From Ctenosaura bakeri (taxonomy: Eukaryota; Chordata; Lepidosauria; Squamata; Iguanidae): 64,000 nucleotides of DNA. The stretch is from assembly GCA_948474755.1 (NCBI GenBank), contig CAOLHI010000561.1, positions 496,001-560,000 of the forward strand, written 5' to 3'. Positions 1-64,000 of the stretch are shown here, in pieces; positions within the stretch are counted from its first letter, which is position 1, and the number at the start of each line of letters is the position of its first letter. The position numbers and the translations under genes are program-made. The notes under the pieces are model-generated. The model saw only the letters and a list, made by a program, of their open reading frames with translations. It was not told the DNA's origin and did no database searches.

Positions 1-689
1 GAATGCACCCTAATTAAATGATCACATCTAGGGAGAACTGCAACTTTTGCAGTAGTCATTTACTGTTTATCTTTCAAATGCTGTTGAATCTTACAACAAT
101 CAGTAAATCACATATACAAGTGAATCACCACAAGGGAAATATAATGTTTACTGTGGTTTAGTAGCAAAATCTTTATCTAAACATACCCACAGGACATGAA
201 AACAAACTCCTCTCCCAGTAAGGTATTAAGGCCGGACTGATATACTAGAATTGCAGATCTAAGCAAAGAGATCTCTGTAGGCTTAGCAGCAGTTTCACAC
301 AGTCCCTGAAATACATATAAACCACCACCATCCCATTGTTTTATTTTGAATGAAATGAAAATAGAGGAAGCATTTGGGGACTTTCTAAGATCCAGTCCTA
401 AAAATCTAGGACATCACCGTTTCTCCAAAGGACAGTTCTCTTGTCAACCTTCCTCTACAGGTCCAGCTTCTGTATCATTAACAGCAGACTGGGTATGAAA
501 ATCAAGCAGGTAAGCTTTTGACACAACTTTCTGCATACTTTCTAAAGCTGCAAACTTTCTAAAGACATATGAATAAGGCCATTTTTAAAATAAATAATGT
601 AGACAACTTTAGCTTTTGCTAGTTCTGTAACAACATTGTACCTTTTCAGAAAGTTTTGAGTTCATTTTTTCTACTGTTCAATAGTTCTT

Positions 690-2460
690 ACAATAAAGAA
701 GTAATTTCTAATATTTAGATGGAATCTGTTCTTGAATTTGAATCCATTGGTTTGTGTTTTTGCCCTGGAGCAGTGGAAAACAAGTTCGTTCCCTCTTCTA
801 CATGGGACACTATGCTTCTACAGATGCAGCCTAGAATTGCACTGTTAACTAGAGTTTTCAAAACAGTACTAAAGTACAGCTGAAATTCATGACCTGAAGT
901 GTTGACACTCAGGAAGTAGCTATTAACAAATTTGTGTTCCACCTAAATACCAAATTAAGTATTGATTTTAGTTAACCTGTTTCTTTATAAAGCTAACATA
1001 TTGTCTACATTCATAATTTACACAAAGCACTAATTTCTTTCCTTATAAAGGGCTCACACTCCAATATACAGGATTTTCGGCATCTCATTCAGTCTGTATA
1101 AAAAGAAGTGCTTTCCAACTCTCAGTAAGAACATCCCTTGTAATAAGTGACACCTGTCAACTCTATCAGGGGGAACATTCTGGCACACTAAAATAAGAGA
1201 TATCTCTTTATAACAGACATCTGGCAACCCTATTGTTGGTTTACTAACACCCCTAGAGCCTTTTTGCATCTACTGTTTTCAAGCCATTTTATATTTTTAT
1301 GTTTCATTTTTCCTGCCCAAATATAGTACCCTATATTTATGCCTTTTGAATGTCGTTTTGTTAGTTGTAGCCCAGCTCTCCAATTTGTCAAGGATGTTTT
1401 GAATTGTGATCCAGTCCTCTTGGGTATTTGGTATTCCCCACCCCCACCCCAATTTGGTGTCATTTACAAATTTGATAAGCATTTTTGATAATCTAAGTCA
1501 CTTATAAAATTTTGAACAACACCAGGCCCATATCTGGACTCTGAGGCACCCCAGAACTAGTCAGTTCTCTCCAAGGTGAAGAGCAGCCATTGGTGAGCGC
1601 TCTCTGGGTTTGATTGCTCAATTGGACATCCATCTAATAGTAGCATTGTTTGGCCCACAGTTCACCAGCTCACCTGCAAAAGTATCATGGGAGGTCATAT
1701 CAAAAGCCTTACTGATATCACAGTACACTACATCCATGGCACTTCCCTAATCTATCAAGTTTGTAACTCTGTCAGAAAAAGAGATAAGAGTAGTTTGGTA
1801 TGACTTGTTTTTATAAAATCCATGCTCTCAGTAATCATAGAATTTCATTCAGAGTGTGCATAGACTGACTATTAAAGAGAACCTTTCCTAATATTGCCAT
1901 CAGTCTGACTGGCCAGTAGTTGCTTTCCTCTAATCTACTAGGAATTTGCCTTTCCTCTAAAAATTCTGAAAGATTATTAACAGTGGCTCCAGGATTATAC
2001 TTGGAAGTTCCTTTAGTACTCTTGGATGCAGTTAATCCAGGCTTGGAAATTTGAATTCCTCTAATGTTGTGAAGTCCCCTTACTGAATCATTTCTTCTAA
2101 TTTTACTGCTGAGAACACTGATTTGCTTTTGGGAGAAGACTGAGGCAAAGAAGGTATTAAACAATTCAGCCGTTTCTGTGTCCCCTGTTAGCATTCCACC
2201 ATCTACTCAGTGGCCCTACAATTTCCTTGTTGTTCCTCTTCTTGATCTGAGAATAGTAAAACATTCCTCATTATTTTTTAGGCCTGAGCTCATTGTGAAC
2301 TTTAGCTTTTCTGACCTTCCCTATACAAGTACCGATTATTTGTTTTTATTCCTCTTTGACTGTTTCCTCCTTTTCCCATTTCTTACACATGTCTCTTTTA
2401 AATCTCAGCTCATCAGAACATGGTTTGTACATTCACTCTGGTTTTGTTAGACACCTCCTA
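690..2460 (-). mobile_element. CR1 LINE, decayed, 5'-truncated
   Basis: Read on the minus strand, broken frames give CR1 reverse transcriptase pieces in the right order: NTFFASVFS near 2130, a DISKAFDMTSHDTFAGELV-like block near 1700, a LIKFVNDTKLG block (decayed FADD catalytic box) near 1470, LDKLESWATTNK near 1380, and LFSTAPG near 780. Stops and frameshifts show it is inactive. The piece at 1054-1269 does not fit and may be other sequence. Confidence 0.75.
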
Positions 2461-4636
2461 CTCTACTGTCTCACTGGAGTTAAAAACGGGAGGTTTAAAG
2501 ATATCAGGATGGGGGTATAACCAGGGTCACCGGTGAGTGACTTCAGACCAGGTGGATGGGTGACGAGTGAGCACCTCAGGCCTGGGGTAGCTTTGGGTTG
2601 TGTGAAGAGGAGGGATTTGAGGAAGATTCTTTTCCCACTCCCCACCCTCCCTGACCTCCTATAGGCCAGGAGGAGACTTCAGAGTCCTGTTGCTCAGAGA
2701 TTGTCTTAGTGGGTACTCCTGCACCGTTCCCAGTAGCTGTTTGGTGCAGTCAGAGAATCACAGGTGAGTAGGTGAGGCAAGGGGAGCAAAGCAAGACAGT
2801 AAATTGATGTGGCAGGCAGAAGGAAATGGGGAGATTGCTGGTAACTGGAGCAGCCTGAAGCCTGACTGAGCTGGAAAAACAAGTGCTTTCTTGTTTTGCC
2901 CTCATAATCAAGCTGCTTCACTTTCCCAAGCAACTCCTAAGGAGTCTTCCTTCTTTTCTTGACCCACTAGCATCAAGTTTTGAGTCCTGGGCATAAATAA
3001 AAATCTTAAATGGGATTTCAAATTTTGAATGTTTTTATTATTTTCTTTGAAATTCACTGATTTTACAATGGATGTCGCGAACAATCAACAAATAGAGATG
3101 TGCTTTGGTTAATGAAACAGATGTGTTCTTGGGCAGTACTTCTTTAACAGAAGATTTGGTACCAGAGGCAAAAGTAACATGGAAAGCATAAGTTCCTGCA
3201 CTACTAAAAAGAAGAGCAGTTCTACAAGTTTCAGCAAATTTTTTATTCAAAACTAACAACATGCATGTGAAATGAAACAACCAGGTGAGGTAGGTCTTGC
3301 ATATATTAAACCAAAACATTTGAAACCTTCTAGAGACCAATTGAAAGCTTCTTCTAAAATACATATAAGGATATATTTTTTCTTTCTGCAGCCTTCACTT
3401 TTGTCATGATTTCTACTTTGGCTGCCAGATTTCTAGATACATGCTTTTTGAACCCTGCTGTGAGGGAGACTTGTCCTCTTCCCCATTTCCTCTCTATTTT
3501 TGCTGTTTATGCACACTCAGTAAGGAGTTCTGGAGGCAGTTACTGTTCACCTCGCCAGTTGTAAGCTGGTACATATGGCTAGAGTAGGCTCAGCTACACA
3601 GAATTCAGTTCTATCCTAGCTTAAGCTTTGTTTAGGAACTATTTACTGCAGACACCCTGCTGCAACCCAACATAGAAAGTCTACGTTTCTCCAAGCTTCC
3701 TTCACCCCTCTCTCAATGCTGATTCTACTAAAAGAAACTCCAGAAAGACAGAGGACAAGAAGGAACAGGGAGATAGATGGATATAAGATGATTTTCTAAA
3801 AAAGAGTTTCTTTTTCAGAAGCTTTGTTAAGTAAGGTATGCCTACAATTATAGTATGGAGAAAGACAAAAATATAGCAAAATATTTGGGCCTTAGGTTTG
3901 CCTCTGGATCACTGGGCACAAGTGAGATTACAGAATGAATCTAATGGTTTCTAACACTAATTCCTTGAGTTTCAGAAACTGACCTCACAAGTTTAGACTA
4001 TACAGATTGGGATCACAATGCAGGAGAGCACACTTTGCTCCAGCTGGTGCCTTTCATTCACTCTCTGTGCTGTGATCTTCCCAGTCTTCCACTCCCCCTT
4101 CAGAATTACCTCACCAGTGATCCCTCTTGTGAATTTCCTACTGCAGCTTCTGAAGGCCAAAAGAAAGGGGCGCTGGAAAACCAACAGTGCTCTTGTATAA
4201 GTATTGTAGTGGAACAGTAGAATCTTCAGACTCCTTTTCTTGGCTGTGATCTGAATCTCTGATTTTCAAAAGAAGGTTTCACAAATGGAAAGAAAAAGAC
4301 AACTATATGTAGAGAAAGAAAGGACTTCAACTTCAGGCTGAGATCCTGCTCAATGCCTTTTACTGGCAAAAAGCTCCATGGTGGTATTTTAGGCAAAGTT
4401 TCAGTGGCCATGCTGGATTGTAGGGAAGCTGAGTTGGAGTGCTGCTCCAGTTTGTTGCACTCCAGATGACAAGGGAACTCCTTGTGTAAGAGAGGACTGG
4501 TTTTACTTCCTTACCCCAAGTGTGTGGAAAGTACAGTTGCTGGCACAATCCTGTTGCACGTCATGCATTGACAGAATTCCTGCCTGAGTCTGTGGGGCCT
4601 TTTAAAGACCCAGGAGTGAATGGTAGAATAGATTAT
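2461..4636. other. Stretch without recognised gene
   Basis: The open frames are short and overlap on both strands without family motifs. Apart from the dispersed repeat at 3211-3430, nothing is supported. Confidence 0.5.
3211..3430. repeat. Unrecognised dispersed repeat, copy A
   Basis: Shares ordered words with 49352-49520 (AGCAGTTC, GAAACAACCA, TTCTAGAG then ACCA/CCAC, GAAAGC, TCTTC). No family is recognised; it could be part of a LINE or DNA transposon. Apart from this, 2461-4636 holds nothing I can name. Confidence 0.35.
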
Positions 4637-5328
4637 GGCCCTTTTCGCATGGGCCTTTTCTCGCGCGACAGCCCCGTGAGCCTCGTGGGAGTGGGAGTGT
4701 CGCTCCGCATGACGCACTCCCACTTCCGCCGGGCTCACGGGGCTGAAGCGGCACGAGCGCGGGTTTTTTGATTTTTGCTTCGAAGCGAAAATCACCCGCG
4801 CTCGCGCAATGCTCCCGGTGCCCGCGCGCACTTACCTCTCGTGCGGAGCGTCGGGAGCCGGCCGGGTCGCACTTCCTTCCCTCCGCCCCTGCGGAAGGAA
4901 GGGACGAGGCGGGGCGCTAGCGCGACGGACGCGACACGTCCTGCTTCGCGCGCGCGCGGGGGCAGACGCAACAAGCGCCTTTCTCGCGCACGCGGGGGGT
5001 GGACGCGACAAGCGCCTTTCTCGCGCGCGCGTGGGGGGATGGAGGGGACAGGCTCCTTTCTTGCGCGTGCGGGGGGAATGGAGGGGACAGGCTCCTTTCT
5101 CGCGCGCGCGGGGGAGATGGAGGGGACAGGCTCCTTTCTCGCACGCGCGGGGGGGAATGGACGGACGGACGGACGCGTGAGCCGCCGCCGCCTCCGGGAG
5201 GCTGCCGCTTCCCTGCTCGTTCCTTCGCCTGCGGAAGGAAGGAGGGGGAAGCGGCAGCCTCCCAGAGAAGGCTTCTTGCGCGTGCCGCCCTCCTCCGTCG
5301 CGCGAGTGCCGGCGCTGCGAAAAGGGCC
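4637..5328. mobile_element. CpG-rich hairpin transposon (Harbinger-like TIRs) with internal minisatellite
   Basis: The ends are inverted: GGCCCTTTTCGCA at 4637 and TGCGAAAAGGGCC ending at 5328, flanked by TAT (4634-4636 and 5329-5331). The 692-bp interior is extremely CpG-rich. It has further inverted pairs, such as CCCCGTGAGCC with GGCTCACGGGG and GAGGCTGCCGCTTCC with GGAAGCGGCAGCCTC, and four to six copies of a roughly 45-50 bp unit (CTCCTTTCTCGCGCG..GGAGGGGACAGG) between 4980 and 5155. It ends in GGAC tandem repeats. No transposase is encoded; long frames on both strands are low-complexity. Confidence 0.75.
4978..5176. repeat. CpG minisatellite inside the hairpin transposon
   Basis: Head-to-tail units of about 45-50 bp beginning CTCCTTTCTCGCGC or GCGCCTTTCTCGCG, followed by a short (GGAC)n run at about 5157-5175. 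It lies wholly within the element at 4637-5328. Confidence 0.75.
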
Positions 5329-5331
5329 TAT

Positions 5332-6852
5332 CACTATCCAGATTTTGGAAATAAAAATAACTGTGGGATTATTGGTATATAAACTGACTCTTTGGGGAAA
5401 GTCCTATAAAAAGAAAGTGCAACATAATTGCTGAAGCTGCGTACTTCTGAATGGGCAATCATATTTTGTTATGTATAACACAACCAGTCCTTTGGTGCCA
5501 TATCTTGGAGGCTGCAACCTTCTGTGTTTACCTACTGCATTAAGTAACTTGTTAGTGTGACTGCTGGAACCTATCAGGCTTGGTGCAAAGGTTGCCATCA
5601 TTTACATGCCTCCCAGCACTTACCTCTGATCTGAGTCTGCTACTGATTTAAGAATTCATTACAGTACTGTGGCTGAGTTCATACTTATAAGGATTGGAGT
5701 ACCAACTAGTGGCAATTGAAATTGTGTAAAAATTGAGGAGAACATCTAGAGTTTTAGACTGGGGCCCATTCCGCTCGAACTATACTTTGTGGGGATGAAA
5801 CCCTGTGTTCTGAGTTTTTGTATTGCAAGCCATTAGCAGCAGTACTGTTTTCAGTCCTACTGCATTGGAGGAAAAAAAACTACTGCTGTTGAAATCATGC
5901 TGCCAAGTTCTGATTCAAGGAACAAACAGGCATGGATCCCCTCAGAGGAGGATTTCTTAAGCACTCCAGTAAAAGACACTTCATGAAGCCATTTAGGAAT
6001 AGGACAAAATGAGGTATCTTTACTGGTAGCCTCTGCAGTGTATTCAATCCTTCTTGTCTGGATGTGGGCCTGCACAACCAAGCCAAAGTGTGGATGCATG
6101 CATGGAAGGAAGGTTATAAGCAAGGACATTGCATAACATCACTGTTGATCACAGGGCAATTCTCTTCTTAAGGCTTCTGCCAACATGAGAACAGACTTAA
6201 TTCTGATACTGAACTGACAGGTTTTTGATTATGGAATATGTGTGTGTATTGTGTTATGCCTGTATATGTAAAATCTACTGAGAAGACCTCACAAGCTAAT
6301 CCACAGATAATTTCTCCAATAATTTTTTTTAAAAGCTAATTGGATAGGGCAATCTGTTCCTTATTGAAATCACCCTTATGGGGAAAAACATCCATAAATC
6401 TTTCTCTGGGAACAGAAAAACAAGACATCCAAACCACTGATGACCAAAGTCTTGACCCTGCCAAGACCTCTTGGCTTGAATGTGTTCCTCATGCTCCCAG
6501 CTCAACAGCCTGGTATGTTCTGTTTGGTGAAGTCTCACTGAAACTCCAAATTAGGTTGCAAGTTCAATACACTTTTGGCTCATTTTGCAGGACGTGGAGA
6601 TTTAGCACCATCTGTTGGCAAATTTCTCTCATAACAGCTGCTGCTTTCAAACAGAGTATGGAGGGGGGGTAAGAAGATGATCATTTGATTTTCACTAACC
6701 TTTGCAAGCTTTCAGGTGCCATGAGACATTCTGTCAAGCCAAAGGGACAAGTTGCTAAATCTTTCTCAAGTGAGGACATCTGTTTATACATGCAGTACCT
6801 CAGACAAATCCTGACTCTCCTACAGAACTTGGAAAATTTACTTTTTAGACTA
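5332..6852. other. Stretch without recognised gene
   Basis: Unremarkable AT-rich sequence with short chance frames only. A GT-rich patch lies near 6240. Nothing else is supported. Confidence 0.5.
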
Positions 6853-7046
6853 CAGCATGGTGTACTGGTTTGAGCATTGGATTATGACCCTAGAGACCAG
6901 GGTTCAGTTCCCTGCTTGACCATGGCAACCCACTGGGTAACTTTGGGTGTGTCACATACTCTCAGCCCCAGAAAACCTCTTGATAGGTATATCTTTGGGT
7001 CGCCATAAGTTGGAAACAACTTTAATGAATACACAACACAACAAAC
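6853..7046 (+). repeat. tRNA-derived SINE with (CAA)-type tail
   Basis: Begins CAGCATGGTGTACTGG (A-box-like), has GGTTCAGTTCCCTG in the B-box position, then the body common to all copies here (ACCCACTGGGTAACTTTGGG, GTCGCCATAAGTTGG) and an ACACAACACAACAA tail. At least ten copies of this family lie in the window. Confidence 0.8.
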
Positions 7047-7300
7047 CTCAGACAAATCTCTATTCTCCAAGAGGGCTTATAGAAGTTACTTTTTACTCTA
7101 CAACTCCCAGAATGCCCTAGCCATCTTTACCACTGGCTGGGGAATTCTGAGAGTTGTTGTCCGAAAGATTAACTTTTTCAAGCTCTTTTGAAAACTCTCT
7201 ATAAAGAACATAGTCCATGTCTTCAAGCACTTATAAAGGGACTTAACAGAAACTTACAGCTGAGGAAGATATAGAGCAGAGTAAGAATCAATTTTCCAGA

Positions 7301-7386
7301 TGTGTTTGGACTGCAAGTCCCATCAGCCATAGCTAGCATAGCCAATTGTGAGGAACCCTGGGACTGATAGTCTAACAACATCTGAA
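7301..7386. repeat. Short dispersed repeat (ACTGCAAGTCCCATCAGCC type)
   Basis: Contains the 'actgcaagtcccatcagcc..gaggaaccctggga' words seen again at about 29595-29675 and, more diverged, near 19590, 7095 and 13140. Probably an old MITE family; not identified. Confidence 0.4.
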
Positions 7387-7765
7387 TGACCATGTAATTC
7401 GTGCACCTGATGTTAAAGCCTCATAACTGATGCAGTAATAACCATCTCCAGTCTAGGGTATGTATAGCTGCACCCTGGTTGAGGAGTTTTCTCCCATGGG
7501 ATGTTGGGCTGAACCCCTCATTTTTTAGTTTTTTTCTACTATGTTTAAGCACACGCATACAGAGACATGCACATATAGCCTTGATGTTTTTAATGTTGCC
7601 ACTGATACTTTTGTCTCCTACAATATCTCTTTTTCTTTTCAGGGTTTTAATGGAGCACTGTTTCACAGAGGAAAGAGCATAGAGGGTATATATTTCCCTA
7701 AATTAAAAAATGAAATGTTCTATTTCTGTTTCTCAATCTTAAACTTCAGTTTTAATAATCACTTA

Positions 7766-7915
7766 GGCCATTTCCGCTGTAGCCTGTTACAGTGCTATTA
7801 GTCTACTTTCAACATCCTATGGAATCCTGGGGTTTGCAGAATTGCAAATCCCAGGATTCCATAGGATGTTGAAAGAGGAATAATAGCACTATAACAGGCT
7901 AGTGTAGAAATGGTC
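7766..7915. mobile_element. Fold-back Harbinger-like MITE, TSD TTA
   Basis: A near-perfect palindrome of two long arms (GGCCATTTCCGC.. and ..TAGAAATGGTC) around CTTTCAACATCCTATGGAAT and its complement, flanked by TTA on both sides (7763-7765, 7916-7918). Confidence 0.85.
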
Positions 7916-8068
7916 TTAGTATAAGTGTTGTGCTATGACTTGGGAGACCAGTGTTTGAATCTCTTCTGGCAAAGGAGGAAACAAGAGGGAGGGATTGAGT
8001 GGAGCCTTCAAGAACATGAAAAAGTGCCATTGCCCCACAGTCACCTTGGAAAAAACAGAGTTTGCATC

Positions 8069-8248
8069 ATGAGTATGGAGTGGCTTGCCTTTGGTTATGC
8101 TGCAGTTGTGGCTCTTGGAAGTGTTGTAGGATATATTTGCAAAGGCAGCAAAGCTTCACTGATTGCTGACCTCTTCTTTGGCTTGATGGCTGGTGATGGA
8201 CCATATTGGTTAATCCATGATGCCAGGGGTGTAAAGATCTCATTGCTC
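8069..8248 (+). pseudogene. TMEM14A/TMEM14C-like retrocopy fragment
   Basis: The frame from ATG 8069 reads MEWLAFGYAAVVALGSVVGY, then SLIADLFFGLMAGDGPYW and DARGVKISLL. This matches the first two membrane segments of TMEM14A (GFGYAALVTFGSIFGY, SLIAGLFVGCLAGYGAY, RDVKVSLF as I recall it). The match is continuous across places where TMEM14 genes are interrupted by introns and stops abruptly at 8248, so a truncated retrotransposed copy is likeliest. The frame continues to 8452 but loses similarity, and a MITE starts at 8426. A real exon of an unseen TMEM14 gene is the alternative. Confidence 0.6.
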
Positions 8249-8425
8249 TATGTGAATGAACAAAAATTTCTTTATAATGTCTCTATAAATCAAACATTTT
8301 TGTTTTGTTTTATTTTGTTAAAATATACCCAATGGCAGTGTTACTGCTTGTGGATTTGGGGCGGTATACTTCATGTTACATTGTGCTTTCTCAGTGTTAT
8401 TTTCCTGGAATCGTATTCTTTCTTA

Positions 8426-8627
8426 GGGCCTTTCCGCACTACACTGCTATGATGCTATTATTCTACTTTCAACATCCTGTGGAATTCTGGGCTTCGTAGT
8501 TTACTGAAGCCAAAGAGCTCTCTGACTGAGAATTCTAAATGCCCCTCCCTAATCTGGAAATCCCTGGAATCCACAGGATGTTGAAAGTGAAATAATAGCA
8601 CTGTAACAGTGTAGTGCAGAAAGGCCC
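8426..8627. mobile_element. Fold-back Harbinger-like MITE, longer centre, TSD TTA
   Basis: Arms GGGCCTTTCCGCACTAC and GTAGTGCAGAAAGGCCC, with TTA at 8423-8425 and 8628-8630. The unpaired centre (TTTACTGAAGCCAAAGAGCT) is shared with the copy at 32071-32273, marking a subfamily. Confidence 0.85.
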
Positions 8628-8974
8628 TTAGAAGGTAACTAGTTTGTCCTTTTAATAATCTTCATTCTTTATAGGCTAAGGAGCTTTCAAATCTGCCTTT
8701 CTCCCACAAAAATAAATGGGAGTCACAGGGTCTTTAAAATTCAGGTTAGTTGTATGTAGAAGGCACATACTTAAATTTGTGTACAGTCTCAAATAACAAT
8801 TTTTGGAGAACATGACATGAAACAATGTAATGTATCATATAATGTCCTGCAGCTCACTTGCTAAGATTTGTTTTGATAGCACTAGAAAGAACTTTATTTC
8901 AGAAACACAGTAAAGCTTTGCTTCTGTCCTAAAATCCAAAATTTATTAACTCCCCAAAAGCATAAGAACAGATT

Positions 8975-9121
8975 ATCTTGAAAGCTGGTCAAACTCTCCT
9001 TGGTTGGATGTTTTTAAAGATAAATTTGATGGTCACTTGACAAGGATGCTTTAACAAGGATGGACTGAACAAGTTTTGAATTAATTCACACTTGGGGTCC
9101 TTCCAACTATGATTCTAGGGT
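8975..9121 (+). mobile_element. CR1 LINE 3' end
   Basis: Shows the typical CR1 3' tail: GGTTGGATGTTTTTAAAGA, later GGTCCTTCCAACTATGATTC. Confidence 0.65.
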
Positions 9122-9328
9122 ATGAGTCAGTGCACTAGTCTGTGACTGAGAACAGCTGGAAGCACGGAGAATTTGTCTCTGAACTGAAAATAAGATCAAA
9201 GAAGGCAAAATGGAGAACAAAGGAAGAGAGGAAACTGATCCGTTCAAGCTTTCGACATCCTATAGTAAGTATCCTGGATTGGGGAGAATTACAGTTGCAG
9301 AGGGAAGGCCTGCCCCCATACTCAGATC

Positions 9329-9538
9329 GTTGTTGTTGTTGTTGTTGTTGTTGTTGTGTGCTTTCAAGTTGTTTTTGATTCATGGTAACTCTAAGGCAAA
9401 CCTATCACAGGGTTTTCTGGGGCTGAGATTTTGTGATGCACCCAAGGTTACCCAGTGGGTTTCCATGGCAGAGTAGGGAATCAAACCTTGGTCTCCAGGG
9501 TCATTGTCCAACACTCAGACCACTACATCATGGTGCCT
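9329..9538 (-). repeat. tRNA-derived SINE with (TTG)n start
   Basis: Minus-strand copy: nine GTT units, TGTGCTTTCAAGTTG, body with GTTACCCAGTGGGTTTCCAT, and the tRNA-like head at its right end (CAGACCACTACATCATGGTG). Confidence 0.85.
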
Positions 9539-10016
9539 ATATGTCTCCTGCTAGTACACTATGAAATACTAAAGTTAGGGTTGTTAGCCTTCTAGCACTA
9601 TGTAGCAGAAGAAACCCTGCTATGTGGCTGTCTGTGTGTGTGAGAGAGAGATTTATCCTTCTCCATTCAGGAAACCTTGCTGTCCTGAGATCAGAGCAGC
9701 ACAACCATTCCAGGCAGGATGGAGGTACGCTGCAACATTTTGTTTACAAGCCCAAATTGCATACATTATATTGAAGTTCAAGCATGGAAGATATGAAAAG
9801 GCAGACCTGCATGTTCATTCGGCTTTGTTATTTCTCCGTTGGCTTTGACAGACAAAACCTCATTCTTTTCTTCTTCCTGATCTTTTTTGTTGGGCAGAGT
9901 AACATTCATATCTCTCATGCAGCTTTTAGTACCACAGAACCACAGTCAGGAAAAAAAAAAAAGATTAATAATTTACAAGATCAATTCCAAATCTTCAAGT
10001 TTTTGATCTCTTTTAT

Positions 10017-10245
10017 TGTTTGTTGTTATGCACCTTCAAGTTGTTTCTGACTTATGGCGACCCTAAGATGAACCTATTACAGGGTTTTCTTTGAAAGATT
10101 TGCTCAGAGGGAGTCTTGCCTGTGCCTCCAAGGCTGAGAGTGTGTGACTTGTCCAAGGTCACCCAGTGGGTTTCTGTGTCCAAGCAGGGATTCAAACTCT
10201 CATCTCCAGAGTCAGTCCAATGCTCAAACCACTACATTATGCAGA
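10017..10245 (-). repeat. tRNA-derived SINE
   Basis: Minus-strand copy of the same family: TTGTTATGCACCTTCAAGTT at its left and CAAACCACTACATTATGCAG at its right. Confidence 0.8.
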
Positions 10246-10567
10246 CTTCCCTTTTTGATGCCCCCCCTACTGAAGAAAATAGAGCATCTATCTATCCATA
10301 CTAGCCAGAATTGTCATTAGCTCCCCAATAAAGTACAGGAGATTTTACATAAAACAATTCAATGTCCAGCCTGAGAAATGCAAAGACCGAGAAGATACAC
10401 ATAGGACTGTGCTGTATACTTCTTTCTATGCTTTATATGCCTGGACATTCATTATCACTCTGTACTGCACCCAAAGAAATGGGTTTACGTCCATGAAAGC
10501 TTGTGCAAAAATAAAAAAAGGTGCTGAAAATAATAAAATAAAAGAGGTGCTGAGTCTCTTTTCTTGA

Positions 10568-10760
10568 AAAGAGATTCCCCCTAAACATTGAGAACTTCCT
10601 GGCCGTAAGAGCAGCTCCATAGTGGAATACTCTGCCTCGGAGTGTGGTGGAGTCTGTTTCTTTGGAGGTTTTTAAACAGAGGCTGGATGGCCATCTGTCC
10701 AGAAGGCATTGATCCTGCATTCCTGCCTGGCAGGAGGTTTGCTTCCAGTTCTGATTCTAA
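10568..10760 (+). mobile_element. CR1 LINE 3' end
   Basis: Contains GAACTTCCTGGCCGTAAGAG, GTGGTGGAGTCTGTTTCTTT and GGTTTTTAAACAGAGGCTGG, the CR1 C-terminal coding and 3' region, ending in GATTCTAA. The leader-capturing MITE starts at the very next base. Confidence 0.75.
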
Positions 10761-11159
10761 GGCCATTTCTGCACTAGCTTGTTATAGCGTGATGATTCCA
10801 CTTTCAACATCCTCTGGAATCCTGGAGTTTGCAGTTCCGGGAGGGGGTGGGAGAGGAAGCGGGGAGGGCGAGGGATGGCCGCCCCACCGCCCTAGGCACG
10901 GCCCCCGGGCAAAGCGCGAAGCCCCAGCAGTCGCACGCATACACTGACCCGGGTCCAGCCCGTTCTAAGAGGCTCTAAGCACGATCTGCCCTTTTTGGTT
11001 GCGTTCTTTGCAGTCTCTCCTTTGCACTCCTTTTCCTGCCCCTTTTTGGGGGGGGGAGGTGGAGGCTCTGGAGGCCCTCCCGGAACTGCAAACCCCAGGA
11101 TTCCAGAGGATGTTGAAAGTGGAATCATCACGCTACAACAGGCTAGTGCAGAAATGGCC
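10761..11159. mobile_element. Harbinger-like MITE carrying a captured copy of the ACCS leader
   Basis: The left arm (GGCCATTTCTGCACTAGC.. to ..TTCCGGGAGG) and right arm (CCTCCCGGAACTGC.. to ..GTGCAGAAATGGCC) are the same as in the fold-back MITEs. The centre, 10843 to about 11078, is not palindromic. It aligns without gaps for nearly 200 bases to 11983-12176 at an offset of 1,140, then GAGGTGGAGGCTCTGGA matches again after a shifted G-run. I count about a dozen differences. Flanks are TAA (10758-10760) and TAT (11160-11162), one mismatch from a 3-bp duplication. The arrangement resembles gene-fragment capture by Pack-type transposons. Confidence 0.85.
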
Positions 11160-11399
11160 TATGAGTCTGCGCTTCTTTCTAGAGAGCGCTGTCATCTCGG
11201 GAAAACCACATTTTTCCACCACTGAAAGACGAAAGCCAGTTTCACAGAAGAAACTGAAGACTCGTCTCAAGATGCTAAAAAGATGTTTGTTTTTATTAGT
11301 TAAAAAACAAAAGCCCCACGCCTTTCGGCTCCCTATTGACTTTTCTTATGGAAGCATCCCTTCAGCATCTGGAGACATTTCTCTCCAGTATCTTCTGCG

Positions 11400-12249
11400 G
11401 ATTTCATTGGAGGCCCCCTAGTTGCGGGGGCGATGAGACAGGGCGGGCGGGACACCCTCCAGCCACTGCACCCAACCGAGGGGAGCCGGGAGTCCCGCTC
11501 CCGCGCTCCAGCTTGGCTTTTCGGCGCGGGGCTCTGGCGCGCCCTCCTTTCCACCCGGAGAAGGGGGAGCCGGAGGCGAGCGCGCGGGGGGCGGGGCTTC
11601 CCGCAGGCCCCGCCCCCGCGGGCTTTCGTGCGCCTCCGCTTTGTTTAGCCCAGCCCAGTTCAGCTCGGCCGGGCTGGCGGGCCGTGTGATTGACGCGGAC
11701 CAAAGTTATCCCGGAATAAAAGACAGCACGCATGTGCCATCACACCGGATGTGAACAGGCTGGCTTGGCTCCCCTCTCCATCACTCTCGAGCTGGCTTTG
11801 CCTATTGATGTGCATATGGCCCTTTCCGCACTGGCCTGTTATAGCGCGATGATTCCACTTTCAACCTCCTCTGCAATCCTGGGGTTTGCGGTTCCGGGAG
11901 GGGCCGGCCTATATTAATATATTTAATGGGGGCAGCCGTGCCAAAGCGGTCTAATCGGGGCTGAGCCCTTGGTAGCCGAAGCGGGGGTGGGAGAGGAAGC
12001 GGGGAGGGCGAGGGATGGCCGCCCCACCGCCCTAGCCGCGGCCCCCGGGCAGAGCGCGAAGCCCCAGCAGTCGCACGCCTACGCTGACCCGGGTCCAACC
12101 CGCTCTAAGAGGGTCTAAGCACGATCTGCCCTTTGGGGTTGCGTTCTTTGCAGTCTCTCCTTTGCACCCCTTTTCCTGGGGGGGGGCCGAGGTGGAGGCT
12201 CTGGAGAGCTTTGGGATCTTTGGTGGGAGGGAGTCCGCGCGAGGCCGGG
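11400..12249 (+). promoter_or_regulatory. CpG-rich candidate promoter and 5' leader of ACCS
   Basis: This stretch is strongly GC- and CpG-rich against an AT-rich background, with GC boxes around 11588-11620, a CCAAT-like ATTGA near 11690 and an AATAAAAG TATA-like word near 11714. It runs into exon 1, whose ATG at 12250 has G at -3 and G at +4. A polypyrimidine tract ending in AG at about 12143-12152 could be a splice acceptor, so an upstream non-coding exon is possible. A one-armed MITE (11818-11909) lies inside. The transcription start cannot be fixed from sequence alone. Confidence 0.55.
11818..11909. mobile_element. One-armed Harbinger-like MITE with intact TAT duplication
   Basis: Only the left arm remains (GGCCCTTTCCGCACTGGCC.. 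to ..TTCCGGGAGGGGCC), followed directly by a terminal GGCC. TAT flanks both sides (11815-11817, 11910-11912). The duplication survives although almost the whole right arm is gone, so the loss happened within the element or before insertion. Confidence 0.75.
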
Positions 12250-12910
12250 ATGGATTTCCGAGGGAAGAAGTACGAGCGGGGCAGCAACTGGTCGGACCCG
12301 GAGGTGGTGGAGCTGCTGCACCTGTGGGCGGACGAGGCGGTGCAGGCGGAGCTGGAGAGCTGCCTGCGGAACCAGCACGTCTTCAACCGGATCGCCGAGG
12401 TCCTGCGGGAGAAGGGCATCCACCGCACGGGCGACCAGTGCCGCGAGAAGATCAAGAAGATGAAGCTGGAGTACCGGCGGATCAAGGACAACAACAAGGC
12501 GCCCCCGCGCGCGGGACGCACGTGGAAGTTCTACGAGGTGATGGACCGGGTCCTGGCCAGCCGGCCCGCCCTCGCCTACAGCGCCGGCAGCAGCAACGGC
12601 GGCGCGGCGGCCCCCCAGGGGCTCCCGGCCGGCGTCGGGGAGCCCTACCGCCACCCTCTCCCCCTGGGCCCTCCCGCTGCTCTGGCGTTCCCGCCCTCCC
12701 GGCCCCCGGAGCTGATGGAGATCAAATGCGAGGAGGTGGACTCAGAGGAGCAGTGCCTGACGCCCGAGCCCCCGCCCGCCCTCCTCACCTACCCGCCGGG
12801 GGGCTCGGCCGGGGAGCGCGAGATAGAGAGGGCCCTTTTGGAGAGGTCCCAGAATGACTCCCCCGTCTCCAGGGTGGAGGTCCCCCTGGAGACCAGTGCC
12901 TCGCCTTCAG
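12250..12910 (+). CDS. ACCS: ACCS exon 1: trihelix Myb/SANT DNA-binding domain
   Basis: Encodes residues 1-220 plus one base (phase 1 donor CAG|GTAGGA at 12911). The domain has the spaced tryptophans of Myb_DNA-bind_4/trihelix proteins (W14 in GSNWSDPEV, W26 in LLHLW, W92 in TWKFYEVMD) and the helix-3 pattern RTGDQCREKIKKMK. Similar domains occur in MSANTD proteins and in ZSCAN20/ZSCAN29, and Harbinger transposons encode related Myb-like partners. A proline-rich linker follows, with an acidic MEIKCEEVDSEEQ motif at about 157-169. No in-frame ATG lies upstream, which supports the 12250 start. Other long frames here are shadows of high GC. Confidence 0.9.
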
Positions 12911-15900
12911 GTAGGACCGCCTCCCCTCCTTAGGCCAGTGGGCTGGGGGAAAGGCCAGTTCCGCACTAGCCTGTTATAGCGCGATGATTCCACTTTCAAC
13001 CTCCTCTGGAATCCTGGGGTTTGCAGTTCCGGGAGGGGCCCCTCCCGGAACTGCAAACCCCAGGATTCCAGAGGAGGTTGAAAGTGGAATCATCGCGCTA
13101 TAACAGGCTAGTGCGGAAATGGCCAAAGTCACTTGACTTTGGGGACTACAGCTCCTAGAATTCCTCATCCAGCATGGCCACTGGCGAGGCTGGCTGGGGT
13201 TCTGGTAGCCCCCAGCAGTTGGATTCCCCAGCTTAAACCAGCCTCTTCTCAACTTCCGAGTAGGGCGAAGTTCACACACCTTATTGAGTTACCCTAATGA
13301 GGGGAAGGGAGACTATTAAGGGTTCTGTTCTTCTTACCCCATCTTCTTACCCCATTACTGTTACCCTAATGAGGGGAAGGGAGACTATTAAGGGTTCTGT
13401 TCTTCTTACCCCATCTTCTTACCCCATTACTGTTACCCTAATGAGGGGAAGGGAGACTATTAAGGGTTCTGTTCTTCTTACCCCATCTTCTTACCCCATT
13501 ACTGTTACCCTAATGAGGGGAAGGGAGACTATTAAGGGTTCTGTTCTTCTTACCCCATCTTCTTACCCCATTACTGTTACCCTAATGAGGGGAAGGGAGA
13601 CTATTAAGGGTTCGGTTCTTCTTACCCCATCTTCTTACCCCATTACTGTTACCCTAATGAGGGGAAGGGAGACTATTAAGGGTTCTGTTCTTCTTACCCC
13701 ATCTTCTTACCCCATTACTGTTACCCTAATGAGGGGAAGGGAGACTATTAAGGGTTCGGTTCTTCTTACCCCATCTTCTTACCCCATTACTGTTACCCTA
13801 ATGAGGGGAAGGGAGACTATTAAGGGTTCGGTTCTTCTTACCCCATCTTCTTACCCCATTACTGTTACCCTAATGAGGGGAAGGGAGACTATTAAGGGTT
13901 CGGTTCTTCTTACCCCATCTTGACTCCAGAAAGTGCTTCACTCCACATCCCCCCCTTTTGCACAGAAGCAGATCTGTGTTTGGCTCCCAGCCTCTTGCAG
14001 CCAGTGGTTAGAATTCCTCAGGAAGGAACTTACCACCACTAATTGCATTTTCCCAAGGAATAATAGCCCTGCTTGCCTGTTATAGCAAAAGCCACTAAAA
14101 CATCCTCTGGTACCTGAAATGCTAACACATTTGTTGTGACATGAACTTTTCTGGACTATAGCTTGCTTTATGATGGTTTAAGATAGCAAGCCAGCAGAGG
14201 GAATTAGGCAACCTTCCAGATGCTGAACTTCAACCCTTTTAGCAGCCCTATGTCTGGAGGGCCGCACAGTTCCCATCCCTAAAATAATTTTTTACCAGTT
14301 GTCAACTCACACAGCAAAAGCATGGTTTTTGACCCTGTGTGTGGTGAGTGCAACAAAAAGGGACAAAATTTATTGTGCTGGCTGGAGGCCTAGTGGGCAG
14401 AGATGTTACCAGTAGCAGATGATGGGTGTACCCGGGACTTGATACGAGCCAGCATTTCCCAGGGTTCAGCCCTGGAGCTAAAAGCTGATATATTTTCCTG
14501 AACCTGCTGGTTTATTCTGCAAATAGAGAACAGAAAAGCACATTTAGTTTGCCAAACTGGTTCACTTGGCAGGTTGCAATCTGATGGTTCCCATATTGAA
14601 ATGGAAGTCCTGTTGCTTCTCTTGCCCGTTCCCATCCTTTCCTGCTGTTCTGTTTACCCGGAATTATACTCACAGTAACATGTGGGGCAAAGTGTAGTAA
14701 AAAGTACCATGTGAAACATAAGCTAAGACAGACTTGTCTTCTGTTTCAGCCATAGAGATAACAATACTGGGAGAGGATTCTTTTCAAATTATATAGCAAC
14801 TTTCTCTGCAGATTACTTCCCACCCAGTGTAACATAGGCTAGACTCTGACTAGGTTCACATGGCAGTTCCATACCTTCCAAAATTTTATGTAGAAAAACT
14901 GGGAAACGTGTGGTAACCAACATCAAAATATGGTCGTGATGACAAAAGTTAATAATGAGGAAGAGCAAACAGGCCAAAAAGGGCTGGAGCAATTTGCTTT
15001 TGCCTGAGATACTCAGAAGAGTAGAATTCTGCTGATTTAACTGAGTGAAAACTGTCTTTGTACTTTAAAGTCAATCTGCAGCAAGTGAAGTAAGCTGTGG
15101 GGAAAGGGAGAAGAGGAAGGGGAAACTAGGACATTTGCAAAATAGCTGAAAAAGTGGAAGGACAGAGGATTAATTGGGAGTGTTCCTGCCAAATCAAGAC
15201 AGTTGGAAAGTGTGCAGTTCTTTAGCTACAAAAGATGTATCAGCTTAGATTTTTACTTTATTTCAGGCCTTACTGGTATCATAATCTGTAAGAGAAAGTG
15301 GTAAAACCAGAATATCTAAAAGTGAATTTTTGGTTAAATATAATTGTTTGAAACAGGTATGGCAGGAAAATTAACGCCCCTGTTTACATTATCTTAAAGA
15401 TCTGTTATTTTTTTAAAAAATTTAAATTTTTTTGCTGTATTAGGACTTTCAATGATGAAGTCTGCAACTATTTCACTGAGTCATTCATAGTTGTTATGAC
15501 CATTTCATCATTTGGTGGCCAGTCTTTTGGTGTTGAGATCGACTTAAATTAGGTCTAATTAAAATTAAAATATCCAGTTTTTACACAATGTAGCATGATT
15601 TCACTTTATATTCAAATCAGTAACACAGCAATATTTATCAAAACAATATTTGTTCCTCAAATTATAAGAAAAAGATTAGGTATAAATGGTTGTTATAAAG
15701 AACTATGCAGAAAATCTCTAAACTGCACATAGCTGCCACTTACATTTTTACCTGCAAAGCAAAGGTGAGAAATATCTCAAAGGCACATTGTTGTTTTTGT
15801 TGTTGTTGTGCACCTTCAAGTAATTTCTGACTTATTGTGACACTAAGGCAAACCTATCACAGGATTTTCCTGGTAAGATTTGTTCAGAGTGGGGTTTGCC

Positions 15901-18900
15901 TTTGCATCCCTCTGAGACTGAGAGAAGAGTATAACTTACCTAAGGTCACCCAGTGGGTTTCCATGGCTGAGTGGGGATTTGAACCCTGGGCCATTTCCAC
16001 ACTAGACTGTTATAGTGCTATTATTCCACTTGCAACATCCTATGGAATCCTGGGGTTTGCAGTTTTTGGAGGGGCCAGGCGGCCCCTCCCGAAACTGCAA
16101 ACTCCAGGATTCCATAGGATGTTGCAAGTGGAATAATAGCGCTATAACAGTCTAGTGCGGAAATGATCTCGGTTTCCAGAGTCATAATCCAACACTCAAA
16201 CCACTACACCATATTGACTCTCATGTTAAAGGCACTACCTACTGTTAATTTAAACAGCAACTATCAATCCTTTTTTCCTTTTTTTCCCCAACTTATCCAT
16301 TACTTTTGATTCTCTAATATTTATAGCAAGTCAGTAAAAAAGACTAAGGTACCACATGATCCATTATTTGGAGTTGTTCATAATTGTAACTGCAGGGTGG
16401 CTGGGACTGTAATATCTCTGAGTGTCTGAAGACCCTTCATGGCTTAGCTCCTGTAACTAGTCTCTGTACTGAATAATGTGTGGAAGGGCTGCCATTTTGC
16501 GAATTGGCCAAAAAAAAAAAAAAATCCATCTGGGAAGTGCACATCATATCCTGTAGCATAAAAAGGAGGAAAGGAAGGGGAGAAAACAAGAAAAGTGGCA
16601 GCACATTTAAGATTAACTGGTTCTTGTTTCAGCATGAGCGTTCGTGGCTATAAACCCATTTCGTCAGATGCGTTACCTCCTTTTCTCCTTTTATGCTGCA
16701 AGAGACAACACAGCTACTTCTTTGGAAATCATATTCTGTAGTTTTTGTAGGCAGAACAGTGGATGAGTTGCATCTGTGTGCCTATGTAGTTTTTTGCTTT
16801 CTGATAGATATAGTTAAGAAAACAGACCACGTTTCTTGGTATCTGCTAGTGGACTAATGGATTTGCTTTCTGATTATACTATGGGCAGGTCTGGATAAAA
16901 GAGGGCAGCAGGTCAGGCATGCAAAGTCTGACCTTTGCCAAGAAATCTAAGATGACTGAAATTAATTGCTAGAGATGGTTTCTTTTTCTGTCTGCTTTTA
17001 GGTTTCAGTGAGCCCAATATGGCTTCTTCCTCCCGGATCCAAAGTCTAGGACCCCGGCCTGGTTTTTCCACTTTGCACCACTTGCGGAAAAAGCGGAAAG
17101 CCCAACGGCTGAGGGACCCCCTGGATGCGCTCTTGCTGAAGACCCTGACTGCACAGCGGGAAATGGAGGAACGCTTTCTGCAAATGGAAGAACGCCGACT
17201 CCAGCGTGACCTGGAGGTGGAGGAGCGGCGGATACAGCTGGAGCAGCGTCGTTTTGAATTGGAACGGGACCATGAATTCCGCATGTTCAATGTCTTTGCC
17301 CAGATGCTCAGCATCTTAAAACAGAGCAATAATGGCTCTTCTGCAAGTGGACAGCCTCAGGGTGTGGAGCTTAGTCAAACTTTTTCGGAAAGCACAGGAG
17401 TAGGAGAACGGGTACAGGAAGAAGGACAGACCTCACAGCTAGCACGACCCACTTTGGGCAGGACAATGAGTACATACAGTTTCTGCAACTCCGGCAATTT
17501 CCAAAGCAGCCCCTACCTCTCTGTCCGAGGCAACATTGCTAACATCTGCTGGGGCTCGGCAGAAGAGGGTTATAGTGCCTATCATGCTGACAAGTATGAT
17601 GAAGACAAAAATCCCACTGTGAGTGAAAGTGTTTTTGTTACATGTCTGAAATAATAATTATCGTTTTGTTGATCAGTCATATTATTTATTACTTGCACAC
17701 TGATTTAGGAAGCAACAAAAAGGGGCAGGTCTCTACTACCAGGCAGCTACATTTAAACATTTGATTTAATGTTGCTGTTTGGCGTGGAAGGAAGGGAAAT
17801 GCAGTTGTGAGGCATTGGTTGGGGCAGAGGTTGAAATGGGCAGAGGTTGAAATCTTCCAGCTCAGAGATATGCTAGCTGTAGCAGGTTAGAAATAGGCAG
17901 AAGCCTCTTGTGCCAGCCAAACTGGCCTTCTGTCAGCATAAACATCTTTCTGCTGGCTGATCTCAGAGTTCAGCAAGCAGAAATACTTGCCAGCACAATC
18001 ACTCTACAGGCTAAAATCAGTTAGCAAAAGGGAAAAACATGGGGAAGGTGGAGTGAGAGAGAAGAGATATGCCAGATCCCAACAGCCCCCAGACACAGCT
18101 AGTATGCTGGCACAAAGTTAGGCCAAGTTAATGATAGCCCTAAGTAAAATCTGCAGATGCCTGGGAAGAATTTGGATTCATCTCAGCTTCTGTTGACCTG
18201 GTGTCAGCTGTGTTCTAAAGCATAAACTCACTTGGGAGTGAGCCTCTTTTAACTTGATGCCATGCAGTTCCAAGGAAATTTGTATACTTTTGAGCTGCAA
18301 GGGATTAGATGAAAAGCTCCATGGGAAAAAGTGGGTTTGTGGAGATTTAAGAAAGAATGCCTTAAGAAAAACATTGCTTCTTAGTTCCTTGGTATATATG
18401 GTTAGCAACCATTTCTTTTAAAAATAATAGTAAGCGGGGGCCGGACTTATTTTCATTGGGACCTCAAATTCCCTCCCCTCTATAATAGTTACAATCACAA
18501 TATAATTCTCATTGATACAGCTGGGAGCTTCTCCCCATCCTCTGCTAACAGTGACAGTTGAGAGGAATGGTTTTCACCCAGATTGTGTCTGGGGAGTGAA
18601 TGATATAACTCTCTCCTCCCTGCACAGTGCAGTCCTGAAAATCAAGACTAACACCATACATTGTTGCTAACCACATAATTAAATTAATATTGGTTTTGGC
18701 TGTAATTGTAAGGAACAGATAGAATCATCATGCTCAAGAGGGGCCTAACATGCACTACTTCCCCAGCAAAGTCACCATTACATAGGCTCTTCCTAAAACT
18801 TGTGCCACAGTTGACTTATCTTTGTGTCTCTGGATAGCTTGCCTCATGACAGTGCTAGTCCAGAAAGGCCTGGCTATATGTTATAGTAGAACTCTTTGTT

Positions 18901-21900
18901 TTACTTCTACTCCCATTGCTGAGAATTTGTTCTGAACTAGAGGATTTAAAATTTTTTTTAAAATCCTCCAGTTCACACAGGGCATGCTTATGAGAACGCT
19001 TAACTCTTTTTCTATGGAACATGATTTTTGAGATAGCATTGTGGGAGGTCAGCTAATGTTGAAGACATATATGTGCAGAGATGGATTATTTGCTTTCACA
19101 AAACCTCTGTGTCTGTCTTCAGGGCATCATTAATTTTGGCACCAGCGAGAATAAACTTTGCTTTGATTTGATGTCCAAGCGGGTAAGAACATTTTAAATG
19201 CATTTCCAGATCAAGCTTGATTTGATGTTCATTCACATTTTAATTTTGACACTAGTTGGTCTTTTTCTTTTCTGCTTGGGTAGCTTATGAACTTGCCCCA
19301 TTTTTTGGTTTGGTGGGGAAAAAATGGTATCTTTCTATAATTGGTAGCTGTCAACTCATTGATCCACTATATCTCTGTTAAAACTGTGGGACAACTTCCT
19401 GCCCTGTTTCCTTCCCTAAATCTTTACTCTTTCCCTCTTCTCCTGTAGTAGGTATGTTTTCAGCTTTTCCTGGAGCAAATGGAGAAAACAATAGGCAAAG
19501 GAAATAGTGGAGGATTGAGACAGGAGGCTTGGTAGCTACCTCCTTTAAAAAAGAGCAGCACACATCTCTGACTGACCTTCCAGCTATTTTGAACTCCAAT
19601 TCCCAGTGGTCCCCAACCAGCATAGCTAGTGGTCAGGGATTCTGGAAGCTGAAGTCTGGAACATTTGGGGACTAATGGCTGAAAAGTGCCGGACTTAAGA
19701 ATAATTAAATTGTAGCGTGAAAGGCATTGTAAAGCTAATCAGTTGCATCTCCCAAGCATAATACTTAATCCTAACCTAGAATTCCTTATAGAAAGGCAAG
19801 AGTATTTTTGTTATCTTGGTAAATTTTCTTTAAATGAATGGGATTTGCTTCAAATTTCAAACGGTTGGTGCTTGATGTGGGGCATCCTTCCACTGGGTAT
19901 CATGCAAATTTAATGCTGCCATAATTTGCCATTTGTGGTGATATTCTTGTTCCTATGAAGTGAAATGCTACAGAGGGCTTGATGATGGAGATAAAATTGT
20001 GATTGTTTGGGGGCTTTCTTGCTAGGATTACATGTGTGCCTTTTGAAGAATATGTAAGAAGAATACACTCCAGCTAAAACCGGGAAATGTTAACCTAAGT
20101 GTTAGGTTTTGTTGGCTCATGCTTAGCTTTCCGTTTCTAAGGACTTCCTTAGTGACTATTTCCTCTCCTTCTCATTGCTGGTAGTTAACACAAAGTGACA
20201 TGAATGTCATAGAGCCTCCATTGCTACAGTATCCGGACTGGAAGGGCCACATGTTGTAAGTATGCTGTGCCCTGAACCTTTATGAATGTGTACATCCTTT
20301 TTACTCCATCTATGTAAATTAGATAAGGGGAATTATTATTATCATTATTGCAGAAATTCCTTTAAAAAATTAATGGGTGGAGATTGATAGCACTACTAGA
20401 AGTGACAAAGGAAATGTGACTGATTATGGTGGCAGTGGTGTATAAGTACTTTGGAAAGGAAACACACACAGAGTATGAAGAGGATGACAGAGTTTACTAA
20501 ATTATGACACGTGAGAAAATAATTGACTATTAAAGGTTGACATATGGAGCATTTGAGTAACAGAAATTTTGTCAAAATAGTTCATCTGTTTAATAATAAT
20601 CTATATCTAAGCCCTGGGCTTGATAAAGTCAAAACAGGACTACCCGAGAGAGAGCTGTCACCTGGCTTGAAGGTTCTCAGAAGTACAAGTTAATGACCAC
20701 CCCTCCTTTCAGGATTTGATGAATGGGAACCCAAAAAAAGCCAAGTGAAGATTGGACATGCTCAGAATAGTTAGTATCTTTTGGATGGGGGAATGGTTGG
20801 AAAACCAACATGGTGGAGAAATAGAATGGAGGGTACTGTTGTTAATATACCTTCAAGTTAACTCTGACTTATGGTGGCCCTTTCCTAGGGTTTGCTTAGC
20901 AAGATTAATTCAGAGAAGGTTTGCCATTGCCTTCTTCATAGGCTGAGAGAGTGGGACTTGCTCAAGGTCACCCAGTAGATTTCCATAGCTGAGTAAGGAT
21001 TTGAAACTTGATTAGCAATTTTATACAACCACCCCAATTTTAAAGAGATTTAAAGTATAAAACATCAGAGCTCACCTTTTCCAGGCTACAGACATGTGCA
21101 GATGCCCTCCAAAGAGATCAGAAGAGGCAGCAATTTCTGATCTTAGAAGGCTTAACTGGAGTGAGCTTTTTTGCCATTAGACAATAGTTCCTCTTCAGAA
21201 GAGTACAGAGACAGAGAGCTAATGGTAAGGACATTGTTCTGCTTTGTCTTCTCCAGCAGGCTTCCCAAGTGGAGAGAGCACATCAGGGGAGAGAGAGGGA
21301 CAGACATCTCCTGCTGGATCTTCTGCAGCAGTTGCAGAAGGCACAGCAGAAGAGGTTGCACATCTCCTGTACAGTAACCAACTGCACTAAAAAAAAAGCC
21401 CCTTCTCCCAAAAGTCCTTTACAAAATGCCCACAGATTTCTCTCTTACCACTTAGTCCTGGATGATAAGCAGGCTTTATGATACCAGAAGGTTCTTTGTC
21501 ATTTTTACTGCAGTGTGCTTAGCAGAGTTACCTGTTTCAGCATTGTTACCATTACCCTTTTGCTCTTTTCCTATCCCAACTCCTCCATCTAAGCAGGCAG
21601 AGGAAACTCTTACCTCCAGCTACACTAAAACTCCAAGATTCCAATTTCTTTCTTCTCCTCACACATTCCCTTCTAAGAAGTCAAAGGAAACCCCTTTCTT
21701 CTGGCAATGCCAAGACTGCAGTTGCTCACCCCCTCTGCAACTTCCCCAACCTAGGCAGGTAAAAGAAACCCAGTCAAGTCACTTATTCTTATGCCAAAAC
21801 TCCAGTACACTCTCATCACTCTCATGCCTCTCCTTCCTCGCTCAAATGCAAAGGGACACTGGCAAAGCTATGCATTGTGAGTGAGATTTTCATTTATTTA

Positions 21901-24900
21901 TATATTTCCTGAGAAAGATTGTAAATCTGAAATGTTGTTAAATGGGGGTGATATAAACTGAGGCCTTTTTCTTCAAGGCCTCAGGTGGTAAAATGAAAAA
22001 GAACAAGAATAAGGGATGAGTGTGGCAATTTTGTTAAAGCACAAAAGAAAGTAAGAGCAGAGCTTAGATAATGAGAATGAATAGAACTCCCTGTATAACA
22101 AAGCTGTAGGGACTTTTGGTGCTGAAGCTCCAAAAGGTATCTTTTAAAAAGCCTGACTGTAACAATATGTTTGTTAGATATTAGAGAGCTGGACTGATAC
22201 AGTGGTTACAATGCTGTCTGGGAGAGAGAAGAACCACCTTCACAGCCCCAAGTAGCCATGAAGCTGTTTGGATGACTTTGGCCAGTCACTGCCTCTTAGT
22301 CTAATTTCCCTCTTGGGAAAAGGCAAAATATCAATAGAATAAGTAGAAGATGGATGGAGTAGAAACAGGGTTTGAAAGAAATATGTAGTTACTGAGGAAG
22401 TGCTCATCTCACAGTTTGAACTGGTGCAGGCAAGAACATAATGTATTTTTGTCCAGCACCAGCTATAGGGATAAGCAAGCCAAAAGGTAAGCAAACCAAA
22501 GCCTTGGGCACTAAGCCAAAAGGTGTGTCAACCTGAGCTTGGTCTTTGCTGAGTGTACTCTAAGCAGTGAGTTAAGCTGGTAGGATGTGAAAGAATTATT
22601 TTTCCCACATGTCGTTTGGATGCTACATTCAAAAATGGAGTTACATCAGTTACCTTGAAAGCTTGTTCCTTTCTTTAATATTAAGTTTAATGTCATTTAT
22701 TCTAGATAAAACTCAGCAGAATGTGACTTTACTTTGAGACATTGTTAGAAAATACTATAATTATTGCTGCTAAGCACCATGGAACATTGCAGATGCCACA
22801 AACACTATAAGCACTATAAATACAGTTGGCCCTCCCCTTTCAGTGGTAAAACCATGAATCTCTAGGTTCCCCCAACACGAAAAGTAGTTGTGCTGGTGGG
22901 ATGGGTGGGTTCACCTATTTGCATGTTCCTTTGCATACACACTTACCAGGCTGGGGTGAAGGGTATGGGATGGAGAAGCAAGAGAAGGGAGGGTGGATAG
23001 TATGCAGGTCTCTAGAGTAGTTGGGAGGGGGGAATATTGCCATGAGAGCAGCTGTTGCAGGCCCTTGCAACTGCCCTTTCTTTCCTCCCACTGACTTCTA
23101 AGTAACTATGCCTTATATTTACAAAAACACACTTTCTGGCTTTGGCTGACTAGGTAGTGTAGTAGCAGCTATTAAAAGACAGTGAGCAGGTTTTCTGCTT
23201 GGTGCAGTAATGGTGTTGTTTATCACAAAACCTTTGTGATCTTCTATCGTACAATTCTAGAGGGGAGCCAAGTCTTGCAAAAATTAATTCCATGCTGTTT
23301 TGTCTCCTTCAGCTTGCGAGAGGAAGTGGCTCGATTTTTAACCTATTACTGTAAGGCACCTGCACCTCTCAAAGCAGAAAATGTAGGTCAACCTTCTTTC
23401 TAGTTTGTTTGTTTTTTCCCCTGGTAAAGTATTGGAGTTCATTGTGAATAGTTTTTTCTAAAGATGGCTATTTGTCACACCAAACACTGAAAAGCCATTT
23501 TGTAGCCATTATATTGACAATTGTGAGCATTAGGAGGGCACTCTTGCTATGTCTCCCTCTATATTGTCCCCATGGAAAAAATAATGAAGGAATATGAAGT
23601 TCATGCCCTAACTAACTAAGTTACATTATGTTGATGCTGAAATAGATATCTCTGAGATATGTTATTCGTTTGTGATGTTTAATGGCTATTTTTAGGATAC
23701 TTTGGTTAAATGCTTTAGTTTCTTTTTAAAATTCTTTCTAACTCTAAACCAGATTTGTAAGCCAACCCTCAGAAATTGTTAACCTGCGTCCCACAAATGG
23801 TACTAGCCTGCTTGAATTTGGGAATGGAGAGATAGAAGCCACATAGCCATGCTGGTAGAGTATCTGGCTCTGTCCTTTTTACTTACTGGGAATAACATTT
23901 GGCCCTACGTGTCTTCTGCAGGTGGTCGTGCAAAATGGCTGTGGCTCTCTGTTTTCTTCTTTGGCTACAGTTCTCTGTGATCCAGGGGGTAAGTGAAATT
24001 GCTTGAACAATTTGACACATAAATGTATTAGCTGACAACAAAGGATGGACTTTGCAGTCAACAGCGATGACGATTTTCATACTTATAATAGCATTTCTCT
24101 CACAGTTTGTCATGCATTTTTGCTTGTGTGTGATACAAGATTATTCATTGTTGTTGTTGGTGGTGGTGCTGCTGCTGCGTGCTTTCAAGTCATTTCTGAC
24201 TTATGGCAACCCAAAAGTGAACCTGCCATGGGGTTTTCTTGACAAGATTTCTTCAGAGGGTGTTTGTCCTTGCTTTCCTCTGAGGCTGAGAGAGTGTGAC
24301 TTGCTCAAGATCACCCAGTGAGTTTCCATGCCTGAGCAGAGATTCAAACCCTGGCCTTCAGAGTCATAGCGCAACACTCAGACCACTACACCATACTGTA
24401 TATCCACTAAACAGTCCCTGTTTTAATCTGCCATAGGTATATCTAAAAAAAAAAGTCCATATTGGCTGTCAGAATAATGCCAAAATATATACTAAGATAA
24501 TACCTTTATTATTAGAAATCTGTATACATTGTATTGTTCTTTATCCTTATACTCTGTGTTCCCTTTGGGCTTGTACATATACAGCCCTTACTGCACTATG
24601 GCCCAGTAGCACATCATTGTGGTGGGATCCTGGCATTGCCATTGCCGGGATGGGATTGGGGCCTGAATGCTCCCCACCGCACCCAGTCAGCTACCGGAGG
24701 ATGAGTAGTATCAGGCACGCTGTTCTTCCTTCCACATACAGTATCAATGGCAAATCGCTTTTCCCACCTCTTCCTGCACTATAATGTAGAGCACTATCAA
24801 GCACTTTGACCCTTACTGCATGCCTGCAACTGACACGATCCTGGCAGGAAAGGGGGCCAGTAACAAATTTTTTCCAGTAATGAAAAAGGGTGTGACAGCA

Positions 24901-27900
24901 GTGGATGGGGATGCGACAGCAGTGGGACCACAACAACATCATGTGATGGCATGCATCCTGGACTGGGAGCAACATGTTGCTCTGCTGGGATGATGACATT
25001 GTGTGGTAAGGGCTTACCCTTTTTGTGAAACATGTTGATATCCATTAATTTTGTGATATCAATGTATAAGTGTCTACAGGGCCTGGGATTTTGTGAAGTG
25101 TGGGTTGCAGGAATAGCTCGATTGGATTGCATAACAATAGAAACTCAACCAAATTTGCTAGTGTTAAAATTTGGTGATATTTGATCCAGTAAGTGCTGGA
25201 AAGATAGGGAAGGAACTTATGTTTACTTAGATTTCTTTGAAGCTGGATATGGGTCTTCCTATATAGTTTTTTAACATTGATTTTATTCACTTTAGTACAA
25301 ATTTTTAGGACACTTGAAGTATTAATCTCCAAAAATGATAGGCAAGGAAGTACCAGAGAGATATTATCATCTTTCGCAACACATTTTTGAATCATGTCCA
25401 AAAGGAGAACAAGGTGCATTTTCCTCATCCTTAGGATGAATGCTCATCTCCTTATAAGGATATCCACATGTCCTTTCCTCTAAAGATACAAGGAGTAAGT
25501 GGATAATACTGAGTAAAGTATCCTCTCTCACCACTTTTAAAGAATGTCTGGAGTGCCCCTTGGAGAAGATGATTCCCTTATTGGTTTTTAAACATATGTG
25601 CCAATTGGATTACCGATTGGCTCACTGAATTGTCTCTCAGCGGTTCCCAAAATCTCTCCGTTTGCTCTTCGCCCTTATTTCATATTGCTAATTGTGTAAT
25701 GTTCTTGGATGTAGATCAAAAACTCGTCTCCAGTCTGAAACTGGATTCAGTGAAAAATGTGGGTTCTCCTGCAGCACTGGTTAACTGGCTTTATTCTTTT
25801 GCTTTCAGAAGCATTCTTGATTCCCTCCCCTTTCTATGGGGGCATCACCCAAAGTATGTTTTTGTATGGGAATATCAAGCTAGTCCATGTCTATTTAGAC
25901 AGTAAGGTAAGAGGAGAGTGGGTAGTTACCACATTGTGTAATCCTCTGGCTACGAATCTTGGGACTTGGGACTCTACAGATGTTGGGAGTTCCTGTCATG
26001 GGGAATATTGTGGATGTGTTGCTGAAACTGCTAGTAAAGGATGTTAGAGGCAGTATTGCATGCAAGAGCTAGCGTCCTTTTAATGGCATACACAGATGTA
26101 AATTCACCTAACACTTCTGTATGTCTTTTTTTTAGTTGTTGCAAAGGCTGATATTCCCTTTCACCCTCTGCAGTGACCAACTCCCCCATTGACCACTGAA
26201 CTGCTGCAGCCCCTCCCCATGGCCATTTTGTGGCTGTTGGAGAGCAAGGAGGATCAGAGAAGTGGCTTGCTATGTCCCTTTGGTCAGATGCAAAATGATT
26301 ACTTCATTTGCTGAGGCCTCAGAGAATCTCTCCAGACCTCAGTGAATGATGTAATTATTCTGTGTCTGGCCACACAGACATAGCCAGACACTTCTCTGTT
26401 CCCCCACCATCTCTGTTCCCCCCACCATCTCTACCATCCATGGAGTGGCCATGGGAAGGGGGCTGCAGCACCTCTATGGTATGTTCAGAAGGTTTTGAAT
26501 GGCCAGTTGTAGCGTAGTTCCATGTGTGGAATTAATATAGTACCCTGTGCCACGTATAGGATCTTGTCCCAAGTTTGTTTAGTTTCTGGGATAAGACGGA
26601 AATTATGCTTCTGTATCTTTTTGATAAGAAGCTTATCAACCACTACCATAGATGTTTGTTGGATGTTAAAAGGGATCTAGGCCACATTGATATGTAAGGA
26701 ATTTGGCAAAGTACATTTAAATGTACTATATACATACATATACATACACATACATACACACACACATGGACACATACTATCATTTTTATAACCTATATGC
26801 TTTTCTCTACTTTTGTTCTGGGTAGAACTATGAGAATGAACCTTAATTGATAGTTATAGTGACATGAATCCTATTGTTAATCTAAACTAGAACAAACCCT
26901 TTCAATCAATGGAATTTACCTACATGTTGACTGATTCAATAATTGATTCAACTGACTGCTTTAGTTGGAATTAATCAACAGAATTCAGACCATAATCATA
27001 TTATAGACTCATTCTTTGACAGATCACTCTAAGAATCTTGATTTTATACAAATATGCAGAACCATGGCTGAGCTTCTTCCAGTGTGAAACAGCAATAGTT
27101 CTTGTTTGGTTCAGAAAAGCTGTCATGGGGAATCATTCATTGTATTGTTTGGTAATGTTCCAGGTCACTGGCACGTGCACCCGTCCATTCCAGCTCACTG
27201 TGGATAAGCTCAGAAAGGCTTTTCAAGATGCACAGTCTGAGGTGAGCATGAGAGATCTTACAGTTGCTGGATCTACTTCCACAAAACACAACTGGAATGA
27301 TTCATTCACTTGACAATTGCCCATTTTGAAGGCAGTTATTTTTAATAAGGAATTAGCATTGCCTCACTTTTCTGCATTTTTCTTCCTTCTGGCTTCACTG
27401 TTTATAATTTCCTCTCCATCCAATTATGTATGTGTGTATATATGGATATATACATACACACAGAGCACGTAAGTTGTAAGATAACACTCTTTATGTTTGA
27501 TGATGTGGGCTGTGGTCTACAGAAATTTGTGCTATAATAAATCTATTGTTCTTTAAGAGGCCACAATACTTTTCACTGTTTCCAGTTACAGAGGGCTACT
27601 ACATTTTACAGACCAAACTCCCCCAGGATAAAGAGGTTTCTTGACAGGCTGTGCATTATGTTTGAGCTCTTGAGTTTTGTATGAATAATTTTTTAACATA
27701 TTTTGATTTTCTTTTTTTTTCTTTTTTCTTTTTGCTTCTAGGGGATCAAGGTGAAGGGTTTAATTCTTCTGAATCCACAGAATCCCTTGGGGGACATCTA
27801 TTCTCTCTCAGAGTTACATGACTACTTGGAATTTGCCAAAAGGTATGATGATCTCAGAAGCTTGATTGCTGAAATTTCTGGTTTGACAGTCAGATGGAGC

Positions 27901-30900
27901 AAATACTTTTTCCAGGCTTATCTGTTTGGAGTATACATGTGTGTTGTATGTATTTACTTAGACAACCTTAGGGTGAATCTATTTGCCATTGCCTTCCTCT
28001 GAAGCTGAGAGAGTGTGACTTGTTCAAGGTCAACCGGTGGGTTTCCATGGTTGAAGCAGGAATTTGAACCCTACCCTCATCTTCCAGAGTTTAATCCAAC
28101 ACTCAAGCTACTATACCATACTGGCTCTCTGTTGGAATATTTTGGTGCAGTACAAATAACTTAGTTGGACTGATATAATTAAAAGTAAAAGTTTCATATC
28201 CTGGGCAGAGAAAATCTCTAGAAATCTTTCCTGTTAGGGCTGCAACTTCCATTAGCACTTAACAGCACAGGCAATTGTGAAAATTGGTGCGAGTTACCAT
28301 TCAGCAACATCTAAAGGACTTTGCCAACTTTGCCCTCCATACCCAACCGGTGCATCTCACTGGCTTTATAATTGGTTGAATAGTCTTCATTGATTTTATA
28401 GATTCTAGCTACTGTTGAATATGATAAACCCCTACTCTCAGAACTAAGCATTGCCTCATTGAGAGTGAACATCATGGTGAACAACAATAGCACAATCACA
28501 GTGGCAGCACAACCATAGTACCCCAGCATCACATTCTGGAAAAAGCTGTCCAGTTAAGAATACAATCAACAGAGCACTGTGTCCTTAGTTGAACAGGGGC
28601 AGGGAGGTGGGAGATTTGAAGGAAGTAGAAGGGGGAACACCAAGCATATTCAGGAGAGGAGTTCTTGATATAAAAGGCAGCAAGGAAAAATGTGAAGTAA
28701 ACCTCCATGTGTCTAAGAGTGATTGAACTGGAGGAGCAAAAGTGGGGTTGAATTGCTGGTTTCCATCCCAGTAGATTGTGATATTGTTTTCTTTGTAGGA
28801 GGAACTAGCTATTCAAGGGATAATTAGACCAAAGCTGCCTTCTGATTTGATCAGTGTGTCAGAAGAAAGGAATTATTTATCAGGGAAACTTGATGTCTAT
28901 AGAGGTTTTCCTGTAATGAGAGGCTGTAGCTGACAGCTACAGTAGCTGATAGATATGATGCTTTAGCTCCTTTCTTGCTCTCTGATTTGGGAATTATTTT
29001 CCCATACAGCTCCATATTCGTGTTTCCAGGTACCCAGTAATCTCACTACCCATTGCTGAAATTGTTTCCTTTCTTTTATTGTCTTCTGTTCTAGGCATGA
29101 ATTACATGTGATTGTGGATGAGATCTACATGCTGTCAGTCTTTGATGATTCTGCCACGTTCCATAGTGTGCTAGAAATGGAGAGGTAAAGCCAGTTTCAG
29201 TGCTTTAGTAACCCATTGACAGTTGCCAATAATGTAAAGTTTGGTGAAAAAAGAAGCAACACTGGGTAAACCTCATTCTGGCAAAGACTGCTTTTCAAAG
29301 CTTCGCAAGGCCCTCTCAGGTCACAGCGTGGCAGCTTTTGTGGGAGCTGATGTGATACATTCCCTTGTAATTTGGGAATAAAATGCTTCCTGTGCTTTTC
29401 CACTAGAATATTCAGGGATTTCAAAACATGGCTTTCTAACACCACTTCTCATCACTTTACAAGAATAGCTCTTTTGATCCTTAGGGGAGAAGAAGACTAT
29501 TGAATTAGCCTTGACATTTATTTGCAATTACATGGTGTTTGTTTCAAGAGCTTCCCATCCCATGTTGAACATGGGTGGGAACTATGCAGCTTTCCAGATA
29601 TCACTGGGCTATAGATCCCATCAGCCCTAGCCAGTTGTGAGGAATGCTGGGAATTGCAGTTCAACACCCATGTAAAGGGCTACACTCTTCTCACTCTTGT
29701 GTGAAAACAGTGCAGCCTGTGAACTTGTGTGTGTGTGGTCACAGGACCCTTGGAGAGCCAAATTAGACTCTCCATACATGTAAACAGCAGTGGGGCAGCA
29801 GTGGGGATGGGGTAGGTGAGAAGGTTAATTCTTTCTCTCCCTGCTTTGGTCCTTCTTCTTTTAAAGAAAGAAGTCTGCTGTTTGTATTTTCAATGGCAGC
29901 TTTCAATGTAATGCAAATATTATATTACTATTATTTATCATTGCTGCACATCACCTTTCCCCCAGTAAGTTTAAGGTGATGTGCATGACTCTCTTCCTCC
30001 ACACTTTATCCTCACAACAGTCCTGTGAGGTAGGTCAGGCTGAGAAAGAGTGACCACTTCAAAGTTTGCTGGTTAGTTTTATGTCTCACTGGGGACCTGA
30101 ATCTCCCACATCTCAGTTCAGCTGTCTAACCCGGAAACCATACTGGTTGGCATAGCAGCTGGAAGGACTATTCCACAGGGAGAAAAAGGTTAAATATTTC
30201 TTTACCATCCATAGCCTACTTGGGATTTTCTGTATTTATACAACAAATATCAAGTTATTTTGGCCCCTAAAATGATATTTTATTATTTTTTTAAAGAGCA
30301 CAGTGAGCATATAATGCCCACTGGAGATTAAGAATGAAATTATAAATGAAATGTTTAAAAAATGCATTTAAGATGGTACTCCCTGATAGATTGGCAAGAA
30401 TGTATAAAAATGTCAATAATAAATGCTGGAAATGCAAAGAAGAAAAAGGAACATTCTACCATATGTGGTGGAATTGTTCTAAAGCCAAAAGATACTGGAA
30501 AACAATTCATTTGCTGACAGAGAAATTCTGGGCATAAAATTACAAAGGGAACCAGAATGATATCTGTTGGGTATAATGGATGAGAAAATAGAAAAAAATA
30601 TATGGGAAACTGTTATTTTATGTAACTCCTGGGCCTAAAATTATGTATGCTAAGAATTGGAAACAACCCGATATACCTAATGAGGAAGATTGGTTAATCA
30701 AACTTCTAGATATGACTATAACAGATAAATTAACTGCTTTAGTAAGAGGAACATTGATGGGCTCTTTTAGAAAACCATGGGACCCTTTAATCTATTATTT
30801 AAGAAACAGATGAGGAATCCTAGCAGTAGAGAGTTTTACAGAACTGGACTTAAAATGGGGATACTGCATAGATACATCTTTTAAGAGATTAGAGTAAATA

Positions 30901-33900
30901 TTTGAATAAGTTGGTACATCTGAGCTTTTATGGAACTAAAGGAAGATATCTCTTTTAAGATAAAGATCAGACTAATTTACATGACAGGTATATTTGAAAT
31001 GAGAACCTGTCGAGTTGTTTTATTTTCCTGTGGTGATATGTCTGTTTTTGTTTTTGCTTTTTTTTTCTTTCTCCTTTCTGATGTGTGTGTGTGTGTGTGT
31101 GTGTATAGCTTGTTATATTCTTATTGCTATTTTTGTCCTATTTTATATACATAATTTTTATTTATAAAAATCAATACAAAAAAGGAATGAAATTACTGTT
31201 TTTGTTTCCCTTATGTGCAGATTACCTGATCCACAGAGGACCCACGTGATGTGGGGAACTACTAAGGTGAGTGCTGTTTCCTCATGTTGAGGTGGTACAA
31301 GAAAAAGAGTAACAAAATAACAGTTGGATCAAAAGAAGTATTCATGTTATATTGTATGATTATTTGTTCTACTCCACACTGGCAGGATTTTGCTATTTCT
31401 GGGATTCGGTTTGGAGCCCTGTATACACTGAATCAAGATGTCACCAGTGCTGTTGGTTCCTTGTGTTACTTCCATGGGATTTCTGGGCCTGTCCAGTACA
31501 AAATTGCACAGCTACTCAGAGACAGAGGTAAGACGCAGGATTGTCATGGGACTGTCAGTATTCTAGTCTTCCTGAAAGGTGACCTTTGCTAAAACTGCCA
31601 CTCTCCAGAACACAGTGGTTCTTAATGTATATTCCATGGAACCTAAGAAGGCCCCTGGAAGAGTTTCATAAAGTTTGTGAAGCAGGTGCAGTAAAACTGG
31701 TTTTTGCTTGATTTCCTTCCTATTTCTTTTGGGGAAAAAATTGTAAATACATTTTTCTGGAGAAAGGGTCTATAGTTTTCCTGAGATTGTCAAAGGGATC
31801 CATGACTCAAAAAAGGTTAAGTGCCATGCCTCTGGAATCTCAGTATATATATGGAGGATGATTGGAAATTTAACAGAGCTCTAAATTTAAAATTTAAAAA
31901 GGGGTAATGCTGCATTCAAATATAAAATAGATATATTCATTAAATCCTGCCCATATGCACACAAATGCTTGAAGAGGGAAGCAGGTTCATGCTGTAGGCC
32001 TTATCTCCAACTTTTTTTCATTCACTTGGATGTATGAAAGGGCTCCTTTTCCATATATGGCTGCAACACAGGGCCTTTCTGCGCTACACTGTTATAGAGC
32101 TATTATTCCACTTTCAACATCCTGTGGAATTCTGGGTTTTGTAGTTTACTGAAGCCAAAGAGCTTTCTGCCTGAGAATTCTAAATGCCTCTCCCTAAACT
32201 GCAAACCCCAGGATTCCATAGCATGTGGAATGTGGAATAATAGCACTATTAACAGTGTAGTGCGGAAAGGTCCACAGTCTGGAACTGAACTGCACCTGGT
32301 CAGGGACGCCTTTCAGACTTCCTTGCAAAAGGCGTGGATACCACAAGAGTACTGCCAACTGGTGTACTGATACTTGTGGCGGGTCCAGGAAGGGTAGCCT
32401 TGCTCTCATTCTCCTTGTGTTCAGTGAATGAACGGAGAGACCCCTCTGTGTTGTACCAGAGTAAAGTCAAATGTGCATGAAGAGCACTTTTTAAAGGCTG
32501 TCTTTGTACATTACATCTCTTTGTGTACACCTAAATCAGATAAAATATGAATGTGGGCTATGATGGAAATTCTTGATGAATTCCTTATCCATTGGCTGAT
32601 TCATACCTGTACATCCCTCGCTCCATGATTATCCAGGATGGTTTGCCTATGCAAGTGGATTGTCACAGATCAGATACAACTGGTAGAATTTGCCCATTGC
32701 CTTTGTTGTTATTTGCCATCAAGTTGACTTTGACTTGAGAAACCTCCAACAGACGATGTCATCTACAGCTCTTCTAAGGACTTGCAAACTCAGGGATGTA
32801 GCTTGATTGAGTCAATCCACCTGTAGTGCAGTCTCCCTCTTTTTCTACTACTTTCCACTTTACCAAGTGTTATTTTCTTAGCCAGTGATTCACACCATCT
32901 CCTGATATATGCCTTACTTAGTCATCTTTACTTCTAGTGAAAAATAAAACTTGATTTGCTCTTAGACCCATTAATTTGTCTTTTTCATAGTCTATGCTAT
33001 CTGTAGAACTCTGCTCCAGCACCACACTTCAAATGAATTTATTTTCTTCCTGTCAGCCTTCTTCACTGTCCAGCTTCACACCCATGCATAGAAGTCAGAA
33101 ATACTGTGACCTGGATGATTCTGGCTTTGGTATGAGAGAAATGCCTGTTACATGATAACTTCTTTATAAACCAAATGAAGAATATGCAACTACATACATG
33201 TGTAAAGTAATTCTTTACCTACAATGTGATACTGTTCAAAGTAGTCTCCATCAGTGGTGATGCATTTGCATCACCTTTGAACCTCCTCATCAAATCCAGT
33301 TTGGAAAAACTCTTTTGGGAACTCCCTGGTCCAGTGTCTGATAGCATCTTCCACTTTGCCTACATCATTGAAGTGCTGCCCCCAGAGGCTTTCCTTCATC
33401 CAACTGAACAAATGAAAGTCTGAAGTTACCAGATCAGGGCTGTAAGGTAGATATGGCACCACTGATCATCCCATTTGTACAAGAACCTGTGATGTTGCCA
33501 AAGTGTGGTGTCATGCATTATTGTGGTGTAACTGGATTGCAGTCAGTATTTTATGTGGTCCTTTTTTAATACCTGGCTTCTTGAAGTTTTTGGAAAGATG
33601 CAATATAGTAATTGCTGTTCATTGTTATCCTATGTTCAAGGAAATCAAGCCAAATCACCCCCTTGTCATCCCAGAAGACATTCACCATAATCTTTGCCGA
33701 GCACTGGCTTTTGAATTTCTTTGGTTTAGGGGAGATGGAGTGATGCCATTCCTTGGACTGATTCTTGGTCTCTGGGTCATACAGGTATGCCCAGGTTTCA
33801 TCACCAGTGCAAACATTCCCAAAAAAGGTGTCCTTGTTGGTTTCAAATTCTGCCAAAGTTGGAAATGCATTTCTCTTTCAAATCACCTATTAATTGATGT

Positions 33901-36900
33901 ACATTTTCCTGTATCTGAGTTCGTGGATAATCTGCTTGGCAGCAGTGTGACCATAGCCAAGTTCCTCAACAATCTCTTGGACAGTCATGTGCCAGTCTGC
34001 ACAAATCATGTTTTTGGCCCTGTTCTGGTTTCCTTTGGTACTATGTGGTTTGTCTTTGACACTGATTTTTCCTTCTTTAAACTTTTTCACCCATCTTCAC
34101 ACATTACTCTCATCAGTTTTTGCCTCACCATACATATTTTCGAGCCATGTGTGGATGTCAGCAGCAGTACATCTTTCTTTGGTCAAGAACTCAATGACTG
34201 CTCTTTGTCCTGCTTTATATGTGTGGTTATGCAATACTTGGACATACAGAAATTATGTCAATAATGCAGTAGGAATTACTCTGTCTGGTGCTGTAATAGC
34301 ATCACATTTGGATTAATAGTTTCAGAGAAAATGGCATGCAGATATTACTTTCAGTCTGACCCTTGTATTTCATTGCCTGAAACCTTTTTCAGTGGAGTCA
34401 TTTCACACATTTAGCTACGAAGTCAACAAGAAACAAAGTTAGGAAGTGTACATGTTTGAACCTGCCATAAGTGTCTTCTCCTCTTGGCTAGACTGGATCA
34501 ACCAAGTGTTCTTACGGACCAACTACGACAGGCTGAAAGCTGCCCACACTTTTGTGACGGATGAGCTGAAGACCCTTGGAGTTCCCTTCCTCAATCGCAA
34601 CGCAGGCTTCTTTGTGTGGATTGACTTTCGAAAGGTTAGTAATCATTAGAGGAGACCTGCTGGCCCAGCATTCTTTTCAGCAGTGGGAAGCCAGATGGTT
34701 TTAGCAATGATAAAAAGGCAACAGGGCTCATCTGCTTTTTGCATAGAGCATCTGGTATTCAAAGCAATAGCAGTTCCAGCTATGGTATTCTGGGAAATGT
34801 TAATGCCAATAGTACCTTTTCCAAGCTCTGTGTCATGGGTGTACTTGCGTGTGTAGGGACGATGAGGCTACAGAATGAAATAGCACACCAAAACTGGGAA
34901 ACAAAGGCCACAACTTTATTGGCTACAGCATACAGTGGATTGGCCAAAAAATGGGTCTGGATCCCTGCATCAATCAGCCCGTTGCTGACCGATGTACCCA
35001 AGCTTCCAACCTGGTGCTGGAATCCCAAATGGCCAGCAGGGGGATCCCACTGCCGGAACCCCCTGCCACCAGGAGGTGCAAGCAAGGCATGTCTCCCCGA
35101 GCCAGATATGCTCGCCACCGCCTTGCACCCCCTTGCAAACCACAAGGAGCCAATGAACCTTGCCCAAAGGCCATTGGTCTTGACCAAGCTGGATCCAAGA
35201 CCCATGTGACTGCCAATAAACTGTGACAGAGAATCAACAGAACAAACGCAACAAAGACAGATACACAACTGCAAACGGAACAAAAGAAACAAACCAGACA
35301 GCCAGTGACATTACGGAGGGAGGGAGGGAGGGAGGGAGGGAGGGAGGGCGGGAAGCAGCCTGGATGCCAACTGCTGGTTGCCTACGTGGCTGCAGGGAAG
35401 ACTATCCCCTATGGCCATCCACCCATCCATGGCAGCCAATCAGAGCACAGGAGGTGAGCTCCGATTGGCCACTGCCTCCTGGGCATTTGGGGAATCTCCA
35501 CCAGGCCCTCTGGAAATAGCCTGCCCTATTGGCCAGCAGGAGGCTGGAAGGGCCACCATTCTTGCACACACCCCCGCTTCACCCTACAAATGGTGCCACG
35601 TAGTAAGTCGTGCAGCATGTTTCATCATAACATGAAGATTTCACTTGGCTGTTACAACAATTAGACAGTGCTCTGATCCAAGCTCTGTTGAGGTATTATG
35701 AAGAGCAGAAGCAGGCTTGTTATTGTCTTCTATACAAGGAAGGCAAGTTTAAGAAGACTGCTCTCTTTCTACAGGTTGAGTATCCATTATCTGAAATGCT
35801 TGGGACCAGAAGTGTTTAAGATTTCAGGTTTTTTCAGATTTTCAAATATCTACATATGCATAATGAGTTTATATATTATTCTTTCGATGTAGGGTCTGCT
35901 CTTTCATTAATTCTTCACCTCTTGACTTCTTCCTGTTGGGAACATGAGGGAATTATGGAGGCTCACTTGGGATAGCACATGCTGCCTGCAAAGTTTCTCA
36001 GTTGACTGTGTGCCTTTTTTCCCCTCTCTCAGCTTGCTTGGGACCATATGTGCTGCTTGCAAAGTGAGCTGAGAGGGGAAAAAATGTGCCAAGCCAACTG
36101 AGAAACTTTGCAAGCAGCAAACAGATGGTCCAAATCAAGCTGGGGGGGGGAGATGCCAAGCCGACTGAGAGAAGTTACACCGTGAGCAGTCCCAAGTCAG
36201 CCTCCGTAATTCTTCCTGTTTCCTATAGGAAGAAAACTTGGTTCTGCTGTTCAAAAGTTTCAGATTTAAGAGCAGTTCAGATTTTTGGATGATACTCAGC
36301 CTGTAGAGATGCTGTAACATTTTGAACATTGATTTCCTAGGATTTAAAATTGGATGGAGAGCTTCCATAGATAGCAGAGGGTCTCAAACAGCAAAGAGTC
36401 ATGTGGCATCAATAAGATTCATAGTTTTATCATAGCATGAGGATTTATGGATTATATTCTGCTTCCTCATACATATAAAATCTCACAGTTTCAGGGATGT
36501 GTACAGTTTACATGATTAGAGGGATATGAAAATGATGAGGTCAGATAGGAATTAGATGCAGAAAGTATGGTAAGTTGTTAACACGAGCCAGCATGGTGTA
36601 GTGGTTTGAATGTTGGACTTGAATCCCCCACTCAGTCATAGAAACCCAGTGGATTACTTTGGGCAAGTCACACTCTCTCAGTCTCAGAAGAAGTCAAGGG
36701 CAAACTCCCTCTGAACAAAGTCTGCCAAGAAAGCCCTGTGATAGGTTCACTTTAGGGTTGCCGTAAATCAAAATGACTTACAGTCACACAGCAGCAACCA
36801 CAGTCCCATAGCCATGATAGCAATAGGTATGACAGTGAGCACATTTTATGGAATAGTATGTATTAGCTGATACAAACATCTATTCTAGGGTTTATCACTG

Positions 36901-39900
36901 TAATCTTTCTTCTAAATCCCTTCGTACTGTAAGCAATGAAGAGACCTGTTTGCTGGTGGGAATCTGTGTTGTTCTGTGGCACTGAAACCACCAACAGTTC
37001 TGTTGCCTCTTGAGTACTTAGTAACATTGGCCCTACATAAAACTAATGTAATAACTGGTAATAACCATTAATACAGATAGTGTAGTAAGAAACCATTGTT
37101 CCAACTTGGTCCATTGGAAAGTGACTGAAACAGGAACAGGGGAAAGTGGGAGAGGGGGGCTAGCATATTCCCACTCCTTTTGTGATTAAACAATATGGAA
37201 ACAGAAAGTCACAAAAGGGCTCCTTCTGCATGAATTTGTACAATTTTATTTGGGCATCTGGGAAACAGGATGCTGGATTAGCTAGACCTTTGCTCTAATC
37301 CATCAGGGCTCTTATAATCTTGTGTTCTTAAAAGGTCTCTAGTTTCAGGAACGTTATCAGGAATGAAATAGAGCTTCAGGCTGGATTCATGTTGGGACCA
37401 TAGATCAGTTTAACTCCCGGTTGTGCCAGTGGTTGTGCTTTTTGAAAGCTTGTGTAAGGAAGTAGGTGTTCAATACCTCTTTAACTAAGCAGTTTGCCAA
37501 CCATTTAATTAATGGACCAGTTTGCAGGCTGTTCATGGTGTGGGCCCAGCTCTTGCTTCACATGACTAGAACAGATGCTGATTGACCACTGCCATCCAGC
37601 TAGCCACCTTTTCTGTCCTAGTATTATAGATGTTGCAAAGCATTTGATATGTTTGGTTATATAAATACACATACTTTCTCACATAAGATACTGCTCTCAA
37701 TTTGGGTATTTGGTTTCCAAAATTACATATCAAAGTAGTTTTTTGCAATACTCATCCTACTTCTAAATATATAAATGGCTTTATTCAGGTATCTTTTATC
37801 AGGCAATGAGGTAGGGGTTTTTTTTGGAGAAAGGTAATCCATATACATTGCTTTTCTGGAACAATATAACTGTGGATGCTGAATTGCTGTGGGACTTGAA
37901 TTTTAATGCCTGCAGATTGTTTAGTTGGATTGTCTGTGTTGGTGATTTGATCTGAATAGTGTCCTTGGAAGCTCAGGAAGGGAAGATAATTCACATACTA
38001 TCCATGCAAATGGTTCCAAGTTCAGTTCTAGATTTTTCCACCAAAATGGATCAAATAGCAACTTATATGAAAGATCTCTAGCTGAGATTCTGGAGAACCA
38101 TTGTCTGACAGAGGAGACACTATTAGGATGGGCAGTCAGTTCTGGTCTAAAGGAGCTTCTTCTGTTTTTACTCTGCTTGAAATATCCTAGGATGGGCCTA
38201 AATACTGTGAAGGCATAAGATGCCATCTGATTTGGATGCTGAATAGAGTCAGGTCTGCTTAATATCTGGTTGGAGGACCACCAAGGAATACCAACTACTG
38301 TAGACTGTATTTCAGAGAAGGGCAATGGGAAACTACCTATGAGTATTCCTTGTCTAAGAAAACCTTATGAAATTCATGTGGTCACCATTAGTCAACAATT
38401 GACGTGTAGGCACACACACATTTTGCAGTGATCTTTGCATATTTTCCTTGATTGTAGTGAAAACATTTGCAATTTGGAAATGAAGATCACAATTTGATCT
38501 TTTTAGTTCATAGGCAAAACTTGAAGGAGTTCCCAGTTCCTTTAACCCCATTAGGACTGACATTGTCATGTTCCCAGAAACAGGAAAATGCTTACCTTGT
38601 CTCCTTTAAATCTATTCACATCTTTGATAAGAAAGGCCTTTGGCCTTGATAATTCAATCTCTGCTTTCCATACTGAGGGCCATAGGTCTTCAATTTCTTC
38701 CTGCAATTGAGAGCATCTGAGTATCACTTCTCCTTATAACATATTTGTTGACCCTTGATTTTCATGTCAATGCATTTCAGTACCTGCGGAGAGGAACCTT
38801 TGAAGAAGAAATGTTACTCTGGAGGCGCTTCTTGGATAACAAGGTCCTGCTGTCTCATGGAAAAGGATTTCAGTGTAGTGAGCCTGGCTGGTTCCGCATC
38901 ATCTTTGCTGACAAGATGCATCGACTGCAGCTAGGTCAGTGCTATTCTCCTCCCTCTGGAAACTTATGAACCAAACGTAACCTGTCTGTCAGGTATTATA
39001 GCATGATACAGCTGACCATTGGTCCATTTAGCTATCACTGTCAGCGTATACTACACCAGTGGTGGGGAAGGTGGAGAGTATGGGCACCATACAGACACTC
39101 CCAGCTGTTTTTGAGGCCCTCAAAGGACCCCTTCTTCGCCCAATTTTTTAATTATTTAAATTTTAAAATTTTTTTTAAAGTTATACTCAGAATGCCCTTG
39201 CACTCTCTAGGGATTTTGCCGTGTGTTGCACAACACTACACTGCTGTAGGTCCAAGAGGAGCCATTCCAGTAAACTGGAAGTAAACATCCTTTTAAAAGG
39301 CTCCTCCTGGGACCAACGCCATGTTTCCTAAAGGCTTTAAAAAGTAAACGCTTTAATTTAAAAAACAAAAGTTTTGTAAGCCTTGTGGGGAGATATACCA
39401 AGGTTTGTATGCAATCCCTACTGTTAATCGCCCAGCCCGATCTGCACTGGTTGGCAGTGGCTTTTCAGAGTATGAGTCCTCTTAGAGGTGGTCTTCCTCC
39501 TCCTCATGTTGTTGTTTTATTTTCAACTGAACCCCTCCCCCACAGTAGTGTATTGTTACTAGTGTCATCATCATTATTTATATCCTTTTTTGCCCACCGA
39601 AACGAAACTCAGGGCGACTTACAAATCAGAACAAATACAACATAGTTCAAAAATACAAAATGTCAACATTAAAATAAAATTGAACTGTTATCAACATTAA
39701 AAAAAATTAAAATGATCAATTAAAATAGTAAAAAGCAACTTTAAAACTGTACAGTTAAAGCAGTATAGCACATTTTTAAAAACCCTTCTGTTAAAAAAAT
39801 CTCAGTTCTCAAAAGGCAGTTGGAATAAAAAATTATTTTCATGGTGATGAGAGGGCAGGAAATGGGAGCCATTCTAGGCAGGGAGTTTTAGAGCCTAGGG

Positions 39901-42900
39901 GCAGGCACTGAGAAGGCATGTCTGTCCTGTTATCATGTCTTGGACTAAAAGAAGGTACTGTCCTGAAGATCTCTGGGCTCAGGCAGGCAAATATGGGGAG
40001 ATACAGTCTGTCAGATAGCCTAGACCTAAACCAGGTCATATCCAGTCATTTGAATTGTACCCAGAAACAGACCAGCAGCAGTGGAGGTGTTTTAGCAAGG
40101 AAGTTGTATGCTCTCTATAACCAGCCCTAGCTAACATTCTGGCTGCAGTTTCCAACTGTACCAACTGAAATTTCCAAAAACTTTCCTTTCTTTGTCATCT
40201 CTGTATTTTTGGTAACTAGGCTCCAGGGTGAGAGTCAAGCATAATATAGGCTATGTTCAGCAGAGTGGGTTAACAGGTGAACCTACTATTGTTTCCTCAT
40301 TGCCTTTACCATGCTTGCTTTTCTCTGCTTTCTGTTTTTATCTTCCTTGTTGAAATCAGAAAGTTTAAATGAAGTCAGGAGGGATTAAATCACATTAAAT
40401 TTGGTGGAGTTTGTCCTTTCAATCATGCATAGGCATGAGTGGACTGAAAAATTCTAAAACAATTCATTTGCAGACATCTGTGAGGAAACATGATTAGAAC
40501 TTTGGCTGTCGTAGTAGACTATCATAGACTGTTGTAGTAAATTAACACAGTATCATTTTCTAGGACGCTCACTTGGCTTATAGGATAAGACTGGTAGTGG
40601 CTGTTCTTTTGATCCTGTTAAAAATATTTTAGACATATTAGCTGGCTTGTATTACTTCTAGAGCCTGGATATGAAGTGGAAAGTTTAGCCATCAGAACTG
40701 CATATGTCTAAACAGATTGGCAGATTGTGAATATTTTGGATCATAAGATTTGGGATTAAAATTATCTTGGTTTTGGAGGGTAGTCACCACAATTATCTTG
40801 TTCCAGTTGGGCCCCAGCTCATAGTGCTTCAAAGGGTACACATTTCCAAATTGATTCCCAAGACATTTACCTATCAGACGAAAACAGGTGTAAAGATGTG
40901 AGGTAGGAGAGACTTCTGGTTCAAAAATATGTTTTATCCATTCTTGTAAGTCTTTTACCTGTCTTATACCAAGGTTCCTATGGGATGGAGAGGGGATTAA
41001 CAAGTCTCCCCTATGAGGAGTGGCTTAGAGAGCTGGGTTTGTTTAGTCTGCAGAAGACAAGGTTAAGAGGGGACATGATAGCCATGTTTAAATATTTGAA
41101 GGGATATCATGTTGAGGAGGGAGCAGGCTTGTTTTCTGCTGTTCCAGGAACTAGGACAAGGAGCAATGAATTCAAGCTGCAGGAAAGGAGATTCCACCTG
41201 AACCTCAGGAAGAACTTCCTGACATTCAGAGCTGTCTGGCAGTGGAATATGCTGCTTCAGAGTATGGTGGAGTCTTGAGAGGTTTTTAAACAGAGGCTGG
41301 ATGGCCATCAGCTGGAAGTGCCTTGATGTGTGTTCCTACACTGGATGGCCCCTGTGGTTTCTTCAAACTCTATGATTCTAAGTCCATAGTCACTCTGCAT
41401 TCCACTATCCCCCCCCACCTCCTGCATTGGCCATAACTATATCATGGACCACCTATCAAACTATCTCTCATTTTTTGTAGCTTCCTATGTTTGCTTCCAC
41501 CTGGAGGCCATGACTGTATGTGAGGACCACCATTATACAATGCAGGCATTACATCCATCACATGGGTACACCCTTGTTTATGTCCAGAGGACATGGAAAG
41601 AGAAAGAGAAAGGCACAGTGGTCTCCAGCACTTCAGTCAGGTTTTAGGAAAAAAATAAAAAGGCATTAGGCAAACATATTACCAGAAGAAGCCACGGACT
41701 GTACTATATTAGGGGTTCAAAGAGTATTGTAATGCATATTTATGAATCTGTGGCACCGCTGCACTTGCAGTATCGGTCAACTCAACGAGTTGTAGCAAAG
41801 AGCAACCAAGGTGACTTTTTTTAGGGAAAGTGAAAACATTTGAGGAAATATCTTCCATGTCATCTCAAAATAACTTTGAGGATGCCTCTTGTATTCTTGC
41901 CAGGTGATGGGACCACTTCACTGAAATATTTTGGAATCCATTGTTTTCATTCCATTTGTAGGAACTCTTTTTTATTTTCTGCCAGATGGCTGAAAAGCAA
42001 TTTACAATATTTAAAAAAGCTACTATCCCAACACTTCCTAATAAATAATAGAAAATGTGAAAAAGATTTTAAAAAAGGGAGCCAACAATTAAAAGCCCAA
42101 AATACAGATGGTGTAAAAGACAATATAAAGGATCTCTGTTACTCCTAAAAGTCTAGAAAAAGCGGATAGACTTCATCTGGTGCCTAAAAGTTAGCCAGAG
42201 AAAGGCAGGAGAGAGAATCTAGGAAGGCAGTTCCATAACTTGAGTACCAACACTGAAAAGGCTGTTTCTTCAGTAGCCATGTACCCTAATATCTAAGGAC
42301 AGAGCACCCAGAGAAAGATAATTAAAACTTCATAATTAATGGGCTTGTTTATGTGAGGGAAGGATGTCCTTTAGATAGCTTGGCCCAGATCAAACATAGA
42401 ATTTTGAACTGAGCACAGAAACTCACTGGAAATCTTTGAATATTGGTGTCTTATTGTCAGGTAGGCTGTGCTGTCCCTGCCATACTTTTAGGCGGTCACC
42501 TTGCTTTGATGCTTTATTGGGCTTTACTGTGCTATGAATGAATGATGGGATTGGCTGAGAATCAGTGTACTGGGAAGGAGGGAATGTTTTTGTAATGGAC
42601 TGTGATAAGGGTACAAGTGCAGGCAGACAGACTTGGCTACAGGATTAAACTGTTAGCAAGCTGAATGGGAAAACAGGAGGGGGACAAATAGCCTGGGAAA
42701 GAAATTGTTATGATTAGCTATCAAATAGAATGTTAGCACACGCTGATTAGAAATGTTACAGTTTATAAGATGCTGGAAGTCCAATGCTTCTTTAGTCAAG
42801 GCAGTTGCCAAGGTGTGCAGCTGTTTTCTTTGATGTTCTTGAATACACCTGGTGAAACTTCTAAGCCTAATTATGCAAACTCAAAGCTGTCCTGTACATT

Positions 42901-43509
42901 TTGCTTGTGTTTATGGACTCAAGCAATAGTCTGTCTTCTGTACTAGTAGACGTTAATGCTTTTTCAGAAACAGACCCATATATAATATGTTACGGCAAAT
43001 ATGTAGAATGTGGGACCGACTCAGGAGGGTTTGGATTACATTATTCCTCAGAACGTGAATAGGAATTTCACACAAGCCAGAAAATGGTGAGCTGCAGCTT
43101 CTCCACTGGGTTGTGACAATTTTTTCTTTTGATGTTGTCTCCTTTTGGCAGGTTCAGCACTTTAGCTAATCATTGCAATCAAGTTTTGTTCTGTCCCCTT
43201 TATCCGCCAGGCATGCAGAGAGTCCGCGAGGTACTGGAAGAATGCGAACGTGAAATGCTGAATGAAGGTAAAGACCAATCCTGCCAGTCTGACTCAGAAG
43301 GCAAAGCAGACAGTACAGATGAAGTGATCTTCGTGTCCCATCACCAAGAGCCAGTCTCCAGTGGTAACTCTAATCTGGGTGATCTTATTGGCCTTTTGCA
43401 ACAGCAAATGCGGTCATCTGACTGGCTGCAAAAGAACACAGTGGAGCAGTTTGCACAGGAGAAACCAGAGGTGTATGATATTTTCAGCAAGTTAGTGGGG
43501 AAACAATAG
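12250..43509 (+). CDS. ACCS: ACCS with N-terminal trihelix Myb/SANT and coiled-coil domains (15 coding exons, joined)
   Basis: Joined exons: 12250-12910, 17002-17618, 19123-19182, 20185-20255, 23313-23382, 23922-23988, 25809-25906, 27164-27241, 27742-27842, 29095-29184, 31221-31266, 31386-31527, 34492-34634, 38781-38934, 43211-43509. Every intron is GT..AG, phases agree, and the sum (2,697 nt) is an exact multiple of three giving 898 residues. Residues about 11-102 are a Myb/SANT trihelix domain, 248-258 a basic stretch, 270-325 a charged coiled coil, and about 406-800 the ACC-synthase/aminotransferase fold. The PLP-binding set is present: N588 in NPQNPLG, D616 and Y619 in VDEIYM, K653 in TTKDF (Schiff-base lysine), R661 in GIRFG and R787 in PGWFRI. 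Vertebrate ACCS is related to plant ACC synthases, but the human protein is reported to lack ACC synthase activity, so the reaction is unknown. Human ACCS, recalled from memory, has no trihelix domain. Exon 1 might be used only in some transcripts. Confidence 0.9.
12953..13124. mobile_element. Perfect fold-back Harbinger-like MITE in intron 1, TSD AAA
   Basis: Two arms of about 86 bp form an almost perfect palindrome with no loop (GGAGGGGCCCCTCC at the centre), flanked by AAA (12950-12952, 13125-13127). It sits 42 bp after the exon 1 splice donor. Confidence 0.9.
13289..13922 (+). repeat. 72-bp minisatellite in ACCS intron 1 (8.7 copies)
   Basis: Units start at 13297, 13369, 13441, 13513, 13585, 13657, 13729, 13801 and 13873 and are essentially identical. 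The clear variant is GGTTCTG versus GGTTCGG, in the order T,T,T,T,G,T,G,G,G. The unit is a multiple of three and one frame stays open through all copies (MRGRETIKGSVLL..), but this follows from unit length and does not indicate coding. The purine-rich and pyrimidine-rich halves alternate. Confidence 0.95.
13923..15787. other. ACCS intron 1, unremarkable part
   Basis: Only a likely MITE remnant is seen near 14060-14110 (AATAGCCCTGCTTGCCTGTT and ACATCCTCTGG). No exon or other element is supported. Confidence 0.45.
15788..16221 (-). repeat. tRNA-derived SINE, split by a MITE
   Basis: Minus-strand SINE from TTGTTGTTGTGCACCTTCAA to GAACCCTG, interrupted at 15989-16168, then resuming GTTTCCAGAGTCATAATCC to CCACTACACCATATTGAC. 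The MITE is therefore younger than the SINE. Confidence 0.85.
15989..16168. mobile_element. Fold-back Harbinger-like MITE nested in a SINE
   Basis: Arms GGCCATTTCCACACTAGACT and AGTCTAGTGCGGAAATGATC around GGAGGGGCC..GGCCCCTCC. Three-base flanks CTG and TCG do not match, so the duplication has decayed. Confidence 0.85.
16222..17001. other. ACCS intron 1, 3' part
   Basis: A poly(A) run lies near 16509, and GAGCGTTCGTGGCTATAAAC followed by TTCGTCAGATGCG (about 16635-16675) resembles a common sauropsid repeat. The pyrimidine tract at 16981-17000 serves exon 2. Confidence 0.45.
17002..17618 (+). CDS. ACCS: ACCS exon 2: basic region, coiled coil, start of enzyme domain
   Basis: The acceptor AG at 17000-17001 completes the phase 1 glycine of exon 1 and opens directly into FSEPNMASS. 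The exon encodes residues 221-426 and ends in phase 0 at ACT|GTGAGT. Visible parts are a basic run LRKKRKAQRLR (248-258, possible nuclear localisation signal), a heptad-rich EERRLQRDLEVEERR-type helix (about 270-325), a polar linker, and SAEEGYSAYHADKYDEDKNP (from 406), which matches the first conserved block of vertebrate ACCS. Trihelix-partner coiled coil and enzyme start therefore lie in one uninterrupted exon, the strongest evidence for a true fusion. Methionines at residue 227 or in the linker could be starts of a shorter form. Confidence 0.93.
17619..19122. other. ACCS intron 2
   Basis: No recognised repeat or exon; short chance frames only. Confidence 0.5.
19123..19182 (+). CDS. ACCS: ACCS exon 3
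   Basis: Sixty bases, phase 0 at both ends (CTTCAG| and |GTAAGA), residues 427-446. Encodes GIINFGTSENKLCFDLMSKR, the first conserved box of ACC synthases (plant form GLAENQL.FDL). Confidence 0.95.
20185..20255 (+). CDS. ACCS: ACCS exon 4
   Basis: Acceptor GGTAG|, donor |GTAAGT, phase 0 to phase 2. Encodes residues 447-470, ending in QYPDWKGHM, which aligns with the human ACCS QYADWRGHL block. Confidence 0.95.
20836..21011 (-). repeat. tRNA-derived SINE, diverged
   Basis: Minus-strand copy: CTGTTGTTAATATACCTTCA, then GACTTGCTCAAGGTCACCCA and TGAGTAAGGATTTGAAAC. The tRNA head is mostly lost. Confidence 0.7.
21560..21830. repeat. Degenerate tandem repeat of about 85 bp in intron 4
   Basis: Three diverged units can be lined up: TCTAAGCAGGCAGAGGAAAC (about 21587), TCTAAGAAGTCAAAGGAAAC (about 21672) and CCTAGGCAGGTAAAAGAAAC (about 21750), each followed by a CCAAGA- or CCAAAACTCCA-type word. 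It makes a long chance frame (21462-21884) that is not a gene. Confidence 0.5.
22188..22345 (+). repeat. MIR/Sauria-like tRNA SINE
   Basis: ACTGATACAGTGGTTACAAT, GCCATGAAGCTGTTTGGATG and TTTGGCCAGTCACTGCCTCT follow the order of the squamate Sauria SINE head and body. Degraded. Confidence 0.55.
22823..23150. mobile_element. Possible Tc1/mariner-type MITE end
   Basis: After TA, the sequence CAGTTGGCCCTCCCCTTTC resembles the terminus of Tigger/MER2-like elements and of the element at 54986. The opposite end is not found, so the right limit is a guess. Confidence 0.35.
23313..23382 (+). CDS. ACCS: ACCS exon 5
   Basis: Acceptor CTTCAG|, donor |GTAGGT, phase 2 to 0. Encodes LREEVARFLTYYCKAPAPLK plus AEN (residues 471-493), nearly the same as human LREEVAKFLSFYCKSP. 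Confidence 0.95.
23922..23988 (+). CDS. ACCS: ACCS exon 6: PLP phosphate loop region
   Basis: Acceptor CTGCAG|, donor |GTAAGT, phase 0 to 1. Residues 494-515, VVVQNGCGSLFSSLATVLCD plus PG. The NGG found at this glycine-rich site in human ACCS reads NGC here, a substitution next to the cofactor pocket. Confidence 0.94.
24148..24398 (-). repeat. tRNA-derived SINE
   Basis: Minus-strand copy starting (TTG)n and (GTG/CTG)n at 24148, with TTCAAGTCATTTCTGACTTA and ending CAGACCACTACACCATACTG. Confidence 0.85.
24584..25013. mobile_element. Candidate TIR element in intron 6
   Basis: Ends GCCCTTACTGCAC at 24584 and GTGTGGTAAGGGC ending 25013 are inverted. The interior is richer in GC than its surroundings. 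No matching target duplication (ACA versus TTA), so the family is uncertain. Confidence 0.5.
25014..25808. other. ACCS intron 6, 3' part
   Basis: A 127-codon minus-strand frame (25045-25428) shows no motif I know and is treated as chance or an old LINE remnant. Confidence 0.4.
25809..25906 (+). CDS. ACCS: ACCS exon 7
   Basis: Acceptor TTTCAG|, donor |GTAAGA, phase 1 to 0. Residues 516-548. Contains EAFLIPSPFYGGITQ, the aminotransferase strand and loop that packs beside PLP (human EAFLIPTPYYGAITQ). Confidence 0.95.
25907..27163. other. ACCS intron 7
   Basis: Contains a (CATA)n microsatellite near 26728-26768; nothing else recognised. Confidence 0.5.
27164..27241 (+). CDS. ACCS: ACCS exon 8
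   Basis: Acceptor TTCCAG|, donor |GTGAGC, phase 0 at both ends. Residues 549-574, containing TRPFQLTVDKLRKAF. Confidence 0.95.
27742..27842 (+). CDS. ACCS: ACCS exon 9: NPQNPLG motif
   Basis: A long pyrimidine tract leads to TTCTAG|; donor |GTATGA; phase 0 to 2. Residues 575-607. VKGLILLNPQNPLGDIYSL holds N588, which contacts the PLP ring in this fold. Confidence 0.96.
27940..28129 (-). repeat. tRNA-derived SINE
   Basis: Minus-strand copy: CTTAGGGTGAATCTATTTGC, TTGTTCAAGGTCAACCGGTG and CAAGCTACTATACCATACTG at the head. Confidence 0.75.
29095..29184 (+). CDS. ACCS: ACCS exon 10: PLP-binding aspartate and tyrosine
   Basis: Acceptor TTCTAG|, donor |GTAAAG, phase 2 at both ends. Residues 608-637. 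HVIVDEIYMLSVF contains D616 (pairs with the PLP pyridine nitrogen) and Y619. Confidence 0.95.
29595..29675. repeat. Short dispersed repeat (same type as 7301)
   Basis: CATCAGCCCTAGCCAGTTGT and GAATGCTGGGAATTGCAG match the copy at 7301-7386. Confidence 0.4.
29978..30160 (-). repeat. MIR/Sauria-like tRNA SINE
   Basis: CTCACAACAGTCCTGTGAGG, GTAGGTCAGGCTGAGAAAGA, CACTGGGGACCTGAATCTCC and a head remnant near 30130 give the usual order of these SINEs on the minus strand. Confidence 0.65.
30343..31184 (+). mobile_element. 5'-truncated L1 LINE with perfect 11-bp TSD
   Basis: The plus strand encodes the end of L1 ORF2 in pieces ([20 protein letters not shown] with the usual Cys/His spacing, then RYWKTI). 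The fragment ends in an A-rich tail at 31184 and is bracketed by GAATGAAATTA at 30332-30342 and 31185-31195. It lies in intron 10, 36 bp before exon 11. Confidence 0.85.
31083..31104. repeat. (TG)n microsatellite
   Basis: About ten TG units inside the L1 3' UTR. Confidence 0.85.
31221..31266 (+). CDS. ACCS: ACCS exon 11: catalytic lysine
   Basis: Acceptor GTGCAG|, donor |GTGAGT, phase 2 to 0. Encodes LPDPQRTHVMWGTTK. The last codon (31264-31266) is the Schiff-base lysine K653, so the active-site motif TTK-DF is split by intron 11. An L1 fragment ends 36 bp upstream. Confidence 0.95.
31386..31527 (+). CDS. ACCS: ACCS exon 12
   Basis: The preceding intron is only 119 bp. Acceptor GGCAG|, donor |GTAAGA, phase 0 to 1. 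Residues 654-700, starting DFAISGIRFGALYT, with R661 the expected PLP-phosphate arginine. Confidence 0.95.
32071..32273. mobile_element. Fold-back Harbinger-like MITE, longer centre, TSD ACA
   Basis: Arms GGGCCTTTCTGCGCTACACT and AGTGTAGTGCGGAAAGGTCC, with ACA on both sides (32068-32070, 32274-32276). The centre matches the copy at 8426. Confidence 0.85.
32700..33140 (-). mobile_element. RTE/BovB-type LINE fragment, decayed
   Basis: Read on the minus strand, broken frames resemble the RTE ORF end (a CMGVKLDSEE-like block for MYGCESWTIKK, then a NKFI..VVLEQ block for FELWCWRR). RTE-BovB is abundant in squamates. Family assignment is from memory of the motif. Confidence 0.55.
33200..34300 (-). 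pseudogene. Mariner transposase fossil in intron 12
   Basis: The minus strand gives, in order, a helix-turn-helix part (RAVIEFLTKER near 34220, then RWVKKFKEGK), GDETWAYLYDPETKNQSKEW with the first catalytic D near 33800, VNVFWDDKGVIWLDFLE, and VPYLPYSPDLVTSDFHLF with the third D near 33440. The block for the second catalytic D reads HNNA followed by a stop, so the D,D34D triad is broken, and further stops and frameshifts are present. The long plus-strand frame at 33503-34264 is its shadow. Clear terminal repeats were not found. Confidence 0.85.
34492..34634 (+). CDS. ACCS: ACCS exon 13
   Basis: Acceptor GGCTAG|, donor |GTTAGT, phase 1 to 0. Residues 701-748: DWINQVFLRTNYDRLKAAH through LNRNAGFFVWIDFRK, matching the small C-terminal domain of the fold. 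Confidence 0.95.
34853..35587. mobile_element. GC-rich candidate TIR element of unknown family in intron 13
   Basis: Ends GTAGGGACGATGAGG and, on the other strand at the right, GTAGGGTGAAGCGGG are similar. The interior is GC-richer than the intron and has a (GGGA)n run at about 35316-35349. No target duplication or protein is evident; it might also be an LTR remnant. Confidence 0.35.
35316..35349. repeat. (GGGA)n microsatellite
   Basis: Eight GGGA-type units in a row. Confidence 0.85.
35772..36303. mobile_element. Tigger/pogo-like MITE, TA duplication
   Basis: Left end CAGGTTGAGTATCCATTATC, right end (complement) CAGGCTGAGTATCATCCAAA, each flanked by TA (35770-35771, 36304-36305). Next to the left end, GAAATGCTTGGGACCAGAAG is the well-known inner sequence of Tigger-like elements. 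A large imperfect inverted repeat fills 35980-36130. Confidence 0.75.
36304..38199. other. ACCS intron 13, central part
   Basis: Holds the SINE at 36585 only; the rest shows no exon or recognised element. Confidence 0.45.
36585..36800 (+). repeat. tRNA-derived SINE
   Basis: GAGCCAGCATGGTGTAGTGG head, GGGCAAGTCACACTCTCTCA body, tail CACACAGCAGCAACCACAG. Confidence 0.85.
38200..38425 (+). repeat. 5S rRNA-derived SINE (SINE3 type)
   Basis: GATGCCATCTGATTTGGATG, GCTGAATAGAGTCAGG, TGGTTGGAGGACCACCAAGG and AATACCAACTACTGTAGACT follow the 5S rRNA gene order (internal promoter, then the GGGAATACCGGGTGCTGTAGGC-like end). The tail GGCAATGGGAAACTACCTAT and GGTCACCATTAGTCAACAAT leads to a CACACA end. 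Confidence 0.7.
38781..38934 (+). CDS. ACCS: ACCS exon 14
   Basis: Acceptor TTTCAG|, donor |GTCAGT, phase 0 to 1. Residues 749-799: GTFEEEMLLWRRFLDNKVLL is identical to the human block, followed by SEPGWFRIIFAD with R787, the substrate-carboxylate arginine. Confidence 0.96.
39545..40133. repeat. Old LINE-like dispersed repeat, copy 1
   Basis: TTATTTATATCCTTTTTTGC, CGAAACTCAGGGCGACTTAC, then GGCAGGGAGTTTTAGAGCCT and GGTCATATCCAGTCATTTGA. Same order as at 59826-60345 and, in part, 42155-42440. Family not identified (L2-like 3' end is possible). Confidence 0.5.
40692..40981 (-). other. Minus-strand frame of LINE-like character
   Basis: A 103-codon frame (LGIRQVKDLQEWIKHIF, LIGKCLGNQFGNVYPL) has the composition of a LINE ORF2 segment and directly abuts a CR1 end, but no diagnostic motif is seen. 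Confidence 0.25.
40982..41382 (+). mobile_element. CR1 LINE 3' end
   Basis: Encodes the CR1 C-terminal block YEEWLRELGLFSLQKTRLRG, DMIAMFKYLKG, RRFHLNLRKNFLTFRAV, followed by AACAGAGGCTGGATGGCCAT and the ACTCTATGATTCTAAG tail. Confidence 0.9.
42155..42440. repeat. Old LINE-like dispersed repeat, copy 2
   Basis: AAGGCAGTTCCATAACTTGA, GAAAAGGCTGTTTCTTCAGT and CAAACATAGAATTTTGAACT match the body of the copies at 39545 and 59826. Confidence 0.45.
42441..43210. other. ACCS intron 14, 3' part
   Basis: No recognised element. The tract TGTCCCCTTTATCCGCCAG is the exon 15 acceptor. Confidence 0.5.
43211..43509 (+). CDS. ACCS: ACCS exon 15: terminal exon with long tail
   Basis: Acceptor CGCCAG|, phase 1. 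Starts GMQRVREVLEECEREML, the last conserved helix, then runs on for about 85 residues to TAG at 43507-43509. The tail is acidic and serine-rich (SDSEGKADSTDE) and ends in a predicted helix (SNLGDLIGLLQQQ to YDIFSKLVGK). Human ACCS stops shortly after the conserved helix, so the tail is specific to this lineage or lost in mammals. No canonical AATAAA is visible in the next 500 bp; AATACA near 43923 is a weak candidate poly(A) signal. Confidence 0.93.
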
Positions 43510-44186
43510 AGACCTCAAGTGCATTTTGTGCGGGGACTGTCACTGGAGGTTCTTGCTGGTTTGACTGATGTAATGTTATATTTTCTATAACAAGTGTCAT
43601 AGGGAACCATTTTGTAAACCTCCTTCCTTGGCCCTTCTTTCAAGATTGTGCTGGATTGGGGCCAGCTACAAAGGGGAAACTTTTATTCTATTTCCACCTC
43701 CTGAACGGTGTTTTATATATTTGTTTCTAATAACTAAGCTCACATGTGGAGAGAGGTAGTGTTGATGTTTGTGCTGTTTCAGGTTTCATCCTTTCCTGGG
43801 AGAAAGTTTTTTTTTTCTTTTTATGAAAAAGGCTAAAGAACTTTTTAAAGCATTCTCTATGACCTGGAATGAAATTGAATTACCAATAACTTAACTTGAG
43901 CAGTGCATTAATAAGTCACTTTAATACAGAATTTAGATACAGGTTTTAAATGGACACAAGCCTAGATATTCTAGTACGGGTAAAGAATACTTGTATGTTA
44001 GTCATGTATTCCCATGAGTGAGTGTGTGTATGTGTGTGTTACTAAATTCCAGTATTCCAAAGATCAGTACAGAAGTAATACTTCCTGCCTCTGAGCTGTG
44101 AATAAGGAACCACAGGCTCAGGCATTCTCCCTCTAGCATTTTTCCTCTCAAACATGAATTGTCTCCCTGCCCTCTAGATCTGAGCA
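43510..44186 (+). other. Presumed ACCS 3' UTR and flank
   Basis: Follows the stop codon. T-rich with a TTTTTTTTTTCTTTTT run near 43808; no canonical AATAAA, so the cleavage site is undetermined. Confidence 0.4.
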
Positions 44187-44189
44187 ATT

Positions 44190-44935
44190 ATGATGTAGAA
44201 TCAGAGCTGGAAGAGACTACAGAGGCCATCCAGTCCAACCCCCTGTCATGCAGGAGCCCACATTAAAGCACTCTCAACAGATGGTCATCCAGCCTCTGCT
44301 TAAAAACTTCCAAAGAAAGAGATTCCACCACCCTCCGAGGCAGCATATTTCACTGCTGTACAGCTCTGAATGTCGGGAAGTTCCTCCTGAGGTTCAGGTG
44401 GAATCTCTTTTCCTGCAGCTTGAATCAATAGCTCCTTGTCCTAGTCCCTGGAGCAGCGGAAAACAAGCTCATTGACATGAGATCCATTCACATATTTAAA
44501 CATAGCTATCATGTCCACTTTTAACCTTTTTTTCTGCAGTTTAAACATGCTGAGCTCCCTAAGCCACTACTCATAGGGCATGGCTTCTAGACCCTTCACC
44601 ATTTTGGTCATCCTCCTCTGGACATATTCCAGCTTGTCGATATCCTTCTTGAATTGAGGTGCCCAGAACTGGACACAGTATTCCAAATGAGGTCTAACTA
44701 AAGCACATTAGAGTGGTACCATTATCTCCCTTGATCTAGACACTATACTCCTATTGATGCAACCAAGAATCACGGTGACTTTCTTGGCTGCCGCATCACA
44801 CTGCTGACTCATGTTCAGCTTGTGATCTACCAAGACTCCTAGATCCCTTTCACACATGTGGTTATCCAGCAATGTGTCCCCCTTCCTATAGTAGTACATT
44901 CCATTTTTTCTGCTTAAATGTAGTGACATTATCCA
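44190..44935 (-). mobile_element. CR1 LINE 3' half
   Basis: Minus strand; the plus strand shows GGCCATCCAGTCCAACCCCC, CATCCAGCCTCTGCTTAAAA, AGGTGGAATCTCTTTTCCTG and GCTATCATGTCCACTTTTAA, the complement of the CR1 C-terminal coding and 3' end. Frames encode LDNHMCERDLGVLVDHKLNM, the CR1 segment after the RT core. Confidence 0.9.
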
Positions 44936-46441
44936 TGGATTAGTTCTTACTATTGCAGTGACAATAACCATGGTTAACTATAACTATGTCTCACTTCCTG
45001 GTTGGATTTGAAGCAAGTTCTGCTTAGTGTTAGCTCTTCTAAATATTCAGGCAGATATAATTAATCATGTTTAAGGCAAGAGAATCCCCATAAAGTGGGG
45101 ATTGGAATATAGCATCTTGCAGTTCCTTCCTGATTCCTTAAGGAAATGTTATGTCTGCATTATCCTAGAAACAACTGAAATCTTAGTGACTGAAGATCAA
45201 CATTTCTGAATTATTTCAGTGCTGTCCTCAAGAATGCAAGAGTCCTAGAGATGACAAGTGGTGGTCTTCAACTCAGATCTTACCTCTTGAAATGTTGCTG
45301 TTAGTTTGGGTATCTTATCTGTGGTGGAACTGAAGGTCATCCACTCCCTGTTAAAAGACTGGCTTTGAGCTGTATTATGTCTTGAGTCATGATGGCTGTT
45401 TGTAGACCTGTGATGGTACAGTCATTTTATGGAGAGTGTTTCCTGATGTACATGGTTGTTGGAGAGGCTGAAGAGAAACCCAGAAATTATGTTTTACTGA
45501 AATTACATTGGCCTAAATCCCACTAATGGGAACTTGCTAAGTCAACACTGGTGTAAGCTCCATTGATTTGATGAGTATGCTCTACCTGGGATTAGCAATT
45601 GGATTTACACCATTGAGGGACAGGTTAAAGTACAGAAATCGATCAGAATGAAAATGGAGAAAATGAAATAGTAGAACTCTACCATGATAGTTATTATTCC
45701 CAAAATTTGTGGAAGGAGACCATTTTTCTGTTAATTTATTTGTTTGTGGATCTTGTTGAGTCTTTATGAAATATTTCAGGTTAACTGATAAAAATGTTTT
45801 TCAGATTTTCTTTGAACCAATCAGGTAACCTGTGGCATTTAGAAAGATTTCCAAGAAGGCAATGCAAATTAGAATAACTTAGATTAGAATGTATTGTTTT
45901 TTTTAGTCTGTGTGGTATATAATACTATTAGCAAATTGTTCTTAACTGATTCTTTAATTTTCACTAGTTAAATCTCAAAATATTACTCAATTTCCAGCTT
46001 CAGTCCCCTTCTTCTCTCTGTTGATTCAAATCCTTGCTCCACTTTGTTTTAAATGAAAATGAGTATGTTGATCTTCTGATAATAAATTCATAACTTTTCT
46101 CACCAGACTGTAACTTTAATAATTTGTAATCCATGCCTCTCAATTTTTGTTTTGTTTTTCTCTCAAATGTATGTATAAATGACACATTTGAAAATATTGG
46201 GAGAGAGAAGGCTAGAACTGACCATTTAGTTCTTCATTCGAAATGATTATAAGTCTATAGTAGGCCCTAATTTAGGGGTGAAACAGATGAACTGCATTCT
46301 GCAGTTCCCATAAATTGGGGATAGGAGGTGCTACACCTTCCCTTAAAAATGCCTCAGTCACCTGGCAGCATAGGAGAAGTAGATCTGAGCATCATTTATA
46401 CAGATTTTGAAGCAGAAACCACTTAATTACAGGAGTTTAAA
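44936..46441. other. Intergenic stretch, nothing firm
   Basis: Around 45505-45610 (GCCTAAATCCCACTAATGGG, GTGTAAGCTCCATTGATTTG) resembles a common squamate repeat also seen near 59760. No exon is recognised. Confidence 0.4.
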
Positions 46442-46671
46442 TGTTGACCGCACTACAGTTTCTTTAACCTTCATGGCTGCCTTCTATAGAATCTTGGGAT
46501 TTGTAGTTTGGGGGTAGTAGAGCTCTCTAGCAAAGACTCTTCTAAGTACTTCATGAAACTGTAAACCCCACCGTAAATAAGTACCACATATAACTGGTAA
46601 ATCCCACAATGCATAGGACTATGGCAGTTAAAGTATAATAAAAATGCTCTAAATGGGTAGTGTGAAGGGCC
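46442..46671. mobile_element. hAT-like MITE, decayed
   Basis: GACCGCACTACAG at the left and, on the complement at the right, GGCCCTTCACACTACCC, with inner pairs TAGAATCTTGGGATTTGTAG and TAAATCCCACAATGCATAGG. Target duplication not clear. Confidence 0.45.
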
Positions 46672-47272
46672 ACAAAAGTAAGATCTGTCAGTCTGATCTT
46701 TCAGAATTTGCTGGGATTAGACTTTTTCAGCAAGTTGTTCTGTTTGTACCACCTAGGAGGGGGGGTATTTTATGTGTGTGTGTGTTAGGTCAACAAGAAC
46801 ATCTAAGGCATACTCTAGCCTGGTAACTGATGCAACAGGTATGTAGTTTTATTAAAATGCAATTTTCATCCCATTTTATCCTGTGGAGGTCATAAGGTAT
46901 GATGCCATATGTGCTCAGTATGAACCTGTGTTGCCTAGCAACACTTTCAAGATGGGGGGCCTAGGAGAAGAATGCAAAGCAGCTCTGCTGATGTAAAGCA
47001 GTGTTTTTCAAATGGTGTACTACCAGTAGAACTGAGCTCATTTTTCTGTGGGCTGCTGTAGCACACCTTCTAGTATCTCTGGAAGGAGGGTGGGATGAAG
47101 TGAACAGGCACTGCTGGGGGATAGGTTACAAGTGGAAGTGTGAAAGAAGCAGGGGTGGAAAAACAAGAGAACAGTATTAGAATACTGTGAGAAGGAAGAA
47201 TAATTTAAAGGGGAAAAACAACTACAGGTGCGCTGTGGAAGCTGTGACTTCTGGGACTGGGCCCATAACCAC

Positions 47273-47681
47273 TGTCAGGGATGATAGGAGTTTCAACCCC
47301 ACAGAAACACAGCAGAAAAGCCAGAGCACAGCTAGCCAACAGCAGCAACCTTGTTCCCCAATAAGGCTACTCACACACAGAGGGGTTTCTTCCAAAACAG
47401 GAGGCACTTTATCTTGCAGCAAAGTTTCATTATATACAAATCATAGGACAGAGGCTTACGCCAGACACCAGGTTTGGTCAACAGACACTATAGACTGGGG
47501 ATTGCTTTCTTATATACACATCTACAACCAATCAGGTAAGGGTTTGCACACCTCCCTTTACCTTCTGCACACAACCCCAGTTTCTTATGCAACCTTGCAA
47601 TTACCCACAGCCGGGGCATGATGCAACATCTTTGCAGTGGGCTGATCATTTTCCAGGGTTCCCTGCCTGGAATCCCTGACA
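47273..47681 (-). mobile_element. Candidate solo LTR
   Basis: Ends TGTCAGGGAT and ATCCCTGACA give the TG..CA termini of an LTR. Read on the minus strand there is a CCAAT-like ATTGG, then TATATAAG near 47510, then an AGATAAAG poly(A)-like word near 47410, in promoter-to-polyadenylation order. No internal retroelement region is attached and no target duplication is evident. Confidence 0.5.
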
Positions 47682-48365
47682 TCCTTCACTTAAAGCTTGT
47701 GGATCAGCAACCCTTGACTAAATCATGGTACCTTGGCTATATCATGGTACCTTCAGAACAACTATCCATACCTCATTTGAGCATGGCTTAAATTATGGAA
47801 CTCTGCTACAAGGAAATAATTGCAGCAAAAGTTAGCAAGTTCCAAATAAATTAAATGTCAATATAAAATTATAGTGCAATGGTTGTCATAGTGCAAACTG
47901 GAGATGGCTCCTGTACCTGTAATAGCTGTATAGAAGACAGAATTTCAGCAGGTGCTGCTTGTTACCTGCTTGCACAACAAGCAATACCTTCTGAATTCCC
48001 CTTGTTTATGCAATCATTAAGGTACAGGACCCTCTCCAGTTTTCACGCTGGCAGCTCTATCAGTCATTGCCAGGAGATCACACCAATCTGTCATCAATTT
48101 AGGGCAATACCTCAGTAATTTTTGGCATTTTCAAGGGCCACTGGAGAAACCCCTGCTGTAGAGAGCGATGCCAATAATGCCAAAGCCATAGATTCAGTTC
48201 CTGTATAGACCAAGACTTCTTTACCTTTTAAAAAGCCCTGTTTGTTTTCTTCAATATAATTCTATAATATAATACAAAAAAGCCCAAGGATATAATTCAG
48301 GTAAAACATGGAACAAATGTGCAGTTAACCATATGAATATATACTTGAGGCTAGAATGTTGTGAG
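47682..48365. other. Intergenic stretch, nothing recognised
   Basis: Short chance frames only. Confidence 0.5.
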
Positions 48366-48733
48366 GTGTCAGCAAGATGTAATGGTTTGAGTATTAGAGT
48401 ATGGCCATTACCGCATTAGCCTGTTACAGCACTATTATTTGAGGCCACTCTCTAAACTGCAAACCTCAGGATTCCATAGGATGTTGAAAGTGGAATAATA
48501 GCGCTATAATGGGCTAGTGCAGAAATGGCCTATGGCTCTGGAGACTAGGGTTCATATCCGTGCTCCACCATGTAAACTCATTGGAGGACTTTGCACAAGT
48601 CACACTCTCTCAGCCTCAGAAGAAGGCAAAGGCAAACCCACTTTGAACAAATCTTGCCTTTGTTGCCTGTGATAAGGTTGTCTTAGGGTTTCCATAAGCT
48701 GAAAAATACTCGAAGGCCCAAAATAACAGCAAG
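48366..48733 (+). repeat. tRNA-derived SINE, split by a MITE
   Basis: AGCAAGATGTAATGGTTTGA head, interrupted at 48403-48530, resuming GGCTCTGGAGACTAGGGTTC and ending GGCCCAAAATAACAGCAAG. Confidence 0.8.
48403..48530. mobile_element. Harbinger-like MITE, internally deleted, nested in SINE, TSD TAT
   Basis: Left end GGCCATTACCGCATTAGCC, right end GGGCTAGTGCAGAAATGGCC, with TAT at 48400-48402 and 48531-48533. About 40 bp of the left arm is missing. Confidence 0.85.
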
Positions 48734-49351
48734 AAGACCAGTTTGCTCCATGCATGTAAGAAGGTGTTATGATAACAAGCCATGCTGAAATAAATTAGGC
48801 AGTCAATCTGATAGTCTGAAATGTACCACAACTTTTTTTTCATACTAGTGAAAAAGGGGGCTTCATCAGTGCAGATGAAGTCTTTCCATTGCTGTTTCAC
48901 CATCTCAGAAAATATGACTTCTCTGCCATCAACTTTTAAAAAGAGCACTGTGGATAGTTACTTACATTTCTGTCCAGTTTGAACCCTCACAATGACACTG
49001 CAGCCTAATTGCAGTGGTAACAGGGAGGAGGAGTGGCACCCTGCCTCCTGGTGGAGGAACTAGTAATTCTTTGTGTAGTGCTAAAGATGGGTGCTACGAG
49101 TTAGCTGTAAAGATAGGCTCTGGACCTCAGTTGTCTTTGCATCCAAAAAAAGCAACTGATCTTCTTCCTACAAAGCTGGTGTGTGTCCTTTGGAAGAAGG
49201 GTGTGGAAGCCCTGAAATCGCACTGCAAAATTATATACAGTGGGAGGATAGCTCTCTCTCCATGCAGGTACACAGTATTAAAGTTAATGAAGTTGATGGA
49301 GAGAATAAGGATAGGTTCCGATATCACCAAAAAAGAAAAGAAGAGAAAAGC

Positions 49352-49520
49352 AGTTCAACATTCTTTTTCTTCAGCACTGACATTTACTAACATGTGAAAA
49401 GAAACAACCAAGTCAGACAAGCCTTCCATAAACAAAAGCCTTTTAAATTTTCTAGAGGCCACTTGAAAGCATCTTCCTAAATGTGTCATTCAGCAGCCTC
49501 CACTTTTCTTGTGATTTTGG
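49352..49520. repeat. Unrecognised dispersed repeat, copy B
   Basis: Same ordered words as 3211-3430 (AGCAGTTCAACATTC, GAAACAACCAAGTC, TTTTCTAGAGGCCAC, GAAAGCATCTTC). Confidence 0.35.
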
Positions 49521-51231
49521 TGGCAAAACCTGAAGATACTGGGGAGGGGGAATAGCCCTTGAGACGTCCCAGTCCCCCAATCCCCACTTACCAGGAAGCA
49601 GCTGCCGTGATTGACAGGAGTCTGTTCTCATTTTGCTTGGGAAGCTGCTAACTGATGTTTCTACCTCCTTCAGAAGCAGGACATCTGTAAGAACCTCCCC
49701 CAACCCAAAGCTGGAGTTCATTTACATGAAGAGTTGGTTTGGGAACATCAGCTGTTTCCCAAGCTATAGGAAAACTGACTTCCATTGATCATAGCAGCTG
49801 CTGCCCAGTAAGTGTGGATAGGGGGACTTTCACAATCCTTACATAGCCCCTAAAAACTGGTAACTGCTCAACAGGATTCTGGCCATTATTTGGTCTCCTA
49901 CAGTCTCCCATACTTTCAGGAGATATAAAGCATTAATTCACATAAAAGGAACTGATCAAAGAAGACCAAAAGCCAGGAAATGCAATGTGAAATATTGTAT
50001 GTTGTCTTACATAAAAGTATAGCTACTACATATTTTTTAGAAATAATATAGGAGGAGTAGATGTATGAACATCTTGTCTTAAATATTTATCATTCTAAAA
50101 CAAAATATTCCATAATTCATTTTTTAATTTTTTTCCCTGGAAAATAAAGTCTTCAGGGAAAAAGAGCGGGGGGGACTTTTCCACTCTAAATATTTCCATT
50201 TTTTTCCCCCTGGCCCTTCACATTTCTTTCCACATTTCAAATAGTTCACGCTTCGGGACCACAGTCCAGCAATTGGACTCTGTCTGCTGCATGTGTCTCC
50301 CATGTGCTTGTCTAAAATTATTTTGGCCTTTAGGGAGAAAAAGATTTCTCATTTCTTTTGCGAAATTTTCTCTCTGAACTTTTAATTACTGCATTTGTTC
50401 AAATCATATGTACACCTTGTATTGTAACTTACACAAATAAAAATAGAATTAAGTGGTGATTTGTCAAGTTAAATTCTGATGAATGCTGCTTGCTGTTGCT
50501 GAAATTATTTTCCAGGATATGTTCATGTGGGATTTCAAAAGTTAAGCATCTCTCTCAAATGTGGTCTTGTGCATTAATCCTTGTATTAACCATTATCTCT
50601 TGTGGGTCAGCCTACATATTTTGATTGTTTTTGCCTTTTTTTCCAAAAAAGAGCATTAATTGCTCTCCCTTTTGCTCTTGTGCTGGGCATTAGCACCAAG
50701 TGACATATCTCTGGAAGGTTGCATTTGTAGTACTGAAGGACCGACTTGAAGGTCATCAACTCCAGCTATAAGGATTGATGCAGGATACCCCATACTTAAT
50801 ACCCCTATCATATTAACTAATATCATCTGCATTGCAAATGCAGAGCAAGCAGAAAACAAGAGGGACTGAGAGATGTCAGAAATTCCTGTGTGACAAGGAA
50901 CATATATATACCTAGACAGTGCTGTAAATTATGTTGCATGCTATGAGAGATAGTATATGACATATCATACATCATTTGACAGATGAAAACCAGAGCAAAT
51001 ATGGTCAAGCAATATTAGAGTGTGGCAAGATGGCAAAAGTTATTAATGAGGAAGATCACATGCAAGCATTTGGCTACCCAAACTGATTTAACTACAGTTG
51101 TGTACATCTTTACATACAAGTTTAGATATGCAAAGTAGGCACATGAAAAATCCCGGTGAAACAGGCCCAGCAATATAGAAGGATTCCCATTTTATATTTT
51201 GCTGCATGATAGTTAATGACATCTAAGCTGT
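49521..51231. other. Intergenic stretch, nothing recognised
   Basis: AT-rich. No exon or element is supported. Confidence 0.5.
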
Positions 51232-51420
51232 CTTGTTGTTGTGTGCCTTCAAGTTGTTTCTGACTTATGCAACCCTAAGGTGAATCTATCATGGGGTTTT
51301 CTGGGGCTGAGAATGAATGATGTGCCCAAGGTCACCCAGTGGGTTTCCATGGCTGAACAGGGAATCAAAGCCTGTTCTCCAGGGTTATAGTCCAACGCTC
51401 AAACCACATACTGGCTCTCA
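51232..51420 (-). repeat. tRNA-derived SINE
   Basis: CTTGTTGTTGTGTGCCTTCA, AAGGTCACCCAGTGGGTTTC and CAAACCACATACTGGCTCTC on the minus strand. Confidence 0.85.
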
Positions 51421-54400
51421 AGGTGTCTTAAGTAGGATATAATGTTAAAGTGAAGGAAAAGACATCTGGCTGTGTTCTCTCTGCTGCCTGCTGTCTCCTC
51501 TTCTCATTGTAGCTCCTCCCAGTGCCCCAGTTTCTTCTTTGTGTTGGACTTTGTGCTACTGCTGCTTCTCCCAGTTCTGAAAATAAGGATAGGTACACTT
51601 CACAAAATTGTGTTGGGGGGGTACACTTCACAAAATTGTGTTGGGGGGAATACTTAGTTGTGAACCTATTCCAAGTCAAATTTTATTGTATAGCAGGAAT
51701 TGAGAATGCGCCACCATGCAGATGTTGATGGACTGCAACCCCCCTTACTGCCTAAGGTGGATGGGAATGGAAGTCCAACATCTGGAAGACTGCACATCCC
51801 ATAGTGTGTCTGTAAAGGAAGGATGGGCATGGTGTAGCAGTTAGACACAGTGTTCTATCTCTTGTCCTATCCTAATGTGAGTTCATGGTTTGACCAGTTA
51901 AGTTCTGGTCCACAAGTTAAAACACATTCCATGAACTATGAAATATGCAACTTCCTAGGGGCTTAGCAGCTCTCTGTGTTTTTTTTACCCAGCATATTTT
52001 TCAGGTAAGTTGTATGTGGCTTTAGTGATTCACACATCTGTACAGAGAGTACAGAGAGTTGTCTTTTAACTGTGTAGCGTGGTGAGAGTAGGCTGTATAA
52101 AAGAACACAAAATGGCATTTTCCCATCTTCTCAGGTCCAGATCTTTCTGCAGTTTCTTGTTAAAAAGAGTTTACTTTTTGTCTTCAGCTAGCTAGGAACA
52201 TTTATTCATAGTAAAGGACACAAGCAAAACCAAGCATAACAAAAATATACTGGATAAACACTGGAAGCAAGTGCTATTTTTAGCTGCTCTGTGTATTCCC
52301 TGCTGTTCTCCACTAGATTCTGAATGTGCACAGATACATGCACGAGGGCTTAGCTATTCTAGGCACAACCTCCTCATGACCTTTTTCCTTTCTGAACAAA
52401 CACTCAAATACAAAAAAGCTGTGATGGATTAAAGATGAATACTATGAGAAACCATGACAACAGCCTTTCATTAATCAGTTTTTTTTATTGCATTCTCAGT
52501 AGCAGAAAAAGCTGAACAGGGTTGATCAGGCATTTTTACACCTACAGATGTGAGACCTGGGTCAAGCTAATTCAGCTGCCCTCATATACATTGGGTGTCA
52601 TTGGGGTTAACAGGAAAAAAAAAAGACCCAATATTTTTATGTATTACATGTTCTTCATGGTTGACATGGACCAAATCTCACATTGTTGGTAATGTGAGGA
52701 AACCTCTGGCCAATTTGGTGCCCTCCAGACATATTGGATGAAAATTCCATATTCTCCAGACAGAACTGGTATGTTTTAGTTGGGGATGACAGGATTTGTA
52801 ATCCAGTGCCAGTTCGAGGGAGCTGACACAATGTACATGTGAATGACAATGACTCATACATGTACTAGTTTTGTAAAATTACATTAGCATTTGCCAACAT
52901 ACGTGGTATGTTGCAACATGATTCCAGTGCCCAATTTATTTTCTTTTGTTTCCTCTAAGATCCTATAGCTAACAGAGGTGTGTTATTTATGACTGAGTAC
53001 AAGCTTCCCATAGGGCTGTGCCCCCTTAGAGAGTACATCAGGGAATACATTCAGAAGCATCCCAGTGCTAAAATCTTCCTGCCTCTGGAAAATTAGGGTG
53101 TGTCCAGGCTGATTAAGAAGATTAAAAAGTCCCAGATTTGTTTCTATTCTTTCCTATTTTATTTTGGAGATCAATACACATTTTGTTTATTCTAGAATAT
53201 TTTCTGTCAGCATCCAGTATGATTGGAGACTTTTTATACCAGCTCCCCTAGTCAGTTTATTTTAACACAGTATAAAATCAGAAAGAACAGGAGCAAAATC
53301 TGGGATTTTTAAAATCAATATGGATATGCCCTAAATTCATTTCTGATCCCCAATTTAGTAGGAATATTTCTTTGTAGGACTCCCTTGGGAGAGAGCTGTA
53401 CCACATCAGAAATCTAATATTTATATTCATTTTTAGTTTACCATTATACTTTTCTTGACAGTGATAATGTTTATTTATTTCTTGTGGGCTAGTCAAGGCT
53501 AGCATGCTATGAGAAAATTCCTGAGAACACCACAGTTTTCTCCAGTAATCTGAATCCTAATTATACATCACTTCAGTGGAACAGACAAGGTGCTAACTTT
53601 CTTCTCTGTCTCATTGTACAATATCCTGTCATCACCAATCTAGCATCACTAAAGATAGCCAGCTAAGGAATCCCAGCTAAGCCCAGTTGCTATTCTGCCT
53701 TCCCCTGCAGTTTCAGCTCTATGTAATAACAAGGAACAAATGACAGCCAGTAAGCTGTTGCATGGAGAATATGAATGAATGGCTGAAGAGAAATTGGCTG
53801 CAAGCTGCAGACGATTTGTGATTTGAAACCAATCCCTCACCTCCTTTGTACTGCACATGAACGCAAAAGGGTGGGGAAAAAAACCCTGTTCTGACGTATT
53901 TATACAAATTAATAGCTTGTCACCCTGGAGCTGATGAATAATTTTGCAGGATATAAATGGCAAGTCGGAGTCTAAAAATAGACTGGGTTGCTGGAGATCT
54001 GTCTGCCTTAGCTATACCACTGGAATACAAACAAGATCCCTTGCTGGTTTTTCTGCAGAGCCAAGGAAACCTCTGCACAATGATATATGTTCCTATTTTC
54101 ACAAACCTAAGGCCAGGAGGAACAATTTTTTTTACATAATTCTTTCCTGATTTGGTTTTAGATCTCTCCCTCCCAGTGAAAATTTCTTGTTTCATCTGAT
54201 AGGATTGAAATTCAGTTATCAAATTTTGTCTTTGTGATGGATCAGATGAATTAGTTCTGAAAAAGCAGAGAAAATCACAGGGAAACAGAACTGCGGACAC
54301 TAAATGGGTCTCAGCATGACATGTTCCTGAGGAACCTCCGCTTTGCAACAGCACATAGACTGGCCACGTGACAAAGCTCTTCCCCTGGAGGGCTTCATGA

Positions 54401-54983
54401 CATCTAGCCACTGTTCCCATAGATGAGTGCCTCCTCATTCAAGAAGAGAAAACACTCAATTCATGATGCACCCTTTGTTCTTTGGTATTAATAAAATAGT
54501 GTCATGCTATGTGTTTTATCAATGGAAACTTACAGATGCCTACAAGTGGGCACATTTCACATGGAATCAGATTTCTGCACACAGTCCTTCCCCACTGCAC
54601 AGAGTATTCTGCTGAACAGCAGGCAGGGCAGGCGTTTGCATCCAGCAACTGTATCTGCCCCTGTGGTGACATTTGGAAGGCCCATGTCAGAGACTCACAA
54701 ACACAGCAGCCCATCCACTAATGCAGTTATGGATCTGACCTCCTCCTGTTTGAATGGAATTAAGAGTATAGGCGTCTTTATCTCTTCCTGTTAACAGTAG
54801 CCAACTGTTCATGAAAGAGAGAGCGGCTTGTTCTTGTATGTTTTAACACCAAATAGATCTTCAGAAACCAGCAGCAGAAACTTTACATAGCATGGAGGTA
54901 ATCAATCACTATATATCTTTCCATCAAGCTGCTGCTGTTCAAGGAACAACATTGACGGTTGGCTGGCAGCCTATTAAACTGAC
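51421..54983. other. Intergenic stretch without recognised gene
   Basis: No family motif in any frame. The 172-codon minus-strand frame at 53920-54438 matches nothing I know. A palindromic MEF2-type site lies at 53969-53984. Confidence 0.45.
53969..53984. promoter_or_regulatory. Possible MEF2-type site
   Basis: AGTCTAAAAATAGACT contains CTAAAAATAG, a full match to the MEF2 consensus, inside a 16-bp near-palindrome. A single site can occur by chance. Confidence 0.25.
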
Positions 54984-54985
54984 TA

Positions 54986-55447
54986 CAATTGGCCCACCAC
55001 ACTTGCAGGTTTAATAGTCATATATTTATTTTTGAGTTTCTCCAACCCCTGCCTTCTCACCTCAAGTCCCTCTTTTCCAGGGGAACCTTCCCTCTCAGTG
55101 GCTCTGATCAAGCTGCACAGCCCTTTAAAAACCTGCCTCTGATCCGCCTCCTCCTCCAGCCACGGCCTGGCCAGCTAAGGACACCTTGCACCCTGATCTC
55201 AGCACCATGAATCCTCCTCTGATCCTCCCACATACCCAAGGAAGGAGATGAGCAAGAGAGAGGAAGTATAGGACCACCATGTCAACCCATCCCTTTTCCC
55301 TCTCTTTTCCCTGACCTGGTTTGGATCCTGGGCGCTCACTCTCCCCAGTATGCCTTTGTCCCCTTCTCACAGACACACAAGTGTTTTGATATTGTTTTTC
55401 CACTTTTGTAGGGGTCCTGAGTCCTAGCAAATGTGGAGACCCAACTG
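54986..55447. mobile_element. Tc1/mariner-like MITE, TA duplication
   Basis: Left CAATTGGCCCACCACACTTG, right (complement) CAGTTGGGTCTCCACATTTG, with TA on both sides (54984-54985, 55448-55449). GC-richer interior; no transposase. Confidence 0.65.
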
Positions 55448-55529
55448 TATTTACATCACATATATGTGGATCGGATCTAGATTTCTCCTTGTCAACCAAG
55501 TCAGATGGCATTGTGCAGATGCTGAACTG

Positions 55530-55812
55530 GTGCCTACATGTTGTAATGGACTGAATGAGAGCCAATAAATTGAAATTGAATCCTGATAAGATGGAGGCAG
55601 TGTGAATTGGTAGCTCTCTGTCCTGGTAACTGGGAAGCAACCTGCCCTGGATGAGATTGGTATATAGCTTGAGAATACTTCTAGATCCAGCTCTGTTACA
55701 GGCAGTCTAGGCTGATTGTGGCTCAGACTGTCTCGTTCTGGCTTTGACTGGTCTGTTAGCTACAGCCTTTCCTGGACAGGAATAATTTAAGGTTAATGTA
55801 GTTCATGCACTG

Positions 55813-55904
<92 letters not shown>

Positions 55905-56420
55905 TAGTATTGCCTCTGAGCCCAGAAAGACTCCCGAGGCAATGAACAAATGAAAATCCAATTAAAGCAATACAAAATACAAAAACATTTAAAAACACAC
56001 TAGACTACTGCAATGCATTCTTTATGGGACTGTCTTTGAAGCTGACCTGAAAGCTGCAGTGAGTGCAAAATATAGAAGCTAGATGGCTGATCAGAACTTC
56101 ATATAAAACCTATATAACTACAGCCTTAAAGAAATTGCACTGGTTGCCAATACATTTCTGGTTCTAATTCAAAGTGCTGGTGTTAACATTTGAACACCTA
56201 GACCACATGAGACTTCAATACTCAAAGGAATGACTTTTCCTTTATATGCCTGCCCAAGGACTAAAGTTTACTGGAGAGCTATTCCTTTGTGCCTCACTAG
56301 CAGGGACAATACACTGTATGAGGATATGGAAAAGGTCTTCTCTGTTGGACACCCTGGTTATGGAACACCCTCTTTTTAGAGATATGACTGGGGACAACAT
56401 TAGCAGCAGAAAATTAAAAC
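55530..56420 (+). mobile_element. L2-type LINE fragment, decayed
   Basis: Broken plus-strand frames give LNPDKMEAV near 55575, LRILLDPALL near 55675, LDYCNAFFMGL near 56003 and VQNIEARWL near 56065, in the order of L2/CR1-group ORF2. A microsatellite and other repeat material interrupt it at about 55810-55995. Confidence 0.75.
55813..55905. repeat. Compound (TTAG)n(TTTA)n microsatellite
   Basis: About ten TTAG units run directly into about thirteen TTTA units. Confidence 0.95.
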
Positions 56421-56515
56421 TTTTTTTTTTAAAAAAAATTAAAGCCTTTGGGGCCCAGTATGCGCATAGTTCTAACGGTTTCATCTTGTTTTCATTTGTT
56501 GTAAAGTTGAATATG

Positions 56516-56706
56516 GGAGCCAGAGTGATCTACTCCAACTATAATGCTGGAAACCAAGGTTTAAATCCCATGGAAAGCCACTGAGTGACCTTTGGTAATC
56601 ATACTTTCTCAGTCTCAGATGAAGGCAGTGTTTTCCAAGAAAATACCCTGAGAGGTGTGCTTGAGGGTCACAATAAGTCAGAAGGCAAACAACAACAACA
56701 ACAACA
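56516..56706 (+). repeat. tRNA-derived SINE, diverged
   Basis: GGGAGCCAGAGTGATCTACT head, GGTCACAATAAGTCAGAAGG, tail (CAA)n at 56690-56706. Confidence 0.75.
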
Positions 56707-58344
56707 GTATAATATATCTCTAGACCAGTGCTTCTCAACCAAGCTTTCCTGGAAGTCTCAGATGTTATTAGGGGTTCGGCAAGAGCTTGTGACTGGAAAA
56801 TATATATTAGCAGTATACATAATAATTTTACACAGGGGTTTCTTGAGACCAAAAAGTTATTTCATGGTTACCTTCAGGTGAAAAGGTTGTAAACAGCTGC
56901 TCTAGAATATAAAATATTTTCTATTCTTTTACATTTCAAATTGTTTTACAAAGTTTAAACTGATTATATCATCCTCTGCCTTGGGATTTTTTGGTTATAG
57001 GTCAGTAAATATTTTAATAAAATAAATTGTAACAGACTTAGTCATGCGTCCAACACACCATCACTGAATAGATTTCAGAGGGCTAGTCAAAGCATTAGTA
57101 ATTCCAGCTCCAGCCCAAAGTTTCAATGTTGTGGTGGTTCCTAATTAACTAGATATCAAATTAAGAATAAAAGGGGAAATCTGAAACATCTTGTTTTTGC
57201 ACTGAAGCCTGTGTCCATACCACTCTCTCATTTCCACCAATCCATTGTCGCATTTAGCTATGGACATTCTCATTAGAATAATTTAAGCACCAGTTATTTG
57301 ATATTTGGGATGTGAGCCCTAGGAACTGTTCTTCTTGCTACTTCATCACGTAGCCTGGGAGAGCCAGCACATGGAAGAGATCAACTTACTGATGGCAGCT
57401 ACATATAGCATTGTCTACATTTCAAGGCATAGGCAAGTTCTGCTGTCATGATGACCTATATGCTATAGACATTTAGCTTAGACCTCTTAGTCACAAACAT
57501 CTTATTCCAGAGCTGATGCAATATCATACAAATGCAGAGCCATGACCAACCCTAGCTATGCAATGAGTAATCTCATCATCCACATCAGGACAGACAGTGG
57601 AAGCATGCTCCCTAAAATAACAGGACATAAGGTTAAGACGAGCATTTCCACTTGTTTGAAATGTCTGTGTAAATGTGCACTTTCCTAGAAAAAGGGCTTT
57701 TGCTTTTCTTTAAGTGTGCTTGGGAAGAAAGCAATAAGATACCCATACAGATTCAGAGTCACACAGTCCTATGCATGTGTTAGTGCAAATCTGCCTGTCC
57801 CTAAGTTTATAAAGCCAGTGAAAAACAACTCAGAGAGATTGAATAGGGTAAGAAGACTACTTAATTGTCAATTAAAAATTTCAGTTAAAAATGTCAATTG
57901 AGCTTTTAGGGTTTGTGTTCCCTATAAAAATTAAGTCAGTAGTGAACACATCCTCCATTTGAAATTTATATTCCCTTTGTCCTTTCAAAAAAAAAATACA
58001 CATTTGGGTTCCATTGGCTAGAACTTGTACATAGTTGTTTTACTAATCTTCATATGACTTTTCTCCCTCCTGTCCTAAAAGTCTGTGCTCTTATCCAAGA
58101 TCTCCCAGTTCAGGCCCTGGTGTCTCTTTATCTCTTCCCTACATCCTCTTACAAGGCAGTTTCCTTCCCTCTACTGCTCCCTTAGTTATACTGTAACACC
58201 CATTATCTTTCTTAAAGGTGCATATTCATTTCCTCATATTTTAAATCCATCTGTTAAAAAATACTAATTTTTCAATTATCTAAAACAATTCATTATTTTA
58301 TACTATGTGTTATCACCTGTTTACCTGAGAGTAAGTTCTAAATA
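56707..58344. other. Intergenic stretch, nothing recognised
   Basis: AT-rich. No exon or element is supported. Confidence 0.5.
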
Positions 58345-58475
58345 TCCTAAAGGCACCAGATTCTGTCTGATCTTGGAAGCTAAGCAGGATCAGCCCTGGT
58401 TGGTAGCTGTAGGCTATACTGCAGAGGAAAGAAATGGAAAACTCACCTCTGAGTATTTCTTCCTGGCATCTCAAT
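58345..58475 (+). repeat. 5S rRNA-derived SINE (SINE3 type)
   Basis: TCTGTCTGATCTTGGAAGCT and AAGCAGGATCAGCCCTGGTT are the 5S rRNA internal promoter region almost unchanged, then GCTGTAGGCTATACTGCAGA and GGAAAACTCACCTCTGAGTA as in the copy at 38200. Part of the 5S end is deleted. Confidence 0.8.
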
Positions 58476-58968
58476 TCTGTAACAGTTCACAAGGAAGTGA
58501 CTGCCACTCAGTTTAGTGGCGCTTAGTCCCAGATTAGAGCACATCACACTGAAGTCTGATCCTCTAAAGTCTTGGTTGTGCTTAAAACCATTGAGTGCAA
58601 TGGGCCTAGGGATTCTTAATTCCATGTGATCAGGATATTGGAAATAAGTTCTCACCCATTTATGTATCTGTACATGACAGAAGGTATGCTAAGCAGAAAA
58701 GTCCATGGTCAATTATGGACCTCTGGCAATGTTGCATCAAGGCAATCCCATAGTGAGAGCCACGTGCATTCCACAAATCTGCTATCGGGCACTGAAGCAT
58801 AAACATGGGAATAGTTACTATGTATTTCACAAACATGATGGTTGATCCAAGATAGTGAAGACTACAAAGGCACTCTGTGCATTTTTTAAAAAATGAATTA
58901 AAATGACAAGTAACAACCCTAGATCAGTCTGAGTTTAATTTTCTGCAGTTATACATTGTTCTTCTTTA

Positions 58969-59188
58969 GGAATGGTGTAGTGGTTTGAATGTTGAATCAG
59001 GACTGTGGATGACCAGGGTTCAAATTCCTGCTCAGTCATGGAAGCCTTCTGGGTGACCTTGGACAAGCTACTCTCTCTCAGCTTTAGAGGAAAGCAGTGG
59101 AAAGCCTCTTCTGAATAAATCTTGCCAAGAAAAACCCTGAGGGTCACCATAAGTCAGACTTGACTAGAAGGCGCATAATAACAATAGT
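58969..59188 (+). repeat. tRNA-derived SINE
   Basis: GAATGGTGTAGTGGTTTGAA, CCAGGGTTCAAATTCCTGCT (B box), tail GAAGGCGCATAATAACAATA. Confidence 0.85.
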
Positions 59189-59825
59189 GATTGTTTCACT
59201 AAAGGCTTGTCTTTTATTACCAATTATTATTTATTATCAATTACCGATTTCCTCCCAAAGTTTAATTTTGGGGGAAAAGTTTACTGGGATGGGAACATTT
59301 CAATTTTAGATGTAAAATTAATTACGCAGAATAAAAAAATCCTTTATTTATATGTGCATATGGCACAATTTACTTTTGTTTCATTTGCATTTGGCTATAT
59401 TGTACAAAATTCTCAGTGCTGTTCTTGCAGTCTCGGCACCACAAGTGTTACAAATAGATACCAAGGGAACCATATTGGCCACTAATTCCAGTTTTAGATC
59501 CTAAAAAAAAATTCTGAAAAGTTTTTTTTAAAATCTCATCTCATTCATGCTTTGTTTCAGTGGTATAGGGGCCCCTTCTGAGTAAATCTTGGTTGAAACA
59601 ATTAAAATAAGTTTTGCTGAATTAAATTAACAATCAACTTTTAATTAACAATCATATCTGCATAATAAAAAGATTTATTTTTAAAGTACGTACACTATTT
59701 TCATAGGCATCATCTTAGAAAAGTTCTTCTGTTCTGAAGTCTGAACAAAACAATGCTCTTAGGCTGCAGTCCTATACAGATATATCTGAAAGTAAGCCAA
59801 GTTGAATTTAGTGGGACTTCCATCT

Positions 59826-60345
59826 GGTGATGGTGATGACGATGATAATTGTGATGAAGATGATTCATTTCTATCCTGCCTTTCTCCCAATAATGGGACT
59901 CAAAGTGGCTTATAGCATGTTTAAAAACAACACAGATTAAAAACTATACGAAAACTTCAATAGAAGTATAAATATACAAGTTATTTAAAAGACAATTAAA
60001 CAATTTAATGAAGCTTAAAAGATTAAAATTCATTAAAAGAGAAAATACAAACCATAAAACAGCACAGCACACCATTAAAACCCCATCCCAGTCAGTTTCT
60101 AAAAACCTAACAACATAACAATATTTTAAGTTGCCAGTGGAAGGACACCAAGGGTGAAGCCAGCCAGGCCTCCCTAGAGAGGGAGTTCCAAAGTCTGGGA
60201 GCAGCAACTGACAAGACTCACTTGCTTATTCCCACCTGAGAATGTGGTGGGACAGAGAGAAGGGCCTCTTCAGAAGGCTTGAGATCTCTAATGGGCTAAT
60301 GAGCAGAGGATATATAATTGCACCATCAATGTGTGATCATACCTA
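59826..60345. repeat. Old LINE-like dispersed repeat, copy 3
   Basis: TTTCTATCCTGCCTTTCTCC, GGGACTCAAAGTGGCTTATA, then GAGAGGGAGTTCCAAAGTCT and GGTGGGACAGAGAGAAGGGC. Shares its order with 39545-40133. Confidence 0.5.
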
Positions 60346-60404
60346 AATAAACATTCCAAAGAAGAAGAAGAGGAGGAGGAGGAGGAAAATCTAATTGTGG
60401 GATG

Positions 60405-61110
60405 CCCCTGTCCATCACCACAACTCCCCTTCTAGAACGTTTCCTGGTATTGCTGTCAAACTGAATGGTCAGTAGTCACTCGGGTCCTCTTTTTTGCCAT
60501 TTTTGAAGAAGTGGCTCTGATTCTCTAAGGATTCTCAATGATTATTCACAGTGGCTCTCAGATTATATCCACAAGTTCTTTCAATACTCTTGAATGCAGC
60601 TCATCAGACCCTGGAGACTTGAATGCATTTAGAATAGCTAGGTATTGCTTTGTTGTTGTTATTGCATGCCTTCAAGTCATTTCTGACTGTAAGGTGAACC
60701 AATCATGGGGTTTTCTGGGGCTGAGAGTATGTGCTGTGCCCAGGGTCACTCAGTGAGTTTCAGTGGCTGAGTGGGGAATCGAACCCTGGTCTCCAGAGTT
60801 GTAGTCCAACATTCAAACCACTACACCACACTGGCTTTACTACCTCTTTACTTATTCTGGGCTGTAGCCTTCTTACTATATGAATAAGACATATAAGACA
60901 CCACTTAGAGCACTGTTTTCCTTTTGGGACAATCTGTCTGATTCATCAAATACATTTTTGCAAAAAGCTTTTAAATGGCTGATTAAATGGGGAAGCATTA
61001 CGTAATGTTGTCTTTGGCTGCTATGTTTCTCCTCTAACCCATTTATAAAGCCATGTTGTTCTCTTTAGAGGCTTTTGACCACAAACTAATTTGCTGAGGA
61101 TTTGTTTTAA
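60405..61110 (-). mobile_element. CR1 LINE fragment split by a SINE
   Basis: TTTCAATACTCTTGAATGCA and CTGGAGACTTGAATGCATTT parallel 2015-2070 of the CR1 at 690-2460. The sequence is interrupted at 60649-60836 and resumes TACCTCTTTACTTATTCTGG. Confidence 0.6.
60649..60836 (-). repeat. tRNA-derived SINE nested in CR1
   Basis: TTTGTTGTTGTTATTGCATG, TCACTCAGTGAGTTTCAGTG, AAACCACTACACCACACTGG. Confidence 0.85.
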
Positions 61111-61481
61111 TGAAGAGTGCTCTGCTTTTTTTCATCCTTTTGATTTTTAAATGGTTTTAAACATCTTAATTCAGTACTGTTTTGATACATTAATTGTTTT
61201 CTGTTTTTAACTATTAAAATTTGTTTTAACATTCTTTTTTATCTATATTGTAAGCCACTTTTAGTCATGCACTGGAGAAAAGGTGGGCTAATAAATAAAT
61301 AAATGAATGAGATGCAAATCTAGAGTTGAACAATAACTTTATTAGTAACATTATTAAATTTTGAACTTTTGTGCCCTCCCAATTCTCTGCTTTATACTCT
61401 GATGAAGAATCTGGAGAAGCTGAAAACTTGCCCACTTTTGTGGCATCTTAATGAAGGCACTGTCTAATTTTGGATTTTAAC

Positions 61482-62295
61482 TAGGGATGGGCCAATGGAA
61501 TCCTCGAATCCTGGGTAAGGATTTGAGATTCCTGAATCCGAATCCCTGTGCCAAAACAGGCAAATCGAATCTTTCGAATCCGCCAACCAAATAGATCGTT
61601 GGAGAATGGGATGCCTGAAAACCTGAGAGACCAGATAGTAAAGGGAAGATAGTAAGTAAGTGAGTTTTTCGCTTGGAGTAATAATAGTCTTTGCTAACAA
61701 TTTCAGAAATTACAGCTGGAGTTGTATTTTAACATATTTAAATTGAACATTTAATATTTAAGTTCAGTACTTGACTGGAAGCTACAGGCTTGAGATTTCA
61801 AGGACAGCTAAAACATTCCATTGCATAGCTCCCTTGCAAACCTCTTTCATACACAAATCTGGTGTTTAGAGTTTTACAAGGTGTCACAGCCTTCTCTGCC
61901 AAAGTGTACTGGTGCATCAGCAAACTATAAACCCCAGGATGCTAGAAGGAGCTATGCAAAGAAAAGCCAGTTTTGATCTGGATTATCTCTGTAGTCTAGT
62001 ATGTGGCCCTGTTTATATAGGCAGGAAAATGGGGGATTAATTCACATTTTTCTGCGTATGTAGAAAGGGCCTTCATGTCATTTTCAATCTGGGGAGATCC
62101 TGAGGCAAAACTATGACAAGGTTGACAAGGGAGGTTTGCCTTTGTCTTGGATTATCCTTCTTTCCCTTGCTTTTTAAACTCTTTTTTTTAAGAAAAGAAT
62201 TAAAAAGATTCGAGATTTGTGAATTTCGTGGATTCCCAGAACCTTCCAGGGATTTGGATCCAGATTCAGAAAATGCTGGATTCCTCCCATCCCTA
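61482..62295. mobile_element. hAT-like element, 814 bp
   Basis: Ends TAGGGATGGG and CCCATCCCTA, flanked by ATTTTAAC (61474-61481) and ATTTTTAC (62296-62303), an 8-bp duplication with one mismatch, as expected for hAT. Subterminal GGAATCC/GGATTCC words repeat on both sides. No transposase frame. Confidence 0.7.
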
Positions 62296-62614
62296 ATTTT
62301 TACCATAATTTAAAACTTTAAATAGAACAGCACTGCCCTCTAGTGTTGAATATCATGCCAGAGCAAACACTGACAAACATTATAAACAACCACTACATTT
62401 CGAGTAGGGGACAGATATTACAAGCTTATCCGAGAATAATGTTATTGAGCATCCTATATTACAAAATCAATTTTGAAATGTAGATGTACCATCTTGTCAC
62501 TGTGATAGAAGCACTGAGGTCCTCTGGAAACCAGTGGAATATATCTGCACATAACTGTTGCTACTTCAAGGCACATATGCAGAATTGTTGCCTCTCAGCT
62601 ATGCACTTCATGTT

Positions 62615-62921
62615 AGAGATGAGCACCTCCGGTGGCTCCAGAGGCCATTTGAATTGTCTTAGTGCAGTTGGGAGCTGCGTAGGCTGTCAAAACATGAAAT
62701 TAACAAAACCCAAAATGGTCAGAAGCCGATTTATGTTTTTGAAAAACTTTTTTCAGAATGTTAAACAGTACAGAGCAATCCTAGATGATTCCAGGAGCAG
62801 CAATTCATTCTCTTGTTTTACAGAATAGGACAGTCTGAAGAAATTGCATTATGGTCAGCAGCCACAAAAAGAGCCTTGGTGACTTTATGAGTCCCCAGGG
62901 TTGCACTTGGCCCATCCCTGA
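62615..62921. mobile_element. Possible related hAT-like element, decayed
   Basis: TAGAGATGAGCACCTCC at the left and TTGGCCCATCCCTGA at the right resemble the ends of 61482-62295. No clear duplication. Confidence 0.35.
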
Positions 62922-64000
62922 TATATAGTCAAGCCCATAGTAAAACCAGTGACCATGTGTATACTTCAAGTAGTTGTCTTCATAAATACTTGGTCACCAG
63001 GGGGGCCATCCCAGTCATATCAGTTCCAATGAAATCTCAAAAATATTTCCTTAGAGTGGATGGGAGATATCAGGCTTGCAAAGTCATTTTCTTCCTTTTT
63101 TAAATGTACAAGAACCCTAAAGTCTACCAACTGCAGCTTGAAACAAACAGCCCATCCACAATCAATCAATCAATCAGTCTCTACCTGGTTATCCCAAACT
63201 TTCTCCAGCTCAACAGTACAAACATAAAGGTAAACAGAGTAAAATACCAAATTCTCAGTCCACTAGCTAGATGGCCACTGCTGCTCAAACAGGCTTGCCC
63301 GGCTTCTGGCAGCCTCTTCAAAATCTGTTCTGGAAGGGCTGTGGGCCCCCCATAGTGGAAGGACAGGGATGCAGAGGTTCAAGGATGAGGACAGAACTCT
63401 GCTTGTGCAACATTGGATGTTACCCCTTGCTAACAAATAGGTATCAGAAATGATAGTCAAACTACTGCAAAGCACCAGGTGACTGATCAGCTTTGCCCAC
63501 TTGGGGCTGAGAGCAATCTAGGGTGCCAGGAAATGGTGAACTGAGGAAAGGCATATGAGAAGTGACATATGTTAAATAGTGTTGAAGAGGATGGAAGATA
63601 GTGAGTGCAACTAACTGAAAACAAGGATCTAATTTTTTTTACTATAAACCTTTTATACTTTTTGGGTAACTCAACGTAGTTTATGATTGTAAAAATAAGA
63701 TGAAGCCTACAATGTTTTTGCACAGGAGCACATGTACACAAGGAACTTTATTTGGGCACATGAAAATGGGCATATGGCAAACAATGAGCAGTCCTTTAGT
63801 GGCATATAGATATAATTTTCAATTGGTTGTGGTCATGTAGCCACTCAACACAAGCATATTGTGGTAAATCATCCTAAATGAGGGGTGGGATGTCCTCTGA
63901 GACTCCTCTGGACACCCAACAATCCCCCCACTATCCTTCTATTCCCACAACTCCAAAATTTTGGTTGAAAAACTGTATATTCCAGCTAGTGAAAAAATTA
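62922..64000. other. Right end of window, nothing recognised
   Basis: A short (AATC)n run near 63158-63176. No exon or element is supported. Confidence 0.5.

What the first reader, a model, noticed from the sequence alone, without database searches (positions are those of the whole stretch)
12250..17618. In-frame fusion of a trihelix Myb/SANT DNA-binding domain and coiled coil to the ACCS enzyme
Seen: exon 1 ends in phase 1, exon 2 accepts phase 1 without a frame break, and exon 2 carries basic region, coiled coil and the first ACCS block in one open frame. All 15 exons sum to a multiple of three. Known: mammalian ACCS begins near the SAEEGY block with a short unrelated N-terminus. Inference: in this lineage, or ancestrally, ACCS is the enzyme half of a probable nuclear DNA-binding protein of 898 residues. 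I am not aware of a description of this architecture.
Basis: partly seen in the sequence, partly recalled or inferred. Interest (0 to 1): 0.88.

Follow-up and report, generated by a model that had tools for sequence, protein, structure and literature searches.

The report
DNA-binding domain fused to ACC-synthase enzyme
In this lizard the gene ACCS has one reading frame for a DNA-binding-type domain, a predicted coiled coil and a vitamin-B6 enzyme, the same architecture is annotated from sharks to marsupials, and placental mammals appear to have lost the DNA-binding part, so the protein is likely a metabolite-responsive gene regulator of which the human proteins would be headless remnants.

Summary
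The 15 exons join into an 898-residue frame: trihelix domain (PF13837, E 8.5e-22), predicted coiled coil, ACC-synthase-like PLP domain (PF00155, E 9.4e-57). The same architecture is annotated in squamates, turtles, crocodilians, birds, monotremes, marsupials, amphibians, coelacanth, lungfish, ray-finned fishes, sharks, rays and chimaera (122 of 188 fetched proteins carry the domain). Six sit on 2.8-3.7 kb contigs, too short for an unspliced gene like this one. The DNA-binding domain evolves three times slower than the enzyme, and in two ray-type proteins it is intact although two active-site arginines are replaced. None of 16 eutherian clusters among 120 listed rows carries it. A tree puts one duplication in therians: ACCS lacks domain and coiled coil; ACCSL is whole in marsupials and keeps a decayed coiled coil in eutherians. 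Bacterial MocR/GabR regulators are the closest working model, built from different parts. DNA binding, ligand and targets are untested. Databases hold the architecture; ten paper searches (open-licence PMC, listings capped) showed no description of it.

The parts
12250..12910 (+). exon 1: start codon, trihelix/Myb-SANT-like domain, acidic/proline-rich linker; donor GTAGGA
12283..12549 (+). PF13837 Myb_DNA-bind_4 (residues 12-100)
   Evidence: mean pairwise identity of residues 1-100 is 89.7% across 28 aligned proteins
12721..12732 (+). I-K-C-E, a SUMO-acceptor-like motif ([IVL]KxE), residues 158-161
   Evidence: present in 28 of 28 aligned proteins; function inferred
17002..17618 (+). exon 2: basic motif, coiled coil, linker, first enzyme block; acceptor TTTTAG
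17085..17099 (+). RKKRK basic motif, likely nuclear localisation signal (residues 249-253)
   Evidence: [KR]4 in 27 of 28 aligned proteins (not Sarcophilus P0081); role inferred
17118..17324 (+). coiled-coil helix (residues ~260-328, placed by one-residue offset from P0002)
   Evidence: AlphaFold2 model of P0002, helix 259-327, block pLDDT 74-85 over residues 261-320
19123..19182 (+). exon 3 (enzyme; SENKL motif)
20185..20255 (+). exon 4 (enzyme; PDWKG motif, Trp465)
23313..23382 (+). exon 5 (enzyme)
23922..23988 (+). exon 6 (enzyme)
25809..25906 (+). exon 7 (enzyme; Tyr525)
27164..27241 (+). exon 8 (enzyme)
27742..27842 (+). exon 9 (enzyme; NPQNPLG, Asn588)
29095..29184 (+). exon 10 (enzyme; DEIY, Asp616 and Tyr619)
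31221..31266 (+). exon 11; its last codon is the predicted PLP Schiff-base Lys653
31386..31527 (+). exon 12 (enzyme; Arg661)
34492..34634 (+). exon 13 (enzyme)
38781..38934 (+). exon 14 (enzyme; PGWFR, Arg787)
43211..43509 (+). exon 15: end of enzyme, variable linker, conserved helical C-terminal tail (residues ~851-898), stop
11251..13000 (.). CpG-island-like 500-base windows over exon 1 and its upstream flank, likely promoter; none at exon 2

Best explanation
The 15 exons form one open frame that joins a trihelix DNA-binding-type domain, a predicted coiled coil and an ACC-synthase-like PLP enzyme, and the product likely works as a nuclear DNA-binding regulator whose paired enzyme halves would sense an amino acid or PLP. 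Shown: the frame and splice phases, the domains, the same architecture across jawed vertebrates, the slow evolution of the DNA-binding domain, and its absence from the eutherian proteins listed. Inferred: the protein dimerises through the PLP fold and coiled coil, is imported through RKKRK, sets two trihelix domains on paired DNA sites, and changes DNA binding or partners when ligand or PLP occupies the enzyme half, as bacterial MocR/GabR proteins do with an unrelated DNA-binding domain. Inferred history: a therian duplication gave ACCS, which lost domain and coiled coil, and ACCSL, which kept them in marsupials and lost the DNA-binding domain in eutherians.
For: Gene model and Pfam. Both domains in 87 of the 120 rows listed (410 hits in all), from reptiles to sharks; teleosts; 122 of all 188 fetched proteins carry the DBD. 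Six DBD-bearing proteins come from contigs of 2829-3666 nt, whereas introns total 28,563 nt here, so those contigs are likely spliced transcripts. Relative rates: DBD 0.23, enzyme 0.70, coiled coil 0.77, tail 1.33, linkers 1.36 and 3.2. Mean pairwise identity 91% in the DBD core versus 69% in the enzyme. Ray-type P0102/P0103 have His and Ser for Arg661 and Arg787 (P0103 also Gln and Phe for Tyr525 and Tyr619), yet DBDs 99-100% identical to two sharks. 153 of 188 have all nine reference active-site residues and 186 of 188 the Lys. Closest solved structures are plant ACC synthases, by sequence with the turtle ortholog P0006 and by fold with the model of P0002. CpG-island windows lie over exon 1, not exon 2. 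Tree; coiled-coil relic in eutherian ACCSL, score 42.5 versus at most 16.8 in 60 column shuffles. 0 of the 16 eutherian clusters listed has PF13837.
Against: No DNA binding, nuclear localisation, PLP binding or transcript of this species was tested. Several species have annotated isoforms that join other first exons to exon 2 at the same junction, and some models start at a methionine in exon 2, so part of the output may be a DBD-less enzyme. The enzyme keeps its catalytic residues in most proteins outside rays, so a mainly enzymatic role with chromatin targeting remains open. DBD constraint is not uniform: the core is 79-92% identical to the window in teleosts and 90% in Anolis. The [KR]4 motif is broken in Sarcophilus. 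A trihelix domain can also serve protein binding. Two losses in therians rest on an AU p of 0.027 against a single loss, with the group named after the tree was seen. Column shuffling destroys heptad periodicity, so the relic test does not exclude generic coiled-coil likeness.
Confidence: 0.55

Rival explanations
1. Chromatin-tethered enzyme: the trihelix domain brings an active PLP enzyme to chromatin, where it makes or consumes an amino-acid-derived metabolite; catalysis, not sensing, is the function.
For: All nine active-site columns match the reference in 153 of 188 proteins; strong similarity to plant ACC synthases.
Against: In two ray-type proteins the arginines aligned with plant active-site positions are replaced while the DBD is unchanged; the DBD evolves three times slower than the enzyme. 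As recalled, not seen here, human ACCS made no ACC in published assays.
Confidence: 0.25
2. Two products from one locus: a DBD-bearing regulator and a separate enzyme isoform from alternative first exons, with little coupling between the halves.
For: DBD-less isoforms with distinct first exons joined to exon 2 are annotated in turtles, a caecilian and others; therian ACCS exists as a DBD-less enzyme.
Against: Full-length models recur in the jawed-vertebrate groups listed, and the coiled coil lies in exon 2, shared by both forms.
Confidence: 0.15
3. Annotation artefact: exon 1 belongs to a neighbouring gene and gene predictors joined it to ACCS.
For: Read-through gene models occur at this locus in eutherians (camel ACCSL-ACCS; ACCS-EXT2 models in whale, monkey and lynx).
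Against: Same frame and junction region from lizard to chimaera, contigs of 2.8-3.7 kb that hold the full frame, and an aligned coiled-coil relic in ACCSL.
Confidence: 0.02

Closest known systems
Bacterial MocR/GabR regulators (GntR family; passages of PMC6677901 and PMC5320631 seen; PMC6917764 abstract start only)
   Same: N-terminal DNA-binding domain joined to a C-terminal fold-type-I PLP (aminotransferase) domain; described there as chimeras; characterised ones bind PLP and control transcription
   Different: DNA-binding domain is trihelix, not winged helix; a long coiled coil and a C-terminal helical tail are added; vertebrate; PLP half is closest to ACC synthase; no regulation shown
Eutherian ACCS and ACCSL
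   Same: related enzyme half; ACCSL keeps a decayed coiled coil, ACCS a stretch like the one after it
   Different: no trihelix domain in the 16 eutherian clusters listed
Plant ACC synthases (PDB 1iax, 1m7y, 7dlw)
   Same: fold and main catalytic residues
   Different: stand-alone enzymes; the tyrosine of plant QDYHG is tryptophan here, 28 of 28 aligned proteins
Other trihelix-type loci in this lizard genome
   Same: same kind of domain (found by protein similarity)
   Different: the best-scoring one is 40% identical and none of the 149 others listed is above 41%; the 19 open frames printed were not scanned for other domains

Membership tests
Trihelix / Myb_DNA-bind_4 (PF13837) | profile match above curated cut-off | tested here: met
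   77.8 bits against 27
Trihelix / Myb_DNA-bind_4 (PF13837) | helical bundle with conserved tryptophans | tested here: met
   helices between residues 17 and 102 in the model of P0002; W14, W26, W92 in 28 of 28
Trihelix / Myb_DNA-bind_4 (PF13837) | sequence-specific DNA binding | not testable with these tools
   needs SELEX, PBM or ChIP
ACC synthase / aminotransferase class I-II (PF00155) | profile and fold | tested here: met
   193.3 bits; for the model of P0002, 1m7y first by fold, E 2.6e-33
ACC synthase / aminotransferase class I-II (PF00155) | PLP lysine, Asp, Tyr, Asn and two Arg | tested here: met
   present in the window; full set in 153 of 188; two ray-type proteins lack both Arg
ACC synthase / aminotransferase class I-II (PF00155) | plant active-site Tyr of QDYHG | tested here: not met
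   Trp465, 28 of 28 (aligned with tomato ACS2)
ACC synthase / aminotransferase class I-II (PF00155) | makes ACC from S-adenosylmethionine | not testable with these tools
   assay needed; so ACC-synthase-like, not called an ACC synthase
MocR/GabR regulators | N-terminal DNA-binding-type domain plus C-terminal PLP fold-type-I domain | tested here: met
MocR/GabR regulators | GntR-type winged helix | tested here: not met
   no GntR family among matches up to E 1; PF13837 instead. Analogue, not member
MocR/GabR regulators | PLP- or ligand-dependent transcription control | not testable with these tools
   assay needed
PIF/Harbinger-derived Myb-like proteins | descent from the transposon's Myb-like ORF | not tested
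   considered as origin of the DBD only

The most novel reading that the evidence does not exclude
Jawed vertebrates carry their own, independently built counterpart of bacterial MocR regulators: a trihelix transcription factor with an ACC-synthase fold as its amino-acid/PLP sensor, in which sensing outlives catalysis (rays), and of which human ACCS and ACCSL are beheaded descendants.
Probability: 0.35. Interest if true: 0.92.

Novelty: new variant of a known kind. Interest (0 to 1): 0.76.

Why it matters
From recall, the function of the animal ACC-synthase homologue has been a puzzle. If the ancestral protein is a DNA-binding regulator, work on human or mouse proteins looked at truncated remnants and could not have seen it. 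The question becomes testable in Xenopus, whose full protein is listed (P0088), and in fishes and birds, whose relatives carry it. It would also be a eukaryotic transcription factor that uses a PLP-enzyme fold as sensor, paralleling MocR by convergence.

Tried and rejected
Lizard-specific fusion: rejected. Gene-prediction artefact: rejected as above. Unrelated mammalian N-terminus: rejected by alignment. A second intact copy in this genome: not among the 52 scored matches (of 1126 candidates); one degraded ACCS-like stretch without DBD. Single loss in therians: disfavoured, not excluded. Downstream EXT2: a few recalled motif strings not found in the window, which does not show absence of the gene. 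Paper searches (all ten) cover open-licence PMC papers only., aimed at the fusion, returned 0 papers. The others were seen as listings and abstract starts, mostly capped (20 of 52, 20 of 650, 12 of 42, 20 of 20, 15 of 134, 10 of 26, 8 of 72), and one search was swamped by an unrelated abbreviation; no title or abstract start described the fusion.

Rows chosen: one search used 28 proteins (the joined window protein and 27 of 188 fetched); alignment A1 used 54 of 188; the tree used 35 rows, with enzyme parts cut roughly, the Thunnus row uncut and its branch long. One search scored one best alignment per protein. One search admitted only proteins of about 577-1836 residues, so ordinary eutherian ACCS of about 500 residues (recalled) were not candidates, and no human protein was examined.

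Full report
Observation. Exon 1 (12250-12910) and exon 2 (17002-17618) join in phase 1, all 14 introns are GT-AG, and the 15 exons give 898 codons and a stop. hmmscan of the joined protein gives PF13837 (Myb/SANT-like, residues 12-100, E 8.5e-22) and PF00155 (residues 429-791, E 9.4e-57). CpG-island-like windows (500 bases, GC at least 0.55, observed/expected at least 0.6) cover 11251-13000, that is exon 1 and its flank; none lies at exon 2.

Breadth. A search with the joined protein listed 120 of 410 hits; 87 of the 120 carry both domains, and by local alignment 122 of all 188 fetched proteins carry the trihelix domain. They include lizards, snakes, turtles, crocodilians, birds, platypus and echidna, the marsupials Sarcophilus and Dromiciops, salamanders, caecilians, frogs, coelacanth, lungfish, gar, bowfin, paddlefish, sharks, a ray and chimaera; one search added teleosts such as salmon, tuna, a medaka and a bonytongue. 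NCBI mostly calls them '1-aminocyclopropane-1-carboxylate synthase-like protein 1' or '2', so the architecture is in databases. The other 66 fetched proteins lack the domain or, as P0170, most of it: partial models, isoforms with other first exons, and therian short forms.

Transcripts. Six proteins with the domain come from a source tagged 'lgn' on contigs of 2829 to 3666 nt (domain check). The introns of this gene total 28,563 nt, so such contigs can hardly be unspliced gene; that they are transcript assemblies is my inference. Predicted DBD-less isoforms in several species splice other first exons to exon 2 at the same junction, and some models start at a methionine inside exon 2.

Constraint. 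Across 28 proteins (27 fetched and the window's) mean pairwise identity is 91.1% in residues 1-84, 68.9% in the enzyme, 60.7% in basic region plus coiled coil, 23.5% in the linker after it. An edge-linked partition model gives relative rates of 0.23 (residues 1-100), 0.70 (enzyme) and 0.77 (coiled coil). Against chimaera, the trihelix core is more similar than the enzyme in 53 of 54 rows, the exception being chimaera itself. Constraint on the core is weaker in teleosts (79-92% identical to the window) and in Anolis (90%). A SUMO-like [IVL]KxE is kept in 28 of 28, a run of four basic residues before the coiled coil in 27 of 28.

Enzyme half. With the turtle ortholog P0006 as query the closest solved structures are plant ACC synthases (1iax, E 1.1e-66); for the model of P0002 apple ACC synthase 1m7y is first by fold. 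Glu435, Tyr525, Asn588, Asp616, Tyr619, Lys653, Arg661 and Arg787 are present in the window; their roles are taken from the plant and aminotransferase literature by recall. Trp465 stands where tomato ACS2 has Tyr. 153 of 188 proteins have all nine reference residues. Of the 35 others, 26 differ only by gaps, seven (P0012, P0033, P0133, P0134, P0143, P0181, P0182) show one substitution, some probably from misalignment or exon-skipped models, and two are ray-type: P0103 (Hemitrygon) and P0102 (unnamed, 84% identical to it in the enzyme) have His and Ser for the two arginines, and P0103 also Gln and Phe for two tyrosines, with DBDs 99-100% identical to two sharks. Whether rays have a second intact copy is not known.

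Structure. AlphaFold2 on a 54-row alignment (first row P0002) shows helices between residues 17 and 102, one helix of 69 residues (259-327), the enzyme fold, and four short helices at the C-terminus, joined by low-confidence linkers; mean pLDDT 64.7, pTM 0.51, so relative domain placement means nothing.

History. One search, aimed at long eutherian proteins, listed 120 of 334 hits; 16 rows are eutherian and none has PF13837; three of them are read-through models with EXT2. In an enzyme-domain tree (35 rows) therian proteins form two clades under one node (100/99): ACCS of marsupials and eutherians (100/99), and marsupial proteins including the DBD-bearing Sarcophilus P0081 and Dromiciops P0109 with eutherian ACCSL (99/94). 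A single loss is rejected at p-AU 0.027, a moderate result with a post-hoc group. N-termini of four eutherian ACCSL sequences match the coiled-coil region of full-length proteins by profile (probability 88%, score 42.5; best of 60 column-shuffled controls 16.8), though shuffling also breaks heptad periodicity. Marsupial ACCS starts inside the old exon 2 in the alignment: MFSILKQ, FYGLGDP and SPYLSSRG in Sarcophilus ACCS stand beside MLNILKQ, FYGLSNP and SPYLSNRG in Sarcophilus full-length protein.

Mechanism. I favour a dimeric DNA-binding regulator with a PLP-fold sensor, by analogy with MocR/GabR, which abstracts and passages describe as chimeras of a winged-helix domain and a fold-type-I PLP domain. 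It fails the GntR membership test, so it is an analogue. The slow DBD and the ray substitutions speak for regulation above catalysis; the intact active site elsewhere speaks against calling the enzyme half a dead scaffold. Ligand, DNA motif and targets are unknown.

Own genome. Exon 1 has one match by DNA; 149 other scored matches (of 473 candidates in all) resemble the trihelix domain, none above 41% identity; no second intact copy of the gene is among the scored matches.

Noticed in passing
G000:C6734:18623-19802 (L022): A degraded ACCS-like stretch without introns in the matched part, about 47% identical to the enzyme half, with in-frame stops and no DBD match; probably an old retrocopy.
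   Followed up: partly
own genome G000, e.g. L003-L021: 149 other scored trihelix-type matches, several as near-identical open frames (L008, L009, L013, L015, L017, L021), suggesting a lineage expansion or a mobile carrier.
   Followed up: partly
window 13288-13921: Minisatellite in intron 1: 72-bp unit, 8.8 copies, 99% matches.
   Followed up: no
window 12953-13124 and 15981-16176: Near-perfect palindromic fold-back elements (99% and 90% complementary arms); their core occurs 11 times in the window with up to 3 mismatches, 0 expected.
   Followed up: no
window 4501-5500: CpG-rich block (observed/expected above 1) with repeats open in several frames; no gene identified.
   Followed up: no
P0129, P0131, P0147 and P0093: Models joining ACCS to EXT2 in whale, monkey and lynx, and ACCSL to ACCS in camel, consistent with a gene order ACCSL-ACCS-EXT2.
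   Followed up: no
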